This document shows positions 1 through 64,000 of a DNA stretch of 64,000 nucleotides, one piece after another. Made by a program: the position numbers and the translations under genes. Within the stretch, counting starts at the first letter, position 1; every line of letters begins with the position of its first letter. The stretch comes from Phycisphaerae bacterium (GTDB lineage: Bacteria; Planctomycetota; Phycisphaerae; UBA1845; PWPN01): assembly GCA_018003015.1 (NCBI GenBank), contig JAGNEZ010000026.1:1-64000 (forward strand), in the 5' to 3' direction. The notes under the pieces are model-generated. The model did not search any database. It saw only the letters and a program-made list of their open reading frames with translations, and had not been told where the DNA came from.

Positions 1-1122
1 CGTCCCCGCGCGGTCGGGCTTGGTGATGAGCTTGGCTCGCTCGGCCACCGCCGGCAAGGGCTGGTGCTTGTAGCCGCCGGGCGAGTTCTGATACCAGTAG
101 TAGACCACGGCGTAATCGACCCAGCCGCCACCCTTCGCGATGGCTTCTTCCCACTTCGGGCCGAACTTCTTGTTGCCAAACATCTGCTTCTCCTGGCTCC
201 AGTTCAAGTGCCAGCGGATCGACTTGTTGAAACGGATCGGCTGATGATCGTGAAACCGGTAAATCGAAAGCATGCAGGGCAGATCGCCTTTGACCAGCGT
301 CATGCCTGCCCGCAAACCGGTGAACGGCTGCTGAAAGCCCCAACTGAAGGTGAACGAGTCTTCGCTGCCCAGATAGTCCACCCGACGCGGCTGGCCGTCA
401 ATGTCCACCTCATTGTTGGCCTCCATAACCGCCGAAAAACGCTGGAAAACCGGTTCGTCCGTCACTACGCTGAACTGGCGGCCAATGATGTGCCCCGAAC
501 CCTCGGTCTCGAAGAACACCGGGTCGGCGGTTGTCGTCATCTGGAAACACCTCCGGCTGTAGGTCGCGTGAAAATAGCCGAGCCGGTCATCCCATTCCGG
601 CAGACTCTCCCACTCGAGATAACTGTAGCTGGACAGGTGCTTGTCCGTGTCGTTGCGGAGAAATACGCGGGCACGGGACTTGAATGGCATCTGGAAGTAA
701 CAGTTGTAGCTCCACGGGGCGCACTCGATGAACAGACATGAGAAATCGCGGCCGCTCCCGTTGCACCCGTCGCCGAAGAAGTCGGCCAGCGGGCACTGGA
801 CCGCCGGCTCCTTGGCGTCGTCAAACCAGACCTCGAGCACCACGCCCCGGGCGGCAAGATCCTTGGGTTGATGGCGGGTGATGTGAATGTGGCGGATGAC
901 GCCCGGCCCCTTCAGGTCGGCCAGAGGCATGCTCTTGTTGGCGTCCAGCCTGGGCAGGTCACTGTAGCGGTCCAGGTTCCAGCCGCCGTTGGCAAAGCCG
1001 GTCTGCACATCGGTGCGGATGATGGCCAGATCCGGCGGGGCGGCAGAGACCGGAACTGCCGCCGGCAGCAGCCACGTCGTCATGCCAATCCCACCCACGA
1101 GCCAAAATGTGATCCGATGCAT
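1..1122 (-). CDS. DUF2961 / GH172-type secreted glycosidase, C-terminus beyond window
   Basis: An uninterrupted minus-strand frame starts at ATG 1120-1122 and is open to the left edge (374 codons), so the gene is partial at its 3' end. Residues 1-27 form a signal peptide (hydrophobic stretch, then an AxA-type site before APPDLAI), placing the enzyme outside the cytoplasm. The body has the DUF2961 look: an N-terminal jelly-roll with GPGVIRHIHIT, GDGCNGSGRDFSC and the EGSGHIIG stretch near residue 205. DUF2961 founded glycoside hydrolase family 172, which acts on fructan or arabinan sugars through two glutamates; I cannot assign those here. It is divergent from the M16 pair with a 315-bp spacer. 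Confidence 0.8.
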   Translation of the reverse strand, partial: MHRITFWLVGGIGMTTWLLPAAVPVSAAPPDLAIIRTDVQTGFANGGWNLDRYSDLPRLDANKSMPLADLKGPGVIRHIHITRHQPKDLAARGVVLEVWFDDAKEPAVQCPLADFFGDGCNGSGRDFSCLFIECAPWSYNCYFQMPFKSRARVFLRNDTDKHLSSYSYLEWESLPEWDDRLGYFHATYSRRCFQMTTTADPVFFETEGSGHIIGRQFSVVTDEPVFQRFSAVMEANNEVDIDGQPRRVDYLGSEDSFTFSWGFQQPFTGLRAGMTLVKGDLPCMLSIYRFHDHQPIRFNKSIRWHLNWSQEKQMFGNKKFGPKWEEAIAKGGGWVDYAVVYYWYQNSPGGYKHQPLPAVAERAKLITKPDRAGT

Positions 1123-1437
1123 CTGTAACCCCTTTCCTTGATGTACCATGGAGAAGCAAGAGACGGCAGCTACTGTACACGCGCAGACCGAACTGGGGAA
1201 GCAGCCGCCTCCGCCCGCTGCACCCTTCGCGGTGGGAATAATCGGCCTCCGTCCGGCACCGGGATAGAACCCACCACCAGCCTCCACGCCCCGTCATGAA
1301 CCGCGGCTCGAGGCCCCGCCGCTCCCACCACTCCTCGCTCCACACTCACTTCCCGATGTTGTCCCGGACCCTATCAGGGTTGACAGTCCCGGTTCAGAGA
1401 GTTACTCCTAGCAACCATGTGCAGCAATCACCTTACC
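1123..1437. promoter_or_regulatory. Divergent intergenic region, one weak promoter candidate
   Basis: This is the spacer between the divergent GH172-like and M16 genes. On the plus strand a perfect -35 word TTGACA lies at 1380-1385, but the matching -10 position (TACTCC at 1403-1408) is poor, so the promoter call is weak. Nothing else is recognised here. Confidence 0.25.
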
Positions 1438-2973
1438 ATGAAGCGTACCGTCAGCGGCCTGGTTCTGGTCCTCGCTTTCAGTTGTCCATCCCAGGCTCAG
1501 GAAGTGCCCGCGGTCGAAAAGTCCCTCTCCAACGGTATGCGCGTGCTCATGGTCGAACGGCATACCGAGCCCACCATCGCCGGCGGGTGGGTCGCCCACG
1601 TCGGCAGCTCGAATGAGCGACCGGGAATCACCGGTATTGCCCACTTGTTCGAGCACATGATGTTCAAGGGCAGCACCACGATCGGAACCAAGGACAATGC
1701 CAAGGACCAGGAGATCATCGCCAGCCAGGAGGTGCTTCGCGACCAGATGCGCGAGGAAGAGGCCAGAATGCGGGCCGCCCTCCGCCGTGGCCACATCGAC
1801 GACATGCTCAAACCGGAAAACGCCACGCCCCGTTGGCGCGAACTGAAGAAACAGTTCGATGAGCTCATCACCCAGCAGCGCGCTAACATGGTCAAGGACG
1901 AGTTCGATCTGGTATACACCGCGGCCGGCGGCAGCCACCTCAACGCCTTCACATCCAACGATCAGACGGCCTACTTCGTCACCGTCCCGGCCAATAAACT
2001 CGAACTCTGGATGTGGATGGAGTCCGACCGCCTGCTCAACCACGTCTTCCGCGAGTTCTACTCCGAACGCGATGTGGTCCAGGAAGAACGCCGCCTCGGC
2101 GTCGACTCCACCCCCCTCGGCAAGGCCGGCGAGGCGTTCGAGGCCCTGGCTTGGGGCGGCCATCCATACGCCTGGCCCGTCGTGGGCTGGCCGTCGGATC
2201 TGCCCGCCATCACCAAGGCCCAGGCGGACGAGTTCTTCGCCATCTACTACGCCCCACAGAACATCACCCTCGTCCTCGTCGGCGATCTCAAGCCCGACGC
2301 CGTCATCCCCCTGGCCGAGCGCTACTTCGGCCGGATCTCCCGCGGTAGCATCGACCCGCCAGAAGTGATCACCGCGGATCCCCGCCACCCAATCGAGCGA
2401 AGAATGAACGCCCAGGTCGACGCCAACCCCCAAGTCTGGATCGCCTGGCAAACCGTCGCCTCCGCTCACCGCGACGCCTACCCCCTGGCCGTGCTCTGCG
2501 GCTTGCTCGAAGGACGAACCGGCCGCCTGCACAAGGCCCTGGTACTCAAGGACCAAATCGCCACCTCCGTCTCCGCCGCCGATGACTGCCGCAAGTGGGC
2601 CGGCAGCTTCGCCATCAGCGCTGAAGCCCGCGAGCCGCACACACCGGCAAAATGCGAGCAGGCCGTCTACACCGTACTCGATCGCCTCGCCCGCGACGAC
2701 GTGCCCGCCGAAGAACTCCAGAAGGTCAAAAACCAGTTCGCCGCACGCGAGTACCGCAAGCTCGCCAATAACTACGCCATCTTCATGCAGCTCATCCACT
2801 ACGACGGACAGGGTAACTGGCGCGAGATCAACGAGGCCGGCCCTAAACTCCAGGCGGTCACCGCGGCCGACGTCCGACGCGTGGTCAACCGGTACTTCAC
2901 CCCCGAGAACCGGGCCGTGGCCTTGCTCACCCGCAAGCCGCCCGCAGTCCCGCCAAGCCCCACCGAACAGTAA
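1438..2973 (+). CDS. M16 family zinc peptidase, catalytic subunit
   Basis: Insulinase/pitrilysin-type metallopeptidase of about 511 residues, exported. The start at 1438 is chosen because it gives a clean signal peptide (MKRTVSGLVLVLAF...SQAQ); an ATG at 1417 would add seven polar residues. The inverted zinc site HxxEH is present as HLFEH near residues 69-73. The third ligand is probably a Glu in the ERDVVQEERR segment about 75 residues later. Two M16 half-domains are visible. It lies 36 bp before a second M16 gene lacking the zinc site, the usual active/inactive pair that forms a heterodimer, probably in the periplasm. No good Shine-Dalgarno precedes either start. Confidence 0.9.
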   Translation: MKRTVSGLVLVLAFSCPSQAQEVPAVEKSLSNGMRVLMVERHTEPTIAGGWVAHVGSSNERPGITGIAHLFEHMMFKGSTTIGTKDNAKDQEIIASQEVLRDQMREEEARMRAALRRGHIDDMLKPENATPRWRELKKQFDELITQQRANMVKDEFDLVYTAAGGSHLNAFTSNDQTAYFVTVPANKLELWMWMESDRLLNHVFREFYSERDVVQEERRLGVDSTPLGKAGEAFEALAWGGHPYAWPVVGWPSDLPAITKAQADEFFAIYYAPQNITLVLVGDLKPDAVIPLAERYFGRISRGSIDPPEVITADPRHPIERRMNAQVDANPQVWIAWQTVASAHRDAYPLAVLCGLLEGRTGRLHKALVLKDQIATSVSAADDCRKWAGSFAISAEAREPHTPAKCEQAVYTVLDRLARDDVPAEELQKVKNQFAAREYRKLANNYAIFMQLIHYDGQGNWREINEAGPKLQAVTAADVRRVVNRYFTPENRAVALLTRKPPAVPPSPTEQ

Positions 2974-3009
2974 AAGGAGTTAAAAGGCTCTTCCCGTGAG
3001 GTATGAACC

Positions 3010-4521
3010 ATGATCCAGCCACACCGCAATGCACACTTGCTGGCCAGCGGCCTTACCCTGATGGCCGTGGGATGCAGCACCGCCGTGACCAGGATAACCA
3101 TCCCCAACCGCCCGGAGAAGCTCACCTATCCGCCGCTGGTCTATCATCCGCCGACTCCCGCCGACTACCGCGTGCCACTCGCCGCAGGACCGGTCGCCTA
3201 CCTGGTACCCGACCGCTCACGCCCCCTGATCACCGTGCAGGTGCTCGTCCGCGCTCCAGCCTACGCCGTCCCCGCCGGCAAAGAGCCCCTGAACTCCCTC
3301 CTCGCCGATCTGCTCACCCAGGGCGGTACCCAATCCCAAACCGCCGAACAACTCGAGGAACGCCTCGAGTTCCTGGCCGCCGAACTCGGCGTGCACGCAT
3401 CCCATACCGAAATGTCCGCCCGCCTGAATATCCTCACCAAAGACTTCGACCAGGGCCTGGCCATCCTCCGACAAATCCTCACTACCCCGCGATTCCAGGA
3501 GGACCGGCTCAACCTCCTCAAACAGCAGGAACTGCAAGCCATGCGCGAACGCAACGACGCCTCGGCCGGTATCGAGCAACGCGAACGCGGCTTCCTGGCA
3601 TTCGGCGAGTCGTTCTTCACCAACCGCCACGCCACCGCAGCCTCCCTCCAGTCCGTGACCCGCGACGACCTCGTAGCATTCCATCGTCAGTTCTTCCACC
3701 CCGCCAACATGGTCCTCGCGGTCAGCGGCGACTTCGACCGCGCCGAGATGATCAGGAAACTCGACACCTTCCTCAGTGACTGGCCCATCACCGGCAAAAC
3801 CGCACCACCCTGTCCTACCGACGCGACCTTCGCTGCCCCAGGTGTCTACCTGGTCAACAAACCCGAGGTCAACCAGGGCCGCGTCGGCGTCCTCCTGCCC
3901 GGCATCCGGCGCGATAACCCCGACTACTACGCCGTGACCGTGATGAACGACATCCTCGGCGGCGGAGGATTCACCTCGCGGATCATGAAGCGAGTTCGAT
4001 CCGATGAGGGACTGGCCTACTCCGCGGGCTCGCACTTCCCGGCAGGAGTACACTACCCGCTCTTCTTCGCCGCCGGATTCCAGACCAAGGCCCGGACCGT
4101 CGCCTTCGCTACCTCCATCGTCCTGACCGAAATGAAACGCATCGCCGCCGAACCGGTCAGCGATCAGGAGTTGCATACTTCCAAGCGATCCTTCATCGAC
4201 GTCTTCCCGAACAACTTCGTCACCGCCGATCAGATCGCCGCCACCTTCGCCAACGACGAGTTCACCGGACGCTACGCCTCCGATCCCGATTACTGGAAGA
4301 ACTACCGCGCAAAAATCGACGCCCTGACCAAGACCGACATCCAACGCGTGGCCGGTCAGTACCTCACACCCGAAAAGGTGGTCATCCTCGTTGTCGGCCC
4401 AAGGGAGGAGATACTCAAGGGACACCCCGACCATCCGGTCACCCTCCAGTCGCTCTCCCCCGGCTCGCTCAAGGACCTGCCGCTCCGCGATCCGCTGACC
4501 CTGAAGCCCATGACCAGGTAG
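3010..4521 (+). CDS. M16 family peptidase, non-catalytic lipoprotein partner
   Basis: 503 residues. The N-terminus is a lipoprotein signal (hydrophobic run ending AVGC near residue 22), so the protein is probably membrane-anchored. Where the active partner has HLFEH this protein reads LADLLTQGG, so zinc cannot bind and it should be inactive. The C-terminal half keeps the substrate-grip signature GGGFTSRIMKRVR followed by GLAYS, with the conserved Arg and Tyr of M16 partner subunits. GAGG lies about 9 bases upstream of ATG 3010. The 36-bp gap to the catalytic subunit implies one operon and a heterodimer. Confidence 0.87.
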   Translation: MIQPHRNAHLLASGLTLMAVGCSTAVTRITIPNRPEKLTYPPLVYHPPTPADYRVPLAAGPVAYLVPDRSRPLITVQVLVRAPAYAVPAGKEPLNSLLADLLTQGGTQSQTAEQLEERLEFLAAELGVHASHTEMSARLNILTKDFDQGLAILRQILTTPRFQEDRLNLLKQQELQAMRERNDASAGIEQRERGFLAFGESFFTNRHATAASLQSVTRDDLVAFHRQFFHPANMVLAVSGDFDRAEMIRKLDTFLSDWPITGKTAPPCPTDATFAAPGVYLVNKPEVNQGRVGVLLPGIRRDNPDYYAVTVMNDILGGGGFTSRIMKRVRSDEGLAYSAGSHFPAGVHYPLFFAAGFQTKARTVAFATSIVLTEMKRIAAEPVSDQELHTSKRSFIDVFPNNFVTADQIAATFANDEFTGRYASDPDYWKNYRAKIDALTKTDIQRVAGQYLTPEKVVILVVGPREEILKGHPDHPVTLQSLSPGSLKDLPLRDPLTLKPMTR

Positions 4522-5041
4522 ATCGGCACCGGATACTCCTCCTGGTCCGCCACGAGGCGGCAATCGATACCCGCTCACGAGATCCAGGCCCGCCGCCATC
4601 CGCTATTCACCGGCCGCCGCCAGGCCCCTCCGGCGGTTCTTGCCCCCTCTCGCTGCGTGCGAACCGCCGCTGCCCCGCCTCCTTCCGGGACACGCGCAGT
4701 GTTCTTGCCACGGAGCCCGGCGCAGCCTCGCTGCCGATCAACCACCCACTCACCCTCAGGCTCAATCGCCCTCAAGACCGGCAGTGCTTGTGAATCTGGG
4801 TAACGGCGTTGGCTTCGTTTGGCGCTCCATGTCGCCGGTGAACGGCACTGCATACCCCCTGGCGCGGTCGGAAAGGCGGATTCCACCCTTGAAGCTGGCT
4901 TCGTTTCGTATCCCGGCAACGACAGGGGCAGGTAGACCCGCGATCGGAAAAGCTCACCCCTGCACCGGCCACGAACAGGGCCCTCGCCCGGGTCCGGCCC
5001 CGCCTGCCGGGACACCCGAACCTGACCCCCGAACCACCCGC
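4522..5041. other. 520-bp non-coding gap holding a dispersed repeat
   Basis: No convincing gene lies between the M16 partner stop and the convergent DUF362 gene. A small hairpin (CCGCC acga GGCGG) is near 4548. The main content is the repeat listed separately at 4809-4906. Apparent frames on both strands are arginine- and proline-rich and lack domain character. Confidence 0.6.
4809..4906 (-). repeat. Dispersed intergenic repeat, copy A
   Basis: On the minus strand this stretch holds two copies of the word AAACGAAGCCA, starting at 4906 and 4820 and so 86 bases apart. The second sits inside the 17-mer GCGCCAAACGAAGCCAA. The same 17-mer and the same two-word layout recur at 48676-48775. The sequence between the words differs, so this is a diverged repeat, not a recent duplication. 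Its function is unknown. Confidence 0.6.
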
Positions 5042-6256
5042 TCAGCTCCTTGGCAGCCTCTTCCCCCAACCACCCAGCTTGGACGAGATCATCGACAAAC
5101 CGAAGAAGACGATTCGAAGGACGGCCGCAAGAGGAGGACTCAGTCTCCGGATCGTGATCGCCTTGGACGGGCAGAGTTCCTGGCAACAGAAGCAGCGAAT
5201 GCAGCCCTTAAGATCGGCAGTGGGCTTGCCGGTATCCATCGTGATGACCTTCGCTGGACAATGCCTCGCACACAAGGCGCAACCGGTGCACGCGGCGCGG
5301 TGAAAGACCGGGCGAGCCTTGATCCACTGCGACAGCCGCCCGAGAAGTGCACTCTGCGACCAGGACACCGCAAGCATCTCGCCCATCGCCGGCATGTCAA
5401 ACCGCTCGACCCGGGCGTCATCAACACAACAACCGCGAAGCGTGACCTCGGCCAGGCCCGTCGGACAAAGACCTCGCTCCGCTGCAGCCTTCATCACCGG
5501 GACCTGCATCGGGTCGGCACCCACCAGGCTCAGAGCAACATAGTCCAGGGCAAAGGCGTCCTCACTCGCCAGGATCAGACCGAGATGCCGCGGATCGCCG
5601 GCCGACGGACCCGCACCCTCCATCCCAATCACGGCGTCCATCAGCGTCAGCTTCGGTCGGGCGGCCAGGTAGATGTCAATCAGCGCGTCCGCGAACGTGC
5701 CGTAGTCCGCCATCCGCATGTGGTACTCGATCTTGTCCGTACCCGCGATCGCGCCAAAAAGGTTCTTCACCGCTCCGGTGTACACCATCTGCCCGTGCGT
5801 CTTCAGCTTCGGCAGGTTGATCACCAGATCGGCCTGGGCAACGGCGGTGATCAGATGCACCCGCTTCAGCAGCTTGCCCGAAGGACTGGACACCTCCGTG
5901 TCCGTGAAATCATGGTTGAGAGTCAGGCCGGTGTCACGGGCTACCTGCTCCATGCCCGTCGCGGAATACACACTTTTGAGCAGGGTGGCGACAAACGGCC
6001 CGCCCGGACTGTCGGCCACGCTGACAACGCCGCCCGCTTCCTGGACCAGCCGGGCAACCGCCGCCACGACGGCCGGATGAGTCGTCGTCGCTTCAGTTGG
6101 GGCCCGAGCAGCCAAAAGGTTGGGCTTCAGCAGAACACGCATGCCCGGCTGCACAAACCGCGACATGCCGCCAAGGTACTCCACCGACCGCCGAACCGCC
6201 TCCTCGACCGCCAAGACGCCGTAACTCTCGCATCCGATGATCGAGACAACACTCAT
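5042..6256 (-). CDS. DUF362 protein with C-terminal 2[4Fe-4S] ferredoxin domain
   Basis: About 404 residues. The N-terminal 300 residues match the DUF362 fold (VLLKPNLL, INLPKLKTHGQMVYTGAVKNL), a family of iron-sulfur proteins of poorly known redox function. The C-terminus carries two clusters: CxxCxxCxxxCP in ACTGCALCARHCP, and CIRCFCCQELCP. A hydrophobic stretch (LAAVLRIVFFGLSMI) near the end may touch the membrane. The start is ambiguous: ATG 6256 gives MSVVSIIGCESYG, matching usual family starts, while ATG 6286 adds ten residues. The gene stands alone. Confidence 0.82.
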   Translation of the reverse strand: MSVVSIIGCESYGVLAVEEAVRRSVEYLGGMSRFVQPGMRVLLKPNLLAARAPTEATTTHPAVVAAVARLVQEAGGVVSVADSPGGPFVATLLKSVYSATGMEQVARDTGLTLNHDFTDTEVSSPSGKLLKRVHLITAVAQADLVINLPKLKTHGQMVYTGAVKNLFGAIAGTDKIEYHMRMADYGTFADALIDIYLAARPKLTLMDAVIGMEGAGPSAGDPRHLGLILASEDAFALDYVALSLVGADPMQVPVMKAAAERGLCPTGLAEVTLRGCCVDDARVERFDMPAMGEMLAVSWSQSALLGRLSQWIKARPVFHRAACTGCALCARHCPAKVITMDTGKPTADLKGCIRCFCCQELCPSKAITIRRLSPPLAAVLRIVFFGLSMISSKLGGWGKRLPRS

Positions 6257-6394
6257 GCCCGGGATTATCGCGGATGACAGACCCATATCCAGTCAGGCAG
6301 TCTTCCATCAATGGCGCAAAGACCAAAGGCCGGGGCCGACCTCATCGAACCCGGGAGCGGAGAACGAAGTGCCAAAAGCCGGCCACCGCTCCTC

Positions 6395-7030
6395 TTACTT
6401 CAGTTCTACATGCCAGTAGGCGTGGTCAAGGAACTGCTTCCAGGACCGGTAACGATGACTCGAGAGTTGCACGGTCAGAGCCGGCGACCGGCGAGGCTTG
6501 GCCGGCAGGACAATCAGCGTCATGCCCGCCTGAACCGGCGTCCGGCCGCCTTTCTTGACGTTGCACTGCAGGCAGCAGCAGACCAGATTGTCCCACGTCG
6601 CCCGGCCGTTCTGACTTCGGGGCACAACGTGGTCCAGACTCAGCTCGCTGGTGGGGAACTTGCGGCCGCAGTACTGGCAGCGATTGCCGTCCCGGGCAAA
6701 GATGTTCCGGCGGTTCAGCTTGACATCCTTGGCCGGCAACCGGTCGTACAACGTCAGCCGGATGATCCGGGGCACCGCCAGACTGAACCGGACCGTCCGC
6801 ACCCAGTCGTACTGGTGCGGCTCGAACCGCTCCTTCAGCTCGGACAACTCGCACCAACTCTCGAAATCGTAGGAGAGATAACGCCCGTCCTCGACGTGCA
6901 CCACCTCGGCCAGGTGGCGATAGAGGAGAGAAAATGCCCGCTTCGCGCTCGTGACGCGAATGGCCATATAGTGCCGGTTCAGAATCAGGACATGACAGTC
7001 AAGCCCTGCTCCCGGACCAAACACCTGCAT
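6395..7030 (-). CDS. HNH endonuclease family protein
   Basis: 211 residues. The C-terminal half has a complete HNH module: CQYC near residue 126, LDHVVPRSQNG, W-NLVCCCLQCN and KKGGRTP. The two CxxC pairs bind structural zinc and the DHV histidine is catalytic. The N-terminal half (VLILNRHY, RVTSAKRAFSLLY) matches the stand-alone HNH family common in bacteria whose role is unknown. The start at 7030 is preferred over an internal ATG at 6967 because family members include the LILNRHY segment. It is preceded by its own promoter candidate and is not part of a restriction system here. Confidence 0.87.
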   Translation of the reverse strand: MQVFGPGAGLDCHVLILNRHYMAIRVTSAKRAFSLLYRHLAEVVHVEDGRYLSYDFESWCELSELKERFEPHQYDWVRTVRFSLAVPRIIRLTLYDRLPAKDVKLNRRNIFARDGNRCQYCGRKFPTSELSLDHVVPRSQNGRATWDNLVCCCLQCNVKKGGRTPVQAGMTLIVLPAKPRRSPALTVQLSSHRYRSWKQFLDHAYWHVELK

Positions 7031-7149
7031 TGTTGCCGTCGCGGTGGGGAAAACTTCGCCCTCCTTACGACCGGACGGCCCGAAGCCAACCGGCCATCAA
7101 GGACCACGTTTCGACGTCCCGCGCCGACTTCACCAAGTCGTCCCATACC

Positions 7150-7178
7150 AGTATACCGGACCCTCAGGGGAGCCGCAA
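7150..7178 (-). promoter_or_regulatory. Sigma-70-like promoter for the HNH gene
   Basis: On the minus strand TTGCGG (7178-7173) and TATACT (7155-7150) are separated by exactly 17 bases. The -10 matches 5 of 6 consensus bases and the -35 matches 3 of 6. It would give a leader of about 110 bases before the HNH start. Confidence 0.4.
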
Positions 7179-7306
7179 CCGGCGGGCCGAAAAACTCGCC
7201 CGGCCCTTCCGGCCCCGACGAACCAGATAACATACCCCCACGCGCAAACGTGCACGCAGAAACACGCTTCCAGCGCCTGAGGCAACACCCTGGCCCCCCG
7301 CACAAG

Positions 7307-7873
7307 TCAGACCTCCTCGATTTCCTTGGCCTTGGCTGTAACCAGGCTGTCAATCTGCCCTTCGTATTTGGTCGTCAGCGTCTGGATGCTCTCCTTGGTC
7401 TTCTCGGCATCGTCCTCAGACATGGTCTTGGCCTTCTCCTCGGTGTCTATCTGGCGATTGGCGTCTCGACGCGTGTTGCGGATCGCAACCTTCTGGTTCT
7501 CACCCAGCTTACGCACCTGGGCGAGGAGCTTCTGCCGCCGTTCGCCCGACAGGGGCGGAACAGGCAGCCGGATGACCTTGCCGTCACTCATCGGCGTGAT
7601 GCCCAGCTCGGATGCCTGAATCGCCCGCTCGATGTCCTTGAGGACGCTCGGGTCATAGGGCTTGATCAGCAGCAGGTTGCCCTCGGGAACGGAGATGCTC
7701 GCCAGCTCACGCAGATCCATCGTCGAGCCGTACGATTCGACCGGAACCTTGAGGTGCTCCACCAGACCGGGAGAGGCACGCCCGGTGCGAATGGTCCGCA
7801 ACTCCTGGCGCAGGAAGTTGACCGCCTTGTCCATCAGCTCTTCACACTCAAACTCGATTTCGTCAGCAGGCAT
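7307..7873 (-). CDS. frr: Ribosome recycling factor
   Basis: 188 residues against about 185 for the family. It splits post-termination ribosomes together with EF-G. Family segments are clear: LRTIRTGRASPGLVEHLKVPVESYG, the PYDPSVLKDIERAI helix, and the C-terminal coiled coil starting RRQKLLAQVRKLGEN. Start ATG 7873 (MPADEIEFECEELMDKA) is chosen because homologues begin about five residues before this helix; the frame is open 31 codons further but without similarity. The 79-bp gap to the upstream UbiA-family gene on the same strand suggests co-transcription. The usual pyrH-tsf neighbours are absent. Confidence 0.95.
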   Translation of the reverse strand: MPADEIEFECEELMDKAVNFLRQELRTIRTGRASPGLVEHLKVPVESYGSTMDLRELASISVPEGNLLLIKPYDPSVLKDIERAIQASELGITPMSDGKVIRLPVPPLSGERRQKLLAQVRKLGENQKVAIRNTRRDANRQIDTEEKAKTMSEDDAEKTKESIQTLTTKYEGQIDSLVTAKAKEIEEV

Positions 7874-7952
7874 GCGTCTGGACTCCCTGACAGTTCCATC
7901 ATCCAAGAATCGATGACCGCCATTGTAAAGACGGGAACAACGACGGGCAATA

Positions 7953-8846
7953 TCAGAACACGCCAAAATCGCCGTAGAGAACGGCGGCCGTGGCCAGGCC
8001 CCACAGAATCACCGTGGCCAGGAAGGCCTTGTCCCGGATGAACAGCTCGGTGGGCCCGGTCACCTTGCCCAATTCGATGAGCATGGCGTATCGGAAAATG
8101 CCGTAGATGACCAGCGGAAGGGTGAATCCCAGATACTCCTTGCGAGTGTCGAACGTGGAGAGCGGCGGAGTGTGATCCTTGATGTAAAGCAGGAAGGTGA
8201 CGATGGCGATGCCGCCGGATGTGCTCAGCAGGTTGTTCAGCAGATCGGGTGTGTAGCGGACCAGGAGGGGCCGATGGCCGATGAGGTCATCACTGTCGCC
8301 GATCATGGCAATCTCGCAACGGCGCTTTCCAAAGCCCAGAAACAGGCAGAGCATGAACGTGCAAACCAGTAGCCAGAAGGACACCGGTACATCAATGGCA
8401 CAGGCCCCGGCAAGCGCTCGCAGCACGAAAAGAACGGCAATAACCAGAACGTCGAGCAGCATGCGGTGCTTCAGCACCAGGGAGTACGACATGGTCAGGG
8501 CCAGGTAGCCGCCCAGAACCCATCTGAACTGCGGTGGAAGAAACGCGCTGATCACCGCCGCGGCGGCCAGCAGGACGACAATCGTCACCCCGGCCGTGGG
8601 AAGCTTGACCGCACCGCTGGCAATCGGACGGTTCTTCTTGGTCGGATGGTGGGCGTCACGCTCGCGGTCAAGGATGTCGTTGAGGATGTACCCGGCCGAG
8701 GCCGCTAGGCAGAAGGCGACAAACGCGGCCAGCGACAGAGCCACCTGACGGCTGTCGCCCATCTGGTTGCCGAAAACCAGGGCGGCAAACACGAAGACGT
8801 TCTTCACCCAGTCCGCAGGTCGAAGCAGTCGCACGTAGGTCAGCAT
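7953..8846 (-). CDS. UbiA-family prenyltransferase, decaprenyl-phosphate phosphoribosyltransferase-like
   Basis: 297 residues with about eight or nine membrane segments. The first Asp-rich motif reads NDILDRERDAHHPTKKNRP; the HPTKKNRPIASG extension is typical of the DPPR-synthase branch (Rv3806c-type), which transfers phosphoribose to polyprenyl phosphate. The second Asp region is around IGDSDDLIGHRPLLVRY. In actinobacteria this feeds arabinan synthesis; no other arabinan gene is visible here, so the physiological product is open. ATG 8846 gives MLTYVRLLRPADWVKN, the usual family start; an upstream ATG at 8882 is less likely. Confidence 0.82.
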   Translation of the reverse strand: MLTYVRLLRPADWVKNVFVFAALVFGNQMGDSRQVALSLAAFVAFCLAASAGYILNDILDRERDAHHPTKKNRPIASGAVKLPTAGVTIVVLLAAAAVISAFLPPQFRWVLGGYLALTMSYSLVLKHRMLLDVLVIAVLFVLRALAGACAIDVPVSFWLLVCTFMLCLFLGFGKRRCEIAMIGDSDDLIGHRPLLVRYTPDLLNNLLSTSGGIAIVTFLLYIKDHTPPLSTFDTRKEYLGFTLPLVIYGIFRYAMLIELGKVTGPTELFIRDKAFLATVILWGLATAAVLYGDFGVF

Positions 8847-8885
8847 GGGGTGATAGTGTAGAATGGCAAACGCCGGATGCAACCG

Positions 8886-8929
8886 TAAAAAAGGACCGGG
8901 CCGGACTCCCCCAACAGTCGTCCGGCCCG
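8886..8929 (-). terminator. Intrinsic terminator downstream of flagellin
   Basis: On the minus strand a perfect 10-bp GC stem (8929-8920 with 8906-8897, CGGGCCGGAC pairing with GTCCGGCCCG) and a 13-base loop are followed by GTCC and a six-T run (8892-8887). It lies about 180 bases after the flagellin stop and just before the UbiA-family gene. Confidence 0.8.
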
Positions 8930-8933
8930 CGTA

Positions 8934-9029
8934 CCCCTATAGACCCCTCCGAAAAGCACCCCTGGTTGCTTACTTCCCCCTGCGTGTCCCCCTTGCCCCG
9001 ATCTCGCGTCGGGGCGGTCGTGTCCCCCC
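8934..9029 (-). other. G-run array in the flagellin 3' region
   Basis: Read on the minus strand, seven runs of four to six G occur in 96 bases (plus-strand C runs at 8934, 8944, 8959, 8976, 8988, 8996 and 9024). A small hairpin CCCCGA/TCGGGG (8996-9001 with 9009-9014) is embedded. The transcript could form G-quadruplexes between the flagellin stop and its terminator. Confidence 0.5.
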
Positions 9030-9069
9030 TGTCGGTCCCTCCGGAAAACCTCCGGCGCCCGCATGGAAT

Positions 9070-9103
9070 CGGCAAGACGGGCAGGCCAACGCCCGCCTTG
9101 CCG
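9070..9103 (-). terminator. Long hairpin directly after the flagellin stop
   Basis: Two 13-base arms (9070-9082 and 9091-9103) pair with a single G-U wobble in the RNA and an 8-base loop, nine bases after the flagellin TAA. No T run follows, so it may be a stabilising 3'-end structure and not the terminator itself. Confidence 0.55.
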
Positions 9104-9111
9104 GTGAGAGC

Positions 9112-10539
9112 TTACTGCAGCAGAGCCAGAGCGTAGGTCTGCTGGGAGTTGGCCGTGCTCAGCATCGCGATGGCCGCGTTCAGCAGAGCAGTCTGCCGCT
9201 CGAGGTTGGCCGTCTCGGCTGCATAGTCCACACTGTCAATCTGGTTGACGGCCTCGGTCATGCCCTCCTGGGCGGCAGTCAGGGCATTGATCGTCGAGCC
9301 AACCTGGTACTTGTTGAAACTCCCGATGCGCGCCTGCATGTCAGAGACCTGCAGACTGGCCGCTCGGGCAATCTGCACCGCCTCGGAGTTGCTGGCGGTG
9401 AGCGAGTTCGCCCCGCCGCTCTTCAACGTACTCAGGTAGCCGCCGTTGGTCGCCAGATCGTACTGGCCGAGTTCCTGCGTGTTCAGGTAGCCCATACCGA
9501 TCGTGGCTCGCGTGGTGCTGTCCGTTCCCAGCTGGAAGGTGGCACCACCACCGGCCACAGTGATGGTTCGACTGGTTCCTGCCGTGTCGACGGCCAGGTT
9601 GAAGCTCAGGCTGATGCCGTTGCTGTTCACGAAGACCTTCGTGCCCTGGGCATTGGCCTTCTCGCCGTTGACCAGAACCTGGGCATCTCTGCCCGAGGTC
9701 TTGATCGTATTCGTGCCGTCCAGCTTGACGGCACCGTTGATCTTGGACACCGCCACGAAGGCGTCGGAACCCTTGGTCGTGGACATGAAAATCAGCCTCT
9801 TGCTGGCTGTCGTGCCGACGATGGCGCTTACCCCGGTCACTTCCTTCTGGGCATTGATCGCCGCACGCTGCTGGGCACTGGTGAGACCGGCCGACAGCGT
9901 GATCGTCGCGGTGCCGAGCTTGCCGGTAATCTGCAGCACGGTCGTGGCCGACAAGGTCACGGAGCTGGCGGCAGTGGCCGACGCGGCATAAGCGTAGGTG
10001 GCCGCTGCGGTCACATTCAGAGACAGCGAAACGTTGCCGCTCTGATTGGGATCGCGGGCGTAAACCCGGATGTCCTTGACCGACGGCGAACTGTTGGTGT
10101 AGGCGTTGATCCGGTTCTCGCCGTTGAAGATCTTCTGGCCGTTGAACTCGGCCTTGTTGATCAGGCGGTCAATCGAGGCGATCGACTGGTCAATCTGGGC
10201 CTGGTAGGCCATCTTTTCCTCGATCGAGACGCTCGAACCCTGGGCCTCCAGGACCATGCGCTCGATCTCGGAGGTGAGGGTGGCAACCTCGGTCAGGGTA
10301 TTGTCGGCCACGTCAAGCAGGGACTGAGTACGCTGATTGCTCTCGATGGCCGTGTTGATGGAGACCAACTCGGCGTTCAATGCGTTGAGCGCGATCAGGC
10401 CGGCCGGATCATCCGATCCCTTGTTGATCTTGTGATTGGTCGCCAGCCTCTGCATAGTGGTCGACTGCTCGTTCTGGATTCTGGAGATCGCGGAGAGGAT
10501 CTTGAAAGACGCAGCGTTCATACCAATTGTCATTGCCAT
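9112..10539 (-). CDS. fliC: Flagellin
   Basis: 475 residues, the filament subunit. The N-terminal D0/D1 region (residues 1-140) has RIQNEQSTTMQRLATNHKINKGSDDPAGL, the classical flagellin signature. The C-terminal D1/D0 region has SLQVSDMQARIGSFN and NLERQTALLNAAIAMLSTANSQQ. The middle holds a threonine/alanine-rich variable domain with flagellin-IN-like strands. Start ATG 10539 is fixed by the family N-terminus (MAMTIGMNAASF) and by AAAGGGG about 8 bases upstream. It is a single gene: no other motility gene is in the window except a PilZ protein at 13.9 kb. Its 3' region is unusually structured. Confidence 0.95.
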   Translation of the reverse strand: MAMTIGMNAASFKILSAISRIQNEQSTTMQRLATNHKINKGSDDPAGLIALNALNAELVSINTAIESNQRTQSLLDVADNTLTEVATLTSEIERMVLEAQGSSVSIEEKMAYQAQIDQSIASIDRLINKAEFNGQKIFNGENRINAYTNSSPSVKDIRVYARDPNQSGNVSLSLNVTAAATYAYAASATAASSVTLSATTVLQITGKLGTATITLSAGLTSAQQRAAINAQKEVTGVSAIVGTTASKRLIFMSTTKGSDAFVAVSKINGAVKLDGTNTIKTSGRDAQVLVNGEKANAQGTKVFVNSNGISLSFNLAVDTAGTSRTITVAGGGATFQLGTDSTTRATIGMGYLNTQELGQYDLATNGGYLSTLKSGGANSLTASNSEAVQIARAASLQVSDMQARIGSFNKYQVGSTINALTAAQEGMTEAVNQIDSVDYAAETANLERQTALLNAAIAMLSTANSQQTYALALLQ

Positions 10540-10764
10540 CTTCGTGCCCCTTTGCATTCGGCGAGGTCTAAAGGTCGGACAAACGGTAAGATATAACCGC
10601 GCTCCGCCAAACGGATTGGAGCCTTTTTTTGGGCGAATTCTGCACCTCGCTGCGCCGCCGCAAGTTGCGCGCGTGGCCTCACGCTTGACTCGAAGGTCCG
10701 GATTCCTTGCGGAACTCGAAGAGACCGGTATGATCGCAGGATCCAAATGCATGGGAGGATGGAT

Positions 10765-11592
10765 ATGGATCTCTCACTGGCCGGGTGGAGTCTGCATCGG
10801 CGCTTCCAGAACAAGGAGCGTCCGCTAAGCCTGCTCGACTATCCGGCAACGGCCCGCGATGAGTTCAAGATCGACCGGGTGGAACTGAACAGCCCATTCT
10901 TCGAGTATGCCAACCGCGATGCAACCGTCGGCGGCCCGTTCCGGCGAGGCTACATCCGAGAGTTGCGAGGCCGAGCCGACCAGGCGGGCGTCAAGATCGT
11001 GGCCATCGCCGTGGACGGGCACGGGGATCTGTCGGACCTGGACGCCCGACAGCGAGCCCAGGCCCTGGATCGTCACCGCAAGTGGTTCGATGCCTGCCAC
11101 GAACTGAACTGCCCTGCGTTCCGGGCCAACTCCGGGGGACCACGCGCCGGGGAGATCGGCGCGAACCACGTGGGCTGCTGCACGGAGTCCTTCGCCAAGC
11201 TGGCGGAATGGGCCGGCGAGGCGGGTGTGACCGTGCTCATGGAGAACCACTGGGGACTCTCGGCCGATCCGGACCGGTTGGTCGCCGTCATCCGGAACGT
11301 GGCCAGTGACGCGTTGGGGGCCCTCGCGGATTTCCGGAACTTCCCCCCAACGGTCGATCCGTACACCGCCCTGGCCAGGATCGCCCCTTGGACTCGTTAC
11401 GTGCACGCCAAGTTCTTGAGCTTCAACGCGCAGAGCGAGGATCCGGACTTCGACACCGCCCGGGTCATGGGCATCTTCCGGGACGCGGGCTATCGGGGCT
11501 TGTTCGGCATTGAGTTCGAGGGAGCGGGAGATGACCACGACGGCGTGTTACGCAGCCGTGATCTGCTCGAGCGCTATGCCTATACCCTGTAG
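10765..11592 (+). CDS. Sugar phosphate isomerase/epimerase-like TIM barrel protein
   Basis: 275 residues of the AP-endonuclease-2/xylose-isomerase-like fold. Family landmarks are VTVLMENHWG, HAKFLSFN and FGIEFEGAGDDHDG, which place metal-binding Glu, His and Glu at barrel strand ends. The exact substrate cannot be read from sequence; related proteins handle inositols or keto-sugars. Start ATG 10765 is chosen because GGGAGG (10753-10758) sits six bases upstream; ATGs at 10747 and 10759 overlap that site. It is divergent from flagellin. Confidence 0.8.
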   Translation: MDLSLAGWSLHRRFQNKERPLSLLDYPATARDEFKIDRVELNSPFFEYANRDATVGGPFRRGYIRELRGRADQAGVKIVAIAVDGHGDLSDLDARQRAQALDRHRKWFDACHELNCPAFRANSGGPRAGEIGANHVGCCTESFAKLAEWAGEAGVTVLMENHWGLSADPDRLVAVIRNVASDALGALADFRNFPPTVDPYTALARIAPWTRYVHAKFLSFNAQSEDPDFDTARVMGIFRDAGYRGLFGIEFEGAGDDHDGVLRSRDLLERYAYTL

Positions 11593-11761
11593 CCTCGGCC
11601 CGGCAGTCCAGGTCCGGATATCGGCGGGCTCGTTGCGTTCAGGTGACTTCACACCTACACTAGCCCGCCGCCAGCATGACAGGATCATTGAATCGCTGGC
11701 GGGACATTGCCGAAAACGGACTACAGGTTACTGATGGTCGATGGTCCATTGAGGAGTCATC

Positions 11762-12304
11762 ATGGCGAATTACGCACTGCTGTCCGCCAACGGGGGTGAT
11801 CGTCCGGGAATCGTGGCCGCCATCACGGCCGTGCTGCTCGAGAGCGACTGCAACATCGAAGATTCTCAGATGGCTCGCCTGGGGCCGGAGTTCGCCTGCA
11901 TGTTGGTGATTCGCATGCCCGAGGGCATGGTGAGCCATCAGCTCGAGACTCGGCTGGCGGGCGTTATCACCGAGCTGGGACTGCGGTTGAGGGTCCAGGA
12001 TCTTCGCCCCGAGGAGGCCAGCGAGACCCGATCCGATCAGCCCAAGCACCTCATCCACGTGTACGGTGCCGATCGCAAGGGCATTGTGCATCGCATCAGT
12101 CGACATCTGGCCGAACGCAGTGTGAATATCACCAACCTCCAGACGGAGGTTATTCATCATGAGACCCCGCTCTACGTCATGATGATCGAGGTCGAGATCC
12201 CGCCCTTTGTCGATGCGGCCCGCCTCCAGGACGAGCTTTCCGGGCTCGGCCGGCAGATCGACGTGGTCGTGTCGATGAAACCCAAGGACGACGCCAGATT
12301 CTGA
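11762..12304 (+). CDS. Tandem ACT-domain protein, GcvR-like regulator
   Basis: 180 residues consisting of two ACT domains: residues 1-80 (LLSANGGDRPGIVAAITAVLLESDCNIEDSQM) and about 95-175 (HVYGADRKGIVHRISRHLAERSVNITNL). Each begins with the DRPGI/DRKGI loop that binds amino acids. GcvR in gamma-proteobacteria is a glycine-responsive antagonist of GcvA; here no gcv gene is near, so a sensory role is inferred and the ligand is unknown. GAGGAG lies 7-8 bases before ATG 11762. Confidence 0.8.
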   Translation: MANYALLSANGGDRPGIVAAITAVLLESDCNIEDSQMARLGPEFACMLVIRMPEGMVSHQLETRLAGVITELGLRLRVQDLRPEEASETRSDQPKHLIHVYGADRKGIVHRISRHLAERSVNITNLQTEVIHHETPLYVMMIEVEIPPFVDAARLQDELSGLGRQIDVVVSMKPKDDARF

Positions 12305-12349
12305 TCGTCCCACGCCCCGGAGCACGGGACAAAGGGCCAGAGACGCGCG

Positions 12350-12379
12350 ACCCCCGGGGACAAGGCCCATCGGGGGTTT
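12350..12379 (+). terminator. Terminator-like hairpin after the ACT-domain gene
   Basis: The stem ACCCCCG (12350-12356) pairs perfectly with CGGGGGT (12371-12377), followed by TTC. The loop is 14 bases and the T run is short, so efficiency is uncertain. Confidence 0.45.
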
Positions 12380-12436
12380 CACTTTCAGCCGGAATCACGG
12401 CAATAGCTGGCCTCGACCGGCGTCTATATTCATATC

Positions 12437-12643
12437 ATGACCGCTGAGTCCTTCGAAACGATCGAGACCGCGACCTTGGGGGTGAAAAGCCCGGCCTTCC
12501 CCGAAAACCGCCGGTTTGCCGCAGATGGCGGCGTCGGAAACCGTTTCCCCGTTGTCGAGACCGGCGATCCCGACTACTTCCCCTCCGGTCTGTCACCCAT
12601 CGCAGAACTCGCCTGGGAACTGGGGCTGGTCGACCCGGACTGA
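12437..12643 (+). CDS. Small protein of unknown function, possibly leaderless
   Basis: 68 residues, acidic, with no recognised domain. The second half is rich in Gly, Pro and Asp and ends with an amphipathic helix-like LAELAWELGL-type stretch. A TATATT word at 12425-12430 stands six bases before the ATG, the spacing expected if transcription starts on the start codon, and no Shine-Dalgarno is present. It is independent of the flanking genes. It could be a chance frame in GC-rich DNA; the clean fit between the terminator hairpin and the next gene is the main support. Confidence 0.4.
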   Translation: MTAESFETIETATLGVKSPAFPENRRFAADGGVGNRFPVVETGDPDYFPSGLSPIAELAWELGLVDPD

Positions 12644-12757
12644 TGCTCGTCAAGGCATGGCTGGCGTCGCACGTTCGATCTCGCTACATTATCGCTGCCA
12701 TCAGAACAGGCCGCCGGCCTGTCGAGCCGACGGCGTTCATAGCGGGAGTGACTGAAC

Positions 12758-13588
12758 ATGCCGACGCTCAGCGCATTTGCCGACGAGGTGAGCCAGGATC
12801 CCCAACTCCAGATGGATACCCTGAGTGCCAATGGCATCCGGTACATCGAGTTGCGCGGCGCCTGTGGCCTTAACGTCCTGAAGCTGTCCGACGCGCAGTG
12901 TGTGGACTTGAGGAAGCAGTTTGCCGATCGAGGCTTTGGCGTTTCGTGTATTGCCTCGCCGATCGGCAAGGTTCGTCTCGACGATGACTACCGCCAGCAT
13001 TTCGACGAGTTCAAGCACGCGGTCGATCTGGCAGAGCTGTTCGGCTGCCGATATATCCGCATTTTCAGCTACTATGCCCCGGCAGGAAAGGACATCGCCG
13101 ACTGTCGGGCCCAGGTGGTCGACCGGCTCAATGAGAAGGTGGACTATGTCGCCAACCGCAACGTGACCTTGGTGCTGGAAAACGAGAAGAACCTGTTCGG
13201 AGCGCTGCCCGAACGCTGTGTGTACCTGTTTGCGGCCGTCCGGTCCAAGAAGCTCGTGGGAGCCTTCGACCCGGCGAACTTCGTGAACATGAACGTCCCC
13301 GACGTCTATAGCACCTGTTGGGTGCCTTTGCGTCCGTTTGTCGGCTACTTCCACATCAAGGACTTTCGGTACGGCGAGGAGGAGCGGGCGGTTCCGGCCG
13401 GCCAGGGGGACGGCTGTATTCCAGCGATTCTGAAAGATGCCGCCGCTGACGGCTACGACGGGTTCCTGGCCTTGGAGCCCCATTTGGCCAAAGCGGAGCA
13501 CTCCACCGGGCAAACCGGGCCCGAGTTGTTCAAGGTCGCCGCCGATGCGCTCAAGTCAATCTGTGCCGATATCGGCTGGCGGGTCTGA
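12758..13588 (+). CDS. Sugar phosphate isomerase/epimerase-like TIM barrel protein
   Basis: 276 residues of the xylose-isomerase-like TIM barrel family (AP_endonuc_2). Strand-end motifs include GIRYIELRG, VTLVLENEKN, VGAFDPANFVN, FHIKDFR and LALEPHL, giving a plausible Glu-Asp-His-Glu metal site. The substrate is unknown; many planctomycetal paralogues exist. GGGAG lies about 10 bases before ATG 12758. It is not closely similar to the TIM barrel at 10.8 kb and is not in an operon with it. Confidence 0.85.
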   Translation: MPTLSAFADEVSQDPQLQMDTLSANGIRYIELRGACGLNVLKLSDAQCVDLRKQFADRGFGVSCIASPIGKVRLDDDYRQHFDEFKHAVDLAELFGCRYIRIFSYYAPAGKDIADCRAQVVDRLNEKVDYVANRNVTLVLENEKNLFGALPERCVYLFAAVRSKKLVGAFDPANFVNMNVPDVYSTCWVPLRPFVGYFHIKDFRYGEEERAVPAGQGDGCIPAILKDAAADGYDGFLALEPHLAKAEHSTGQTGPELFKVAADALKSICADIGWRV

Positions 13589-13889
13589 TCCCTCCCGGCG
13601 TTGCGTCAGAACAACCGTTTCCTAAGTGTCCTGATAATCTAACGTTATGACTTGCGGGGATGGTCTGGTCACAGGGGCCTGTTGTAGCCAGGCAACATGG
13701 AATCCGTCGTGGCCTTTCGACGGTATTTCGTCTCGCGGCCGCTCTGTCGCTTTAAACCTTTGTCCGGCATTAGGTTAAGCCTGGGCCGGGAATCCCGCTG
13801 GTCGTCGTGGCCCGCTGGCCTGGCGCTTGCGTGGTGTGGGTCGAGGTGCCGTAGGATGTAGGTTTCCTTGGGGGGGATAGGGAGCAGGC
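13589..13889. other. 301-bp gap without a recognised gene
   Basis: Spacer between the TIM-barrel and PilZ genes. An imperfect inverted repeat (GCTTTAAACCT near 13750 and AGGTTAAGC near 13771) and a short GCCTG/CAGGC hairpin near 13680 are the only structures seen. No coding frame is convincing. Confidence 0.4.
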
Positions 13890-14267
13890 GTGGTGGTCAG
13901 CCAGTTCCAGCAGAGCGACCGGCGGCTGCATCGCCGGCTGGTGATCAAGTTGCCGGTGGAGTGCCGGGCCAAGACGGATGACCGGGAACCCGTGCTACGG
14001 GCCGTGACCGGGAACATCAGTACAGGGGGTGTCTTCTTCGAGACAGAGCTCTCCAACGGGACCGTCCCCCCGGCGCCCGACACGATGCTGGATCTGCGTC
14101 TGCTCGTTCCTCCGGGCGAAGGTCATTTCCCTTACGAAGGTCGGGTGCAGTGTACCGCTCGGGTGGTGCGCAGCGCCGAACTCAGGGCCAGCGAGCACGA
14201 CGGTATCCTGCGCAGGCATATCGGCGTGGCCGCTCGATTCTGCGAGCCCCTTCGACTCGATTTCTGA
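13890..14267 (+). CDS. PilZ-domain protein
   Basis: 125 residues forming one PilZ domain, the family that binds cyclic di-GMP. The basic N-terminal motif is RRLHRRLVIKLPVE and the second motif is TGNISTGGVFFE, matching RxxxR and (D/N)xSxxG. The effector partner is unknown; motility and exopolysaccharide control are typical. The start is GTG 13890, preceded by GGGAGC about four bases upstream. It converges on the membrane protein gene with only 12 bp between stops. Confidence 0.82.
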   Translation: MVVSQFQQSDRRLHRRLVIKLPVECRAKTDDREPVLRAVTGNISTGGVFFETELSNGTVPPAPDTMLDLRLLVPPGEGHFPYEGRVQCTARVVRSAELRASEHDGILRRHIGVAARFCEPLRLDF

Positions 14268-14279
14268 TCTATGGGTCAT

Positions 14280-16409
14280 TTAGCCTGGGCCGGCCGCGTG
14301 CGTATCCTTCGGCACGCGGTAGATCCGGGAAGGCAGCGTTCGGCGTGGCCGTCTTGGATCCAGCTCATCGTCGTAGATCAACTCGAGGTTGCGAGCCGTG
14401 TCCCAGCCTTCAGGGAACGGGGCTCGAAGGTAGACGTATTCGATACCAGCCTGCTCGAGTTCGGCGATGGACGGTCGCAGGTCAGGAAACAGGGATCCGG
14501 CCGTGAGGGAGTCGATGACGTCATTCCGCAATCCGCGGCCGTAGAGAGGGTAATTCAGGGCCCGAGCGTTGGTGGCCAGACTGACGAGGCGTGATCCGGC
14601 GGGTAAGGTGTCGATGGTGCTGGGGACACGATAGAAGGCGGCGCGGGACATGTCGCCGGTGTGCAGGCGGTAGAGCAGGGAGTCGAGTGGTCCGGCCAGC
14701 GTGCAGATGCAGGCTGTCCCGGTGGCGGCGGCGAGGACCGCAGCGGTGATGCGTGGTCGCCGGCGATGGAGGTGGGCAATAGCCAGCGAAGCCCAGCACA
14801 AGGCCAGCAGGTGGTAGATCATTCCGTAGCGGGTGCGAAACTGGAGGACCAGCACCAATGCAACCAGCATCGCCAGGGCAAGTCCGGCGATCACCGCCCG
14901 ATTGGGGCGGGCCAGGGCCTGTCGGCGGGCCGCGCTGGACAGGCCGACTGCGAGGATTCCGGCGAGGATGATCGCGACCGAGAGGGGGGGGAAGTCGCTC
15001 TCGTAGCCGTCAACGCTGAGGATGGCGAGCCCGATCCTGCCGGGAAGTCGGGCCAGGTTTGGCGGCGAGGTGAGCTGGTCCCGAAGCGAGGGACGGTCGA
15101 TCAGTCTCTCGGGGCTGACCCCGGGCAGCACTTCATGGCCGGCGATGCTCAGTCGCAGGGGATAGAGGGGATTACCGGCCTCGACCGAGGCGCGGACGAA
15201 CCAGAAGGCGGAGCATGCCGCCAGTCCCGCCAGGAAGAGAGGGGCCAGCGTTCGCAGGCACCGTCGGTCGTCGGCTCGGCGCACACGGAGCACGCCGAGA
15301 ATGACGGTCGCCAGCAGGGCAAGGAGCCAGAACACCGGCTTGGAGCCGCAGGATATGCCTAGGGCGAGACCTCCAAGAAGCGCCAGGAGACGCTTCTGGC
15401 CGGGAATTCGACCGGGTTCGCTGCCGATCATCAGGGCGAGGATGCCCGCCGCCAGGAACGCCGTGCCGAAGAGATCGATGAAGCTCTTGCACATCTGGTC
15501 GGCGACGACCTCGGACACCAGGACACCGATGACCGCGGTGGCGGCGGCGAACCGGGATCCCTGCACATGTCGCACCAGTCCCCAGGTCGTCGCGGCTGCG
15601 AGCAGGCCGGCGGGGAACAGGGCAATCCCGGCCACGGACTCGAGTCCTCCGCGAAGAAACCACCAGATGATCACCTCTCCGTTGGAGGGCAGGGCGTACT
15701 GCCAGAATTCCGGCTGCATGATCAGGGCATCGGCCCGCATCCACTTGACCACCAGTGGCAGGTGGTAGCGCAGGGCGTCGCCGCCGCCGATGGGGGGGCC
15801 GGAGAGGGCCATGAGCAGGCAGATGCCATGAGCACTCAGGACGAAGGCCAGCGGCAGCCTCGTGCCGCTGGGCAGCCACCGGCGGTTTCGGCAGACCGCG
15901 GGGCAGGCGACCGCTGGCTGGCGGCGGGCCAGGAGCCGGCCGGAGAGCCACAGCATCAGCATGAAGATGGCGGAGATCGCGGGAATGGGCATCCCGGGAA
16001 TCCAGCCGAACAGTCGGGCGAAGGCCAAAACCTGAACCGATACCAGGAACGCGCTGGTGGTGATGATCATGGCCAGGGCCCAGCATGTCGGGCGGTCCGC
16101 GTCGGGGAGCCAGCGGTCTTCCAAGATGCGGCTGAGCGGCCAAGTGCTCCACAGCCCGACGAGGGCCACGAGGGCCACGATGGGTCCGGTTACGGGATCA
16201 ATGCCTGTGAGCCAGTCTCCGGAGAGTGGCCAGCGAGGACGGAGATGGACGAGGCCGGCCAGCGTCCAGTACGCGGTTCTGAAGGTGGAAGAATGGAGGA
16301 CGAAGACGACCACGGTGGCGGCCATAGCGGCCAGCATGACGCCGCTGACGAGGTGGTTTCGTCCAGGGCGAGGAGCGGTCGCTGCGATGGTGGCCGGCGG
16401 GGTGATCAT
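14280..16409 (-). CDS. Large polytopic membrane protein, GT-C/ArnT-like glycosyltransferase candidate
   Basis: 709 residues. About 12 hydrophobic helices span residues 15-560, followed by a soluble C-terminal domain of about 130 residues (residues 575-709). The loop GGGDALRYHLPLVVKWM after a membrane segment resembles the acidic first-loop motif of lipid-linked-sugar GT-C enzymes. I recognise no exact family. It lies downstream of and on the same strand as the ABC efflux genes, 68 bp away, but the functional link is unclear. Confidence 0.6.
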   Translation of the reverse strand: MITPPATIAATAPRPGRNHLVSGVMLAAMAATVVVFVLHSSTFRTAYWTLAGLVHLRPRWPLSGDWLTGIDPVTGPIVALVALVGLWSTWPLSRILEDRWLPDADRPTCWALAMIITTSAFLVSVQVLAFARLFGWIPGMPIPAISAIFMLMLWLSGRLLARRQPAVACPAVCRNRRWLPSGTRLPLAFVLSAHGICLLMALSGPPIGGGDALRYHLPLVVKWMRADALIMQPEFWQYALPSNGEVIIWWFLRGGLESVAGIALFPAGLLAAATTWGLVRHVQGSRFAAATAVIGVLVSEVVADQMCKSFIDLFGTAFLAAGILALMIGSEPGRIPGQKRLLALLGGLALGISCGSKPVFWLLALLATVILGVLRVRRADDRRCLRTLAPLFLAGLAACSAFWFVRASVEAGNPLYPLRLSIAGHEVLPGVSPERLIDRPSLRDQLTSPPNLARLPGRIGLAILSVDGYESDFPPLSVAIILAGILAVGLSSAARRQALARPNRAVIAGLALAMLVALVLVLQFRTRYGMIYHLLALCWASLAIAHLHRRRPRITAAVLAAATGTACICTLAGPLDSLLYRLHTGDMSRAAFYRVPSTIDTLPAGSRLVSLATNARALNYPLYGRGLRNDVIDSLTAGSLFPDLRPSIAELEQAGIEYVYLRAPFPEGWDTARNLELIYDDELDPRRPRRTLPSRIYRVPKDTHAAGPG

Positions 16410-16477
16410 GTGCGTTCAGGGAGGTTATCGGCCCTGTGCGGGGCGGTCTTTAGGTTGCGGTGACGGGCCGGGCTGGT

Positions 16478-17704
16478 TCAGTCGTGCCGCAGAGACTCGA
16501 CCGGCTTGAGGGAGGAAGCCCGCCGGGCCGGAAGCAGGCCGAAGAGCAGGCCGATCGCCACGGCGAAGCCAAAGGGACCGCCGATGAGCGGCACGGAGAA
16601 GATGGCCGGCCAGCCGGTGAGGTGCGAAATCGCGATACTCCCGACGAAGCCCATGAGGACGCCGAGGATGCCGCCGACGCCCGCCAGCGTCGCGGACTCG
16701 ATGATGAACTGGCTGAGGATCATGCGCTGGGTGGCCCCGACGGCCATGCGGATGCCGATCTCCCGGGTTCGCTCCATCACCGTGACCAGCATGATGTTCA
16801 TGATGCCGATCCCGCCGACCAGGAGGCTGATGGCCGCGATGCTTACCAGCAGAGCGGTCATGACATTCGATGTGCTCTCGGCCATTTCCGCGTATTCCTC
16901 GATCGACTTAATGATGAAGTCGTCCGGTTCGCTTTCGCCCAGACGGTGGCGCTGGCGGAGCAGGCCCTTGATCTGGGTGATGGCCAGGTCGATCTGGTTC
17001 TCATCGACGGCTGAGGCGACGAACGCCTGGGGTCGATCACCGCCCGCCAGATGGCGAAAGAAGGTATTGAGAGGGACGACCACGGTGTCGTCCTGGTCCT
17101 CTCCGAGCGGATTCTGACCCTTGGTTTCGAGCAGGCCGACGATCTCGATGAGCGTGCCCTTGAGACGGATCCGCTGGCCGACCGGATCCATGTCGCCGAA
17201 GAGTTGCTCGCTGGTGGTCTTGCCGATGAGACAGACCTTGGCGGCCGTGTCATCGTCGCTGGGCTCGAGTTCGCGCCCGCTCTCGACGTTCCAGGCGCGG
17301 ATGGCGGTGTACCGGCAGCTGGCCCCGGTGACCGGGGCGGGCCAGTTGCCCAATTCGCTGACCGCCTGGCAGATGATGCGGGCGACGGGGGCACAATGCG
17401 AAACCGCCGAGCATTCTCGTTCGATGGCCTGGGTGTCTTCGATGGTGAGGGTGACGGCCGATCCGGTTCCGGCCTTGACGCCGCTGGCACTGGTCGAGCC
17501 TGGCACGCCGATGATCATGTTGCTGCCGAGGTTGGCGATCTGCCCCTGGATTTTCTTCTTGGCTCCCTGGCTGATCGACACGACCGAGATGATCGCTCCG
17601 ACACCGATGATGACGCCGAACATGGTCAGGAAGCTGCGGGTTCGGTGGCGGCTCATCTCGCGGAAGGCGATGTGGAAGCTCTCGATGAAGAGTGCCCAGT
17701 TCAT
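16478..17704 (-). CDS. MacB/FtsX-type ABC transporter permease
   Basis: 408 residues. Layout is one N-terminal membrane helix after a cytoplasmic start (RSFLTMFGVIIGVGAIISVVS), a periplasmic MacB-PCD domain (about residues 50-270), and three C-terminal helices. The FtsX coupling motif reads ERTREIGIRMAVGAT. It pairs with the ATPase upstream: the ATPase stop and this start share one base (TGATG at 17706-17702), implying translational coupling. Substrates of MacAB-type pumps are peptides, lipids or macrolides; specificity cannot be read. Confidence 0.9.
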   Translation of the reverse strand: MNWALFIESFHIAFREMSRHRTRSFLTMFGVIIGVGAIISVVSISQGAKKKIQGQIANLGSNMIIGVPGSTSASGVKAGTGSAVTLTIEDTQAIERECSAVSHCAPVARIICQAVSELGNWPAPVTGASCRYTAIRAWNVESGRELEPSDDDTAAKVCLIGKTTSEQLFGDMDPVGQRIRLKGTLIEIVGLLETKGQNPLGEDQDDTVVVPLNTFFRHLAGGDRPQAFVASAVDENQIDLAITQIKGLLRQRHRLGESEPDDFIIKSIEEYAEMAESTSNVMTALLVSIAAISLLVGGIGIMNIMLVTVMERTREIGIRMAVGATQRMILSQFIIESATLAGVGGILGVLMGFVGSIAISHLTGWPAIFSVPLIGGPFGFAVAIGLLFGLLPARRASSLKPVESLRHD

Positions 17705-18492
17705 CAGGTCGGCCCTCCCGTCGCGGGAGCCGCCTCCGAGCGAAGCTCCTCTTCGAGCGTTGCCCCAAGGCTCTTGATCGGCGGAATCGGGGGTCCTCCC
17801 GCCACCGGGCCGGGCTTGTCGTAGACGACGCGGCCGTCGTACAGAATCACGATGCGGTGGAGGTAAGCGGCGATGTCCGGATCGTGGGTGACCACGATGA
17901 GGCTGAGCTTCTCGTCGCGGTGCAGGCGGGCGAGGAGCTCCAGGACTTCCTCGCTGGTCTTGGAGTCGAGGTTTCCGGTCGGCTCGTCGGCCAAGAGGAT
18001 AGGGGGGCGGTTGGCGAGTGCCCTGGCCAGGGCCACGCGCTGCTGCTGGCCGCCGGAGAGCTGCCAGGGCATATGTTCCATGCGATCCACGAGGCCGACG
18101 GTCGCCAGTGCCGCCCGGGCCCGTTTCTCGCGTTCCCTGCGAGGCACGCCCATGTAAACCATGGGCAGTTCGACGTTCTCCAGGGAAGTGCCGCTGCGGA
18201 GGAGGTTGAAGTTCTGAAACACGAAACCGAGCTTGGTTCGCCGGCAGTAGGCCAGCTGGGCCTCGTTCATCTGGTCGACGCGCTCGCCATCCAGCCAGAA
18301 GACCCCGCTGGTTGGCGTATCCAGGCAGCCGAGGATGTTCAGGAGCGTGCTTTTGCCCGAGCCGCTGGCCCCCATGATGGCGATGGCCTCTCCCGTGGCG
18401 ATGGTGAGGTTGATGCCCCGGAGGGCGTGGACACGGACCTCACCCATGTCGTAGACCCTGTGGACATCACGTAGTTCGACGATGTTGCTCAT
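17704..18492 (-). CDS. MacB/LolD-type ABC transporter ATP-binding protein
   Basis: 262 residues with a full nucleotide-binding domain: Walker A GASGSGKST, Q-loop, signature LSGGQQQRVALARAL, Walker B ILLADEPTGNLD and switch His in VVTHD. The GASGSGKS and EPTGNLD wording is typical of the LolD/MacB branch. The C-terminus extends about 30 residues past the domain. It lies 23 bp after the adaptor gene and overlaps the permease by one base, forming a three-gene efflux operon. Confidence 0.93.
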   Translation of the reverse strand: MSNIVELRDVHRVYDMGEVRVHALRGINLTIATGEAIAIMGASGSGKSTLLNILGCLDTPTSGVFWLDGERVDQMNEAQLAYCRRTKLGFVFQNFNLLRSGTSLENVELPMVYMGVPRREREKRARAALATVGLVDRMEHMPWQLSGGQQQRVALARALANRPPILLADEPTGNLDSKTSEEVLELLARLHRDEKLSLIVVTHDPDIAAYLHRIVILYDGRVVYDKPGPVAGGPPIPPIKSLGATLEEELRSEAAPATGGPT

Positions 18493-18515
18493 GTCGAGGG
18501 CGTCTTCCGGTTACC

Positions 18516-19817
18516 TCAGGGCTGGCGGTTCTCCGGCCGGGCGAGCATGATCGCGCGTTGCAGGGCGCTCTGCCCGTCCGCGTGCATGCGGACCTCGGTG
18601 GCGAACTCATCGCCGGCTTTGACCGGGCTGTTCTCGGCAATGATGGTTTCGCGGTTGTCGGTGAAGACGGTCCAGACCGGCACGACCTGCCATTTCTGGC
18701 TGACGTACTGCCACAGTGTGCCCTTGACCGGCTCGAGGGGCGGTGGCGTGAAGCTGACCTCGCTGGGGCGTGTCTCGACGGGGTGTTTTCCGATCACCGG
18801 GGTGGGCGCCGGTGCGGGGGCCCATTTGAGGGCGTCCAACGTGTGGCGGATCTCGGTTGGCGGCAGCGGGGGTCGGAATCGCAAGGCCGAGTTGGCGATC
18901 TTGAGGGCGTTCTCGCGGTGCACGATTTCGATGGTGACATCGGCGGGCATGCCCGGGCGAAGGAGCTGCTCACGGTTTTCGACATCGATGGTGACGGTGT
19001 AGGTGACCACGTTGCCCAGGGTCTTGGGCTGGTTGCGAATCTGCCGCACGGTGCCGGTGAAGGTCCGGTCCCGGTAGGCGTTGACCTTGAAGGTGGCAGC
19101 CTGGCCGGGGCAGATGTACCCGACGTCGGATTCGCTGACGTCCGCGAGGAGCTTCATGTGGGAGAGATCCTCGGCCAGGGAAATCAGTTCGGGAGCCATG
19201 AACGCCGCCGCGACGGTCTGGCCGACGTCCACCCGGCGGTCGATGACGACGCCGTCGATGGGGGAAGTGATCACGGTCCGGTCAAGGTGGTACTTGGCCA
19301 GATCGACGCGGCTCCCGGCCCCTTTGACGCTGGCCTCGGCGGCGGCGACGTCTGCGACGGCAGCTTCCCTGGCGGCCTCTCGCATGGCGAGCTCGTCCGG
19401 ACTCGCGGCTTGGCCGGCCTGCAGACTCTTGGCTTTCTGATACTGGCGTTCCGCCTCTTTGGCCTGGACCTGGACCTGCTTGAGCTGGGCCTGGATACGA
19501 GCGACGTCGGCCTCGGCTTGTTTGAGCTCGGCCTGGACGAGCTCAGGCTTGAGCCGGATCAGCTCCTGCCCACGTTTGACCCGGTCGTTGTGTTCGACTA
19601 GAACGCTCTCGACCGTGCCCGAGGTCTCGCAGCCGATCAGTACCTCCGTTGTCGGAGCGAGTTTGCCGGTTGCCGAGACGCTCAGGGCGAGCGAGCCGGT
19701 GGCGGCCTTGGTGGTGCGGACTTCCATCTCCTCTTTCTGGTTAAGGGCCTTCCAGCCCAGCCAGCCGCCGGCCCCCAAAGCCGCGATGATCAGAAGTTGG
19801 ACGGACCGTTTGAACAC
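18516..19817 (-). CDS. HlyD/MacA-type periplasmic adaptor subunit
   Basis: 433 residues. An N-terminal membrane anchor (LLIIAALGAGGWLGWKAL) is followed by the first lipoyl half (IGCETSGTVESVLVEHNDRVKRGQ), an alpha-hairpin coiled coil (about residues 90-185), the second lipoyl half (TVITSPIDGVVIDRRVDVGQTV) and a beta-barrel domain. It has an insertion near residues 320-370 rich in proline, which is longer than in typical MacA. It is first in the operon with the ATPase and permease. Divergent transcription starts toward the KAS III operon. Confidence 0.9.
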   Translation of the reverse strand: MFKRSVQLLIIAALGAGGWLGWKALNQKEEMEVRTTKAATGSLALSVSATGKLAPTTEVLIGCETSGTVESVLVEHNDRVKRGQELIRLKPELVQAELKQAEADVARIQAQLKQVQVQAKEAERQYQKAKSLQAGQAASPDELAMREAAREAAVADVAAAEASVKGAGSRVDLAKYHLDRTVITSPIDGVVIDRRVDVGQTVAAAFMAPELISLAEDLSHMKLLADVSESDVGYICPGQAATFKVNAYRDRTFTGTVRQIRNQPKTLGNVVTYTVTIDVENREQLLRPGMPADVTIEIVHRENALKIANSALRFRPPLPPTEIRHTLDALKWAPAPAPTPVIGKHPVETRPSEVSFTPPPLEPVKGTLWQYVSQKWQVVPVWTVFTDNRETIIAENSPVKAGDEFATEVRMHADGQSALQRAIMLARPENRQP

Positions 19818-19925
19818 AGTTCACTCCAGTGTGGGGCAACGTATAATCCCATCGTCTTCCTGAGTCTCCGGCTCAGGGGTCCTGGCCGGTCGGGAGTGCG
19901 GTCCAGGCAGGCGATCGGAGGCCAG

Positions 19926-19954
19926 TTGACATCCGTAAACCCTTGCGGCACAAT
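19926..19954 (+). promoter_or_regulatory. Sigma-70-like promoter of the KAS III operon
   Basis: A perfect -35 TTGACA (19926-19931) and CACAAT (19949-19954, 4 of 6) are separated by 17 bases, about 105 bases before the GTG start at 20059. A second plus-strand candidate (TTCACT, 16 bases, TATAAT at 19842-19847) lies further upstream. Confidence 0.5.
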
Positions 19955-20058
19955 CTGGCCTCTTGCATCGCTTTTGGGCAAAGCCGAAGCGTAACACGGA
20001 TGTGCCCTGAGGAAAAGGGCCGCAGCGTGAGTGCAGCGTGCGATGAAAGGGTGAAATT

Positions 20059-21189
20059 GTGAACCCCCAGTTGAAGCGTGTTTCCATTGTCGGTACCGGT
20101 TCGTTCCTGCCGAACGATCCCGTTCCCAACAGTCGGCTTGACGAGGTGTTGGGACCGCTGACCGACGCTCCCGAGCGGGTCAAATCCTTCATGGAGACGA
20201 TTGGGACGCGCATGCTGGCCAACAGCGGGGTGGAGTTCAGACACTTCGCGATCGACACCAAGACTCGGAAACTCACCCACACGGTTGCCTCTCTGGGCGA
20301 GGAAGCGGTCCGCCGGGCGTTGGACGCGGCGGGCATCAAGCCGACCGATGTAGATCTGCTGATTCTGGCGAGTTCCAACTATGACGAAACTACGCCACCC
20401 ACATCGGCTTTGCTGCAAGAGCGTTTGGGGATTGAGACGTGTGCCGAGATGGAGGTTCACTCGAACTGTTCAGGGGTGGGTAAAGCCATCCAGATCGCCT
20501 ATGACGCTCTTCGGGTAGGGCGGTACAAGACGGCGGTGGCGGTTTACCCTCAGCTCTCCAGTGTCTATCTCCGCCGCGAGTACCTCAACCAGCCGTTCAT
20601 GACCAAGAAGCAGGCGGCGTTGAGGTATATTCTGGCCGATGGGGCCGGGGCGGTGGTGTTGCAGGCGGTGGACGCTCCTGCCGGCAAGGCGGTTCCACAC
20701 GAGCTGCTCGGGACTTTCGTTGAGTCGGTGGGCGGCAAACGATCGCCGGGCATGACTGCCGGTGGCGGTGTGGGCAACCTGGTGGAGCCCGACAAGCAGA
20801 TCGTTCACATGTGGAAGCAGGGGCTGCACCATCTGGATCAGGATTTTGCCGCGGTTAACCGGGATGCTGCGCGGACACTGCATGAGGGCGTCGTGCGAAT
20901 GATCGCCCAGTTGGGCATCGATCCCAAGAGCGTCTCGCAATGCGTGTTCTCGATTCCAACCCGGCAGCTGTATGAGGACGGCGTCGGGCCGTTCATGGAG
21001 TTCTTTGGGCTCACCCGCAACGAGATCAAGTTTCGTGCCTGCAACACCGGCTACTGCGGTGGTGCTTCGCTTCTCCTGCACTTTGATGAGATCGCCCGGA
21101 ACGGCGAACTGAAGACGGGGGACGTGGTTGTTGTTCACTCCGTCGAGTCGAGCAAGTGGATGACTGCCGGCTTCGTTGTGAGGTGGTAG
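20059..21189 (+). CDS. KAS III (FabH-like) ketosynthase with an atypical active site
   Basis: 376 residues of the thiolase fold. The catalytic Cys is at 137 in HSNCSGVGKA and the conserved Asn is at 329 in ACNTGYCGGAS. Where FabH has the HQAN histidine this protein has PTRQL (residues 300-304), so the usual His is absent. That change suggests altered chemistry, such as acyl transfer or non-decarboxylative condensation. Start GTG 20059 has GAAAGGG seven bases upstream. It is first in a tight operon with a membrane methyltransferase, an SDR and a GT-C-like protein, and not in a fatty-acid synthesis cluster, so a special lipid or polyketide role is inferred. Confidence 0.82.
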   Translation: MNPQLKRVSIVGTGSFLPNDPVPNSRLDEVLGPLTDAPERVKSFMETIGTRMLANSGVEFRHFAIDTKTRKLTHTVASLGEEAVRRALDAAGIKPTDVDLLILASSNYDETTPPTSALLQERLGIETCAEMEVHSNCSGVGKAIQIAYDALRVGRYKTAVAVYPQLSSVYLRREYLNQPFMTKKQAALRYILADGAGAVVLQAVDAPAGKAVPHELLGTFVESVGGKRSPGMTAGGGVGNLVEPDKQIVHMWKQGLHHLDQDFAAVNRDAARTLHEGVVRMIAQLGIDPKSVSQCVFSIPTRQLYEDGVGPFMEFFGLTRNEIKFRACNTGYCGGASLLLHFDEIARNGELKTGDVVVVHSVESSKWMTAGFVVRW

Positions 21190-21191
21190 CC

Positions 21192-21770
21192 ATGGCGGAT
21201 GCCGGCCACCGCGGGGGAGGGGGTAGCGCCCCAGCCAGGCAGGGCATCAGGGCGTGGCTGGACTCCATACCGCTGACTGCCCGGATGATCTTCTACGCGA
21301 TCTTTTTCCTCGCCGGTGTTCTCGTCGGATTGCCCTATCTTGCCTATCAGATCGACGTGCATCTTCCTGCGTGCCGTATCGATATCGGCGTGTTTCGCTA
21401 TGTTGGCGTGGCGGTTTTCGTGTTTTTCTTCATCATCTACGCTCGCGGCTCGTACACGCTGACCCGGCTGGGGCGCGGGGCCTACGTCGAGTTCGACCCG
21501 CCCAAGGAGTTCGTGGCGACTGGTCCGTTCCGCTGGTGCCGAAACCCGATTGCCGGATCCGTGGTGGGCATGATTCTCGGCGAGGCTGTGGCGTTCTCGT
21601 CCGTCGGCATCTTCCTGCTGTTCCTGGTCGCGATTCCCCTTGCCCATCTGCAGGTGGTCCTGCTGGAGGAACCCCTGCTGGAGAAGCGATTTGGATCGGC
21701 CTACAACGACTATCGGGCTCGTGTGCCGCGCTGGTTTCCGCGGCTTCCCGGAAGCGAGGGCCCCCCGTGA
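21192..21770 (+). CDS. ICMT/phospholipid-methyltransferase-like membrane protein
   Basis: 192 residues. Four hydrophobic helices are followed by the C-terminal SAM-binding part typical of the isoprenylcysteine carboxyl methyltransferase superfamily: TGPFRWCRNPI, then EEPLLEKRFGSAYNDY and RVPRWFPR. It probably methylates a small lipid or prenyl product in the membrane. The start at 21192 is two bases after the ketosynthase stop and has GAGG about nine bases upstream. Its stop overlaps the next start (GTGA). Confidence 0.8.
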   Translation: MADAGHRGGGGSAPARQGIRAWLDSIPLTARMIFYAIFFLAGVLVGLPYLAYQIDVHLPACRIDIGVFRYVGVAVFVFFFIIYARGSYTLTRLGRGAYVEFDPPKEFVATGPFRWCRNPIAGSVVGMILGEAVAFSSVGIFLLFLVAIPLAHLQVVLLEEPLLEKRFGSAYNDYRARVPRWFPRLPGSEGPP

Positions 21771-22753
21771 TTGTGGCACTGACCGGCGGCACGGGCTTCC
21801 TGGGCCAGGCCCTGATCCGGTTCCTGGTGCCCGCCGCCGAGCAGGTGCGTGCGCTGGTGCGCCGGCCTGCGGACGAAGATCGGATTCGCTCGTGGGGCGC
21901 CGTCCCCGTTCGCGGCGATCTGGTCGTGCCTGGCGGATGCGACGGACTGGTGGGCAAGGGCAACATCCTGATTCACTCGGCGGCCCGTGTTGATCTCACC
22001 GGTACCTGGGCCGAGTTCCGTGAGACCACTGTGGAGGGGACGCGCCGCCTCCTCACCGCCGCGCTTCCCCAACAGCCGGCCCGGGTGGTTTACGTCAGTT
22101 CGGCGGTAGTTTACTCCCCCGCCGCCCAAAGCTCGCCGATGTGTGCCGAGCGGACTCCAGTCGAACCCGCCTCGTTCAACTACTACGGCCGGGCGAAGCT
22201 CGAGGCCGAGAATCTGGTTCGCGAGCAGTGCGATCGGGTGGGGTGTCCGTGGACGATCGTTCGCCTCGGTTTCCTGTACGGCCCGGAGAACCGGGCGATG
22301 GAGAGCCACTTCATGCCGCTGATCAAGGGGCGATGGCTGTTCATCGTCGGCAGCGGAGAGAACCGCATTGCGACGCTGTACGTCGATGACGCGGCCCGGG
22401 CGGTGGTGCTGGTCGCCACGAGCCAGGCACCTGCGAACCGGATCTACGACGTCGCCAGCGACGAGCCGGTCAACCAGTGCCAGTTTCTGGACGGGACATG
22501 TGACGCGATGGGTTTGCCTCGGTCCCGACAGCAGGTGGGGTGCGGGCTGGCTCGTTTCTTCAGCGGGGCGGTGGATCTGTGCTCTCGGATCACGGGCAAG
22601 AGGTTCTCGTTCTCTCGGGCGATGGTGGCCCTGATGTCCGCCGACCAGGTCATCGACGCGGGCCGCATTCGCAGGGAACTCGGCTGGCGGCCGGAGGTGA
22701 CCTTCGAAAAAGGCATCCGGTTGACTCGCCAATGGTGGCTGCGGACGCACTGA
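21767..22753 (+). CDS. Extended SDR (NAD(P)-dependent epimerase / 3-beta-HSD-like)
   Basis: 328 residues. The N-terminal Rossmann motif is TGGTGFLG (residues 6-13); the active site has VSSAVVYS and YYGRAK, the Tyr and Lys of YxxxK. The length and C-terminal part (YVDDAARAVVLV, then GWRPEVTFEKGIRLT) fit the 3-beta-hydroxysteroid dehydrogenase/OleD-like branch, which reduces keto-lipids. Start GTG 21767 overlaps the methyltransferase stop and follows GAGGG. Reduction of the ketosynthase product is a natural inference but is not shown. Confidence 0.83.
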   Translation: MIVALTGGTGFLGQALIRFLVPAAEQVRALVRRPADEDRIRSWGAVPVRGDLVVPGGCDGLVGKGNILIHSAARVDLTGTWAEFRETTVEGTRRLLTAALPQQPARVVYVSSAVVYSPAAQSSPMCAERTPVEPASFNYYGRAKLEAENLVREQCDRVGCPWTIVRLGFLYGPENRAMESHFMPLIKGRWLFIVGSGENRIATLYVDDAARAVVLVATSQAPANRIYDVASDEPVNQCQFLDGTCDAMGLPRSRQQVGCGLARFFSGAVDLCSRITGKRFSFSRAMVALMSADQVIDAGRIRRELGWRPEVTFEKGIRLTRQWWLRTH

Positions 22754-24846
22754 TGTCGTTGCCGGAACAGACTGAAGCGATGACGCCGCCGGCCGGTTGG
22801 TCCCGAGGCGGGCTTGTTGTCCTTGGTCTCCTGGTCGTTCTCCTGGCCGGTCACGGCACTTCCCTCTGGGACGGCGTGTTTCTTGACGACCACTGGCAGC
22901 GAGCTGCATCCGCCCACTATGGCTGGGGCTGGAACGACCTGATCGAGTCGGCGACCATCGACCTTTCGGGCAGATGGAACCACTTCTGGTGGCAGGAGAA
23001 ACCGATCGTCTGGCGCTATGCTCGCCCGGTCGCCATGCTCGTGGTCAAACTGGAGTATGTGCTGACCCTGGGGAGTCCGGTTGGTATCCACGCATTTGCC
23101 TTGTTCTGGCACGGCCTGACCGGCTGGCTGGTCTATCGGCTGGCGGCCTGGGCCGGGCTGGGCCGTTTCTGGGCGTTCCTGGCGGGCGCCCTGTTCATTC
23201 TGCACCCGCATTCGACAACCACGGTCAGCTGGGCATCGGCCCGCAATGCCCTGGTCAACGCCTGTTTCTTCGCCGCGGCCGTGCTGCTGTATGCCCGGGC
23301 CTCGCTCGGAGTGGCGGGCCGCCCTAGCTCCTCGCAATGGAGGCGGTTCGTCCCGGCCATGTTGTTCTGGTTGCTGGCCCTGTTCAGCCGCGAGACGGGG
23401 ATCATTTTCCCGGCGATCATCGTCCTGCTGGACTTGTGCTTCGGGGGTTGGCGGCATGTCATCCGCCGATGGCCGGTGTATGTAGCCGTCGGTATCCTGT
23501 CGGCGGCTTTCCTCTACTACCGCTTGTTCGTGTTCTCCGTGGATGCGGTACCGCCGGTCTACTTCAGCAAACCAAGCGGGCTTGAGTACGTGCCTTGGGC
23601 GGTGGGCAAAATACTGACCTGTCTGTTCTCGGAAGTGTTCTACACGCCCATGGTCATGGGCTTGTCTACGCTGAGGAATCTCTCGCCGGAGATTATTCTC
23701 GCTTATGCCGTCGTCGTGGTGTTGACCGGCCTGATTCTGTGGTGGTACTTCTGGGCGTCGCGAGGGCATTGTGGCCGATGGTTCTGGTTCCTATGGACCC
23801 TGGGTGCCTTCGCCCCGGTGATCCCCGTGTTTACTGCCCCGCATTTCGCCTATCTGCCGACGATTCCGTATGCCGTCATGATGGCCCTGATGCTGAGGCG
23901 GCTGCCCGGGCGATGGCGGCACGCGGTGACCACGTTGATCATCCTCGCGACGGTCTGGTCGTTCGGGGTCTACCGGTTCATCTACCGCGGTACGGTGCGG
24001 GCTGAGCAGCTGGTGCATGCGGATATGCTCTTCGAGGCTTGGCCGCCGCCGCCGGGCACCCGAGCGTTTTTCATCAACCTGCCGGTTGCCAACGCGTACG
24101 CCGGGCTGGTTCTTCGGGAAGCCTGGCAGGCCGAGGGTTTCGAGGGCTACACCCTGACGCTGGCGACCCACACGCTGATGATGGATCGCTCGAGCGTGGT
24201 GGAGCGTACGGGCCCACGCGAACTGACCATTTCGATTGCGCCGCCGGGTTACTTCACCGGTCTGACCGGTGGGATGTTCCTGAAGGTGCTGCGGCCGAGC
24301 GGCAGACTGGACGCGGGAACCACGGTCAAGAGCAAGGAGTTAGACGCGACCGTGCTTGAAGCCGGCGGCGACGGCGTTCTCAAGCTGAGGTTCACATTTC
24401 CCAAGCGGTTGTCTGAGACTGACTACTACTTCTATGTGGGGTCGCCCGAGCGACCTGCGTACCGCCTGAGATTCGATACCGTCCCGGTCAATCTCGAGGG
24501 GAGCCGATACGGTGATCTCTTCGCTTCCGCTCGGTCATCCGATCCTGCGGCGCGAGACAAGGCTCGCCGCGAGATCCACGACCTGACGCGGCCGTTGGCG
24601 ATCCAAACGGCCAGCCCTTTGCAGCAACGCCTTGCCGGTGCCGCGATCATGTCCGACGGCGATCTGGATTTGATCGAGGAGTGGTGGGAGCAGATGGACG
24701 CTCCCCGGATGATCGAGGAGAATCGCCGCTGGCGAGAGCAGCACGCCACCATGTTGGCTGAACGCGGGCACTTCCTCAAGATCATGGAGATCGTCGGACG
24801 GATCGTCAGGTCGGATTTGTTCCTCACTGGAGGCAAGAAGTTATGA
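22753..24846 (+). CDS. GT-C-like membrane protein with soluble C-terminal domain
   Basis: 697 residues. About 11 membrane helices lie in residues 20-430, with a loop GVFLDDHWQRAAS after the first helix that resembles the acidic GT-C signature (paired Asp). The C-terminal 260 residues are soluble. GT-C proteins move sugars from lipid carriers to acceptors outside the cytoplasm; the assignment is by architecture only. The start shares a base with the SDR stop (TGATG at 22751-22755), so the two are coupled. It converges on the glycosyltransferase array. Confidence 0.65.
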   Translation: MSLPEQTEAMTPPAGWSRGGLVVLGLLVVLLAGHGTSLWDGVFLDDHWQRAASAHYGWGWNDLIESATIDLSGRWNHFWWQEKPIVWRYARPVAMLVVKLEYVLTLGSPVGIHAFALFWHGLTGWLVYRLAAWAGLGRFWAFLAGALFILHPHSTTTVSWASARNALVNACFFAAAVLLYARASLGVAGRPSSSQWRRFVPAMLFWLLALFSRETGIIFPAIIVLLDLCFGGWRHVIRRWPVYVAVGILSAAFLYYRLFVFSVDAVPPVYFSKPSGLEYVPWAVGKILTCLFSEVFYTPMVMGLSTLRNLSPEIILAYAVVVVLTGLILWWYFWASRGHCGRWFWFLWTLGAFAPVIPVFTAPHFAYLPTIPYAVMMALMLRRLPGRWRHAVTTLIILATVWSFGVYRFIYRGTVRAEQLVHADMLFEAWPPPPGTRAFFINLPVANAYAGLVLREAWQAEGFEGYTLTLATHTLMMDRSSVVERTGPRELTISIAPPGYFTGLTGGMFLKVLRPSGRLDAGTTVKSKELDATVLEAGGDGVLKLRFTFPKRLSETDYYFYVGSPERPAYRLRFDTVPVNLEGSRYGDLFASARSSDPAARDKARREIHDLTRPLAIQTASPLQQRLAGAAIMSDGDLDLIEEWWEQMDAPRMIEENRRWREQHATMLAERGHFLKIMEIVGRIVRSDLFLTGGKKL

Positions 24847-24891
24847 GTGATGAATAGAGGTCACTTGCTGCTCCGTTCGCTACTCATGACT
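24839..24891. terminator. Inverted repeat at convergent operon ends
   Basis: AGTTATGAGT (24839-24848) and ACTCATGACT (24882-24891) pair at 9 of 10 positions across a 33-base loop and include the stop codons of both convergent genes. It could end transcription from both sides. No long T run is present. Confidence 0.35.
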
Positions 24892-26134
24892 GATCTTGCA
24901 GCTCTTCGATCGCCCTGCACGCTGGTTCCGCCGGATTCACGTGGCGCAGCCGTTCGGCGCACTCCTTGCATCGGGCAGCCACTTCGGGAGACTCCAGCAG
25001 GGTGTGGAGCCGCTCGGCCAGGAGCGGGGCCTGATACTCCTCCCTGCGGATCGTCAGCAGGGTGCCCAGCCTCTTGAATCGGGCGGCGTTGTCCGGTTGA
25101 TCCAGGCCGAAGGGGATCGCCAACTGGGGCACGCCCGCGGCCAGGGCCAGCGAGCCGGTGCCGATTCCACCGTGGTGGACGATCGCCGCAGCCCTCGGCA
25201 ATGCCGCCTTGAACGGCAGGAACTCGAAATGCCGCACGCCGTTGGGCAGTGTCTCGGGCAGGAACTGTCGATAGGGCGTCAACAGGATGCCTCGCCGGCC
25301 AAGGATGCGGCAGGCTTCGGCTGATGCCTGCAGGAACCACTGCACGTCGTGGAGCGGGGATCCGGATGAGAAGATGATCGGCGGAGTGCCTTCACTCAGG
25401 AACGCCTCGGCGTCGGGGGGCATCGAAATGGCCTCGGCCCCGTCGTACATGGGAAACCCCGTCAGCAGGACCTGGGCCGGCCAGTCTGGCTGCGGTGGGG
25501 CGAACCAATCGGGGAACAGACCGATCACCCGTTGCGGCGAGTTGTACCACTCCTTGAGAATCCGGCGAACGGGGGGCAGTCCCAACTCGGCGCGGAATGC
25601 ATTGATCGGAGGGCCGATGACGCGGTCTACCAGGGCGTCCACGATGCGGTAGGTCACCGGCCGCAGAAATCGGGGGATCAGGTGAAAACGGGGCAGGGCG
25701 GACATCACCGGAGGCTGATGAATGCTCCGGAGCATGAGCGGGTAGACGTGAACCGTCGCCAGGGGCACGCCGAGCTCGTCGTGGGCGATGCGCGCCCCGA
25801 AGGCTCCGGGGCAGGCGGCGACCACCGTCTCGCCGGGCACGTAGCAGTCGCGAATGCAGGCGTACCAGCGCGGCAGCGTTTTGGGCAGGATTTCCCGGGC
25901 CAGGATCTCGAAACTGGCGGCTGCGTTTTTGAGCTGCGGATTCGGAGTGTCCGAGCCGGTGGCAAACTGGATGCCGAGTGGCTCGAAGTCGAGTCCTGCC
26001 CGACGGGCGTGCCGGTCGTAGCGGTCTTCGGTGAAGAGTGTCACCTTGTGACCGCGAGCCTTGAGCGCCCGTCCCAGCCAGACGAAGGGGTACACGTCCC
26101 CGTCGGTGCCGAAAGGTATCAGCAGAACATGCAT
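24884..26134 (-). CDS. GT1-family glycosyltransferase (MGT/sterol-glucosyltransferase-like), paralogue 1
   Basis: 416 residues of the GT-B fold. The N-terminal domain starts MHVLLIPFGTDGDVYPFVWLG; the C-terminal donor site reads VHHGGIGTGS, then GVPQLAIP and DQPDNAARF, the nucleotide-sugar-binding motif of the UGT/MGT family. Members glycosylate lipids, sterols or macrolides. The start at 26134 is fixed by alignment with the three neighbouring paralogues and overlaps the stop of paralogue 2 by one base, so it is translated by coupling. It is last of the minus-strand operon. Confidence 0.88.
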   Translation of the reverse strand: MHVLLIPFGTDGDVYPFVWLGRALKARGHKVTLFTEDRYDRHARRAGLDFEPLGIQFATGSDTPNPQLKNAAASFEILAREILPKTLPRWYACIRDCYVPGETVVAACPGAFGARIAHDELGVPLATVHVYPLMLRSIHQPPVMSALPRFHLIPRFLRPVTYRIVDALVDRVIGPPINAFRAELGLPPVRRILKEWYNSPQRVIGLFPDWFAPPQPDWPAQVLLTGFPMYDGAEAISMPPDAEAFLSEGTPPIIFSSGSPLHDVQWFLQASAEACRILGRRGILLTPYRQFLPETLPNGVRHFEFLPFKAALPRAAAIVHHGGIGTGSLALAAGVPQLAIPFGLDQPDNAARFKRLGTLLTIRREEYQAPLLAERLHTLLESPEVAARCKECAERLRHVNPAEPACRAIEELQDQS

Positions 26135-27387
26135 CAGCGATCCGCTCCCGCAAGATGCTCGACGGCCGCACAGGCCTGACTCAGAGGATCTGTAAGCCGG
26201 AGTCTGCTCGCCAGCTCGCGGCACTGAGCGAGAACAGTCGGCCTGTCGATCAACTCAGCCAGCAACCGGGCGGCCGCCTCGGCGGTGTATTCATCAGGAT
26301 GCAGGCTCCGACCGACACCGAGATGTTCGAGCCGGGCGGCGTTATCGGGCTGGTCAAGACCCAGGGGGGTGATCAACTGGGGAATCCCGGCGGCCATGGC
26401 CTGTGACAGGGTACCGATTCCCCCGTGATGGACCATGGCAGCGCATCGTGGCAGGAGCCGGCGGTACGGGAGATAGTCGAAGTGGCGGACGTTGTCCGGC
26501 AGGTTGGGGGGAACATGATCGCGGAACCGGGTCATCAGGATGCCTCTTCGGCCGAGCATCCGGCACGCGTCCATCGAAGCGGCGAAGAAACCCGGCCAGT
26601 CGCCGACATTGGAGCCGGTACTGAAGACCAGGGGCGGATCGCCGGCTGCAAGGAAGGTCTCGGCCTCCGGGGGCGTGGGTTGGTGATCACCGGCGTCGTA
26701 CAGCGGAAACGTGGTCATCAGGGTCTGGGGAGGCCAGTCCGGCTGGGGGGGGGCGAACCAATCAGGGAACATGGCGATGATCCGTCGGGGGGAGTTCCAC
26801 CAGTCGGCCATGATTCGTCGGACGGGGGCCAGGCCCAGCTCGGCCCGGAAGCTGTTGATTCCGGGGCCGAGTTTCCGATCCAGAACGGTGTCGAGCAGCC
26901 GGAACGTCAAGGGTCGAATGAAGCGCGGGATCTTCCTGAGTCGTGGCAGCGCCGGGATGACCGGGGGGGCGTGGGATGAACGAAGCATGAGCGGCTGAAG
27001 GTGGATGCTGGCCAGGGGGACGCCGAGTTTCTCCTGGGCGACTCGGGCTCCAAAAACCAGCGGGCAAGCGACGACCACCGTCTGGCCGGGCTGGTAGCGA
27101 TCGGCAATCGACTTGAAGGTGGGGCGGAGCATGGCCGGGACGACGACGCCCGCGAAGAATGCGAAGCTGGCCTTCTCGTCGCCGCAGTGCGGATTGTTGA
27201 AGGCATCGAGGTACTCCTGGCGGCTGCCCAGTGGGGCGAACCCGAGGCCGGCACCGCGGACCCGTTGCTCGAAGAACTCGCTGACGATGACGGTGACTCG
27301 GTGGCCGCGGTCGCGCAAGGCGCGGCCCAGCCCCACATAGGGCAGAACGTCGCCGGCGCTGCCAAAAGGCAACAGCAATACGTGCAT
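26134..27387 (-). CDS. GT1-family glycosyltransferase, paralogue 2
   Basis: 417 residues with the same architecture as its neighbours: MHVLLLPFGSAGDVLPYVGLG at the start, donor motif VHHGGIGTLSQ, GIPQLITP and DQPDNAARL. The central acceptor-side segment (PINSFRAEL-type helix, WWNSPRRIIAMFPDWFAPPQPDWP) is nearly identical in pattern across all four copies, showing recent duplication. Start ATG 27387 follows 190 bp of non-coding DNA that carries a palindrome, so it may have its own promoter. Confidence 0.88.
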   Translation of the reverse strand: MHVLLLPFGSAGDVLPYVGLGRALRDRGHRVTVIVSEFFEQRVRGAGLGFAPLGSRQEYLDAFNNPHCGDEKASFAFFAGVVVPAMLRPTFKSIADRYQPGQTVVVACPLVFGARVAQEKLGVPLASIHLQPLMLRSSHAPPVIPALPRLRKIPRFIRPLTFRLLDTVLDRKLGPGINSFRAELGLAPVRRIMADWWNSPRRIIAMFPDWFAPPQPDWPPQTLMTTFPLYDAGDHQPTPPEAETFLAAGDPPLVFSTGSNVGDWPGFFAASMDACRMLGRRGILMTRFRDHVPPNLPDNVRHFDYLPYRRLLPRCAAMVHHGGIGTLSQAMAAGIPQLITPLGLDQPDNAARLEHLGVGRSLHPDEYTAEAAARLLAELIDRPTVLAQCRELASRLRLTDPLSQACAAVEHLAGADR

Positions 27388-27530
27388 GCGCGGTTCCCGA
27401 GCACAATGACTTATGGCCGTCTCGCCCGATCGCCCGCAGGGCCGGGGTCGGTTGATCGCCACCGACCGGGCACTTTACCACGTCGCCGGACGATTTCACA
27501 CCTCGGCTTCTGTTCTGCGGATCGGCGGTG

Positions 27531-27546
27531 ATCATGAGATCATGAT
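27531..27546. promoter_or_regulatory. 16-bp palindrome upstream of paralogue 2
   Basis: ATCATGA (27531-27537) and TCATGAT (27540-27546) form a perfect inverted repeat with a two-base spacer, in the only long gap inside the glycosyltransferase array. It has the size of a dimeric repressor operator. No regulator gene is adjacent. Confidence 0.3.
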
Positions 27547-27576
27547 GGCCAGGCGGTCGGGTTCTCGTGAATGCCG

Positions 27577-28872
27577 CTAAGCGACAAAAGCGGAGGGGGA
27601 ACAGCCGGTTGTCACGCGTGCGGCTCCGCCGCCCAGCTGTTCGGTCAGCAGGCAAGCTTCATCCAGAGGGTCGGACATCTTGATCCTGTGAGCCAGCATG
27701 CGGCAGTTGGCGGCAGTCTCCTTGGATCCGAGGAGGCGGCGCAGCCGGTCCGCTACCTCCGCTCCGCGGTAGCGTCCGGGGTGCAGGGCGTCGCCCACGC
27801 CCAGGCGAATGAGACGAGCCGCGGTGTCGGGCTGATCGTTGCAGATCGGCATGACTAGCTGTGGGATGCCGGCGGCCATGGCTTGGGCGGCTGATCCGAT
27901 GCCCCCGTGATGGACCAGGGCGGCGGCCTGCGGCAGTAGGCGGCTGAATGGGAGATAGTCGAAATGCCGGACTTCGGGAGGCAAGGACTTCGGGACCTGC
28001 TCCGGAAACCGGGTGAGCAGAAGACCGCGACGGCCAAGCAACCGGCAGGCTTCGATCGAGGCCTGGAAGAACCAGCGGACCTCTTGGATCGGCGAGCCCG
28101 GCGTAAACACGATCGGAGGGTCGCCCGCGTCGAGGAACTCGCGGACTTCGCTGGGTAAAGGTTCTATCTCGCCTCCGTCATAACGCGGGAATCCGGTGAG
28201 CCGCACCTGCCGGGGCCAGTCACGCTGCGGCGGACTGAACCACTCCGGGAACAGCCCGATGATCCGGTCAGGCGAGTCCCACCAATGAGAGACAAACCGG
28301 CGGATCGACGGCAGGTTCAGGCGAGCTCGGAACCGGTTGATGGCCGGTCTCAGCATGCGATCGAAAACCGTCAGGTCGATCAAGGTGTAGGCCACCTTGC
28401 GCCATCGCCAGGGTATCCACTGCATGACCGGGAACTCCGAGAGCACGGGCGTTCGGTACACGCTCCGCAATCCGGAAGGGACGGTGTGGATGGTGACCAG
28501 CGGCAGGCCCAGCCTCTCCTGGGCGATCCTTGCCCCGAACGCGTTCCAGCTGGCAGCCGCCACTGTCTCCCCAGGGACGTAGTGCTCGGCGACACGCTCG
28601 TAGATGGGCTCGAGGGTTAGGGGAACGACGCGCTCCGCGAAGGCCCGGAAGGCTTGCCGGTGATGCCACAGCTCGCCGTCACGGATGATGCTCCGGTACT
28701 CCTCGGCGGTGCCCAAAGGCGCGAAATCAAGCCCGGCTTGACGCACCTGCCGCTCGAAGTAGCCGCTGGTGATCGTGGTCACGCGATGGCCGCGAGCTCG
28801 AAGACGCCGGCCGAGCCCAAGATAGGGATGGACGTCACCGGCGGTCCCCAGCGTCACCAGAAGAACATGCAT
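27577..28872 (-). CDS. GT1-family glycosyltransferase, paralogue 3
   Basis: 431 residues. It shares the MHVLLVTLGTAGDVHPYLGLG start, the acceptor-side WWDSPDRIIGLFPEWF segment and the donor motif VHHGGIGSAAQ with NDQPDTAARL. It differs from paralogues 1 and 2 in the donor motif (ICNDQPD in place of GLDQPD), hinting at a different sugar donor. The start is placed at 28872 to match the paralogues; an ATG nine bases earlier (28881) is possible. The C-terminal 20 residues have no counterpart in the others. It is 19 bp after paralogue 4. Confidence 0.87.
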   Translation of the reverse strand: MHVLLVTLGTAGDVHPYLGLGRRLRARGHRVTTITSGYFERQVRQAGLDFAPLGTAEEYRSIIRDGELWHHRQAFRAFAERVVPLTLEPIYERVAEHYVPGETVAAASWNAFGARIAQERLGLPLVTIHTVPSGLRSVYRTPVLSEFPVMQWIPWRWRKVAYTLIDLTVFDRMLRPAINRFRARLNLPSIRRFVSHWWDSPDRIIGLFPEWFSPPQRDWPRQVRLTGFPRYDGGEIEPLPSEVREFLDAGDPPIVFTPGSPIQEVRWFFQASIEACRLLGRRGLLLTRFPEQVPKSLPPEVRHFDYLPFSRLLPQAAALVHHGGIGSAAQAMAAGIPQLVMPICNDQPDTAARLIRLGVGDALHPGRYRGAEVADRLRRLLGSKETAANCRMLAHRIKMSDPLDEACLLTEQLGGGAARVTTGCSPSAFVA

Positions 28873-28891
28873 GGAGGGCATTCTAACTGAA

Positions 28892-30169
28892 CTAACTGGC
28901 TCGGGCTACCCGCCGAGCCGGGCTAAGTGGAAGACCTTCGATGATCTCGCAGGTCGCCGACAGGGGGTTCGCACTTCTGAGTCTGACCGCCGCATTCCTG
29001 CATGCGTCGGCCACCGACCTGACCCCCAACAGCTTGTTGAGACAGCGGGCGACCACCGTGGCCTGGTAGTCCCTGGGCTTGATGGCCAGGGCCACTCCGA
29101 GACGCAGCAGGCGGGCGGCGTTGTCCGGCTGGTCGTTGGTGAAGGGCATGACCAGCTGAGGAATGCCGGCCGCCAAACCCTGGGCCAGCGTGCCGATTCC
29201 GGCATGATGGACCAATGCAGCAGATTTGCCTAGAATAAAGCTAAACGGTATGTAGTCGAAATGCCGAACCGTGGCCGGCAGCGATCTGGGGACTTGCGTA
29301 CGGTCCCGGGTAAGCAGAATACCCCGCCGGCCACACGCGACACAGGCCTTGACCGAGGCATCAAAGAACCAGTCCCAGTTCTGGATGGGGGAGCCGGGGG
29401 TGAAGACTATGGGCGGCTCGCCGGCGGCGAGGAACTCCTCGACGCCGGGTGGGATGGGCTCGACCTCGCCAGCGTCACACAACGGGAAACTGGTGAGCCG
29501 TGTCTGGGCGGGCCAGTCGGGTTGCGGCCGGCCGAACCAGTCGGGGAACAGGCCGATCACCCGCTGCGGCGAGTTCCACCACACGCCCAGGATTCGCCTG
29601 ACGGGGGGCAGACCGAGCTTCGAGCGGAAGGCGTTGATTGGCGGGCCCAGGAGCCGATCCGCCACCAGGGCATCGGCCAGATCGAAAACGGCTCGCTTCC
29701 AGAGTCTGGGCATCCACGGCCGTACTGGCAGACCTGAGACCAGCGGGGACTCGTATTCGCTTCGGAACATCTCCGGCTGCAGGTGGACGGTGGCCAACGG
29801 AATGCCCAGTTTGTCGTGTGCGATTCTGGCCGCAAAGCCAAATCCGCAGGCGGCGATGACCGTATCGTTGGGTACGTATCGCTCGACAATGGCCTCGTAG
29901 GTGGGAGGCAGCATCTGGGGAACCACACGTTGTGCAACGACTTTGAAGTACCGCTTGGGATGCCAGATGTTCGGGTCGTTGATGACCGCCTGATATTCCT
30001 TTTCCGTGCCGAGACCGCAGAAATCGAGACCTATGCGTCGCACCAAAGCCTCGAAGTAGCCGCTGGTGATGATCGTGACCCGGTGACCGCGAGCCTTGAG
30101 CCCGCGTCCCAGCCAGATGTGAGGGTACACATCCCCCGGAGTCCCCACCGGTACCAAGATGACGTGCAT
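28892..30169 (-). CDS. GT1-family glycosyltransferase, paralogue 4
   Basis: 425 residues. It begins MHVILVPVGTPGDVYPHIWLG. Its donor motif reads VHHAGIGTLAQ, with Ala in place of the first Gly found in the other three copies, then GIPQLVMPFTNDQPDNAARL. The FTNDQPD wording groups it with paralogue 3. It is the first glycosyltransferase in the minus-strand operon, 101 bp after the acyltransferase gene. Order of action among the four cannot be deduced. Confidence 0.88.
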   Translation of the reverse strand: MHVILVPVGTPGDVYPHIWLGRGLKARGHRVTIITSGYFEALVRRIGLDFCGLGTEKEYQAVINDPNIWHPKRYFKVVAQRVVPQMLPPTYEAIVERYVPNDTVIAACGFGFAARIAHDKLGIPLATVHLQPEMFRSEYESPLVSGLPVRPWMPRLWKRAVFDLADALVADRLLGPPINAFRSKLGLPPVRRILGVWWNSPQRVIGLFPDWFGRPQPDWPAQTRLTSFPLCDAGEVEPIPPGVEEFLAAGEPPIVFTPGSPIQNWDWFFDASVKACVACGRRGILLTRDRTQVPRSLPATVRHFDYIPFSFILGKSAALVHHAGIGTLAQGLAAGIPQLVMPFTNDQPDNAARLLRLGVALAIKPRDYQATVVARCLNKLLGVRSVADACRNAAVRLRSANPLSATCEIIEGLPLSPARRVARAS

Positions 30170-30270
30170 GAGCGCTTCCCAAAGAGCCGAGGGCGGAGTT
30201 CCCTGACGAGCGTGCGTCCCTCATGATGCATGCGGGCCCCGCCGCCGACACAACGCCCTGATATACAGGA

Positions 30271-31644
30271 TCATGAAGCGTCCAGCAATGCCGCCGCAAA
30301 GTCGTCCATGAGGCGGTTCATGGATGCAGGCGTGATCCGCGACTCCAGGAAGGTCGAGGTCACGTGGAGCTGGCCATGGATCAGGTTGAGGTCGATCGCG
30401 AATCCTGACAGGGGAGGCGGAATACCCAGTCCATAGGTATGGGCCTTGTTGGCGCCGCAGAACGTCGGGAGCAGCGTGGGGGCGTCCGCGGAGAAGCCTA
30501 CCTGCAGCGATGGAGGCGTACCGAAGGCTACTGGGAGGGCGGATTCCCGCTCCGGGTTCATGTTCTGATACATGGCCTCGGTCAGGACGGCTGGTGGGAG
30601 CCTGGAGATCAGCTTCACGAGAGCCAAGTGGCGTCGGATTCCGTCGCCGGACACGATCTGCTCGGTTTGATGGCGCAGAAGGGCCGCCACCGCCTTGCGG
30701 TCCTCGACCATCCTGGCTGGAACACGCAACAGGAGGCCGCTGAAGAGGTTGTGGCAGACGGGCGATCGCTGACGGCGTTTGCGGTGGTCGAGCACGTTGA
30801 GCGTGGAGTAGGTGGCGCCCGGGGGAGGCGGCGAGGGCATGGCCCGGTGCATGGCCCGCAGCGCACTGGCCCGCACGAAGTCGCCGTACTGGGCGAAACC
30901 GCAGACACGCAAGGCGGCTTGCTGCGTCTGCCGGGTTTGCTCGGCGGAGAAGAACCGTCTGATGTGGCGGATACGCCCGATGGGCCGTCGCACCCGTCCG
31001 GCGGGAAGCCACTGGTCATGGCTCGGGATCCCCTTGGACCTGGTGCGGTCTTTGGCCAAGAGTCTGACCTGACCGAGAAGGGTAGGGATTGCGATAAGGG
31101 CCTCGAAATCGCGTCGCTCGTCGTCGCCGGAAGGCCGGATACTGGCCAGGTCGGGTTTCTCACGGTAGATCCGGTCGATGTCCTCGGCGAGGAGAATCAT
31201 CCCGCGGACGTCCATGAACGCGTGAGGCCAGCGAATCACGACCCGGTCGCCATCCGGCAGCCCGCGAAAGACGTGGAACTGCACGGGTGGCAGGGTAATC
31301 AGGTCCATGGGTTCGTGGAGCAGGTCCTCGCCCTGGCGGATCCATTCCTGTTCGGTGGGTGGATCGAGAGAATGGACGCGGACCACGCGGTCCAGGTCTG
31401 GCGGTGCAGCCTCCAGCCGCCAGCGCGGCGTTCCGGTAACGGGGTGGCGGTCCAGCCGGGAGCCCACGGCGGGATACAGGCGGTAAATGGCCAGCAGCGT
31501 GCGTTTGAGTCCCTCCGCATCGATGGGCCCGATCATGTCCAGATGGACCTGGATGTGGATGCCCGGCAGCCCCAGGCGTCTCAACGCCCGGTCGTAGGCG
31601 AAGAACACGCGGTCCTGGGGGTTGAGTTCCGCGAAGCGGGCCAT
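30271..31644 (-). CDS. Condensation-type / PapA-WS-like acyltransferase
   Basis: 457 residues of the CoA-dependent acyltransferase superfamily (condensation, PapA and wax-synthase relatives). The catalytic motif HHxxxDG appears as PHAFMDVRG around residue 140: the second, catalytic His and the Asp are kept, and the first His is Pro. The second half has the usual NVLDHRKRR segment. Such enzymes esterify hydroxyl groups of lipids or sugars with fatty acyl groups. It lies 22 bp after the sulfotransferase and upstream of four glycosyltransferases, so acylation of a glycolipid is a reasonable inference. Confidence 0.78.
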   Translation of the reverse strand: MARFAELNPQDRVFFAYDRALRRLGLPGIHIQVHLDMIGPIDAEGLKRTLLAIYRLYPAVGSRLDRHPVTGTPRWRLEAAPPDLDRVVRVHSLDPPTEQEWIRQGEDLLHEPMDLITLPPVQFHVFRGLPDGDRVVIRWPHAFMDVRGMILLAEDIDRIYREKPDLASIRPSGDDERRDFEALIAIPTLLGQVRLLAKDRTRSKGIPSHDQWLPAGRVRRPIGRIRHIRRFFSAEQTRQTQQAALRVCGFAQYGDFVRASALRAMHRAMPSPPPPGATYSTLNVLDHRKRRQRSPVCHNLFSGLLLRVPARMVEDRKAVAALLRHQTEQIVSGDGIRRHLALVKLISRLPPAVLTEAMYQNMNPERESALPVAFGTPPSLQVGFSADAPTLLPTFCGANKAHTYGLGIPPPLSGFAIDLNLIHGQLHVTSTFLESRITPASMNRLMDDFAAALLDAS

Positions 31645-31665
31645 CGGGGTCTCAGCAGGCCTCCA

Positions 31666-32586
31666 TTATTGCGGGGCGGCGGTTAGAGGCTGAAGCGGGT
31701 TGCGAGATTGCGTTCCCTCGGCCGCAGGTCGATCTTCGGGGCACTCGATGGTGTAGCCGGTCTCGGCGGCCTGGGTGCCGCAGAGCGCCCTGATCGCCCG
31801 CTGGTGGTCGTGGGAGAGGTTCTTACCCCGCCCGACCGAGCTGGTATCCACCGGCTTGGGAGCCTTGAACAGCACTTCCGGCGCGCCGATACCGCCGAAG
31901 CCCGGAGGCATGTGCTTGTGGTCTATCATCCGTTCGTGATAGGGCATGCCGACGCTTTCACAGATCCGCATCATCGCCGAGGCAGGATCCTGGACCAGGT
32001 CTTCGTAGCGAACGATGAACAGCCTGCGGTCCCTGGCCCAGTCCATGAAGTGAGCCCAGTTCCGGGCGGCCCAGCGCACGATGTGTTCGTCGTCGGTGAA
32101 GCGTGGTACGGATGGCCACATCAGGCGGATCAGCACGCCGGTGTAGCCGAAGAACAGCTTGTTCAGCAGTTTCAGCGTGGAGGCGATCGTGTCGCACGGA
32201 TGCCGGGTGATGGCGATGATCGGGTGCCCGGCGGCGGCGAATCCGTCCAGGAGCTCAAAGTTGGCCCAGGGCTTGTTCAGCTCCAGCTCGTGGAAGCACT
32301 CTTTCATGACCAGATAGTTCATCTGGTTGGCCCGGGCCAGGTCCTTCAAATAGGTGAAGTACTCATCGTAGTTGCGCACCCGAGGCATGGGGACACGGAC
32401 CATGCCGGCCCGTTTCAACAGCGACCTGAACCAGTACTTCAGCGCCCAGTGGGGAAGGAGGTCGTCGAGGTGAAAAGGCTCGCTCAGGGACAAAACCTTG
32501 TCGCCGCCGCCCATGAGCTTGGCCAGCAGCGTGGTGCCTGTCCGTGGCGGACCGACGATGAAGATCGGCTTGACGTCCGGCATCAT
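31666..32586 (-). CDS. PAPS-dependent sulfotransferase
   Basis: 306 residues. The 5'-phosphosulfate loop is FIVGPPRTGTTLLAK near the N-terminus and the 3'-phosphate site is AITRHPCDTIAS near residue 135, both complete. RYEDLVQDP is the third family landmark. It transfers sulfate from PAPS to a hydroxyl or amino group; some single-domain homologues in glycolipid clusters act on sugars. It is the first gene of the minus-strand operon. The C-terminal 40 residues are disordered-looking. Sulfation of the glycolipid is inferred from context. Confidence 0.88.
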   Translation of the reverse strand: MMPDVKPIFIVGPPRTGTTLLAKLMGGGDKVLSLSEPFHLDDLLPHWALKYWFRSLLKRAGMVRVPMPRVRNYDEYFTYLKDLARANQMNYLVMKECFHELELNKPWANFELLDGFAAAGHPIIAITRHPCDTIASTLKLLNKLFFGYTGVLIRLMWPSVPRFTDDEHIVRWAARNWAHFMDWARDRRLFIVRYEDLVQDPASAMMRICESVGMPYHERMIDHKHMPPGFGGIGAPEVLFKAPKPVDTSSVGRGKNLSHDHQRAIRALCGTQAAETGYTIECPEDRPAAEGTQSRNPLQPLTAAPQ

Positions 32587-32952
32587 AGTATCTACGCGGT
32601 CAGCAGCCTCTAAAACCGCAGCTTAACTGGCCCGGGTGCCATCGTCAATCGGTTGTCGGCGGCCGGACCACAGCTGATGTGAAATCTCGGGCTGCCCCGT
32701 GCCCGGCTCTCGAGGAGTCCCTTCCTGGTCGACCGGGTCTTCGCGGCAGGGGTCGTCCCGATATCTTGCCTCTGCAGCCGAGGGAAAAACCTGGAGTTGC
32801 CGCCCTGAAACAGCGGCGTTCGCGTTGATGATGCCTAGTCGTGGATCCTGGCCGCAGATCCTGCCGCGACGAGCGGAGTGTCGGCCAGGGACGGGCGGCG
32901 GCTCTGCTGTCGCCGCGCATCTTGCGTGACCGGCTTCTCGACGCACTCGTCT
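32587..32952. other. 366-bp gap, nothing recognised
   Basis: No gene, tRNA or strong hairpin is seen between the sulfotransferase start and the second stop of the small membrane selenoprotein candidate. Frames here are Arg- and Pro-rich. Confidence 0.5.
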
Positions 32953-33225
32953 TCAGAAACATGCGGACAAGGGGCCAAGCAGTGCCAGACTGACGATTCC
33001 CACCGCGGTCAGGGCGATCGCCAGGATCGCCGGCCACTTGTCCAGGTCCCTGGCGAGTCCCAGCGTCCCGAGGATCAGCGCAATCGGAAGGGTGACGATG
33101 GTGAGGCATCCTCCAAGGATGCCGCGTGGGTCACCTCAGCCAGGCTTGAGGAAATGCTGGGCGAACAACGCAACGACGCCGATGCACGAGAAGACGATTG
33201 CCCTCTTGCCAAATCGAGCTTTCAT
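32953..33225 (-). CDS. Candidate small membrane selenoprotein (in-frame TGA), next to selB
   Basis: A conventional reading stops after 29 codons at TGA 33136-33138. Read through as selenocysteine, the frame gives 90 residues to TGA 32953-32955. Both parts are strongly hydrophobic in the same frame: helix 1 about residues 9-27, helix 2 about 41-58, helix 3 about 66-84, with the Sec at 30 in a short loop (LKPG-U-GDPRG) and Cys at 14, 40 and 89. Third-position GC is about 77% after the TGA, like neighbouring genes, and the second part has no start codon of its own near the TGA. A perfect hairpin follows the TGA. The gene begins 45 bp after selB on the same strand, with GGAG 12 bases upstream of ATG 33225. 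Function is unknown; a redox-active loop is inferred. Confidence 0.68.
33105..33123 (-). promoter_or_regulatory. Candidate bacterial SECIS hairpin, small membrane protein
   Basis: On the minus strand GGCATCC (33123-33117) pairs perfectly with GGATGCC (33111-33105) around a TTGGA loop. It begins 12 bases after the in-frame TGA, the distance at which SelB-binding hairpins occur. The loop shares the UGG word with the hairpin of the other candidate. Confidence 0.6.
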
Positions 33226-33269
33226 GGCTTCGTGTTACTCCATTCTGCCCCAAGACGCCGCACGCGGCC

Positions 33270-35186
33270 TCAACCGCTCACTCCGACGCGAAGGTAGCGT
33301 GTGTTGTTCACCCGCCGGGTAAGCCCGGTGCGGTCAAAGTAGTCCAAGAGCGGGAGAGCGAACTTGCGGGTCGTATCCAGCAAGTACTTGAACCTGACGC
33401 TTTCCAGACGCCCCTGGTCGCGGATGAAGTCTACCAGAAGCTGGCGGGCCTTCGCCACGGCTTGGTGATGGAAGACCATGTCCGGACCGACGCGGGTGAG
33501 CCGGTTCTGCTGCAGCAGAATCCTGATGGCCGGCGCCACCTGGTCGATGGCCGCGCCGGTGAGCCTCGCCAGTTCCTCGGGCTCGGGAGGGCTGAAGAGA
33601 CGTTCGAGGAACAGCGTCTCGATCTGTTCGATGAGTCGCCGCTGATCGTCGGTGAACTGTTCGCGGTGGCCGGCCAGAGCCAGGCTCTGGCTGCGCCGGA
33701 CAAGAGTACCGGACGCGAGAGACAGCTCGACGATGTCCTTGAACAACTCCCTGGACCATCCGGTCAGGCCGTGCAGCTCATCGGCATCGGGCCCCGGTCG
33801 TTCGGGTGCACGCCGGTGAAAGTCTTCGAGCAGGCTCGCCAGCCGCCGGCTCAATTCGGCGGTCGTGTGGCGATGTGCGTATCGCCCGGAGGTCAGCCTG
33901 AGGACGCTCCCCCCCTTCGCGAGATCGGCGAGGATGGCCTGCAGCCGGGAAAGCGGCACCTTGGCCCGGCGGGCAAGCTCGGCCTCGGTGGCCGAATGAT
34001 CGGTGGCTCGTCTGATACAGTATTCAACAAAGCGATTCCCGTCGCCGACCGCCTGAGCGCGTTCGGCCAGATCCTGGAGGAGCTCCGGCCGGCCTCGCCT
34101 GGCTCGTTGGGAGACGCCCTCAATGATCGTTCCACCGCCGATCGTCTGGACCGGCGACAAGGACCGGAGGATGAACCGATCGCCGGGGGCGGCCACCAGC
34201 GGTCGAGATGACCGGACCTGGACCAGCCCCTGTTCCCCGGACTTCATCCGCTCGGAATCCAGAAGGTAGACGGTGGCCATGACCTCGGAGGTTCCGGTGT
34301 GCAGCTTGACCTGCGATGCGTTCTTGAGCTGGGTACGTTCGTGCGGGAGAAGCTGCAGGTGACAGAAGAACCACTGCTGGGCCTCGAAGAAACCGGGGAC
34401 GGCCACGGTGCAGCCCCGGTCGATGGCGTGGTGGTCCCACTGCCGCACGTTGAGGGCGACGCACTGGCCGGCCACGGCGGCGTCTCCCGGGTGCTGGTAG
34501 ACCTGGATGGCGCTGATCCGCCCGGTCAGTTCTTCGGGAAGCAGGGTGACTTCGTCTCCGATCCGGGCGGTGCCTGAAACCGGAATGCCGCTGACCACGG
34601 TGCCGAAGCCCTTGATGGAGAAGGTCCGCTCGATCGGCATTCGGAACACGCCGTCGGTGGGCTTGCGGCGAAGACGGGCCACCAGGTCCTGAAGGGCGGT
34701 GACCAGCTCGCCGAAGCCGTCGCCGTTCAGGTTGGATACGCCGACAATGGGGGCGTTCTCCAGGAAAGTGCCGCCCAGGAAATCGCGGATCTCGGACCGG
34801 ACCCTTTCGGCCTGCTCACCCGGCACGCGGTCGATCTTGGTCAAGGCCACCACGCCCGCCTGAGTACCCAGCAGCGTGAGAATGTCGAAGTGCTCGCGGG
34901 TCTGGGGCATGATCCCGTCGTCGGCGGCAATGACGAAGATCACCCCATCGATTCCGCTGGCTCCGGCGACCATGGTCTTGATGAAGTGCTCATGTCCAGG
35001 GACGTCCACGATACCGACCTGCGTGCCGGCTACCGTGCAGGGGGCAAAGCCCAGCTCGATGGACATGCCCCGTTCTTTCTCCTCTTTCAGGTGATCCGTG
35101 TCGCAGCCGGTCAGGTTCTTGACCAGCGCGGTCTTGCCGTGGTCGATATGGCCGGCGGTGCCCAGCGTGATGTTGATCCGCTCCAT
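33270..35186 (-). CDS. selB: Selenocysteine-specific elongation factor SelB
   Basis: 638 residues. It delivers Sec-tRNA to ribosomes at UGA codons marked by a SECIS hairpin. GTPase motifs are GHIDHGKT (residues 12-19), DVPGHEHF and TKID, followed by beta-barrel domains and C-terminal winged helices (about residues 400-638) that bind the SECIS RNA. The first residues ([19 protein letters not shown]) fix the start. It follows selA by nine bases and precedes a small frame with an in-frame TGA by 45 bases, so the three probably share a transcript. Confidence 0.96.
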
Positions 35187-35195
35187 CTGGTTACC

Positions 35196-36605
35196 TCAAG
35201 CCTGGCAGGCCGCGACCACGGTCTCGATGAGCGGCTGCTCGTCGTCGGCAAACAGGGTGCGGGAATCGATCAGGACCCGGCCCGCGTGGGTGCGGGCAAA
35301 GACCGGCGGTTGCCCGAGTCGCATGCGGCGGGCCAGCTCTCCGGCCTCCATTCGCACCGGGGCAATGGCCACCACCGTGGTGGCCAGCTTCTGCTCCGGC
35401 AGGGATCCGCTGCCCATCTGCGAGAAACCAGCTTCGGTCGTCACCTTCGCCTCGGACAGGCGAGCGGCCAGGGCAAGAGCAATCCGGTCGGCCTGGGCGG
35501 CGACATCAGTTGGCTCGCGCATGAGCATCGCCAGGGTCGGCACTTCACGAAAGGCACGGCACTCGTCGAGGAACAGAGCAAGCGTGGCCTCCAGGATCGC
35601 CAGGGTCACCTTGTCCACTCGGACGGCTCGGGCCAGAGGGTTCTTGCGTACCTGGGTAATGAGCTTCGCCTGGCCCAGGATGATCCCGCCCTGGGAGGCG
35701 CCGATCAGCTTGTCGGCGCTGCAAGTGATGATGTCCGCCCCGGTGGCGACGGAGTCGGCCAATCTGGGCTCGGGCTCGAAACCGAATCGGGCGAAGTCGA
35801 TCAACGCCCCCGCGCCCAGGTCATCGATCAGCGCCAGTCCGTGGTCGTGGGCGATTCGCTCCAGATCCGCCAGCGGAACCTCGGCGGTGAAACCCTGGAT
35901 GCGGTAGTTGCTCGGATGCACCCGCATGATGGCCACGGTTTCGGGCGTGATCGCGCTCTCGTAGTCGCGGGCGTGTGTCTTGTTCGTCGTTCCGACTTCG
36001 ACGAGCCTGGCCCCGCTGGCGGCCATGACATCGGGCAGGCGAAACGAGCCTCCGATCTCGACGAGTTGCCCGCGAGAGACGATCACTTCGCGGCCCTTGG
36101 CGAGCGTACTAAGCACGATCATCGTGGCGGCCGCGTTGTTGTTGACTACGGTGGCCGCTTCGGCTCCGGTGAGTCGCTGGAGGAGCCATTCGATGCGCTC
36201 GTCTCGCCGCGACCGCTGGCCGGTCTCGGTGTCGATTTGCAGGACCGAATAGCCCTGCAACTCGCGTCCCACCTGGTCGAGGGCTGCCTTGGCCAGTACG
36301 GCGCGTCCCAGCCCAGTGTGCAGAATGATCCCCGTCGCATTGATCGCACGGCGGTAGTGGGGGCCGGTTGCAGTGCGGGCCATCTCCAGGACGCGGGCGA
36401 TGACGCTGCCGCGGATGGCGTCAGAGGCAGTGCCACATTGGGTGCCGGCCAGGAGTCGTTGCCTGGCCTCGCTGACCGCGACGCGAACGGCCTCGACCAC
36501 GATCTGGCGAGGCAGCCGGGCCAGGCAGTCCTGCAGCTCGGTTTCCTGGAGGAGAGCATCAACCGAGGGCAGGGAACGCAGTGTATCTTGGCGCGAAGCC
36601 GGCAT
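35196..36605 (-). CDS. selA: L-seryl-tRNA(Sec) selenium transferase SelA
   Basis: 469 residues of the PLP-dependent fold. It converts seryl-tRNA(Sec) to selenocysteyl-tRNA(Sec) with selenophosphate. The family signature around the PLP lysine is TCSADKLIGASQGGIILG near residue 300; NATGIILHTGLGRA and NNNAAA are further landmarks. It leads the selA-selB operon and is divergent from a second in-frame-TGA gene, with a 308-bp spacer. selC and selD are not in the window, so the pathway is completed elsewhere in the genome. Confidence 0.96.
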   Translation of the reverse strand: MPASRQDTLRSLPSVDALLQETELQDCLARLPRQIVVEAVRVAVSEARQRLLAGTQCGTASDAIRGSVIARVLEMARTATGPHYRRAINATGIILHTGLGRAVLAKAALDQVGRELQGYSVLQIDTETGQRSRRDERIEWLLQRLTGAEAATVVNNNAAATMIVLSTLAKGREVIVSRGQLVEIGGSFRLPDVMAASGARLVEVGTTNKTHARDYESAITPETVAIMRVHPSNYRIQGFTAEVPLADLERIAHDHGLALIDDLGAGALIDFARFGFEPEPRLADSVATGADIITCSADKLIGASQGGIILGQAKLITQVRKNPLARAVRVDKVTLAILEATLALFLDECRAFREVPTLAMLMREPTDVAAQADRIALALAARLSEAKVTTEAGFSQMGSGSLPEQKLATTVVAIAPVRMEAGELARRMRLGQPPVFARTHAGRVLIDSRTLFADDEQPLIETVVAACQA

Positions 36606-36913
36606 GGTTCTGCTCTCCGTTCAGCCGAGAGGCCCGGTCAGCACGAGCGACGAGCGGTCCGGCTCCTCAGGCAGGGGCGGGATGTTGACGCCCGGGCGCT
36701 CGCCGGCTGGGTCCTCACGCTCGGAAGCGGCCTGCCTCTGATTCTACAAGCCGGAGGAGGGGAATGCGACAGGCACGCGCTTCGCAGGAATCCGGATCTC
36801 CGTTTCGCAGGGTCGCCGCTCGATTGACCTTGGTCTCACGGGCCGGTAGGATGGCAATGGGTTCCCTTGCTCCCGGCCGTACCGTAAGAGTCGTCCTTAG
36901 CTGGAGAATGCAC
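36606..36913. promoter_or_regulatory. Divergent selA / selenoprotein control region
   Basis: 308 bp between divergently transcribed selA and the secreted selenoprotein gene. The plus-strand promoter at 36824-36852 is the best signal. On the minus strand TAGAAT (36746-36741) is a possible -10 for selA but has no good -35. A shared regulatory region is possible. Confidence 0.4.
36824..36852 (+). promoter_or_regulatory. Sigma-70-like promoter of the secreted selenoprotein gene
   Basis: TTGACC (36824-36829, 5 of 6) and TAGGAT (36847-36852, 4 of 6) are exactly 17 bases apart and about 60 bases before the start codon. Confidence 0.5.
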
Positions 36914-38341
36914 GTGAGGCCCATCCGCCGAGTGCTGATCACGGTAGGGTTTCTGGCCGCGACCTTCTCTCCCGTATGGGCTCAGGAGTGGGTCCCGCTG
37001 GAGAAGAAAGAGGTCAAGGAGCGGCGTTCGCTGCTCGGTGGGGGGAGTCAGTGGCTGGGCAAGACGAGCGGCAAACCGGCTCGACTCAAGGGCCTGCCTG
37101 AGGAAATGGGCACGAAGCTGAGCTACTTCTCCGCCAGGATCGGCGGCAAGCAGACTTGGCTGGTGATCGGAACGCCGCCGGCCGGCTCCAAGCCCAGGAC
37201 TTCGCCCAGGTTCATCGCCGACACGAACCAGAACGGCGACCTGTCCGACGAGAAGATCGTCGCCGGACGCAAGAAGCGCGAGGGCGGGTGGCTGTTCGGG
37301 CGGACGGTGGACCACTACGGACCGCTGACGTTCAAGCCGGCCGATGACGCGGACTCGGCGGATGTAGAGCTGACCTTCCAGTACTACGGTGCAGACGGGC
37401 TGGCGGCCTCTCCAGCTTTCGAACGCGCGGGCGACATCACCGTCGACGGCCAGGAGTATCATCTCATCCTCTCCGACGGCAATGCGGACGGCCGGTTTGA
37501 CGGCTTCTACGGGCCGTCCAAGAAGCAGAGCCAGGAGGAAGAGGCTGATTCGAAATGGACGGTGTTTTCCGAGTTTGACGCCATTTCGATCACGCTGAAG
37601 GACGCCAAACCCGCGGCGGAAGACGCCGTGATCTACCGCTTCTGGGATACGCCGCCCTTGACCAAGACTCTGCGTCTCAAGGACGTCTACTACCAGGTGG
37701 GGGTCAAGCCGGACGGCTCAGCGATTCGCCTCGCCAAGACGGAGTTGCCGGTGGGCACGCTGGACGTGGGGTGCGCCGATGCCTACCTCACGCTCTTCTC
37801 CGAGTGCGGTCTCCAGGAGCTGCAGGGCTCCGGCGGAAAATGGAGGCTGCCTGCGGGCAGGTACGTCTGCTGGTCGCTGGGCCTTCGGCTGACGGACGAG
37901 GCCAACGTCGTCTGGACGCTGCAGGGCTCAGGGGATATGGGCAAACTCGGTGAAATCGTCATCGAGCCCGACAAGACAGTCGCCCTCAAGATGGGGCCAC
38001 CGCTGAAGGTCAAGACCGAAGCTCGGCAGATCAGCGGGTTGTTCAGCAGGAATCGCTACGTGAGCATGGGGCTCACCGGTCAGGCCGGCGAGAGCTACAG
38101 TCACGGAGCCTACAAGAACAGGTGGCGCCTGCCGCCTCCCAAGCTGAAGATCCTGGACCAGAGCGGCCAAGTCATGGCCAACGGCCAGTTCGAGTATGGC
38201 TGAGGTGGTACCTGCCAGTACTCGTGGCGAGTACCCAAGAGCTTCAAAGGCAAGTTCCGCGTCGAAGTGGCCCCCAATCTGGGCCCGTTCAAGGTTGACG
38301 TCGCCAGCAACAGCGATGAGTGGCACGCGGTGAGCAAGTGA
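36914..38341 (+). CDS. Candidate secreted selenoprotein (in-frame TGA), divergent from selA
   Basis: A conventional call ends at TGA 38201-38203. Read through, the frame continues 45 codons to TGA 38339-38341, giving about 475 residues with Sec at 430. A signal peptide (RRVLITVGFLAATFSPVWAQ) leads an exported beta-rich protein with a Ca-loop-like segment (DTNQNGDLSDEK) and another (DGNADGRFDGFYG). The last domain looks like a beta-sandwich that spans the TGA: strand KLKILDQ before it, and YSWRVP, KFRVEVAP and PFKVDVAS strands after it. The motif is G-U-GGTC, so Sec and Cys434 form a UxxxC redox pair. Third-position GC after the TGA is 80%. The start is GTG 36914, seven bases after GGAG; ATG 36908 is possible. 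No known family was recognised. Confidence 0.72.
38218..38234 (+). promoter_or_regulatory. Candidate bacterial SECIS hairpin, secreted protein
   Basis: GTACTCG (38218-38224) pairs perfectly with CGAGTAC (38228-38234) around a TGG loop. The stem starts 14 bases after the in-frame TGA. The UGG apical loop and spacing match the hairpin of the small membrane protein. Confidence 0.6.
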
Positions 38342-38623
38342 GCGCCCGGCCGAGCCTCTCGGGGTCCGCGCGTTCTTGTCAGGCGGTGGGGCGTTGTCCT
38401 CGGTGTCTCTGCCGGGAAGGCTGGCTGTTGCCGGTGTTTTGCGTCCCCCGATGCTGAAAGGCCCGGTCAGTGGTCGGTGACCGGGGTTCGGGGTTCGGTG
38501 ATGTGCCTTTGCGTCACTCATGTCGGGGAGACGAAGCGTCGGTCGACGGAGCTTGCTTCACCCGGGGAATGGGCGACCCTGAGACGCACATCTGGCGATG
38601 GCCATCGCCGGTTCGCTGGCGCC

Positions 38624-40810
38624 ATGGTTGCAGCCGCCCTGCTCCCGATCCTTCTCTGCCCGGTAATCGCTCGAGCGTTGGCCAGCGAGAGGAAGCTCGT
38701 CCTGGCCTGCAGAGTGGACAACGACCTGTGCCAGGTTCTGGAGGCCTCGGGCATCACCTGCCCGCGCTACGATGCCGCCGGACGGGCCGTCGGCGAAGCC
38801 CCCTCGGGCGCGACGGTGATGATCCTGGCGGACGGCTACCCCGAGCAGACGACCGAACTTGGCCCAGCTTTACTGGAGAAGGCTGCCGCCAAGGACATCC
38901 GCCTGTATGTCGAGTATCCAAGGGCCGTTCCGGGTCTCGAGGTCGGCCCGCCGCGAGAGACGCAGTGGGAACGCGTGGTCGTCTCGACCGACGTGTTCGG
39001 CCCGGCCCTGCCACGGCTGCGCATTCTCATGGTACACGGTTGCCGTTTCATTCCCACGACGAGCGTGGACTCCCTGCTCGTGGCCGGTCGCGTCGCGGGT
39101 TTCGACCAGGCGGTGTTCGGACTGCCCAGCCAACTGTCTCCCATCCTGTTCGAACTGCCGCAACGGCGTCTGGTTGTCGCGACCACCAAGTTGAGCGCCT
39201 TCTTGACCGGTCGCTATGCCCCGGCGAGCGACTGGCAGGTCTTCTGGCAGCAGATGCTCGGGCGACTCACCGATCGCCAAGCCATCCCGCTCCGGGTGAC
39301 GCCGATCGTGACCCCCGCGTACGGTCCGGCCGATCCGCTTCCCGCCGACGTCGAGAGACGCAGCCTTGCAGCCTTCACCCGGTGGGCGGTTGACGCTCGG
39401 CTGCTCGTGCACTCATCCCGCCAGGCCGAGATCCACCGGCTTCTGACCGCCAATGTGGAAGCGGCCGCGGCCCCCGGGCCTGGCGCTCCCAGCGGTGACG
39501 GTAGTCTTGGCCTGCTCGAGGGATTCGAGTCGCTGATCGCCTGGGATGGCAGCCAGAAGCAAAGGCTTCCGCTGCGGTGTGACTGCCACGCGGAGATGGC
39601 CGCCTGCATGGCCCTGGACTGGGCTGTGAACCACAATGCCGGCAGTCGCAGGATCGCCGAGAACCTGCTGGACTTCGTCTTCTTCAAGTCGGAGGCCATG
39701 CGCGGCCCACGCGGCGATCCAACTCATCCGGCATTCGGCCATGTGGCTTGGGGATTGATCGCCCCGGCCTGGCAGATCGCCCATTACGGCGACGACAACG
39801 CCCGGGTCGTGGAGGGCGCGATCGTGGCCGCCGCCTGCCTGAAGTCGGATCGCTGGGATGAGCCGATTCTTCGAGCCTTGTTGGCCAACCTGCGAACCAC
39901 CGGGAGACTCGGCTTCCGGGGCGAGCGGATCGACATCGCCCCCCTCGAGCGACGCGGCTGGAGACCCTACCATGATGCCGACACAGTCGATCTCTGCGCC
40001 CACTACGAGGCGGCTCTGTGGGCCTGCTTTCTGTGGGCGTATCAGCACACCAATCACCTGCCGTTCCTCGACAAGGCGAAAACCGGGATCCGCCGGATGA
40101 TGGAAGCCTACCCCGGCCGTTGGCGATGGCAGAACAACCTGGAGCGCGTCCGCATGGTCCACTGCCTCGCGTGGCTGGTCCGCGTGGAAGACACCCCGGA
40201 ACATCGAGACTGGCTCAAACGGATGTGCACCGATCTGCTCGCCTGTCAGGATCCCGCCACCGGAGCGGTCGCCGAGGTCATCGGAGCCAAAGGCTCCGCC
40301 CACTTCCTGCCGCCGACGAGCAACGAGGAGTACGGGACTCGCGAAATGCCCATCATTCAGGACAGCGGCGATCGGGCCAGCGACCAACTCTATGTCACCG
40401 GCTTCACGCTGCTGGTTCTGCATGAAGCGAACGCCGTTCTCGGCGATCCCGGGCTCCAGACGGCCGAAGACAGGTTGGCGGAGTATCTCTGCCGCATCCA
40501 GGTTCGCGCCGATCGGATTCCGTACCTCAACGGTGGATGGTTCCGGGCATTCTGCTTCGGGCGATGGGAGTACTGGGCAAGCTCGGGTGACGCGGGATGG
40601 GGAGCCTGGAGCATGGAGGCCGGATGGGGCCAGGCCTGGGCCGCGGCGACCATGGGCTTGAGGGCGTTGAACACAACCGTCTGGGATCTGACCGGCGACA
40701 GCAAGATCGATCGGCATCTGCCCGCCGTTCAGCAGCTCATGGCGGTGAACAAGGGCGGCCCGTGGCGATCGACGACACAGCCTGACCCTGTGTCTCGGCC
40801 CCCAGAATGA
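38624..40810 (+). CDS. Secreted protein of unknown function with alpha/alpha-barrel-like C-terminus
   Basis: About 728 residues if ATG 38624 is used, which gives a signal peptide (MVAAALLPILLCPVIARALA); the frame is open upstream to 38477 without it. The first third (LVLACRVDNDLCQVLEASGI, MILADGYPEQ) resembles a beta/alpha region. The remainder from about residue 290 is helical with repeated Trp/His-rich segments (CHAEMAACMALDWAV, AHYEAALWACFLWAY, SMEAGWGQAWAAATMGL), like six-hairpin glycosidases. A sugar-cleaving or polysaccharide-related role is inference. It is on the same strand as the selenoprotein gene, 282 bp away. Confidence 0.65.
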   Translation: MVAAALLPILLCPVIARALASERKLVLACRVDNDLCQVLEASGITCPRYDAAGRAVGEAPSGATVMILADGYPEQTTELGPALLEKAAAKDIRLYVEYPRAVPGLEVGPPRETQWERVVVSTDVFGPALPRLRILMVHGCRFIPTTSVDSLLVAGRVAGFDQAVFGLPSQLSPILFELPQRRLVVATTKLSAFLTGRYAPASDWQVFWQQMLGRLTDRQAIPLRVTPIVTPAYGPADPLPADVERRSLAAFTRWAVDARLLVHSSRQAEIHRLLTANVEAAAAPGPGAPSGDGSLGLLEGFESLIAWDGSQKQRLPLRCDCHAEMAACMALDWAVNHNAGSRRIAENLLDFVFFKSEAMRGPRGDPTHPAFGHVAWGLIAPAWQIAHYGDDNARVVEGAIVAAACLKSDRWDEPILRALLANLRTTGRLGFRGERIDIAPLERRGWRPYHDADTVDLCAHYEAALWACFLWAYQHTNHLPFLDKAKTGIRRMMEAYPGRWRWQNNLERVRMVHCLAWLVRVEDTPEHRDWLKRMCTDLLACQDPATGAVAEVIGAKGSAHFLPPTSNEEYGTREMPIIQDSGDRASDQLYVTGFTLLVLHEANAVLGDPGLQTAEDRLAEYLCRIQVRADRIPYLNGGWFRAFCFGRWEYWASSGDAGWGAWSMEAGWGQAWAAATMGLRALNTTVWDLTGDSKIDRHLPAVQQLMAVNKGGPWRSTTQPDPVSRPPE

Positions 40811-41083
40811 GATTGCGGCACACGCGGGTGGCGCATGGAGGCAAACGAAGAAGTGATGTCCGCGATCGTCCAGAATCGGTTCGTCTGCCGCTCTCCGTAC
40901 TCCTGCCGGATGGGTGAGAGACGGGTTCGTGACAGTTTCGGCAGCCGGACTCCCTGGTCGCCTGCGCTCATCCGCGCGGTGGGTGCCCTGGAGGGCGCCC
41001 GCCCGGTCGGGTATGCGTTTCTTCCTTGTTCACGCTGACATGGTCTTGTCGTCACAGTATCATCTTTGCGAGGAGTCACGGTC

Positions 41084-41890
41084 ATGAAGAGAGTCGAGGG
41101 TATCGATCTGGGAAGCGTTCAAGCCGTGTACACGGGCTCCGAATGGAGGCTCTGGGAACTTCTGATGGGCGAGCAGATACACATCGGTGGGCTGGTATCG
41201 TCACAGGAGTTGGCTCGAAAAGCGGGGATTGCCACAGGCATGGCCGGCACCGATCTCTGCTGCTGCACCGGGGCGGGCATGCGTTTTCTGGTCCGGTTCT
41301 GCCAGGTCCGCCGGATGGTCGGTGTCGACGCCACCGAAACGGTGGTGCGCAGGGGCGAGCAGCGATGCCGAGACGAGGGGATGGAACATCGTATCCGGTT
41401 TGTCCTGGGCGACGCCTGTGAAACGGGCCTGGAGTCGGCCAGCGTCGATTTCGTCTGGGGTGAGGATGCGTGGTGCTACGTGGCGGACAAGGCTGCGCTG
41501 TTGGCCGAGGCGGCTCGATTGGTCAAGGGGGGCGGTCTCATCGCCTTCACCGACTGGATCGAGGGTTCGCCGCCCATGTCCGACGCCGAGGCCGATCGCT
41601 TCCTGCGGTTCATGAAGTTCCCGAGTGTGCAGGATCTGGGCGGCTACCGCGGATTGCTCGAAAGCTGCGGCTGCGCGGTCGTGACGGCCGAGGACACCGG
41701 TCGCTTCGCGCCGCACGCGGAGCTGTACGTCCAGATGCTCTCCACTCAACTCCGGTACGATGCCCTGAAGATCATCGGCTTCGACTCGGCTACGATGGAG
41801 GGCCTGATGGGCGAACTCCGCTTTGTGCGTGATCTTGCCCGTACCGGCAAGATCGCCCAGGGTCTGTTCGTGGCCCGCAAAGCCCGGTGA
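41084..41890 (+). CDS. Class I SAM-dependent methyltransferase
   Basis: 268 residues. The SAM-binding motif I is unusual: TDLCCCTGAGMRF, with three consecutive Cys where most enzymes have VGCG. Motif II is FVWGEDAWCYV and motif III follows in LVKGGGLIAFTDW. It resembles small-molecule N- or C-methyltransferases of the sarcosine/dimethylglycine type. Start ATG 41084 has GAGGAG nine bases upstream. It lies 68 bp before the dehydratase-like operon on the same strand, so it probably belongs to the same pathway. Confidence 0.82.
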   Translation: MKRVEGIDLGSVQAVYTGSEWRLWELLMGEQIHIGGLVSSQELARKAGIATGMAGTDLCCCTGAGMRFLVRFCQVRRMVGVDATETVVRRGEQRCRDEGMEHRIRFVLGDACETGLESASVDFVWGEDAWCYVADKAALLAEAARLVKGGGLIAFTDWIEGSPPMSDAEADRFLRFMKFPSVQDLGGYRGLLESCGCAVVTAEDTGRFAPHAELYVQMLSTQLRYDALKIIGFDSATMEGLMGELRFVRDLARTGKIAQGLFVARKAR

Positions 41891-41958
41891 GGGCTTCTCC
41901 GCCGGGTCCGATGCGTTGTGGTTCTTGGCGTGGGGGTTGCAGGAATAGGAGCTGAGCG

Positions 41959-43167
41959 GTGAGTTCACGTTGCGGGCAGAATCACGAGCCGGCCGCCGGA
42001 TCCGGGGTCTGCGGATCGGCGGGCGGAGGAAGCGACCCCCGGTCCCATTTCGCGGGCATGATTCCCAACTGCCTCGCCTACGCCACGGAGGCGAAGCGGC
42101 AGGGCCGGCCGGTCGTCGGCATCATGTGCGAATACACGCCACGCGAGCTGATCATGGCGGCCGGAGCGGTGCCGGTGTGCCTGTGCGGGGGATCGGCCAA
42201 GACGATACCGGCCGCCGAGGAGCATCTGCCCGCCAATCTGTGCCCACTGATCAAGTCCACTTTCGGTTACCATGTGCAGAAGGGCAACCCCTTCCTCGAG
42301 ATGGCCGATCTGGTTGTGGCGGATACGACCTGCGATGGCAAGAAGAAGATGTTCGAGCTCATGGGTGAAACCCGGCCGATGTTCATTCTCGAACTGCCCC
42401 AGAAGCCGGATCGGCCCGAGGGTCTGGCCTTCTGGCGGTCTGAACTGGTCCGCCTGAGGGACGAGCTCAGCCGGAGGTGCAAGACGGAGATCACCGACTG
42501 CCGCCTGAAGCGGGCGGTCGAGGCGATGAATGAGGAGCGATCGCTTCGTCGGCAGTTGGCGGAGCTGATGAAGCGTGAATCGCCGCCCCTGACCGGGCGG
42601 CAGCTGCTGGATTTCAAGAGCAGCATCTCGTGCGTTCCCGTCGACATCGAGCAATACAGGAAAGCGATCGAGCTGCTCGGGAACGAGGCCCCGGATTCGG
42701 CGATGAGATCCCGGGTCCGGGTGCTCATGACCGGGGTGCCCATGGCCCATGGGGCCGAGCGAGTGCTGGAGATCATTGAGAACAGCGGCGGCCTGGTGGT
42801 CGGCATGGAGAACTGTACCGGGCTCAAGCCGATCATGGAGGACGTGGAGATTGACGGCGATGTGCTCGAAGCCATCGCCAGGAAGTACTATCACCTGTCA
42901 TGCTCGGTGATGACCACTAACGAGCGGAGGCTGGACCTGCTGCGGCAACTGGCGGCCGAGTATCGCCCGCAGTGCGTGGTGGAACTCATCTGGCAGGCCT
43001 GCCTGACCTACGACGTCGAATCCAACCGCGTGCGCCGGCTGGTGGAACAAGAGTTGAACCTGCCGTATCTGCGGATCGAGACGGACTACTCGCCCTCCGA
43101 TTCCGCCCGGATCGCGGTTCGGGTCGAGGCCCTGTTCGAGATGGTCCGCGGCCGGGGCAAACGATGA
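41959..43167 (+). CDS. Double-cubane-type reductase / 2-hydroxyacyl-CoA dehydratase family, subunit 1
   Basis: 402 residues. Family segments are GIMCEYTPRELIMAAGAVPVCLCGGS, PANLCPLIKS, DTTCDGKKKMFELM and the C-terminal ETDYSPSDSARI, matching the HgdB/BcrC superfamily branch known as double-cubane-cluster proteins. Conserved Cys ligands are present. These enzymes make very low-potential electrons, with ATP-dependent activation, to reduce unusual substrates. The start is GTG 41959, preceded by GGAG. The stop overlaps the next start (ATGA), and three more coupled genes follow. Confidence 0.85.
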   Translation: MSSRCGQNHEPAAGSGVCGSAGGGSDPRSHFAGMIPNCLAYATEAKRQGRPVVGIMCEYTPRELIMAAGAVPVCLCGGSAKTIPAAEEHLPANLCPLIKSTFGYHVQKGNPFLEMADLVVADTTCDGKKKMFELMGETRPMFILELPQKPDRPEGLAFWRSELVRLRDELSRRCKTEITDCRLKRAVEAMNEERSLRRQLAELMKRESPPLTGRQLLDFKSSISCVPVDIEQYRKAIELLGNEAPDSAMRSRVRVLMTGVPMAHGAERVLEIIENSGGLVVGMENCTGLKPIMEDVEIDGDVLEAIARKYYHLSCSVMTTNERRLDLLRQLAAEYRPQCVVELIWQACLTYDVESNRVRRLVEQELNLPYLRIETDYSPSDSARIAVRVEALFEMVRGRGKR

Positions 43168-44153
43168 AGACGGTATTGTCCACCTGTCCCTATGTGCCTT
43201 CGGAGTGGGTTGCCTCCCACGGTCTGCATCCGCGGCGTTTTCGGCCAGGTGACGCTCGCGCCGCCGCGGGCCTGGCCGGCGGGGCGGGGGTCTGTCCGTA
43301 TGCCCGCGATGTCCTGCGAGCCATGGAGGCGGCGATTGTAACCGCGGACACCGCTGGCGTGGTCATCACCACGGTGTGTGATCAGATGCGGCGGGCGGCA
43401 GACCAGCTGTCGGGGACGGACTCCCGCCCGGTGTTTCTGATGAACGTGCCGACCACCTGGCAAACGCCTGCCGCGCACCGGATCTATGTTTCCGAACTGC
43501 GGCGTCTGGGCCGTTTCCTGGTCTCCGTGGGCGGCAGGGCGCCGGACGATCGCCAGTTGGCGAACACGATAGTAGCCTATGACCGGGCACGTTTCACGCT
43601 CAAGGAGTGTCGGCGGCGATGCTCGGGAAGCGGGTTCAGCCGGTTGTTGGCGGAGTTCGACGAGCAGGGACTGGACGTATCGTTCTCCCTTTCGGCTCCC
43701 GGACCTGCCGACGCGGTCAGGCTGGCCCTGGTTGGTGGCCCGCTCTGGGCCGAGGACGCAGAGCTGTTCGAGATCATCGAGAGTCTCGGCGGCAACGTGG
43801 TCCTCGACGCTACAACCAGCGGGGAGTTGGTCATGGCGGACGCGTATGACCGGTCCCACCTTGCGGACCGGCCGCTGGAGGAGATGGCTCGGGTGTACGG
43901 GCGCATCCCCGACGCCTTCCGTCGTCCCAACGTCGCCCTGTTCGAATGGTTGGGGCGCGAGTTGGCGGCTCGAGGCGTGCAGGGAATCGTGTTCCGCACC
44001 TGTCTGTGGTGCGACACGTGGGTGGCGGAACTGGTGCGCATCCGGGACGGGTTTGGATTGCCGGTCCTGCACCTGGATGTTGACGGAGCGAGCCCGGGTT
44101 GCCGTGCCCGGATCAGCGGCCGGCTGCAGGCGTTCATGGAAGTGCTTCGATGA
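43164..44153 (+). CDS. 2-hydroxyacyl-CoA dehydratase-like, subunit 2
   Basis: 329 residues. It begins MKTVLSTCPYVPSEWVASHGL, the same opening theme as HgdB-type subunits, and keeps Cys at positions fitting cluster ligands (TCPY, GVCPYARD, TTVCDQMRR, FRTCLWCDTW). It is shorter than subunit 1. It overlaps subunit 1 by four bases (ATGA) and subunit 3 in the same way, so expression is stoichiometric. It probably pairs with one of the other subunits; which one is not clear. Confidence 0.8.
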   Translation: MKTVLSTCPYVPSEWVASHGLHPRRFRPGDARAAAGLAGGAGVCPYARDVLRAMEAAIVTADTAGVVITTVCDQMRRAADQLSGTDSRPVFLMNVPTTWQTPAAHRIYVSELRRLGRFLVSVGGRAPDDRQLANTIVAYDRARFTLKECRRRCSGSGFSRLLAEFDEQGLDVSFSLSAPGPADAVRLALVGGPLWAEDAELFEIIESLGGNVVLDATTSGELVMADAYDRSHLADRPLEEMARVYGRIPDAFRRPNVALFEWLGRELAARGVQGIVFRTCLWCDTWVAELVRIRDGFGLPVLHLDVDGASPGCRARISGRLQAFMEVLR

Positions 44154-45526
44154 GTGGCCTCGCGTCCATCACGCTCGAGCAATGGGATCGTCGCTACGAG
44201 GAACTGCGCGCGGCGGGCCTGCGGGAGCCGGAGTATGGGGGGCCGTTGCGGCGACATGTCGAGGACGGTGATCGGCGGTTGCTTCGGCTCCGGTTTGACC
44301 CGTCCCCGGCGGCGTTGCGGTTGTGGAACTTCCTGCTGACCGAGGAGGCACGGCTGCGGAAGGCTCGCCGGGACGGCAAGAAGCTGGTTGGCGTCATGAA
44401 GGATCTCGGGACGACGGCGCTGATGGCTTACTGCGTCCCTGAGCTGGTGGCCTTCTATCCCGATGGGGCCTGGTGGATCCCCTGTGTGATGGAAATGCAG
44501 GCGGGCCTGTTCTCGATCGCCGATTCGCTGGGCATCAACGACTCGTTCTGTCCGGTGCGAGCCATGCTGGGGGCGTTCGTCACTGGGGCGCACTTCCCGA
44601 TCCCGGACATGCTGGTATGCAGTGCGGGGGCGACGTGCGACGACTTCTCGGCCATCGCTCAGCGGCTTGAGGGGCTGGGGCACCCCATCTTGTGGTGGGA
44701 GATCCCGCACCGGCGGAGACCGGAGTCGGGGGAAGGGCGGGTCGAGCTGCCGGGCGGTTTCGTCGCCCCGACCGAGCAGGTGGCCGTGGTCCGCGAGGAG
44801 CTCGATCGGGTGCGGGAGGGGCTGCAGAGCGTGGCCGGTTCTCGGCTCGATGATGTCCGCCTAGCCGCCGGGATTCGCAAGGCGAACCGGGTCCGGAGGC
44901 TCCTGGCCGATCTACGGCGCCAGGTCTTCACCGCCCCGCGTTGTCCGATGCCAGCCTTGGAGATGCTGGTTGCGGAGATGCTGGCCATCCATTTCTGTTC
45001 CGATTTCGACGAGAGTCTGCGAGTGCTCGCCGACCTGGATGAGGAGGTATCGGCTCGCGTGCGATCAGGTGAGGGCATTCTCCCGGCCGAAGCGGTTCGC
45101 GTGTACTGGGTGAATCCGGTGGCGGACCTGCGGGTCATGAACCTGCTCGAGTCATGCGGCGGGCGGGTATGTGGGACGGAGTACCTGTTCAGTCACGCCC
45201 TGGATCTCATTCCGGAGGATCTTGGTCCGATGGAGGCCCTGGCTCGGATGGCCCTGGCCGATCCGATGGTTGGGCCGGCTTCTGATCGGGCGGAGCGGAT
45301 CTGCCGGGATGCGGTTGGTTTCGGCGCCGAGGCGGTGCTCATCTCGCGCATTCCGGGTGCCAGTCACTGTGCTCTGGAAGGTGAGGTGATAGCCGAGGGT
45401 GTACGGCGGCTGGGGCTTCCGGTGGCGGAGATCGAGGTGCCGTCGCTTTCGGACGCCTGTGGACCGCGGCTGGCCACTCGGCTGGGTGGCCTGATCGAGA
45501 CCGCGTTGAGGAGGAGGGGCTCATGA
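44150..45526 (+). CDS. 2-hydroxyacyl-CoA dehydratase-like, subunit 3
   Basis: 458 residues, the longest of the three. HgdB-like features include LVGVMKDLGTTALMAYCVPELVAFYPDG near residue 80, VCSAGATCDDFSAIAQRLEGLG, and the C-terminal VGFGAEAVLISRIPGASHCALE. Start ATG 44150 overlaps subunit 2 by four bases, and its own stop overlaps the activator start. The presence of three unequal dehydratase-type subunits with one activator differs from the usual one- or two-subunit systems. Confidence 0.8.
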   Translation: MSGLASITLEQWDRRYEELRAAGLREPEYGGPLRRHVEDGDRRLLRLRFDPSPAALRLWNFLLTEEARLRKARRDGKKLVGVMKDLGTTALMAYCVPELVAFYPDGAWWIPCVMEMQAGLFSIADSLGINDSFCPVRAMLGAFVTGAHFPIPDMLVCSAGATCDDFSAIAQRLEGLGHPILWWEIPHRRRPESGEGRVELPGGFVAPTEQVAVVREELDRVREGLQSVAGSRLDDVRLAAGIRKANRVRRLLADLRRQVFTAPRCPMPALEMLVAEMLAIHFCSDFDESLRVLADLDEEVSARVRSGEGILPAEAVRVYWVNPVADLRVMNLLESCGGRVCGTEYLFSHALDLIPEDLGPMEALARMALADPMVGPASDRAERICRDAVGFGAEAVLISRIPGASHCALEGEVIAEGVRRLGLPVAEIEVPSLSDACGPRLATRLGGLIETALRRRGS

Positions 45527-46335
45527 TCGTCGCGGGTATCGACGCCGGTTCTCGAACGATCAAGATCGTTCTATGGGACGGGGGCCGTGGAGCGATGGTG
45601 GGCGCGGGGGTTGCCGACCAGGGTGTCGAGCAGGACGCGTTGGCTGGCGCGTTGCTTGATCGGCTACTGGGCGAGACCGGACGGGCCCGGTCGGATCTTG
45701 GACGGGTGGTTGCCACCGGTTATGGGCGGGGCATCATGAGCATGGCCGACAGCACCGTGACGGAGATCACCTGCCACGCAGTAGGCGTGCGGCACGTGCT
45801 GCCCGGGGCGCGGACGGTGATTGACATTGGCGGGCAGGACAGCAAGCTGATACGACTGGACGGTGACGGCAGCGTGCGTGATTTCGTGATGAACGACCGA
45901 TGTGCGGCCGGGTCGGGCAGGTTTTTAGAAGTTATTGCAGCTCGTTTGGGTGTTGAGTTGTCGGCCCTGGGTGCCCTGGCCCGGCAGAGCGAGCGGCCGG
46001 CGGTGATCAGCAGCATGTGTGTGGTGTTCGCCGAGACGGAGGTCATCGGTCTGTTGGCGTCGCGTACGCCGGCGGCGGATCTGGCCGCAGGGGTTCAGGT
46101 CTCGATGGCGAACCGGGTGGTGGCCATGGCTGGCCGGCATCTGGATCTGCCGATCGTGTTTACCGGCGGGGTGGCCCTGGTGCCGGGCATGTCGGACGCG
46201 TTGGCGACGGCCCTGGGGCATCCACTCCAGGTGGCTCCGGATCCGCGGATGACCGGAGCTCTGGGTGCGGCCCTGCTCGCCGCCAGCCACGCGGAGCCGG
46301 TTCGGGCGAGGGTGGCCCCGGCACCTCCCCGGTGA
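45523..46335 (+). CDS. BadF/HgdC-type ATP-dependent activator
   Basis: 270 residues of the ASKHA ATPase fold. It opens MIVAGIDAGSRTIKIVL (phosphate 1), has VIDIGGQDSK (phosphate 2) and Cys ligands in MNDRCAAGSGRF and SSMCVVFAE, which bind one [4Fe-4S] cluster between the two monomers. It hydrolyses ATP to push electrons into the dehydratase subunits. It overlaps subunit 3 by four bases. A short stretch around 45920-45960 uses unusually AT-rich codons compared with its surroundings. Confidence 0.92.
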   Translation: MIVAGIDAGSRTIKIVLWDGGRGAMVGAGVADQGVEQDALAGALLDRLLGETGRARSDLGRVVATGYGRGIMSMADSTVTEITCHAVGVRHVLPGARTVIDIGGQDSKLIRLDGDGSVRDFVMNDRCAAGSGRFLEVIAARLGVELSALGALARQSERPAVISSMCVVFAETEVIGLLASRTPAADLAAGVQVSMANRVVAMAGRHLDLPIVFTGGVALVPGMSDALATALGHPLQVAPDPRMTGALGAALLAASHAEPVRARVAPAPPR

Positions 46336-46359
46336 CATCCGGCCTTCGGCTCGCCAGGG

Positions 46360-48420
46360 TCAGGGCCGGGTCAGCTCGTCGACCAGGGAGCCGGCGTCGT
46401 AGACACCTCTTAATGACTCTATAATGGCCCGGATGTCGACGGCCACGGCCCGGCCCTGGCGATCGTCGTAGGCGATGTCCCAGACGAGCGACTGGATATT
46501 GCCGTCGAAGATCAGGCCGACGACCTCGCCGCGGGTATTGACCACCGGGCTTCCGGAGTTGCCGCCGATGATGTCTGCCGTGAACACGAAGTTGAAGGGG
46601 GTACGAAGCCGGATCTGGTCGCGGCGGTCGAGCCACGATTTGGGGATATCGAACGGCGGCTGCGGGCCGCGTTCCTTGTACCGCTCGAACAACCCGGCTA
46701 TGTCAGTATAAGGAGGTATAGTCGTGCCGCCCTGCTCATAGCCTTTGACCTGGCCGAAGGCGAGTCGGAGGGTTCCGGTTGCATCGGGGTACAGGGACTC
46801 GCCGTACAGGGCGAACTGGATGGCGGCGATCCTGGCGTAGGCATCGCGTTCGACGCCTTCGACCTCGTCCTCGAAGCGTTTGCGGAGGGTGCGGCTTTCC
46901 GGATCCATGGTGATGGCCAGGCGGATCATGGGATCGGGGCTCGCCTCGACGGCCTTCTTGCCCTCTTTGACCAGTCGTTTTCGGGTTTCGATGTCCTTGA
47001 GGGTGCAGCCTTTGACGAGCTGTTCCGCGCGAGCTGCCGGGGGCAGGCCGTCCAGGGTTCTGACCACGGCGGGGTCGTCGGCTCCGAGGGTCTCCGCCAG
47101 GAGCGACAGTCCGCTGGTCAGGGCTTCGATTTCGAGGGCCTCGTAGATGGGTGACGGCGAGTAGAGTCCGAGATACACGGATTCGAGTTCGGAGTCGCGG
47201 TATTCGCGGAGGCGGTCCGGCGACGGCTTAGGTAGTTCTTCTGACAGCCTGACAACAGTCATAGCCATACTGAAGAGGCTTGAGCCCAGCCCGCCGCCCA
47301 GGGTGCGGTGTCGCTGGAAGAAGGTGCCGTAGAGTTTCCGGGCGGTAGCCAGGCGTTCCCACGGATTGCCGTTTGCGAGGGCCGGTTGGGTGGCGGCCAC
47401 GGCCTTCAGCCTGGCGTCGGCCTGTTCGCGGGCGGTCATGACAGCCGGATCGAGGAGGCCGGCGTAGATGCCGGTTCGGGCCTTGCGGCCGTTCTCGATG
47501 CCCAGGAGGGCGTCGTGCCCGATGCGGGCGTGTTCCGGGCTGCGGTTGCAGAAGACATTCATTTGGGCTTCGCGGCGCCAGAGGCGGCGGAGGCTGTCCG
47601 GCATCTCCGCATCGCGCAGGAAGCGGAGGTGGTCGGCGGTGATCAGTCGTTGGGTGTGGCCGGGATGGCCGGCGACCAGGAGGAGTTCGCCATCGCGGGA
47701 ACCTTCGGTGCTCACCTGGAGATAGTGTTCGGCCTTGAGCGGCTTGTCGTTTTCATAGACGCGGAAGAAGCAGCAGTCGAGGTTGAAGCGCGGGAACTCG
47801 AAGTTGTCGACGTCGCCGCCGAAGAAGGCCGCGCTCTGCTCGGGGGCCATGACCAGGCGGACGTCGGTATACCGGCGGTACCGGTAGAGGTGGTATCGGC
47901 CGCCTTTGTAGAGGGTGACGATTTCGCTGTCGAGCCCGGTGGCGTCTTTTGATTCCTGTTCGATGCGGGTCATGGCCTTGCGGCGGGCTTCGAAGGCCTT
48001 GGCCACGGACAGGGATGGATCGGCGGCCGCGTTGACCTTATCGGTGACGTCCTCGATCGACCAAAGGAACCTGATCTCCAGGTCCTTGCACTTCAGTTCG
48101 TGGTCGCGGGTGCGGGCGATGAAGCCGGTCTTGAGGAGGTCGCGATCCGGGGTGCTGAGGTTATAGATCTGGTCGGAGCCGACGTGGTGGTTGGTGAGGA
48201 TGAGCCCGTCGGCGGAGACCAGCGAGCCGGTGCCACCGCCTATCCGCACGGTTGCCTTCTGCAGGTGCTCCAGCCAGGCGGGGGTCGGCTCGAAGTTGTA
48301 CTTCGAGCGGAGCGTAGCGGTCGGCGGGTTGTTCAGCAGCCACATACCCTCGTCGGCGGCCGCGGCGGAGGCGATGAGCAGCGACAGCAGGACTGGCGAG
48401 CGGACGATCATCGATCGCAT
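46360..48420 (-). CDS. S46 family serine dipeptidyl-peptidase
   Basis: 686 residues with a signal peptide (VLLSLLIASAAAADEG). The catalytic triad is visible: His in LTNHHVG near residue 80, Asp in GGDVDNFEFPR near residue 215, and Ser in GGNSGSPVV near residue 630. S46 enzymes (DPP7/DPP11) remove dipeptides from oligopeptides in the periplasm. The start is 48420 or, three codons in, 48411. It converges on the activator gene with only 24 bp between stops. Confidence 0.93.
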   Translation of the reverse strand: MRSMIVRSPVLLSLLIASAAAADEGMWLLNNPPTATLRSKYNFEPTPAWLEHLQKATVRIGGGTGSLVSADGLILTNHHVGSDQIYNLSTPDRDLLKTGFIARTRDHELKCKDLEIRFLWSIEDVTDKVNAAADPSLSVAKAFEARRKAMTRIEQESKDATGLDSEIVTLYKGGRYHLYRYRRYTDVRLVMAPEQSAAFFGGDVDNFEFPRFNLDCCFFRVYENDKPLKAEHYLQVSTEGSRDGELLLVAGHPGHTQRLITADHLRFLRDAEMPDSLRRLWRREAQMNVFCNRSPEHARIGHDALLGIENGRKARTGIYAGLLDPAVMTAREQADARLKAVAATQPALANGNPWERLATARKLYGTFFQRHRTLGGGLGSSLFSMAMTVVRLSEELPKPSPDRLREYRDSELESVYLGLYSPSPIYEALEIEALTSGLSLLAETLGADDPAVVRTLDGLPPAARAEQLVKGCTLKDIETRKRLVKEGKKAVEASPDPMIRLAITMDPESRTLRKRFEDEVEGVERDAYARIAAIQFALYGESLYPDATGTLRLAFGQVKGYEQGGTTIPPYTDIAGLFERYKERGPQPPFDIPKSWLDRRDQIRLRTPFNFVFTADIIGGNSGSPVVNTRGEVVGLIFDGNIQSLVWDIAYDDRQGRAVAVDIRAIIESLRGVYDAGSLVDELTRP

Positions 48421-48939
48421 GGTCAGTTCCTTGGTACCTTGGTTCTGGGATGCTGGGATGGACGCCAGCGACGTCTTGCCGTCTCACGGCGGTAGTGCGG
48501 ATCATGGTCGAGAGGACGCTCGAACGCAAGGGCGGCAGGGGGAGTTGAGAACGAGGATGAAAAAAAGGGCTTGCCCGGTGCGATCGATTCCTGCTTGACG
48601 AACCTGAAGTTCTCGGTTGGGTATCGTCGTCGTCGCGAGGGGTGGGCATTTGACGAAGATGGTCATGCTTTTGCTAAACGAAGCCACCGCTGAGCCGCTC
48701 GAGCTGCGTTTTTGGCCGCGCCAGGGCGGTTTTGGCCGGTGGCGATCGACGAGCGCCGGCGCCAAACGAAGCCAATATCCGCGGTCCGAAGCCGAGGCCC
48801 GCGGTCAGTTGTCGGGGATCGGCAATCAGCCGGAGGAAGACGGGGGATCATTCTCTCCGGTTTGGGCTTGGAGGGAATAACACCACGGGTGTCCCGGTTG
48901 AGCGCGGGCAGTGAACGTCGGCTGCGGTGAGGCTTCCAT
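48421..48939. other. 519-bp non-coding gap holding a dispersed repeat
   Basis: Spacer between the S46 start and the GH76-like stop. It holds the second copy of the repeat (48676-48775). No coding frame is convincing. Confidence 0.6.
48676..48775 (+). repeat. Dispersed intergenic repeat, copy B
   Basis: Two AAACGAAGCCA-type words start at 48676 and 48764, 88 bases apart. The second lies inside the 17-mer GCGCCAAACGAAGCCAA (48759-48775), identical to the minus-strand copy at 4825-4809. The order and spacing of words match copy A. Confidence 0.6.
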
Positions 48940-50685
48940 TCAGCATCCCGGGGGCTGGCCGGGGCCGGTGAGGCAGGGGGAGAACAGTCGGAGGTCCTGT
49001 GGGTCGGCATCGCCGTCGGCGTCCAGATCGGCGGGGGCGCAGCCCGGTGCATAGCTGACGGCGTTGCCCGACAGGCATCGCTGGAGGAAGGCGAAGTCGT
49101 CCAGGTCCACGTCGTGGTCCAGATCGAAGTCGGAGCATTGGATTCTGGCAACCGGGGTGGTCGGCGTCGGGGAGTAGTTCAGGGTCGCGTCGTAGGCGAA
49201 GATGGCGTAGTAGTGCGACGTATTGCATTCCACGTTAGCATGCACGTACTGGTCGCGGGCGTCTGGGACACCGGGCTGATCCGCGAGCAGCGTGCCGTCG
49301 GTTGGGCCGGTCGGATAACCGGTCGTCTTGAACACGATCCTGGTTCCAACGAGGTCCAGGTCGGGGGGGTTCGTCCAGGACAGGGTGATGTGGTGGTAGG
49401 CGATGGTCGTCGCGACCTCGGCGACGGGGCCGGGAGGCGTGAGGTCGACGGGTGTTGCCATGGTTGCGGCGGTGTACAGGTAGGATCGGGCGACGGCCGC
49501 CTGGTCGTTCAGTTCCCAGGATGTACGGATGGTGCCGGGTGTGTAGGGATCGCGGGACCACAGTCGGCCGTAGTGGCCGTTGGGGTCTTCGCGGTTGGTG
49601 TGGAGCCAAGTCATGGCGGTGATGACGGTCTGGAGCCAGGCGGGGTTATAGTCGTGGAGATAGAGGTTATTGAGGGCGTCCACGAGTTCGAAGGCCCAGT
49701 AGCCCTCGTCGCGGATGGCTCCGTCGGTGAAATACGCCGCGACGGATGTGTGGCTGATGCGTTGGGCCTCGTGGAGGTCGGCGACGTTGCCGGTGGCATC
49801 GTAGAAGAGGAGGTTGCAGGAGATGCCGATGCCGGCGCTGTTGATGAGTGTGTATCCGTCGCTCGTGCCGGCGTTGTTGCCGGTGAGCAGGAATCGCTCC
49901 TTGAAGAGGCCGTTGGACTGCTGAACATGGGAGGCGGCCCAGGCATAGAGACGGTTCGCGTCGTCGAGGTATCGTGTCTGGCCGGTGATCGGGTAGAGCA
50001 GCAGGGCGGCTCGGGCCGCCTGGAGGGTGGATACAGCGTCTTTGGATGAGTGGTCGGGCACGCTGAAGTAGATTCCGCCGCCGCCGGCCAGGTCCTCGCC
50101 GGAGATGACGAAGTTGTAGGCTGCGACTGCGCGGTCGAGGTACCGTGGCTCGCCGGTGAGGTTATAGGCCTCGGCCAGAGAGACAACGAGGTGGCCGTTG
50201 TCGTCGTAGAAGAGCGTGGCGCCGGAGCTGACCCCGGACCGGTAGCCGCCGGCAGCGCCGGTGCCGTTTCGCCAGTAGCGGGTGTGGAGTTCGTCGGCGA
50301 AGGCGCGGAGGATGGGGGCGTAGACTGTCGGGTTGATTCGCACCAGGGCGTTGAGTACGCGGAACTGGGTGGCGACCGGCCAGACGTAGGCGAAGCCGCC
50401 GTCGCCGCCGTAACGGTCCCCGTCGAGTGAAGCCGCCTCGGCGTAGAGGTTGGAGCCCGGCACGCGGAGTGACTCGTTGATTTTCTGATAGACGTTCTGT
50501 CCCCAGGCCTGCAGCGGCGGGTCGGCCGACCGAACGGTTGCCGGATGGGCGATCAGGGTCATAAGCAGGGCGATGACTGGAACCGGGCGTCGCAGTGGCC
50601 GAATCGCCCAAGTCGCCACGTGCGGGCGGCAGGTAGTTGCCACCGGGATCCATGGCGCGGTGATTCGCTGGTTCCTCCTCAACAT
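48940..50685 (-). CDS. Secreted GH76-like protein with Fn3-like and dockerin-like domains
   Basis: 581 residues. A signal peptide (VPVIALLMTLIAHPATVRSA) leads a six-hairpin alpha-barrel with the adjacent Asp pair FYDDNGHLV near residue 150, as in GH76 alpha-1,6-mannanases. A fibronectin-III-like segment follows (about residues 395-495). The C-terminus carries two calcium-loop repeats, DFDLDHDVDLDDF and DLDADGDADPQDL, each followed by a Cys, the dockerin-like tail frequent in planctomycetal secreted enzymes. Substrate is probably a mannan-type polymer, by family. The extreme N-terminal 30 residues are basic and the true start may be later. Confidence 0.8.
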   Translation of the reverse strand: MLRRNQRITAPWIPVATTCRPHVATWAIRPLRRPVPVIALLMTLIAHPATVRSADPPLQAWGQNVYQKINESLRVPGSNLYAEAASLDGDRYGGDGGFAYVWPVATQFRVLNALVRINPTVYAPILRAFADELHTRYWRNGTGAAGGYRSGVSSGATLFYDDNGHLVVSLAEAYNLTGEPRYLDRAVAAYNFVISGEDLAGGGGIYFSVPDHSSKDAVSTLQAARAALLLYPITGQTRYLDDANRLYAWAASHVQQSNGLFKERFLLTGNNAGTSDGYTLINSAGIGISCNLLFYDATGNVADLHEAQRISHTSVAAYFTDGAIRDEGYWAFELVDALNNLYLHDYNPAWLQTVITAMTWLHTNREDPNGHYGRLWSRDPYTPGTIRTSWELNDQAAVARSYLYTAATMATPVDLTPPGPVAEVATTIAYHHITLSWTNPPDLDLVGTRIVFKTTGYPTGPTDGTLLADQPGVPDARDQYVHANVECNTSHYYAIFAYDATLNYSPTPTTPVARIQCSDFDLDHDVDLDDFAFLQRCLSGNAVSYAPGCAPADLDADGDADPQDLRLFSPCLTGPGQPPGC

Positions 50686-50850
50686 CGTCCAGAAGCGTCC
50701 ATCAGGGGCTTTTGTTCCGCAGCCTCATTGTACCATGACCTGGGGCATCTTTCTAGCAGCAGATGAGTCTGTCACCGTGGCGTGCAGCGTATCGTCGGAA
50801 GGGAGGAGGGGATCCGATCGGGTATGATGGGGGCCTAGGCCGAGGCCGCT

Positions 50851-51900
50851 TTGTGGGGGGTGCGAGGACGGAGCTTTGGCCCGGGCGGGGATGGTGGCGT
50901 AGGGTGTAGGAGTGCGGCCGTGTTCAGATGGTCCCGTTTCCGAAGGCGTCGTCTCGGTACATGGACTGGGGAGACGATGGGAACGGCGTACACGGTCAAG
51001 TTGGCGGGTTGCGGCCGGCCTGCGCCGGGCGATCTGGAATCCCTGCGGGAGGCGGTTGAGGGAGTGCTTCGCTCGGTGCAGCAGGCGATGTCGGTTTACC
51101 TGCCGGATTCGGAGCTGTCGCGGTTCAACCGGCACGAGGATGGTTCTCCGTTTCGGATGTCGGCCGAGACCTTCCATGTGTTCCGGCGAGCGATTCAAAT
51201 TGGGGAGGAGTCTGGCGGGGCGTTCGACATCACCGTTGGGCCGATGGTCAGTCTGTACGGGTTTGGCCCGGACCCCTTTCGGGTCGATCTGCCCTCCGAC
51301 GAGGAGCTGGCCGGGCTGCGTTCGTTCGTCGGGTACCAGAAGCTGGAGCTGGATTCCACAGCAGGGGCCATTCGAAAGAGGCATTCGAAGGTGTGGTGTG
51401 ATCTGTCGGCCATTGCCAAGGGGTACGGCGCCGATCGGGTGGCGGCGGTTCTGGACCGACGCGGCGTGGCGGACTACATGGTGGAGGTCGGCGGCGAGGT
51501 ACGGGTTCGGGGGTGCAATCTTGATGGGAAGCCCTGGCGGATCGCGATCGAACGTCCGGCGGCGGATGACGTGGAGATCCATCGGGTTGTGCCGTTGATT
51601 GACCAGGCCATTGCCACGACCGGAGACTACCGGGTGTTCTACATCAGGGATGGCAAGCGGATCTCGCACACCATTGATCCGCGGACCGGTCGCCCGGTGG
51701 GGCACTCGCTGGCCTCGGTCACGGTGATTGCCGACGATTGCGAGTCGGCGGACGCATGGGCTACGGCCTTGATGGTCCTGGGGGCGGAGGAAGGTGGGGC
51801 TCTCGCCGAACGAAGGCGCATGGCGGCGTTGTTCCTGATTCGTGGCGAGGACGGCCGGATCGAGGAAAGGGCGACCGCCGCCTTCCCGGGTTCAGGTTGA
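50851..51900 (+). CDS. apbE: FAD:protein FMN transferase (ApbE)
   Basis: About 349 residues if TTG 50851 is used. ApbE attaches FMN to a Thr of flavoproteins such as RnfG or NqrC. Signatures are ETMGTAYTVKL, LSAIAKGYGADRVA, VEVGGEVRVRG and HTIDPRTGRPVGHS. The start is uncertain: GTG 50860 is also possible, and no lipoprotein signal is visible although most homologues have one. No Rnf or Nqr genes are near. It converges on the DoxX fusion gene, 31 bp away. Confidence 0.88.
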   Translation: MWGVRGRSFGPGGDGGVGCRSAAVFRWSRFRRRRLGTWTGETMGTAYTVKLAGCGRPAPGDLESLREAVEGVLRSVQQAMSVYLPDSELSRFNRHEDGSPFRMSAETFHVFRRAIQIGEESGGAFDITVGPMVSLYGFGPDPFRVDLPSDEELAGLRSFVGYQKLELDSTAGAIRKRHSKVWCDLSAIAKGYGADRVAAVLDRRGVADYMVEVGGEVRVRGCNLDGKPWRIAIERPAADDVEIHRVVPLIDQAIATTGDYRVFYIRDGKRISHTIDPRTGRPVGHSLASVTVIADDCESADAWATALMVLGAEEGGALAERRRMAALFLIRGEDGRIEERATAAFPGSG

Positions 51901-51931
51901 GGCGCTCATCCGTTCGCGGGTTTGCACTGAT

Positions 51932-53473
51932 TCACAGGGCTCGCCACGGCCGGGTGCGGTCGTTTGTTTTCGCCAGGTTGGCGAGGATGGACGAGACCAG
52001 GTTGACGTCGGCGACGATCTGGAAGTCGTACATGCCGGCGCAGATGAAGTCGGCGCCGTTCCGGAAAGCGTATAGGAAGCCGTCTTCGGGCTTGATAGCG
52101 CCGGCGGCCATGACCTTGAAGGCGATCCACGGCTCCGGCAGGTCGCTCATCAGCTTGATGGTCTCGTCCGGTTCCAGGCAGAAGTTGTTGTCGTGATCGC
52201 CCTCGGTGGTTCGTGAAGACCAGTAGTTGTGATGGTGGAGGGTCTTCATCCAGAAGTCGGGGTGGATGCTCTTGTCGACACAGGCTTGGATGGTCTTGAG
52301 GCGGTGGCCACCGATGCCGGCGGGCAGGCCGGCGGCCCTGATTGTCTGCACCGCGCGGTAAATCTCATCGATCTTGCCTTCCTCGACCAGCCGGTCTGCT
52401 GTTCCGCCCTGGACGTAGGCGGCATGGGCCCCGCCCTCGATGGACAGCTTGACCGCCGCCGCCAGATCACTGCCGCCGCAATCGGAGACGAACTGGATCT
52501 TGCCGCCGTACTCGTTCCAGTACTTCTGGGCGATCCGCAGCAGCATGGGGTGAGTCAGGAACGTGTTGATGCCGCACTTCTCGGCCAAGCGGAAGGTGTT
52601 GATGACTCGTTCATCGGTGTGGTAGGCCTTGACCAGGTCGGAGACGTACAGGAGGTCGCGTGAATGAGCCCAACCGCCGATGAGGTTTCCGCCCATGATG
52701 AGCCGGCTGAGTTTCAGCTTGCCGATGTGGCCGTAGGTCATGGTGCCGGTCAGGTCCTTGAGTCGGGAGAAGGTGAACTTTTTGAGGGTTGCGGAGGTTC
52801 GCCCATCGGCTCCGGCCTCGACCAGGAGTCGTTCCTCGTGGCTGTCCCACTTGCGTTTCCGGTCCACGGTGTACCAGAAGGCTCCGAGGGCCGGAATTCC
52901 GGCCAGGTCGCGCAGGAAGAGGCGCCGGTGGGTGAGGCGTGGGTCCTCGTCGGTGGCGGGTTCTGCCGGGGCGATTTTGGCGGTTCGGTTCGTGGCCGGC
53001 TGTTGTCGTGCCCGGATGGACCGCAGGATTCCGTCCAGCCCGTACATCCAGCCCCGCGGGATGAAAACGAACATGATCAGGGCGGCGATCTCGATCAAGT
53101 TCTTGTTGATGATCAGGTAGTTGCCCTCGCCGTACACGCCGCGCAAGCCGATGAAGGGCGGGTTAGAGATGTAGTAGAGCGAGAGGAGTACGGCGCCGGC
53201 GAAGGCGGAGAGGCGGGTGAAGACGCCGAGCATGAGGCCGAGGCCGATGAGGCCCAGTCCCCACATGTTGAGCAAGTCCACGGCATGAAGTGTGGTCGGC
53301 GATTCGGTCAGTCCGCGGAAGAACGGGGCCAGCCGCCACGTTGAATCGGTCAGGTAATCGGCCGAGCTCCAGTCCTTGGCGAGGATCTTGATGACGCCCT
53401 CGTAGAGGAAGTGCCAGCCAATGACCATCCGAAGCAGCGTCAGCACCCAGCCCGATCGCCAATTTGCGCGCAT
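51932..53473 (-). CDS. DoxX membrane domain fused to a TIM-barrel-like domain
   Basis: 513 residues in two parts. Residues 1-140 are a DoxX-type four-helix membrane domain (VIGWHFLYEGVIKIL, GLGLIGLGLMLGVFTRLSAF). A linker at about 150-190 contains HRRLFLRDLAGIPALGAFWY, a twin-arginine-like signal inside the protein. Residues 240-513 (LSRLIMGGNLIGGW, EKCGINTFLTHPML, FWMKTLHHHNYWS) resemble a family of aldo/keto-reductase-like barrels that are normally separate Tat-exported proteins. The fusion suggests a periplasmic enzyme tethered to a quinone-linked membrane anchor. It is 4 bp from the GH51 gene. Confidence 0.75.
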   Translation of the reverse strand: MRANWRSGWVLTLLRMVIGWHFLYEGVIKILAKDWSSADYLTDSTWRLAPFFRGLTESPTTLHAVDLLNMWGLGLIGLGLMLGVFTRLSAFAGAVLLSLYYISNPPFIGLRGVYGEGNYLIINKNLIEIAALIMFVFIPRGWMYGLDGILRSIRARQQPATNRTAKIAPAEPATDEDPRLTHRRLFLRDLAGIPALGAFWYTVDRKRKWDSHEERLLVEAGADGRTSATLKKFTFSRLKDLTGTMTYGHIGKLKLSRLIMGGNLIGGWAHSRDLLYVSDLVKAYHTDERVINTFRLAEKCGINTFLTHPMLLRIAQKYWNEYGGKIQFVSDCGGSDLAAAVKLSIEGGAHAAYVQGGTADRLVEEGKIDEIYRAVQTIRAAGLPAGIGGHRLKTIQACVDKSIHPDFWMKTLHHHNYWSSRTTEGDHDNNFCLEPDETIKLMSDLPEPWIAFKVMAAGAIKPEDGFLYAFRNGADFICAGMYDFQIVADVNLVSSILANLAKTNDRTRPWRAL

Positions 53474-53477
53474 GGAT

Positions 53478-55403
53478 TCACCTCGTTTTGTCCCTTGCGG
53501 ACTCTATCTTAACCGATTCATCTCCGGGTTTTCCACACTCGATCGCGGCGGCCGAAAAGGCGGGTAGCGTCACCTTGTTGCCCTTGACAGCCGTCCGGGT
53601 CACCGCGATACGGGCGGGGGCGGTCCAGTGGTTCATCGCGTCCGGCTGCCGGGCGTCCAGGGTATCGGATACGGTCTCGATGGCCAGGCAGGTGAAGGCA
53701 TCACCGAACTCGGTCAAGTCAAGCACCAGGTCGGTGGGCTCGTTTTTCAGGCTGACCACGAACAGGCAGACCGCCTTGCGGTCGAGTGTGGCGCAAGCCA
53801 TGCCGTCGAGGCCGTCGGGTAGGTTGCCGAGGGCCAGCGGAATTGGCTTGGCGTGTTCGCTGTACAGCTTCATGACGTGGTAGCTGGGGCGTTTGAGCAG
53901 ACCGGCCGGGCTGGTGCCGATGATGCCGCTGCAAGAGCTGTTGGCCATGTTCGAGCGGCAGGCGATCTCCACGAGGTCGGAGTGGCGGGCGAGCAGGTTC
54001 AGATAGCGGGCGTTCAGCAGGGCACCCTCGAGGGTTAGCATTTTGCCGCGCATGAGTCCCCAGTCGCCGGCGGTGAAGTTCCACTCGGTGACGGCGAGTC
54101 GGATGTGGTCGCATCCGGGTGCGTTGCGTATCATGCGGTCGAGCTTATTGAAGTCGGCCTCGCACCCGCCGAGGTCGGGCGTGTAATGGTGTGGGGCGAT
54201 GTAGGCGATGCTCTTGCCGAGGGTGTCGAGCACCTTCTGGGACGGAAACGAGGAAAGGAGCCGGACGCTCGGATCGGCTCGCTTCATCGCCTCGAAGAAG
54301 GCCGGGCACTTGGCGACGTAGTTATCGTCCTCGCCGCTGATCTCGTTTCCGAGTTGCCAGTACTTGACGTGGTACGGGTCGGGGTGCCCGTTGGCCGCGC
54401 GTTTTGCGCCCCAGTCGGTGTTCGCCGGGCCGTTGCAGTACTGGACCAGGTCGGCGGCGTTCTGGGGTCCATCGGAGAAGCTGAGGCAGATCAGCGGCTC
54501 GGCCTGAACCAGCTCGCAGAACTGGCAGAACTCGTCTATGCCGACGTCGTTCGAGTCGATTCGCCCCCAGATGGTATTTGGGAAGGGCACGCGCTGATCG
54601 CGGTTGCCGATGCCGTTTTTCCAGCGATAGCCGCCCGGATCGATCGCGCTGCCGCCCCATCGGATGACCGCCGGCCTGGCCGCCCTGATCGCTTCGATCA
54701 CGTCGGTTCGCCAGCCCTTGAGGTTTTCCGCAGGCATGAGCGAGAGCTTGTCCGCCCAGACGGTGCCCTTGCCGGTCGCTCGGATTTCGAACACCGCCCG
54801 GTCGGTGGTCCCGCCGGAGGTCAGCTGGGCCGCCGCTCGGGTCCACGTCGTGCCAGGCGTCGGAAGGCTGGCCGCGGCCAGCTCGGTCCAGTCGCCCTGC
54901 GGAAGGGCCGCCTTGATCACGACCTGCACGCGGGTATCGGCGGCATCCGTTCGGAAGTGGCCGGTGAAGTGGTAAGTTGCGTCCTTGGTCACGGCCAGGC
55001 CGGGCTGGGCCATGCCCGCGGGCCCGTCCAGCCGGCCGGTGATGCGAGCGCAGCGTGGGCCGTTGAATGCCCCGGCGGTCTCAAGGCTCCAGTCATCGCC
55101 GGGCACCCACAGGCGGTCGCAGGTATTCGTCGCTCCGTCGTAGTAGACCCAATTGGCGCAGCGGGTGACCCCTTCGAAGCCGCGGTCGTTGAGCATCTCG
55201 GACCACATGCCCGGTATCAGATCGTCGAGCGGCTCCATGAAGTTGCCGAAGAGCATGGGGTTGACCTTGCCTTCGTGGAGCGGGCGGTTGGATACCTTGA
55301 CGGGCACGTCACCCGCCAGGGCGAGCAGATTGCCGACGGCGACGAGGGCTGCGATCAGGCTGATGGGTATGGGCGTGGATCGTCCTGGGCCGCCGATGGT
55401 CAT
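53478..55403 (-). CDS. GH51 alpha-L-arabinofuranosidase, secreted
   Basis: 641 residues. A signal peptide (PISLIAALVAVGNLLALAG) precedes a carbohydrate-binding-like region (about residues 100-220) and the GH51 TIM barrel. The acid/base Glu lies in YWQLGNEISG and the nucleophile Glu in LAVTEWNFT. It releases arabinose from hemicellulose or pectin side chains. ATG 55403 is preferred: AGGAG is ten bases upstream and the signal peptide is intact; an ATG at 55454 adds 17 residues. It is directly followed by the DoxX fusion gene, so a joint role in sugar use is possible. Confidence 0.88.
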   Translation of the reverse strand: MTIGGPGRSTPIPISLIAALVAVGNLLALAGDVPVKVSNRPLHEGKVNPMLFGNFMEPLDDLIPGMWSEMLNDRGFEGVTRCANWVYYDGATNTCDRLWVPGDDWSLETAGAFNGPRCARITGRLDGPAGMAQPGLAVTKDATYHFTGHFRTDAADTRVQVVIKAALPQGDWTELAAASLPTPGTTWTRAAAQLTSGGTTDRAVFEIRATGKGTVWADKLSLMPAENLKGWRTDVIEAIRAARPAVIRWGGSAIDPGGYRWKNGIGNRDQRVPFPNTIWGRIDSNDVGIDEFCQFCELVQAEPLICLSFSDGPQNAADLVQYCNGPANTDWGAKRAANGHPDPYHVKYWQLGNEISGEDDNYVAKCPAFFEAMKRADPSVRLLSSFPSQKVLDTLGKSIAYIAPHHYTPDLGGCEADFNKLDRMIRNAPGCDHIRLAVTEWNFTAGDWGLMRGKMLTLEGALLNARYLNLLARHSDLVEIACRSNMANSSCSGIIGTSPAGLLKRPSYHVMKLYSEHAKPIPLALGNLPDGLDGMACATLDRKAVCLFVVSLKNEPTDLVLDLTEFGDAFTCLAIETVSDTLDARQPDAMNHWTAPARIAVTRTAVKGNKVTLPAFSAAAIECGKPGDESVKIESARDKTR

Positions 55404-55583
55404 GATGGGACTGCTCCTGGATGGACGTTGATCGATCAACTTGGCCAGCATCATGACCGATGGGATGAGCGGTGTCCAACGCGAAGAGCGGGTTTTGAGC
55501 AGGTGGCTTCTGGGCTGAAGCTCGCGCCGGCGAAGCGGGTGGCGTTCGCGGGCTCGCGGCGGGTGGTCAAAGGCCGGAGCGGT

Positions 55584-56063
55584 TCAGATATCGTCGGACG
55601 AGTCGTCGTCGGCCGTATCGCCCAGGTCGCATTCCATGATGATGAGGTTGGTGCCGGTATCCGGGTCGAGTCGCAGCCCGACGATGTCGTAGCCTTGCCG
55701 GATGGCCAGGTGGAGCATGGGGCGCTGGCTGTTGTAGCATTCGAAGCGGATGATGTGGTAGCCGTTGTCGCGGACCCAGGCGGTCATGGCCTCCATGAGT
55801 TGGGCGGCGATACCGGATCGGCGGTACTGGGCAAGCACGCCGACCAACCAGCAGTAGAAGGCACCCGGTTTGAGCTCGTAGCCGATGGCGAAGCCGGCGG
55901 GGTTGCGATCCACCTGAGCCAGAAGCAGCAGGGGGTTGTAGCGCCCGCGAAAGCGGCGTTCGAAGAAGGCTCGGTCGCGGCCCGGCCGAAAGACCTGCCG
56001 GAACAGATCGACCAGCAGGTCCAATTCGCCCAGCCCGACCGGTGTGATCTCGGCGTTGGCCAT
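55584..56063 (-). CDS. GNAT family N-acetyltransferase
   Basis: 159 residues. The acetyl-CoA loop is LAQYRRSGIAAQLMEAM, and the GFAIGYELKPGAFYCWLVGV strand precedes it as in the family. The C-terminal 15 residues are acidic (DTADDDSSDDI). Its substrate is unknown. It starts eight bases after ftsH, so it is probably co-transcribed. Confidence 0.85.
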   Translation of the reverse strand: MANAEITPVGLGELDLLVDLFRQVFRPGRDRAFFERRFRGRYNPLLLLAQVDRNPAGFAIGYELKPGAFYCWLVGVLAQYRRSGIAAQLMEAMTAWVRDNGYHIIRFECYNSQRPMLHLAIRQGYDIVGLRLDPDTGTNLIIMECDLGDTADDDSSDDI

Positions 56064-56071
56064 GCGTCACC

Positions 56072-58087
56072 TCAACTGGGCTGGGGCAGGGGTCCGGAGC
56101 CGAGTTCGGGTTCCGGCCTAGCCGGTCGGCTGGCCGGCGTGGGCGGTGGAGTGCCGGCCCGGTCTGCGTCGAGCAGGTCGCTGATCGTCGGGCGATCGAG
56201 CGTTTCACCTCGGAGCAGGGCGTGGACCTCCGACGCGTCCAGAGTCTCGTACTTCATCAGTGCCTGGGCGACGGCGTCGAGCTTGTCGCGGTTCTGGGTG
56301 AGGATCTTGCGGGTGTCCGCGTAGGCCTCGTTGATGATGCGGTGGACCTCCTCGTCGATCATCTGGGCGGTCTGCTGGGAGTGTTCCCGTCCGCCGGGCA
56401 TGTCCCACCACTTGCTCGCCCGGGCGGCGTCATCGCCGTAGAAGATGAAGCCCACCCGATCGCTCATGCCCCACTCGGCGACCATGCGGTGAGCCATTTC
56501 CGTTGCCTGCCGGATATCGGAGGCCGCTCCCGAGTTCATGTCGCCGCAGGCCATCTCCTCGGCCACTCGGCCGGCGCACATGATCCGGAGCGTGGCCCGG
56601 ACGTACTTGGCGCCGTAGGTGGTTCGGTCTTTTTCTGGAAGGGAGAAGGAAGCTCCGAGATACGGTCCCCGGGGGATGATACTCACCTTGTGGAGGGGGT
56701 CGGCCTCGGGAAGCAGCCCCTGGACTAGGGCGTGTCCCGCCTCGTGGTAGGCGGTGGCAATCCGTTCCTGGTCGTCGATGACCCGGCTCTTCTTGGCCCG
56801 GCCCCAGCGAACCTTGTCCCGGGCCTCCTCCAGGTCGGTCATCTCGACGTAGTCTTTGTTGGCCATGGTGGCCAGGATTGCGGCCTCGTTGATGATGGCC
56901 GCCAGATCGGCCCCGCTGAACATTGGCGTGCCGCGGGCCAGTCGCTGCAGATCGACGTTGGGGCCCATCTTGATTTTCTTGGCGTGGACCTTGAGGATGT
57001 CGAGTCGTCCCTTGACGTCCGGGAGAGGGACGAACACCTGCCGGTCGAATCGTCCTGGCCGGACCAGGGCGGGATCGAGCACATCGGATCGGTTCGTGGC
57101 GGCGATGACGATGACCTGGTCGGAGGTATCGAAGCCGTCCATTTCGACCAGGATGGCGTTGAGGGTCTGCTCGCGTTCGTCGTGTCCGCCGCTGGTGAAG
57201 CCGGCCCCGCGCCGCCGGCCGACGGCGTCGATTTCATCCAGGAAGATGATGCACGGCGAGTTGTCTTTGGCCTGCTTGAACAGGTCGCGGACGCGTGAGG
57301 CTCCGACGCCGACGAACATCTCCACGAAGTCGCTGCCGGAGATGCTGAAGAACGGCACGTCGGCCTCGCCGGCGATGGCCTTGGCCAGCAGGGTCTTTCC
57401 GCATCCTGGCTCGCCGACCAGCAGCACGCCGCGTGGAATGCGACCTCCCAGCCGCTGGAAGCGTTTCGGGTTCTTGAGAAACTCGATGATTTCCGAGCAT
57501 TCCTCCTTGGCTTCCTGGACGCCGGCCACATCGTTGAAGGTGATGTTCGTGTGTTCCTTCGAGGTCACCCGGTGCTTGGATCGGCCGAAGTTGCCGAGCA
57601 TGCCGCCCGGCCCGCCGCCGACGCCGCGGAACTGCCGGAAGATGAAGAACCAGATGAACGCAAAGACGACCAGCCAGGGCAGAAAGCCCAGCAGTATGTT
57701 GATCAGGATGCTCCCGCTGCCGTCGTACCGGAACTCCACCTTGTACTTGTCGAGTTCGGCTCGCAAGGCGGTATCGTCGGTGTGGCCGGGGAGGAGTTCG
57801 ACCTGGAATTGCCGGGTTTCCCCCTGCCCGCGAACCTCGATGAGTTCGCCGATAATGCTGTCGCTCTTGATGACCACGGATTTGACGTTGTGGCTGCGGA
57901 CCTCGGCCATGAACTGGTCGAAGCGCAGGGGGGCGCGCTCGGTGTAGCCCTGCATCACCATCATGACCAGGGTGAGGGAGATCAGAATGACGACAACCCA
58001 ACCGAAGACGCCTCGCGACATGCGCATAGGCGGGCCTGGCGGCCGGGAGCGGGAGGGGCGATCATCACGTTCAGGATTGTCGGACAT
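56072..58087 (-). CDS. ftsH: ATP-dependent zinc metalloprotease FtsH
   Basis: 671 residues. It degrades damaged or regulatory membrane proteins. Two membrane helices flank a periplasmic domain ([18 protein letters not shown] near residue 35 and [19 protein letters not shown] near 140). The AAA domain has Walker A GEPGCGKT, Walker [13 protein letters not shown] and the Arg finger region; the protease has HEAGH near residue 450 with a third Asp ligand later. The N-terminal 20 residues are Arg- and Pro-rich, and the C-terminal tail of about 40 residues is Pro-rich. It follows the LptE-like gene. Confidence 0.96.
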
Positions 58088-58120
58088 CCTTACACTATCC
58101 TCTCAGGGATCATAGACGCG

Positions 58121-58675
58121 CTACCAGTCCGTAGCCATCCGATCCACCACCGCGCGAGCCATCTTGGTCACCGCGTCAAACCGGCCATGTTCGATCGTTT
58201 CGCCGGCGGGGCGAACGTACTGGATCGTCGTGATCAGTCTGGGATGCTCCACGATGATCTTGCCCGTTCGCACATCCTGCCACCGGAAGCGAATCACCAG
58301 TGTACCCGCGGTGTCGCGCGGCAAGGCGGCAATGTGGTCGTGGCCGATGGCTGTTTCCTGCCACTCCAGCACTTCGCCGGACATGACCGAGTCGGCCTTT
58401 TCCTTGGGCGCGTTCTTGTAGGGGGTGCGCCGATCGATCTCCTTGCGTAGTGCCTCGGTCAGCTGAAACTCGATGCCTCGACGAAACTCCTTGGTCTGGA
58501 ACATCTCCACGTAAACCGTGCGGATGTTCTTGCGGTACAACGAATCCGACGAGTAGCCGCAGCCCGCCATCATGAGTGCCAAGCCGGCCATGGGCAGCCA
58601 GGGTCCGAGAAAAAGGCTGCGCGGGGCTCGGGCGGGTTTCTCCCGTCGATCGACTAGTCTCATCATCGGCTGCAT
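58121..58675 (-). CDS. LptE-like LPS-assembly lipoprotein
   Basis: 184 residues. A long basic N-terminus leads a lipoprotein signal ending LMMAGC near residue 39. The following GYSSDSLYRKNIRTVYVEMF and FQLTEALRKEIDRRTPY segments match LptE, the outer-membrane plug partner of LptD. Fits a Gram-negative envelope. It stands between bamD-like and ftsH genes on the same strand, 34 bp before ftsH, in the common planctomycetal order. Confidence 0.8.
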   Translation of the reverse strand: MQPMMRLVDRREKPARAPRSLFLGPWLPMAGLALMMAGCGYSSDSLYRKNIRTVYVEMFQTKEFRRGIEFQLTEALRKEIDRRTPYKNAPKEKADSVMSGEVLEWQETAIGHDHIAALPRDTAGTLVIRFRWQDVRTGKIIVEHPRLITTIQYVRPAGETIEHGRFDAVTKMARAVVDRMATDW

Positions 58676-58726
58676 CTCCGCACCATTTCATCAGCTCGGC
58701 CCCATTGGACCGTCGCGCTGTTTCAT

Positions 58727-59851
58727 CTACGGTTGGGCAGACTCCGCGGGTCGGCTGGCCGCTTCTGGCTCGGCACTCCGGGGTACCGGCTGACCCTCGG
58801 CTTCGGGGGCGGTCTCGGCTCCTTCGGCCGGTTCGCCCAGGGCTGTCAGCCGCCCCCGAGCCTGTCCGGCCGCCGGCGTGCCCGGCCAGCGAGTTGTCGT
58901 CGCCCGGTAGTAGTACAACGCCGCCTGCCGTTCGCCGGTCTTCTCGTAGAATCTGGCGATGTCGTAAGTCTTGTCCGCTCTTGTGGATGCGATCTGGTCG
59001 AGGAGCAGGGGGACATCCAGCTGCCGGGCCTGATCGGGGTAGTCGCCCATGAACTGGCGGAACCGTTCCTCGGCCTCGACCAGGGGGGCATCGTCGAACT
59101 TGATGCCCGGGAAGGCGGCCAGAGCCGAATACGCGCTGTACAGCTGGGATTTTGGCGCAAAACGGCTCTTGGGGAAGTCGCGGGAGAACCGGGCGTACTC
59201 CTCCTGGGCGACGTCAAACTCGCCGCGTTCGTAGTAGTAGTTCGCCTTGGTCAGCTGGGCCTGCTCCGCGAGGGGGGTGTCCGCGTAGTTGGCGATCATG
59301 TCGTCCATGATCTTGACCCCGCCCTCGCGGTCCTTGATACGAAGCAGGCCTTTGAGTGCTTTGCGGCGTTTGCCGGCCAAGTACTGCTCCCCAACCCGAA
59401 ACAGGGCCGACAGCGAGCGTTCCGCATACTCGGAGCCGGGATAGTCGTTGAGCAGTGTTTGGTAGGTGTCCTGGGCCCCTCGGTAGTCGCCGGTTTCCAG
59501 GTAAGCGGTCCCTTTCAGGTACAGGGCTTCGGCGTGGCGGGGATGATCAGCACCGTACGTTTTCAGCCACTTCTTGACCTTCGCCAAGGCGGTCTTGAAC
59601 TCGCTCCGGGCCATGTCCTGGCGGATGAGGTCCAGGTCGCCATCGGCGGTCCCGCTCACCGGCGGGCGGGCCTCGGTCCACCGCTGGGACTGGGGGTCGT
59701 ACTGCAGACGCTCGACTCGTTCGCGCCTGGGTGGGGACACGGGGTCGGATGCCGCGAGGGCTGTCCCGGCGAGGAGGCCGAGTCCCGAAACCCAGCAGGC
59801 AGCCAAGCGGAGCTTCCGTTGGGACAGATCTGGCATGAAAGTGGCTCGCAT
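58727..59851 (-). CDS. BamD-like TPR outer-membrane assembly protein
   Basis: About 374 residues. A signal peptide (LRLAACWVSGLGLLAGTALA) is followed by tetratricopeptide repeats: AEALYLKGTAYLETGDYRGA, AEQAQLTKANYYYERGEFDVA, and TYDIARFYEKTGERQAALYYY. The YRGAQDTYQTLLNDYPGSEYA pattern is typical of BamD/YfiO. It lacks the usual lipobox Cys in the signal. The C-terminal 45 residues are Ala-, Glu- and Pro-rich. ATG 59851 is used; GTG 59866 and ATG 59836 are alternatives. Confidence 0.75.
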   Translation of the reverse strand: MRATFMPDLSQRKLRLAACWVSGLGLLAGTALAASDPVSPPRRERVERLQYDPQSQRWTEARPPVSGTADGDLDLIRQDMARSEFKTALAKVKKWLKTYGADHPRHAEALYLKGTAYLETGDYRGAQDTYQTLLNDYPGSEYAERSLSALFRVGEQYLAGKRRKALKGLLRIKDREGGVKIMDDMIANYADTPLAEQAQLTKANYYYERGEFDVAQEEYARFSRDFPKSRFAPKSQLYSAYSALAAFPGIKFDDAPLVEAEERFRQFMGDYPDQARQLDVPLLLDQIASTRADKTYDIARFYEKTGERQAALYYYRATTTRWPGTPAAGQARGRLTALGEPAEGAETAPEAEGQPVPRSAEPEAASRPAESAQP

Positions 59852-59968
59852 AGCGGATCCCGTCACCTGGCTGATACCCTGAAGTCCTTACAGCGGGGGC
59901 GATTATAGGCACGACCGGCGCACCCTGCAAACGACCGGTCGGTCTTGGACGGCCGCCTTCGGTCGCGG

Positions 59969-61408
59969 TCACACCTGGATCGCGTCCCATCGCCCCCGGG
60001 TGAAGCGGATGGCATTGCAGATCGCTCGGAACGTCATGTCCAGACACATGCCGATCCATGCCCCCACCAAGCCCCCGTTCAGGGTGACTCCGCACAGATA
60101 GGCCAACGGCAAACGCCAGATCACCATACCCAGCAGCGTGTACAACAGGGGGTATCGCGTGTCGCCCGCGCCGCGCAAAGCGTTGGGGTAAATGATCATC
60201 AGTGCGCAGGGTATCTGAAAGAAGGCCAGGAGCCTCAACGCCGGAACGCCGATGGCGGAAACCCGTTCCAGGTCGCCGCTGGAGTTCATGACCGCATAGA
60301 TCTGCTTCGCGAAGACGAAGTAGCCGACGCCCATCAACAGGCACAAGCCCGCGCCCTGGACCGCGGCCAAGTGACCGCTTCGCCGAGCTCGATCTGGTTG
60401 TCCGGCGCCCAGCGACTGGCCGACCATCGTCGCGGCAGCGACTCCCCATGCCCATGCCGGCAGATAGGAGAGGGCCTCCACGCGAATACCGACGAAGTGG
60501 GCGGCGACCGTGGCCGCTTGTTCCTCGCCCGTGGCCAGGTTGCTGATGATCATGAGAAAGGCGAACTGCCCGCTCCACAGGAAGATGCCGTCGATGCCGG
60601 CCGGGATGCCGACTCTCAGGAGGCGGCTCATCGAGTCGCTGCGGAAGGGCAACTCGCGGCGGAGAAGCTGTAGACCGCTCCGCCCGCGGAGCAGCAGGGC
60701 GACGGCAATGGCCCCGCCGAGGATTCTTGCGCACAGGGTGCCGTAGGCGATGCCCATGACGCCATAACTGGGAATTGGTCCCCAGCCGAATCGCAGGGTG
60801 GTGGACACCAGGATGTTGAACAGGTTGGCCGCGCACATGATGTAGAGTGGGGTGCGTGTGTCGCCTGTACCGCGCCAGCACGCCGCCGCGATCACGACCA
60901 GGGCTCCGGTGATGTGCCCGCACGCGTCGATCCGAAGGAACCGCACGCCGATTTCAGCGGCTTCTCCCTTCCAGTGAAGAAAACCTGGCATGTAGGGGGC
61001 GGCAAGCTGGAGCAGGGCGCAGGCGGCGACGCCCATGAGGACGGCCGCTCCCATCGCCTGGTTGGCGAAATGATTGGCCTGCTTGGGGTCACCCATGCCG
61101 GTATGGCGGGATACGAGTGCGGTGGCGCCCACTCCGACGAAACTGAAGAGCAGACCTGCCAGCCAACCCACCTGGGACGCGAGTCCGATGGCGGTGGTCG
61201 CTTCCTTGCTGATGGTCCCGGCCAGGAACATCTCGGTCAGCCCGAGCAACAGGAACAGAGACTGCTCGGCCAGCACCGGCAGTGCAAGCCAGAGCAGGGC
61301 GGAGGTGACCGACCGGGTGAGCAGGTGGTTGGCCGGCGCGGGCGGGCGGGAAGCGCTTTCCGCCACTGGGCCCTCGACGGAAGCAGACTCGTCAATCGCG
61401 TCTGGCAA
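59969..61408 (-). CDS. MATE family efflux transporter
   Basis: 479 residues with 12 hydrophobic helices in two bundles. Landmarks include LLLGLTEMFLAGTISKEATTAIGLA and ALVSRHTGMGDPKQANHFANQAM near the first bundle and ATMVGQSLGAGQPDRARRSGHL in the second, the internally repeated MATE signature. It exports drugs or metabolites in exchange for Na+ or H+. Substrate unknown. It lies 95 bp after the radical SAM gene. Confidence 0.92.
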   Translation of the reverse strand: MPDAIDESASVEGPVAESASRPPAPANHLLTRSVTSALLWLALPVLAEQSLFLLLGLTEMFLAGTISKEATTAIGLASQVGWLAGLLFSFVGVGATALVSRHTGMGDPKQANHFANQAMGAAVLMGVAACALLQLAAPYMPGFLHWKGEAAEIGVRFLRIDACGHITGALVVIAAACWRGTGDTRTPLYIMCAANLFNILVSTTLRFGWGPIPSYGVMGIAYGTLCARILGGAIAVALLLRGRSGLQLLRRELPFRSDSMSRLLRVGIPAGIDGIFLWSGQFAFLMIISNLATGEEQAATVAAHFVGIRVEALSYLPAWAWGVAAATMVGQSLGAGQPDRARRSGHLAAVQGAGLCLLMGVGYFVFAKQIYAVMNSSGDLERVSAIGVPALRLLAFFQIPCALMIIYPNALRGAGDTRYPLLYTLLGMVIWRLPLAYLCGVTLNGGLVGAWIGMCLDMTFRAICNAIRFTRGRWDAIQV

Positions 61409-61503
61409 GGGCGAGGGACTCCTGCGGTCGAGTGGCGTTCATGGCGACAGTGTAATCGAGCCCGGGGGCGACGACCATGGGCTGCGATCGAGGAAGAAGG
61501 CGG

Positions 61504-62931
61504 CTACAGGCGGCGGAGGATGTCCCAGTAGGCCCCGCGGTGCCCGGCCTGGATCGCGTTCTCCAGCACCGAGTTGTCGTTATAGTTGTAGTTGCTGGCG
61601 TCCTGAATCCGCGGCGGCGGAAAGAACCGCTGATCGCCGCCGATGAGATCGACGACCAGATCGAGCGGGCGCTCGCCCATCCCGCGATCGACGTAGAAGA
61701 GCGGTCCGAGGAAGCTGTCGTTGTCCTCGACCTGGCCGTGCAGGTGGGGGTTGCGTGTCAGCGGTCCCTGGGATCGAATCAGATCGGCCAGGTCTGTGCC
61801 CGGGTAGACCCGGACGCCGGTGGTCGCGCCCACCCGGTCCGGACCGACCGCTTTGATGAACTCGATCGACTCGCGGGTCGTGGCCACGGTCTCGCCCGGT
61901 CCACCGATGAGGAGGTCGAGCATGACCGCGAGGTTCAACCGGCGGCAGTAATTGACCGCATCTCTGATCGACTCGCGGGTGTAGCCGCGCCTCAGGGCGC
62001 TCAACATCCGGTCGCAGCCGGAATCGACGCCGAAGTTGATGCCGACGCACCCGGCCTCGCGCATGGCGGCCGCCAGTTCGGCGGTGAACGGGGACACGGT
62101 GCAGTAGCAGTACCAGCGGGCCCGCTCGCCCAGTCTGCGGCTGGTCAATGCCTCGCAGACGGCGATGGCATGGTCGATGGGGATATTGAACTCGCCGTCA
62201 CACAGGTGCAGGCAGTTCACGCCTTTGCCGAGCAGGGTGTCGATTTCATCGGCCACCTGGCCTGGCGGCCGGCAGCGTACCGATCGGCCCTTGGCCACAG
62301 GGTCGGCGCAGTACGTGCAGCGGTGCGGACAGCCGCGTTTCGTTTCCACGTTCCCCTGGCCGCCTTCGCGGAAATAGCGAGCGTTGTCGATCGTGCCCCG
62401 CGAAGAGGGAATGTCGAGTGTGTTGCGGTATTGCGGGGGGTTGACGGTGTACTTCGCCTGGCCTGAACGGAAAACGAGTCCGGGGACGGTGTGCCAGTCG
62501 GTGCCGTTCGCGAGTGCGGTCGCCAATTGGAGAAAGGCTTCTTCTCCGTCTCCGGCGATTCCCAGCTCTGCGCCGGCGGCATCGAGGACCTGCTCCGGGA
62601 AGATGCTGTAGCCGCATCCGCCGAGGACGATGGGGGCCGCGGTTCCGGATCGAATGGTGCTTACCAGTTCGCGCAGGCGAGGCACGAAGTAGGCGCCGCT
62701 GGGCAGGTAGCAGTCATCGGTATTGCGGAAGGTCACGCCGACGACCAACGGGTCGGCGTCCGCTGCCGCCGCCGCGACCACCTCCGGTTTTCGGGAGGCG
62801 AAGGCCAAGTCGAGCAGCCGGACGTGGAAGCCCGCCGCCCGCAGCCCGTCGCCGATGTAGTCGAGGGCCAGCGGGGCCACGGGCGGTCGCATTTCGTTCG
62901 AGTTGACGAGCAGCACGTTGCCGTGGGTCAT
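61504..62931 (-). CDS. B12-binding-domain radical SAM protein
   Basis: 475 residues. The N-terminal 140 residues look like a cobalamin-binding domain (VLLVNSNEMRPPVAPLALDYIGDGL, VVGVTFRNTD). The radical SAM cluster motif is KRGCPHRCTYC near residue 200, and GGPGETVATTRESI follows. These enzymes often methylate unreactive carbons or rearrange rings; the substrate is unknown. Start ATG 62931 (MTHGNVLLVNSNE) matches typical family openings; an upstream ATG at 62964 adds 11 residues. Confidence 0.85.
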   Translation of the reverse strand: MTHGNVLLVNSNEMRPPVAPLALDYIGDGLRAAGFHVRLLDLAFASRKPEVVAAAAADADPLVVGVTFRNTDDCYLPSGAYFVPRLRELVSTIRSGTAAPIVLGGCGYSIFPEQVLDAAGAELGIAGDGEEAFLQLATALANGTDWHTVPGLVFRSGQAKYTVNPPQYRNTLDIPSSRGTIDNARYFREGGQGNVETKRGCPHRCTYCADPVAKGRSVRCRPPGQVADEIDTLLGKGVNCLHLCDGEFNIPIDHAIAVCEALTSRRLGERARWYCYCTVSPFTAELAAAMREAGCVGINFGVDSGCDRMLSALRRGYTRESIRDAVNYCRRLNLAVMLDLLIGGPGETVATTRESIEFIKAVGPDRVGATTGVRVYPGTDLADLIRSQGPLTRNPHLHGQVEDNDSFLGPLFYVDRGMGERPLDLVVDLIGGDQRFFPPPRIQDASNYNYNDNSVLENAIQAGHRGAYWDILRRL

Positions 62932-63009
62932 GGCGGCATTAGACCCGAAGCGGGCCGGGATCACAATCCATCTTGGCGATTTCGTTGGGATCCGTTACCT
63001 TGTCCCCCC

Positions 63010-63501
63010 ATGCGCAATGAGCCGAAACTTGCACCGGTGCACGTTCGGGATGCCCGCCCGGAGGATGCCGAAGTCATCGCCGATTTCAACAGCCGCATGG
63101 CCGAGGAGACCGAGCATCGCCGGCTCGATCCGGCGACCGTCTTATCCGGCGTTCGCGAGGGTCTCAAGCGCCCGACGATGTGCCGGTTCTTCGTGGCGGA
63201 ACTCGACGGCCGGATCGTCGGCCAGGCGATGGTGACCTACGAGTGGAGCGACTGGCGGTGCGGAGCGTTCTGGTGGATCCAGAGCGTCTATGTGCACCCG
63301 GACGCCCGGAAGTGCGGCGTGTTCCGATCGATCTACGCTCACCTGTCGGCCATGGCTCGCCAGGACCCCTCGGTCTGCGGACTGCGTTTGTACGTCGAGA
63401 AGGACAACCATCGGGCGATGGCGACGTATCGGCGGCTGGGGATGGAGACTTCCGGGCATCTGGTGTTTGAGGAAGACTGGTCCGGCCTGGCGAGCCGTTG
63501 A
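63010..63501 (+). CDS. GNAT family N-acetyltransferase
   Basis: 163 residues. Acetyl-CoA-binding signature VYVHPDARKCGVFRSIYAHL and LRLYVEKDNHRAMATYRRLGM are clear, the latter the alpha4 region of the family. ATG 63010 is chosen because upstream sequence is antisense to the radical SAM gene. Substrate unknown. Confidence 0.88.
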   Translation: MRNEPKLAPVHVRDARPEDAEVIADFNSRMAEETEHRRLDPATVLSGVREGLKRPTMCRFFVAELDGRIVGQAMVTYEWSDWRCGAFWWIQSVYVHPDARKCGVFRSIYAHLSAMARQDPSVCGLRLYVEKDNHRAMATYRRLGMETSGHLVFEEDWSGLASR

Positions 63502-63648
63502 CCGCGGCGGGTACCGCCCTGGCCTGCCCGCCGTCCTTCTTGCGGGTTGGTCTCACCCGCCTTCGCGTTTCCTGGGGTGGGCTCGCCTGCCAGGCACCCA
63601 GGGTGTTCCGGCATGGTATTAGCTTCGCATGAGCCATATGATAGCGGC

Positions 63649-64000
63649 ATGGACGAAGCAGCGATCAGGAATTTGCTTGTTGACGTGCGGGCCAAGCGTC
63701 GGACCGTAGATCAGGCGGTGGCTCAACTCAGGCATCTGCCGTTCGAGGATCTGGGTTTCGCGAAGGTCGATCACCATCGGGCGATCCGCTGCGGGTTTCC
63801 CGAGGTCATCTACTGCGAGGGCAAGACCACCAAGCAGATTGTGGCCATCACCGGCAAGCGGCTTGCGGGCGGCGGCAACCTGCTGGCGACCCGGGCGAAT
63901 CCGGACGTCGCCCGCGCGGTCCGCCGGCGATTCCGCAAGGCGGTCTACAACCCCGCGGCTCGAACGCTGACCGTTCGCCAGCAGCCGCCGGCGCCCGCCA
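63649..64000 (+). CDS. larB: Nickel pincer cofactor biosynthesis protein LarB, N-terminal part
   Basis: The frame runs from ATG 63649 off the right edge (117 codons seen). LarB carboxylates and hydrolyses nicotinate adenine dinucleotide in making the nickel-pincer cofactor of lactate racemase; it belongs to the PurE-related family. The visible part, LRHLPFEDLGFAKVDHHRAIRCGFPEVIYCEGKT, matches LarB N-termini. Partner genes larC and larE would lie beyond the window. Confidence 0.85.
   Translation, partial: MDEAAIRNLLVDVRAKRRTVDQAVAQLRHLPFEDLGFAKVDHHRAIRCGFPEVIYCEGKTTKQIVAITGKRLAGGGNLLATRANPDVARAVRRRFRKAVYNPAARTLTVRQQPPAPA

Follow-up and report, generated by a model that had tools for sequence, protein, structure and literature searches.

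A conserved ketosynthase core joined to a lineage-specific decoration operon in a Phycisphaerae genome: a possible locus for an exported, glycosylated and acylated lipid-like product

The mycobacterial PapA/Rtf/Stf glycolipid clusters bring together a PapA-like acyltransferase, GT1-type glycosyltransferases and a sulfotransferase. The same combination is present in the Phycisphaerae locus analyzed here; however, the host belongs to another phylum, the core enzymes are unrelated, and the region has a MacB-type exporter in place of a recognized PKS or MmpL transporter. The core is built around a KAS III-like ketosynthase (hereafter KAS), for which three described systems offer comparisons. First, StlD, of the StlD/DarB enzymes of dialkylresorcinol and stilbene pathways, is its nearest PDB relative by profile (5gk0/5gk2; E 3.4e-30, full length), and the StlD/DarB model NF005293 is its best match in NCBIfam. 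However, its score of 105 bits is far under the cut-off of 450, as it is under the cut-off of every NCBIfam subfamily listed; it has Ser or Thr for the StlD His and Tyr for the Asn, and no DarA-like cyclase was recognized beside it. Second, as in the OleA/OleD olefin pathway, the KAS III-family enzyme adjoins an OleD-like short-chain dehydrogenase/reductase (SDR). Here, too, the differences are considerable: KAS has no Glu at the base spacing and neither His nor Asn, the SDR scores 104.3 bits against a cut-off of 580 with the OleD model, and no AMP ligase or alpha/beta hydrolase, as expected for the OleB/OleC partners, occurs among the annotated genes of the region. We reject OleABCD olefin synthesis, as neither the active site nor the partners fit. 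Third, PpyS is likewise a KAS III-type enzyme tied to signaling, but in the excerpted account (PMC4578411) its catalytic residues are C129, H281 and N310 with Glu105 as the base, whereas the family described here is without the His, Asn and Glu. A search of the open-access literature on planctomycete glycolipids, sulfolipids and KAS-kinase pairs found no description of this cluster or of the KAS-kinase pairing discussed below.

The host genome comprises 6.86 Mb in 144 contigs, and the window, by which we mean the whole 64,000-nucleotide stretch that was analyzed, lies on contig C26 (80,099 bp). Positions 20059-32586 are filled by ten genes, four on the plus and six on the minus strand, which converge with 37 bp between their stops; the initial annotation had described these genes and their arrangement correctly. 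On the plus strand, KAS (20059..21189) is followed by an ICMT/PEMT-like membrane methyltransferase (about 21285..21770; the start is uncertain, with 21156 possible), an extended SDR of the 3beta-HSD/OleD-like type (21767..22753) and a predicted GT-C-fold membrane glycosyltransferase (GTC; about 22732..24846, start uncertain). The minus-strand genes, in the order of transcription, code for a PAPS-type sulfotransferase (31666..32586), a condensation/PapA-like acyltransferase (30271..31644) and four GT1/GT28-type glycosyltransferases, namely GT1 (28892..30169), GT2 (27577..28881), GT3 (26134..27387) and GT4 (24884..26134). The methyltransferase gene overlaps that of the SDR, the SDR and GTC genes overlap or abut, and gaps of 0-21 bp separate GT3 from GT4, GT1 from GT2 and the sulfotransferase from the acyltransferase, all of which makes operons likely; as the gene calls come from custom scripts, the starts are approximate. 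A same-genus genome (G001) shows an identical gene order, and dN/dS between the host genome and a same-genus genome is 0.02-0.18 across all 14 genes tested, from which we infer that the genes are maintained by purifying selection within the genus.

An exporter (16478-19817, minus strand) begins 241 bp before KAS on the opposite strand. It consists of an HlyD-type membrane fusion protein, divergent from KAS (18516..19817; PF16576, 71.6 bits), an ABC ATPase (17704..18492; PF00005, 115.5 bits) and a MacB/FtsX-type permease (16478..17704; PF12704, 136.7 bits; PF02687, 70.6 bits; dN/dS 0.022). In six exporter loci the distance from HlyD to KAS is 202-299 bp. Neither this exporter nor the unusual active site of KAS figured in the initial annotation.

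KAS matches PF08545 (30.2 bits, cut-off 24) and belongs to the KAS III family by sequence, retrieving 45 PDB sequences at E<=0.001, nearly all of them named KAS III or ketosynthase. Across 58 aligned rows of the family the active-site Cys137 is kept without exception, as is each of E132, H134, S135, N136, H258, P300 and G331, with the E-x-H-S-N-C and HH motifs invariant or nearly so. The column of the FabH/StlD His is Ser298 in the window KAS (S in 48, T in 9 and G in 1 of the rows), and that of the Asn, the N of the GNT motif, is Tyr332, with Tyr in all 58. The two StlD PDB sequences differ at a single residue of the aligned stretch, His versus Ala, which we interpret as the active-site His in one and its mutant form in the other; since this column aligns with Ser298, the latter would occupy the FabH His position. 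For the spacing of the Glu base we take the Cys of OleA to be C143. By this spacing, rather than by structure, a Glu 24-26 residues before the Cys, as in OleA and PpyS, is absent from KAS, where positions 111-113 are T/S/G/I, T and P in a 35-row alignment. The Glu base of OleA is E117 in the excerpted account (PMC4578411). Judged from these alignments, KAS is a separate branch of KAS III that has kept the Cys and replaced the His and Asn. Taken together, the retained Cys, the replaced His and Asn and the absent Glu make it likely that the enzyme works, though not through the chemistry of FabH, OleA or PpyS.

The methyltransferase matches PF04191 (38.3 bits, cut-off 25) and falls under the cut-off of NF040696 (28.8 bits). 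The SDR matches PF01370 (102.6 bits) and PF01073 (71.2 bits, cut-off 22); OleD is its best NCBIfam model, and it most resembles 2-alkyl-3-oxoalkanoate reductase. GTC has no Pfam match, and its AlphaFold2 model (pLDDT 75.4, pTM 0.77) is predicted to have a GT-C fold: the 12 best Foldseek hits are all GT-C enzymes (ArnT, STT3/PglB, PMT and AftA), with modest TM-scores of 0.24-0.36 by query length, and Asp52-Asp53 in the first loop is invariant in nine aligned rows.

In the converging operon, GT1-GT4 all score above the cut-offs for PF03033 and PF06722 (61-82 bits for the latter, cut-off 31.7) and are similar to GtfD of the vancomycin type and to sterol glucosyltransferases. GT2-GT4 share 52-55% identity with GT1, and the four represent tandem duplicates; one further close glycosyltransferase is coded elsewhere in the host genome, on contig C32. 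Because the four are tandem duplicates, the earlier suggestion that the product carries up to four sugars is weakly founded. The acyltransferase matches PF00668 weakly, at 17.9 bits against a cut-off of 30.6, and a phmmer search with the single sequence found no PDB relative. A six-row profile has as its best PDB hit the phthiocerol/phthiodiolone (PDIM) dimycocerosyl transferase 8s6l (E 7.7e-5). HxxxD is kept, with the first His of HHxxxDG replaced by Pro (PH..xD in the five rows that cover the motif); the AlphaFold2 model (pLDDT 44) was set aside. The sulfotransferase is ordinary in its sequence, matching PF13469 (67.5 bits, cut-off 27), PF00685 (33.7 bits, cut-off 22) and the CurM sulfotransferase (E 5.9e-6), and the host genome has two PF00685 matches and one PAPS kinase. 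Thus, each of the family assignments first proposed is supported, that of GTC by AlphaFold2 and Foldseek, that of the acyltransferase by the profile match to 8s6l and the rest by Pfam scores.

KAS has matches at E<=1e-20 in 26 of 61 relatives, and a two-pattern scan of the genome collection recovered 42 loci, 38 of them in Planctomycetota and one each in Armatimonadetes, Margulisiibacteriota, Saganbacteria and Taylorbacteria. Neighborhoods were surveyed by tblastn within 12 kb of 58 KAS loci that remained after removal of duplicates; this set counts both the window and the nearly identical copy from the same genus, and many of its loci are truncated at contig ends. KAS, the methyltransferase and the SDR lie close together in 28 of the 58; taken singly, the methyltransferase is near KAS in 33, the SDR in 30, GTC in 9, HlyD in 7, MacB and the acyltransferase in 6 each, and the sulfotransferase in 5, while each of GT1-GT4 is found in just 2, namely the window and the same-genus copy. 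These counts indicate a conserved core and a local glycosyltransferase operon. The core also recurs with a sulfatase-superfamily protein (6 loci), another GT-C-like protein (5) and a protein with hexapeptide repeats (4). For the KAS tree, three rows (L069, L071 and L087) were moved from 'other' to core by virtue of tblastn hits or a sister contig.

On this basis, we propose that the locus joins a conserved core to a lineage-specific decoration operon and makes a lipid-like product that is glycosylated, acylated, probably sulfated and exported, a reading to which we assign roughly an even chance. In terms of chemistry, with every step drawn from family resemblance, KAS would join or transfer a fatty acyl unit by non-FabH chemistry, the SDR would reduce the keto group and the ICMT-like enzyme might methyl-cap a carboxyl or hydroxyl. 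The soluble glycosyltransferases and the acyltransferase would then decorate the resulting hydroxyl, the sulfotransferase would add sulfate from PAPS, the GT-C enzyme might attach a polyprenyl-phosphate-linked sugar at the outer face, and the exporter would move the amphiphile outward. The product is thus most likely a glycosylated, acylated and possibly sulfated lipid-like amphiphile, for which both the sulfation and a surface location are presumed; the decoration operon, which is younger than the core, would probably supply the sugars, acyl group and sulfate, and the decorations would differ between species.

Several observations favor this proposal: the clustering of KAS with the methyltransferase and SDR, the presence of GTC, MacB, acyltransferase or sulfotransferase genes near KAS in some of the loci, the occurrence of the acyltransferase in core gene runs and only in KAS-bearing genomes, the fact that the top PDB hit of its profile acylates phthiocerol lipids, the GT-C fold, the PAPS kinase and the purifying selection on all genes. 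Against it, none of the genes of the region was recognized as an acyl carrier protein, AMP ligase or PKS, the glycosyltransferases show no overall association with KAS, and the strongest neighborhood signal of KAS, core genes apart, comes from membrane kinases, and these require no structural lipid.

The linkage of the two operons bears directly on the possibility that they represent independent pathways brought side by side by chance, the KAS core making its own methylated, reduced and exported product and the sulfotransferase-acyltransferase-glycosyltransferase operon an unrelated decorated lipid or small molecule. The glycosyltransferases speak for such a separation. They adjoin the core in one genus only, their presence shows no overall association with that of KAS (5/26 versus 4/35 genomes with and without KAS; p=0.31, Fisher test, relatedness ignored), and an operon of this kind is missing from the surroundings of most of the 28 core loci. 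Moreover, in a genome of the same family (G003) the exporter, KAS, methyltransferase, SDR and GTC are on one contig (C360), which ends just past GTC, leaving room for more genes, while the acyltransferase is paired with one glycosyltransferase on a second contig (C77) and another glycosyltransferase is on a third (C170), so that the acyltransferase-glycosyltransferase half does occur apart from the core in a relative, an outcome that the initial annotation had named as evidence against its own proposal. Together with the 58-locus survey, this leads us to reject a single conserved unit spanning the full 12.5 kb.

The acyltransferase, however, points the other way. At E<=1e-10 it has a match in 19 of the 61 genomes, all 19 with KAS, and in none of the 35 KAS-less ones; the co-occurrence is also seen within families (f1, p=0.007; f4, p=0.03; Fisher tests, relatedness ignored; f7 and f8 uninformative). 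Weak matches in family f7 had no KAS nearby in the short stretches examined. In three loci it is part of the core run itself, each time in a different order: KAS-f16-f17-COND-COND-ICMT-SDR-f14-GTC (L107), KAS-ICMT-SDR-f14-GTC-COND (L113) and COND-KAS-ICMT-SDR (L119), where COND is the acyltransferase, f14, f16 and f17 stand for further genes of the run, and ICMT is the methyltransferase; in a fourth (L106) a tblastn match lies 9.1 kb from KAS. Likewise, sulfotransferases are situated 145-189 bp from KAS in two loci (L111 and L115). The idea of a single pathway thus fares differently for different parts of the operon: the acyltransferase is tied to the core, the sulfotransferase is sometimes near KAS and has a PAPS kinase in the genome, but the glycosyltransferases accompany the core in a single genus. 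Accordingly, we regard two unrelated pathways as possible but rather unlikely.

A different role for KAS is suggested by its placement beside membrane kinases in distant phyla. In all nine KAS loci from candidate phyla, eight from genomes of the Margulisbacteria/Saganbacteria phylum and one from a Taylorbacteria genome, a histidine kinase follows directly downstream in the same orientation, its gene either overlapping KAS or lying no more than 10 bp beyond it. KAS is found in 8 of 74 genomes of the former phylum, all eight with the pair, and in 1 of 285 genomes of the Taylorbacteria class. The paired kinases are about 600-850 residues long (one is cut by a contig end); three scanned with Pfam all have HisKA, HATPase and GAF domains, the last weak in that of locus L142, and two have a PAS domain, with the HisKA_7TM match below its cut-off in both kinases that show it. 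In the planctomycetes, a second copy of KAS adjoins an ECF sigma factor and a membrane Ser/Thr kinase in 7 of the 58 loci, which fall into two separate tree groups with two gene orders. A broken third KAS lies beside genes of the ECF sigma/kinase type on contig C121 of the host genome.

These pairings raise the prospect that KAS founds a new family of signal synthases, a KAS III without His and Asn whose lipid-like product would be sensed by membrane kinases, and that the product of the core in the window belongs to the same chemical class, as a reduced and further decorated compound that carries a methyl cap and is exported. There are precedents, in the excerpted accounts, in photopyrone signals made by a KAS III-type enzyme (PMC4578411) and in the sensing of methyl 3-hydroxy fatty acid signals through a membrane histidine kinase (PMC8578825, PMC11960443). 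However, no kinase adjoins KAS in the window locus. Furthermore, the sensor domain of the histidine kinases occurs in 38 of the 74 genomes of the phylum, mostly ones without KAS, and thus is not a dedicated receptor family, even though the seven closest matches to it, the query included, are all KAS-linked; similarly, 24 of 61 genomes have the Ser/Thr kinase family, and KAS is absent from some of them. We therefore hold the signal-synthase reading to be unlikely, both for the family and for the window. Finally, that KAS is a non-condensing acyltransferase or scaffold, with the core acting on a membrane lipid or pigment already present instead of assembling a new chain, would accommodate the replaced FabH-type His and Asn and the missing Glu but is improbable, given the invariant Cys137 and the invariant or nearly invariant E-x-H-S-N-C and HH motifs around it, which point to catalysis, and a paired SDR most like 2-alkyl-3-oxoalkanoate reductase.

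Hardly any of the Phycisphaerae and their planctomycete relatives have been cultured, and very little is known of the lipids in their envelopes or of those that they secrete. A conserved core with species-variable decorations, as proposed here, offers a defined target for linking genes to planctomycete lipids. At the level of the enzyme, an invariant Cys in the absence of the His or Asn raises the question of how a KAS III works without its usual triad. At the level of the family, KAS recurs next to membrane kinases in distant phyla, which suggests a testable role in signaling.

Second copies of the KAS III-like ketosynthase (KAS) in planctomycetes are adjoined by an ECF sigma factor gene together with a gene for a membrane Ser/Thr kinase, which occur in two differing gene orders (L067:6950-11522 and, among the other loci holding KAS relatives, L068, L086, L089, L092, L094 and L099). 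On contig C121 of the window's own genome (G000:C121, about 5020-8660; L100), a KAS fragment interrupted by an in-frame stop is followed by matches to an ECF sigma factor and a kinase, and looks like a decayed third KAS-ECF-kinase unit.

Some loci with the KAS-ICMT-SDR core also hold a PF00884 sulfatase-superfamily protein (L069:17561-19159), with relatives at L072-L074, L076, L110, L112 and L115. In most of these core-locus proteins CTTPSF replaces CxPSR, the motif of sulfatases, at the corresponding position and thereby places a Thr where the nucleophile would be; they may be phosphotransferases or esterases rather than sulfatases.

In the window, SelB and SelA genes of a selenocysteine system (33270-36605) lie upstream of the sulfotransferase operon, a methyltransferase gene is followed by three genes whose products resemble 2-hydroxyglutaryl-CoA dehydratase (PF06050), along with one for a BcrAD/BadFG ATPase (41084-46335), and a flagellin gene adjoins a UbiA-type prenyltransferase gene (7953-10521). 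A Pfam scan gave no matches for predicted proteins of 709 (14280-16409), 431 (36908-38203) and 728 aa (38624-40810).

In the candidate phyla (Margulisbacteria/Saganbacteria genomes and one of Taylorbacteria), a membrane histidine kinase lies directly downstream of the KAS relative in all nine loci (L140:231-3817, L141:9992-13579, L142:6375-9442 and L157-L162). The two proteins possibly constitute a signal synthase and its sensor in these organisms.

Follow-up and report, generated by a model that had tools for sequence, protein, structure and literature searches.

Known bacterial selenoproteins and family searches

A bacterial SECIS element is a hairpin located just downstream of the UGA codon, with a G near the start of its apical loop. 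Known bacterial SECIS-dependent selenoproteins combine an in-frame UGA, a SECIS-type hairpin directly downstream and the factors SelA, SelB, SelD and tRNA-Sec, and the small membrane protein gene described here resembles them in all of these features. According to the accessible part of PMC12013277, all known selenoproteins seem to have Cys homologs, and the discovery method of that study may itself miss families that have none. The small membrane selenoprotein differs from the known proteins in this respect, as no Cys homolog of it was found.

A 2026 review (PMC13188914) gives 119 bacterial selenoprotein families or subfamilies in its Table 1, and none of them is recognisable as this membrane selenoprotein. 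The table includes the Sec-containing mercuric transport protein (PF02411) and the YeeE/YedE transporter (PF04143). The likeness lies in their being transport-related selenoproteins; however, their motifs, C/SxxU and GUxSG, differ from PGUG[DNS]P of the small membrane selenoprotein, and a Pfam search with 58 members at E 0.01 gave no match to either family. YedE has been linked to selenium use (PMC5322559, accessible part). The selenium-linked genes named there are YedE, YedF, a LysR-type regulator and DUF3343, none of which is the small membrane selenoprotein. A literature search whose scope lay outside bioRxiv and most subscription papers, with sources accessible in part, returned no description of the family.

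Searches of Pfam, NCBIfam, PHROGs and PDB sequences found no family above chance. In the NCBIfam scan of 58 members, no catalogued selenoprotein family scored above its model cut-off; the matches at E 0.01 were limited to a model of the membrane protein TcpD (three members, lowest E 0.0016) and a model of acylphosphatase (one member). DUF6223 (PF19733) matched the protein weakly (15.5–15.6 bits), but this is below its gathering score of 27.4 bits, and only 1 of 22 members matched it. Judged from their sequences, the small polytopic membrane selenoproteins look like a new, overlooked family. Spread across nine or more families of a single phylum and having yielded no Cys form, it illustrates what discovery based on Cys homologs can overlook.

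The gene and its surroundings

The window, that is, the whole stretch of DNA analysed here, comprises 64,000 nucleotides from a Phycisphaerae bacterium, and its relevant features are collected in Table 1. On the minus strand, selA and selB are followed, after a gap of 44 bases, by the small gene, whose ATG begins at 33225. Its first TGA occupies 33138–33136 and its stop is a second TGA at 32955–32953. The readthrough product has 90 residues, including Sec30 and Cys40: MKARFGKRAIVFSCIGVVALFAQHFLKPG-U-GDPRGILGGCLTIVTLPIALILGTLGLARDLDKWPAILAIALTAVGIVSLALLGPLSACF. The initial annotation had described a frame of this length with an in-frame TGA directly behind selB on the same strand, which coordinates and translation confirm. 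Taking the comparisons below together, 33225–32953 very probably encodes a Sec-decoded small three-helix membrane protein, a judgement that leaves its function aside, and decoding of the TGA at 33138–33136 as Sec can be regarded as virtually certain.

Table 1. Positions of the selenium-related genes and of the elements of the small gene in the window.
Feature	Position	Strand	Evidence
selA, selenocysteine synthase	35196..36605	minus	Pfam PF03841, E 5.5e-137
selB, selenocysteine-specific elongation factor, stop TGA	33270..35186	minus	Pfam GTP_EFTU and SelB-wing_3
Small membrane selenoprotein gene (very probable)	32953..33225	minus	TGA-bearing homologs at same codon; purifying selection on both sides of TGA
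In-frame TGA, predicted selenocysteine 30	33136..33138	minus	Sole invariant column in 58 aligned homologs, all selected for TGA
SECIS-type hairpin, 7 bp, loop TTGGA	33105..33123	minus	Covariation over 57 sites; fold
Helix 1, residues 5-26	33148..33213	minus	AlphaFold2 model, hydropathy
Helix 2, residues 33-59	33049..33129	minus	AlphaFold2 model
Helix 3, residues 64-88	32962..33036	minus	AlphaFold2 model
Cys89 near C-terminus, candidate partner of Sec30	32959..32961	minus	Cys in last 8 residues of 30/58 homologs

The hairpin of the window, GGCATCC-TTGGA-GGATGCC (33123–33105), is separated from the TGA by the 12 bases 33135–33124. The RNA fold closes an additional U-A pair, which leaves UGG as the loop, with a z-score of −3.0. 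The perfect 7-bp stem noted earlier at this distance was thus found again. An Rfam search of the window at the gathering threshold gave no match. In a generic scan for a TGA in an open frame followed by a perfect stem of at least 7 bp with a G in the loop, the 1757 TGAs of the window gave three matches, two of which are the same hairpin of the small gene; ten first-order random sequences gave 0 to 6 matches (mean 1.9). The pattern of TGA plus hairpin in the window alone is no better than chance. By comparison with relatives, the observation is overwhelmingly beyond chance.

The genome of the window contains selA, selB, selD (368 bits) and tRNA-Sec (72.5 bits), that is, the complete set of Sec machinery genes sought. 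One contig (G000:C9:120419–121977) contains both tRNA-Sec and selD, separated by about 540 bases, and selAB is on a different contig. Beyond the small gene, the minus strand of the window (27577–32586) contains two similar glycosyltransferase-like frames, one acyltransferase-like frame and one sulfotransferase-like frame, all named by reading the sequence.

Homologs in Planctomycetota

A search of 101 relatives with the window protein found homologs in six genomes of the same family (G000, G001, G004, G007, G010 and G012), each with a single TGA, which is located at the same codon. A gene that is 96% identical also occurs in JAKLEZ010000001.1, a Planctomycetota MAG. In profile searches, TGA-type homologs were recovered from the class (22 of 397 genomes) and from the families f23 (30 of 89 genomes) and f21 (9 of 39 genomes). 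Altogether 35 genomes of the class were matched, 13 of them solely without a stop, and among these only G151 scored well. At the phylum level, 13 of 392 genomes were matched, eight of them (including G000 and G149) by accepted TGA-type matches. The carriers amount to 52 genomes from at least nine families (f1, f17, f21, f23, f37, f47, f59, f60 and f74), and one of them, G588, is represented by a fragment ended by a contig edge. Searches of plasmids and phages with tblastn found no homolog, and a scan of viral contigs with one homolog gave no match. SECIS-model matches elsewhere in G000 and G001 (23.5 bits, C54 and C23) were set aside because no convincing gene was found there.

Conservation of the protein and the hairpin

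The protein alignment contains 58 of the 62 TGA-bearing matches (L191, L195, L202 and the second L182 match were omitted), and three non-TGA matches (a G792 copy, G775 C4 and G701) were excluded from both the alignment and the pair count. The Sec column alone is invariant, which is partly due to the selection of rows for TGA. Gly6, Pro28, Gly29, Leu37, Asp60 and Ala66 are nearly invariant. Between two congeners, 263 of the 273 bases of the gene are identical versus 164 of 201 aligned columns just past its stop, and the Ka/Ks ratio past the TGA is 0.20–0.64 in all ten pairs of close homologs. The TGA is conserved as a coding position, and the protein is conserved on both sides of it.

The hairpin is conserved at the RNA level as well. 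Already in the first six sequences, double changes were observed at five of the seven stem pairs. Over 57 aligned sites, 91.2% of 399 stem cells are paired, and double changes occur at all seven pairs (99 cells); when the partner strand was slid by 1–3 columns as a control, only 33–52% were paired. Because the bases of the hairpin also encode protein, this covariation runs against the coding constraint. In 56 of 62 sites, the loop starts with TTG exactly 19 nt past the TGA, so that both covariation and the position of the loop G agree with a bacterial SECIS element. The pair count covers 57 of the 62 TGA-bearing sites: in L191 the hairpin is located 3–4 nt later, in L192 the stem is in another register, L195 is truncated by a contig end, and L202 and the second L182 match are relics.

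The proposal in the initial annotation of a new small membrane selenoprotein with Sec30 is supported by the TGA-bearing homologs, the covarying hairpin and the selection past the TGA. Its suggestion of Cys40 as a nearby cysteine applies to the window protein but not to the family, as only 5 of 58 homologs have this residue; Cys40 was therefore ruled out as a family-wide redox partner. Cysteines are more frequent at the C-terminus: 30 of 58 homologs have one in the last 8 residues, where the share of Cys is 6.7%; for the inner loop and the inner part of helix 1, this share is 0.7% and 0.8%, respectively. In 15 of 58 homologs, a cysteine occurs among the 10 residues preceding Sec. Some Cys besides Sec is found near the predicted outer face in 40 of 58 homologs and none in the remaining 18; therefore, a Sec-Cys couple cannot be universal.

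Structure and topology

The AlphaFold2 model of the window protein (mean pLDDT 70.7) is of middling confidence. Its three helices, residues 5–26, 33–59 and 64–88, agree with hydropathy and with the three hydrophobic helices recognised earlier. A Foldseek search with this model gave no match at E ≤ 0.001 but only generic helical bundles, and VIA-align likewise listed generic helical bundles with Z up to 9.3, within the helical-bundle range; these fold matches are uninformative. The number of Lys and Arg residues on the predicted inner side (the N-terminus and the loop between helices 2 and 3) is higher in 57 of 58 rows and equal in one, and the Sec loop is therefore predicted to be outside. The N-terminus and the helix 2–3 loop are thus likely cytoplasmic, and the Sec loop (PGU-G-[DNS]-P) and the C-terminus are placed at the outer face with good confidence.

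Relation to the Sec machinery

At 33 of 58 loci, selB is located no more than 500 bases upstream on the same strand. This count comprises 31 loci identified by ORF clusters, including the G016 relic, and L173 and L174, identified by tblastn; it excludes L186, in which selB is 2.25 kb upstream, and contig ends interrupt several of the remaining loci. Two main clades, of 43 and 15 rows, make up the tree. In the larger clade, 35 rows are labelled as next to selB, a label that includes L186. No member of the 15-row clade is behind selB, its motif is mostly PGFGUGSP, and in G665 of this clade selB is located downstream of the gene. The run of selA and selB in many planctomycetes thereby gains a third gene, and this linkage points to a selenium-related role.

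Most carriers also have the machinery itself. In the class sample, selB is present in 151 of 397 genomes versus 21 of 22 carriers, the exception being G386. A tRNA-Sec above the Rfam cut-off was detected in 41 of 52 carriers versus none of 20 relatives without the gene, which were hand-picked from f21 and f23 with their selB status disregarded. Eight of the 11 carriers without a detected tRNA-Sec have selB; the remaining three (G386, G765 and G796) are draft genomes of 78–92% completeness. Among the 101 relatives, selB occurs in 89 and the small gene in only 6. Because many relatives with selB do not have the gene, it is not a part of the core Sec machinery.

In one subgroup of f23 (L152, L154, L155, L157, L159, L161 and L181), a conserved gene pair is located downstream of the small gene. 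Of the two encoded proteins, one is small and regulator-like and the other is a large membrane protein; they look like BlaI/BlaR-type proteins.

Possible function and alternative explanations

Given the conserved UGA, the covarying SECIS-type hairpin, the Sec machinery and the position after selA-selB, the availability of Sec-tRNA and SelB would allow the ribosome to insert Sec and to complete a three-helix inner-membrane protein, which in the main clade is usually encoded by the third gene after selA-selB; when Sec-tRNA or SelB is unavailable, a 29-residue stub would result. Possible reaction partners of the selenol at the outer face are small oxidants, thiol-disulfides and selenium compounds. 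Where a C-terminal Cys or a Cys just before Sec is present, it could resolve the selenol via a selenenylsulfide; otherwise, soluble thiols could do so. We tentatively propose that the function is redox or selenium chemistry at the outer face of the membrane; it ranks first among the functional readings, followed by transport or hand-over of selenium and then by a read-out of Sec supply.

The same selenoprotein may serve in the uptake or export of selenium or in its hand-over to the SelD-SelA route, with Sec binding selenium at the membrane as a perselenide or selenenylsulfide. The operon-like place of the gene, which follows selAB in 33 of 58 cases, is consistent with such a job, as is the failure to find any Cys replacement, which is expected if Sec alone can serve. 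However, the 15-row clade is not behind selB, most relatives with selB do not have the gene, and no Pfam transporter was matched; we therefore consider this role unlikely. It is improbable that the protein is instead a read-out of Sec supply, made in full length only when Sec-tRNA is available and thereby signalling this state. The position behind selAB, Sec as the sole invariant residue (in rows selected for TGA) and the missing Cys form would agree with this, but the neighbourhoods share no conserved signalling partner or regulated target.

A different possibility concerns the product itself. The 29-residue stub might be the functional molecule, and the hairpin and the downstream part might be kept as an RNA or a regulatory element of selAB, as the strong RNA-level conservation of the hairpin and the frequent position after selAB could suggest. 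Against this, both clades show conservation at the protein level across helices 2 and 3 as well, the gene is located behind selAB and not ahead of it, and one clade is not behind selB at all, so that this explanation is highly improbable. The view that the TGA is an ordinary stop, and that the frame beyond it is a gene in decay or hydrophobic by chance, could draw on the chance level of the pattern within the window and on the one true relic behind selB in G016; it is scarcely credible and, by the comparison, already refuted, since 58 homologs have a TGA at one codon with the frame open beyond it, Ka/Ks is below 0.65 in 10 of 10 pairs and the hairpin covaries. A genome-wide reassignment of TGA, or its reading by a suppressor tRNA without Sec, found no support in our analysis and has a negligible probability, because both selB and the small gene end in TGA, which indicates that the code is not reassigned, and because a SECIS-type hairpin follows the in-frame TGA and tRNA-Sec is present.

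Returning to a Sec-decoded protein with its Sec at the outer face, the family may be one in which Sec cannot be replaced by Cys, kept behind selAB, with selenium-specific chemistry or a report of selenium status at that face, and it may help to keep the Sec trait in Planctomycetota; we regard this wider idea as possible but somewhat doubtful. Whether the protein has a task for which Sec is indispensable, and whether it helps to maintain the Sec trait, have become testable questions.

Losses, replacements of Sec and additional copies

No Cys-for-Sec homolog was present among the accepted matches of the profile and protein searches, which covered Planctomycetota only. The search profile carried Cys at the Sec column; Cys forms would therefore have scored well, and their absence is meaningful in the sampled Planctomycetota. 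The initial annotation had named Cys at position 30 in relatives as possible support, and it was never found; Leu, Tyr or nothing alignable was observed instead. Four relatives do not have Sec: a G792 copy has Leu, G701 has Tyr, and a G775 copy and the distant match in G151 are without the motif. A match in G614 with Cys at the Sec column was set aside as chance because it sits in a long frame that is transporter-like by sequence, and other non-stop matches were set aside because of weak E-values and their positions inside long frames.

G792 (L164, near 6130) has two copies in tandem. In the first, TTA (Leu) takes the place of the TGA, and the hairpin is damaged with the loss of pairs; the neighbouring copy has an intact Sec codon. 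In G016 (L202, Sec codon at minus-strand offset 7595), a relic directly behind selB retains the TGA, the motif and a shortened hairpin of 4–5 bp; helix 1 is shortened, and the frame past GGLL is unrelated. The relic and the Sec-to-Leu copy show that the gene can be lost. In the translated search downstream of selB in relatives that had been suggested as a check, conservation was found for the residues past the TGA, for the hairpin and for the location of the gene behind selB. The contrary outcome, an unconserved or decaying frame, was limited to the relic in G016 and to an additional tandem copy in G798. This second copy (L182, plus strand, near 6451), located behind an intact one, reads QPG-U-IG-U-PRTVLAG, with two TGAs close together ahead of the hairpin, and is apparently decayed.

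Tandem pairs of Sec-type homologs behind selB were observed in L152, L151 and L153 (G802, G370 and G795, respectively). In G004, a second small frame (L011:966–1190, minus strand), MTKLKTLSLTGLTLAALCALVFTGGC-U-SHSRSVLGGC..., immediately follows the homolog. It has the same layout of TGA and hairpin without helices 2 and 3, and it is perhaps a partial duplicate or another selenoprotein.

Follow-up and report, generated by a model that had tools for sequence, protein, structure and literature searches.

A predicted selenoprotein gene of a Phycisphaerae bacterium and its apparently unreported family of exported, mostly selenocysteine-only proteins in Planctomycetota

In the 64,000-nucleotide stretch of contig JAGNEZ010000026.1 analysed in this study (Phycisphaerae bacterium, assembly GCA_018003015.1; hereafter the window), a gene for a putative exported protein lies divergent from selA, and its reading frame is interrupted by an in-frame TGA. 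Does this TGA end the protein, or is it read as selenocysteine (Sec)? An earlier note, made from the sequence alone, proposed a selenoprotein that standard gene calling cuts short, with a hairpin just after the TGA and beta strands beyond it that complete a domain. This core reading is strongly supported by the conservation of the TGA, by the hairpin and by the sel genes.

The interrupted frame and the modelled domain

The predicted gene lies at 36914..38341 on the forward strand. It begins with GTG, preceded by a Shine-Dalgarno-like GGAG, runs for 429 codons to the TGA at 38201..38203 (codon 430), stays open for another 45 codons and ends with a second TGA at 38339-38341. The product has 429 residues if translation stops at the internal TGA, and 475 residues with U430 in the full reading. 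The GC content at third codon positions was 83.9% before the internal TGA and 80.0% after it, which confirmed the open extension of about 80% described in the earlier note. An open frame after a TGA is weak evidence when taken alone, because in this GC-rich window at least 45 open codons follow 30% of all TGA triplets. The case for recoding rests on conservation and comparison, not on the openness of the frame.

The N-terminus (36914..36985, forward strand) resembles a signal peptide, RRVLITVGFLAATFSPVWAQ, and a simple heuristic found a hydrophobic, signal-like start in 20 of 20 aligned family members, which supports the proposed export; one member, L011, carries a lipobox-like LAGC. According to the alignment and the structure model, a beta-rich region with the acidic motif DTNQNGDLSDE follows at 36992..37996 (forward strand); it is variable across the family and missing from the short members. 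The C-terminal part (37997..38338, forward strand) was modelled as an Ig/macroglobulin-like beta-sandwich that carries the Sec site.

The AlphaFold model of the full-length protein had a pLDDT of 80.7, and that of the domain 90.4. In these models, residue 430 sits between strands of the sandwich and the later strands come from the extension; the modelled domain is incomplete without the residues after the TGA, as the earlier note had supposed. Foldseek and VIA comparisons of the full-length and domain models gave common Ig/macroglobulin arrangements alone, with no thioredoxin or DsbD among the matches listed. The VIA Z scores, 7 to 7.8 against macroglobulin chains and 8.5 against DUF4426 (3uc2; 3.0 A over 98 residues), are in the range of common arrangements. 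Because the matches are generic sandwiches, the fold is uninformative on the chemistry. The PDB sequence search gave no credible relative, and the MG2 profile scored the window protein at 13.1 bits, below its gathering threshold of 32.8. We also considered a thioredoxin-fold selenoprotein with a UxxC or CxxU motif, which agrees with neither the almost all-beta model nor the UxxxC motif.

Conservation of the TGA, the hairpin and the Sec machinery

Homologues were sought in three overlapping samples of Planctomycetota genomes, and were found in 15 of 150 genomes of relatives, in 60 of 392 genomes of the phylum (45 of these with the TGA, by our own count) and in 44 of 298 genomes of the class. 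Taken together, these overlapping scans gave well over 100 relatives in which a single in-frame TGA stands at the family site, and nearly all full matches had exactly one in-frame TGA at the same position. Some genomes held 7 to 13 family matches, with 13 in G563. An exact-peptide-pattern scan of genome contigs reached the sister MAG only, and the family sampling is that of Planctomycetota. The plasmid search gave no family match, and none was found in viral contigs searched with Cys-form patterns.

In the same-genus MAG (JAKLEZ010000001.1), the gene copy was 97% identical with the TGA intact, and its extension differed from that of the window gene by 3 synonymous codon changes and by no non-synonymous one. 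The genome of the window also has a paralogue (G000:C20) with its own TGA, in KFEYG*GFTCGYSWRVP. The main branch of the family follows the motif [FL]x[YF]G-U-G-[GF]-x-C-x-[YH]-[ST]-W-x-V-P, and the Sec position was the only invariant column in an alignment of 43 diverse sequences. The TGA at the position of residue 430 is thus kept across the phylum, in the sister MAG and in the paralogue; the homologues continue past it, and the region around and after it is the best conserved part. By sequence comparison, the conservation of coding sequence on both sides of an in-frame TGA that marks bacterial selenoproteins is present here. A sequencing error at the TGA is excluded because independent copies carry the same TGA, and the conserved TGA together with the selection after it also rules out a pseudogene.

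The hairpin GTACTCG-TGG-CGAGTAC (38218..38234, forward strand) starts 14 nt after the TGA and pairs 38218-38224 with 38228-38234 around a UGG loop (38225-38227). The perfect 7-bp stem described earlier was confirmed, and it recurs in the family at the same spacing. In 57 genes, 302 of 399 possible stem pairs were formed, against 206 expected from synonymous-codon shuffles that kept each protein (z = 11.9), and sliding the stem off its position dropped the pairing towards background. A held-out test on 32 members left out of the earlier tests gave z = 11.0. Among 26 aligned sequences, double (compensatory) changes were found at all seven stem pairs, and the covariation score was 0.544 vs 0.174 and was reached by none of 500 shuffles. 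In L014 the stem is GCTCTCG-TGG-CGAGAGC, and this compensation changes the protein as well, from Y to L and from V to E; it is a clear case of RNA pairing and a protein motif co-evolving, in which the two substitutions together keep the stem. In divergent subfamilies the stem is shifted by one to a few bases, so that they score low in the fixed-position test. The folding energy of the whole region compared with synonymous shuffles (mean z of -0.48) was uninformative because other structures form, whereas the fixed-position stem test is informative. An Rfam search of the window at the gathering threshold gave nothing. A SECIS-like hairpin shortly after the UGA, with a G in its apical loop, is nevertheless in place.

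The Sec machinery is present in the genome. On the reverse strand of the window, selA, encoding selenocysteine synthase (35196..36605; TIGR00474, 528 bits), lies divergent from the selenoprotein gene, followed by selB, encoding the Sec-specific elongation factor (33270..35186), which was assigned from its translation; the selB genes at the same place in related loci pass TIGR00475. This divergent arrangement, pointed out in the earlier note, is recurrent in the family. The tRNA-Sec (selC) is on contig C9 of the same genome and adjoins a SelD-like reading frame, the candidate for selD. By our count from the coordinates, roughly 28 of 46 genomes have a family gene no more than 6 kb away from selB.

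Sec machinery and family also go together across genomes. A selA match was found in 42 of the 45 genomes with TGA copies compared with 246 of 392 overall (Fisher 8e-7, uncorrected for kinship), and the three TGA genomes without a selA match do have SelB. Of the 33 family genomes in the class sample, 28 had SelB above the cut-off; the remaining five were G561, G573 and G535, which have no TGA copy listed, G615, with a partial SelB match, and G668, a fragmented draft. G528, whose family copy is a CC variant that lacks the TGA, had neither selA nor SelB above the cut-off, and four genomes with solely non-Sec versions had no SelB. As counter-examples, G103 (L013) and G597 (L145, L146) have SelB yet only non-Sec copies, which shows that single lineages can do without Sec.

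Two readings without Sec have to be weighed against these data. In one, translation ends at the TGA at 38201-38203, either a normal stop or a nonsense mutation of recent origin, and does not reach the extension. TGA is indeed the usual stop in this genome, and long open stretches after it are as common as stated above; but the phylum-wide TGA, the purifying selection and covarying hairpin after it, the adjacent sel genes and a domain left incomplete without the extension make this reading very improbable. An in-frame TGA would also be seen if it were read as Trp or another amino acid through a code change or suppression. Against this, most genes in the window end with TGA as a normal stop, which shows that the genetic code is not reassigned. 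TGA stands in 82 distinct members, no intact motif has a Trp codon (the W of the divergent variant L151 is found where the motif is lost), and the SECIS-like hairpin, tRNA-Sec and SelB are present. We regard this as the least probable reading of all. In our judgement, codon 430 is almost certainly decoded as Sec: SelB, directed by the hairpin just 3' of the TGA, would insert Sec at residue 430.

Variation at the Sec site, neighbouring genes and the role of the selenol

At the family site, 99 distinct members (loci L042-L153) were compared, 82 with Sec and 17 without. A few of the 17 non-Sec rows are offset alignments; L067 carries CU, and Sec is therefore present one column on. Plain replacement of U by C in the motif was found in 0 of the 17 non-Sec variants in this Planctomycetota sampling, and among sequences lacking Sec only L144 (WCSC), L059 and L149 (both QCCG) had a Cys at the site or beside it. 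In L013, Leu stands at both the Sec and the Cys positions, and Sec and the Cys at +4 are gone together. Within Planctomycetota, as sampled by sequence, selenocysteine is almost never replaced by cysteine, and the homologues in many genomes are Sec-containing. The window gene appears to belong to a large family of exported proteins with an Ig/macroglobulin-like domain, which is mostly Sec-only. Two other sites stood out: L076 has two adjacent in-frame TGAs (AGUUGS; about 1476-1481, forward strand) at the family site and is a possible double-Sec protein, and G650:C175:661-903 (L153) is a family match with one in-frame TAG instead of TGA.

The earlier note had paired Sec430 with Cys434 (codon 38213..38215, forward strand) as a UxxxC redox pair. 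From the sequence and the family comparison, Cys434 is conserved in the main branch, and 65 of the 82 distinct Sec members have Cys at +4, so the residues of the proposed pair are kept there. It does not extend to the whole family. About a fifth of the Sec members lack a Cys at +4, which makes Sec the essential residue and confines the pair to part of the family; as the sequences stand, a simple selenenylsulfide pair is not general in the family. A divergent branch (L060, L061, L062, L066, L070) has YGUGGG, no Cys at +4 and a similar-shaped hairpin about one base earlier.

The neighbouring genes were also compared. The gene order in the closest relatives runs selB-selA, the divergent family gene, a methyltransferase, one to three HGD-D genes, a BcrAD ATPase and sometimes selD. 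In the window, the forward strand has the methyltransferase (Methyltransf_11, 41066..41890), a neighbour conserved in the closest relatives, three HGD-D genes in tandem, namely a double-cubane-cluster anaerobic reductase (41959..43167; NF040772, 412.6 bits), a second HGD-D-like protein matched by profile (42972..44153) and a third (44099..45526), and a BcrAD/BadFG ATPase activator (45523..46335). The methyltransferase shows a distant likeness to the DVU_1556 family, scoring 49.9 bits where the cut-off is 155. Between it and the selenoprotein gene, a gene of 777 residues (38477-40810) has no Pfam or NCBIfam match and, among the loci compared, a counterpart in the sister MAG only.

More widely, the genes that recur beside the family gene are selA, selB, selD and those for a small membrane-anchored protein and a Fer4_5 (NapH-like) membrane protein. 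Transporters and metal-resistance genes were not among the recurring neighbours in the loci compared. The NapH-like protein matches NapH/MauN (TIGR02163) with 47.8 and 55.3 bits, far short of the 213 bits of the curated cut-off, and is a distant relative at best. The small protein ends in CPT, TGA, one or two codons and a stop (CPTU-x(1-2)-stop). A SECIS-like hairpin follows this TGA in most copies, and CPTU is kept in all copies inspected. The CPTU family was found in 8 of 392 genomes, and all eight hold the main family (hypergeometric 1.7e-8, with related genomes that are not independent). In several inspected loci its gene lies directly upstream of the Fer4_5/NapH-like gene, and in the genome of the window it lies beside the tRNA-Sec and the SelD-like frame (L033:1107-1472; G000:C9). 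Other copies are at L082, L088, L090, L093, L096, L097, L099, L105, L106 and L107. The CPTU proteins are apparently a second unreported selenoprotein family. At L092:12380-14092 we observed a SelD-like protein that is rich in Cys at its N-terminus and carries, at its C-terminal end, a CMD/AhpD-like domain whose last residues are CCSDSGCC.

What, then, does the selenol do? It would sit on a loop of the sandwich, Y-G-U-G-G, and pair in main-branch members with the Cys four residues on. With such pairing, an extracytoplasmic selenol-thiol reductase is the most likely function, and we believe that the protein probably works in this way. Electrons might reach it via the NapH-like membrane 4Fe-4S protein and the CPTU selenoprotein encoded in the same islands, a route suggested by neighbourhood and co-occurrence that we put forward tentatively. 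Equally tentative is the wider proposal of a Planctomycetota extracytoplasmic selenium redox system, in which Sec-obligate Ig-like proteins would be served by a CPTU electron carrier fed from the NapH-like Fe-S protein. Such a system would be the selenium equivalent of DsbD-type relays, and a main reason for these bacteria to keep Sec. The explanation as a whole, with an exported selenoprotein, a redox role and a relay, is somewhat more likely true than false.

Two further readings accept Sec and differ on its use. The selenolate of the exported domain could bind a soft metal or metalloid, e.g. a mercury, copper or arsenic species, without redox catalysis. Sec without a Cys partner in some branches, the vicinal CU forms (L067, L077) and the many paralogues, which could suit sequestration, are in keeping with this, as are, weakly, the copper-site FetP folds among the middling fold matches. 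However, no second soft ligand is conserved family-wide beyond the Cys at +4, and what recurs beside the gene are sel genes, selD among them, and membrane ferredoxins rather than transporters or metal-resistance genes; we consider metal binding unlikely. A permanent Se-S bond, or an inter-chain Se-Se bond, that stabilises or cross-links the exported protein without turnover would agree with a sandwich that has no recognised enzyme relative and with the joint loss of Sec and Cys in L013. Such a bond should not depend on Sec, but the family has almost no Cys replacements and recoding is costly; this reading seems to us less probable still. The selenol-thiol reductase remains our preferred function.

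Novelty and comparison with known systems

In NCBIfam (June 2026), no family matched more than 1 of 20 members and none had an E value below 0.014; in Pfam, the best match was MG2 at E = 0.0012, with 3 of the 20 members at E up to 0.1. The accessible part of a 2026 inventory of 119 prokaryotic selenoprotein families (PMC13188914) contains no matching family, and no description of the family was found in searches of the open-access journal literature. These results agree with the earlier statement that no described selenoprotein family is recognised here, and we conclude that this is apparently a previously unreported, large family of exported selenoproteins in Planctomycetota.

Selenoprotein discovery depends on Cys homologues, and the filter of deep-Sep may, according to its own paper, drop selenoproteins without them (PMC12013277). 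Although its likely members number well over 100, the present family has almost no Cys forms, and methods based on Cys homologues would tend to miss it. Standard annotation truncates its members at the TGA. Most characterised selenoproteins are thioredoxin-like, and this family adds an all-beta, exported, Sec-dependent class. It reaches around a dozen copies in some genomes and offers a testable reason for Sec retention in Planctomycetota.

The DUF1573 domain is Ig-like in nature, and the N-terminal domain of DsbD has an Ig-like fold with a redox Cys pair. The resemblance to DsbD is one of working principle, a redox pair on an Ig-like domain outside the cytoplasm that a membrane partner feeds, and serves as a lead only; no sequence match was found, and the membrane partner here would be the NapH-like 4Fe-4S protein, not the DsbD membrane domain. 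The DUF1573 selenoprotein (PF07610) is, in the accessible part of the inventory (PMC13188914), likewise a predicted bacterial selenoprotein outside the thioredoxin core; its motif there is UGC, compared with YGUGGxC in the Planctomycetota family, which has no Pfam match to PF07610. Selenoprotein A of the glycine reductase complex was long held to be the sole selenoprotein without Cys homologues; such homologues have now been reported for it, and the same study concludes that no known selenoprotein lacks them (PMC12013277). Selenoprotein A belongs to an unrelated family, and it is the Planctomycetota family that now comes close to an exception from the Cys-homologue rule.
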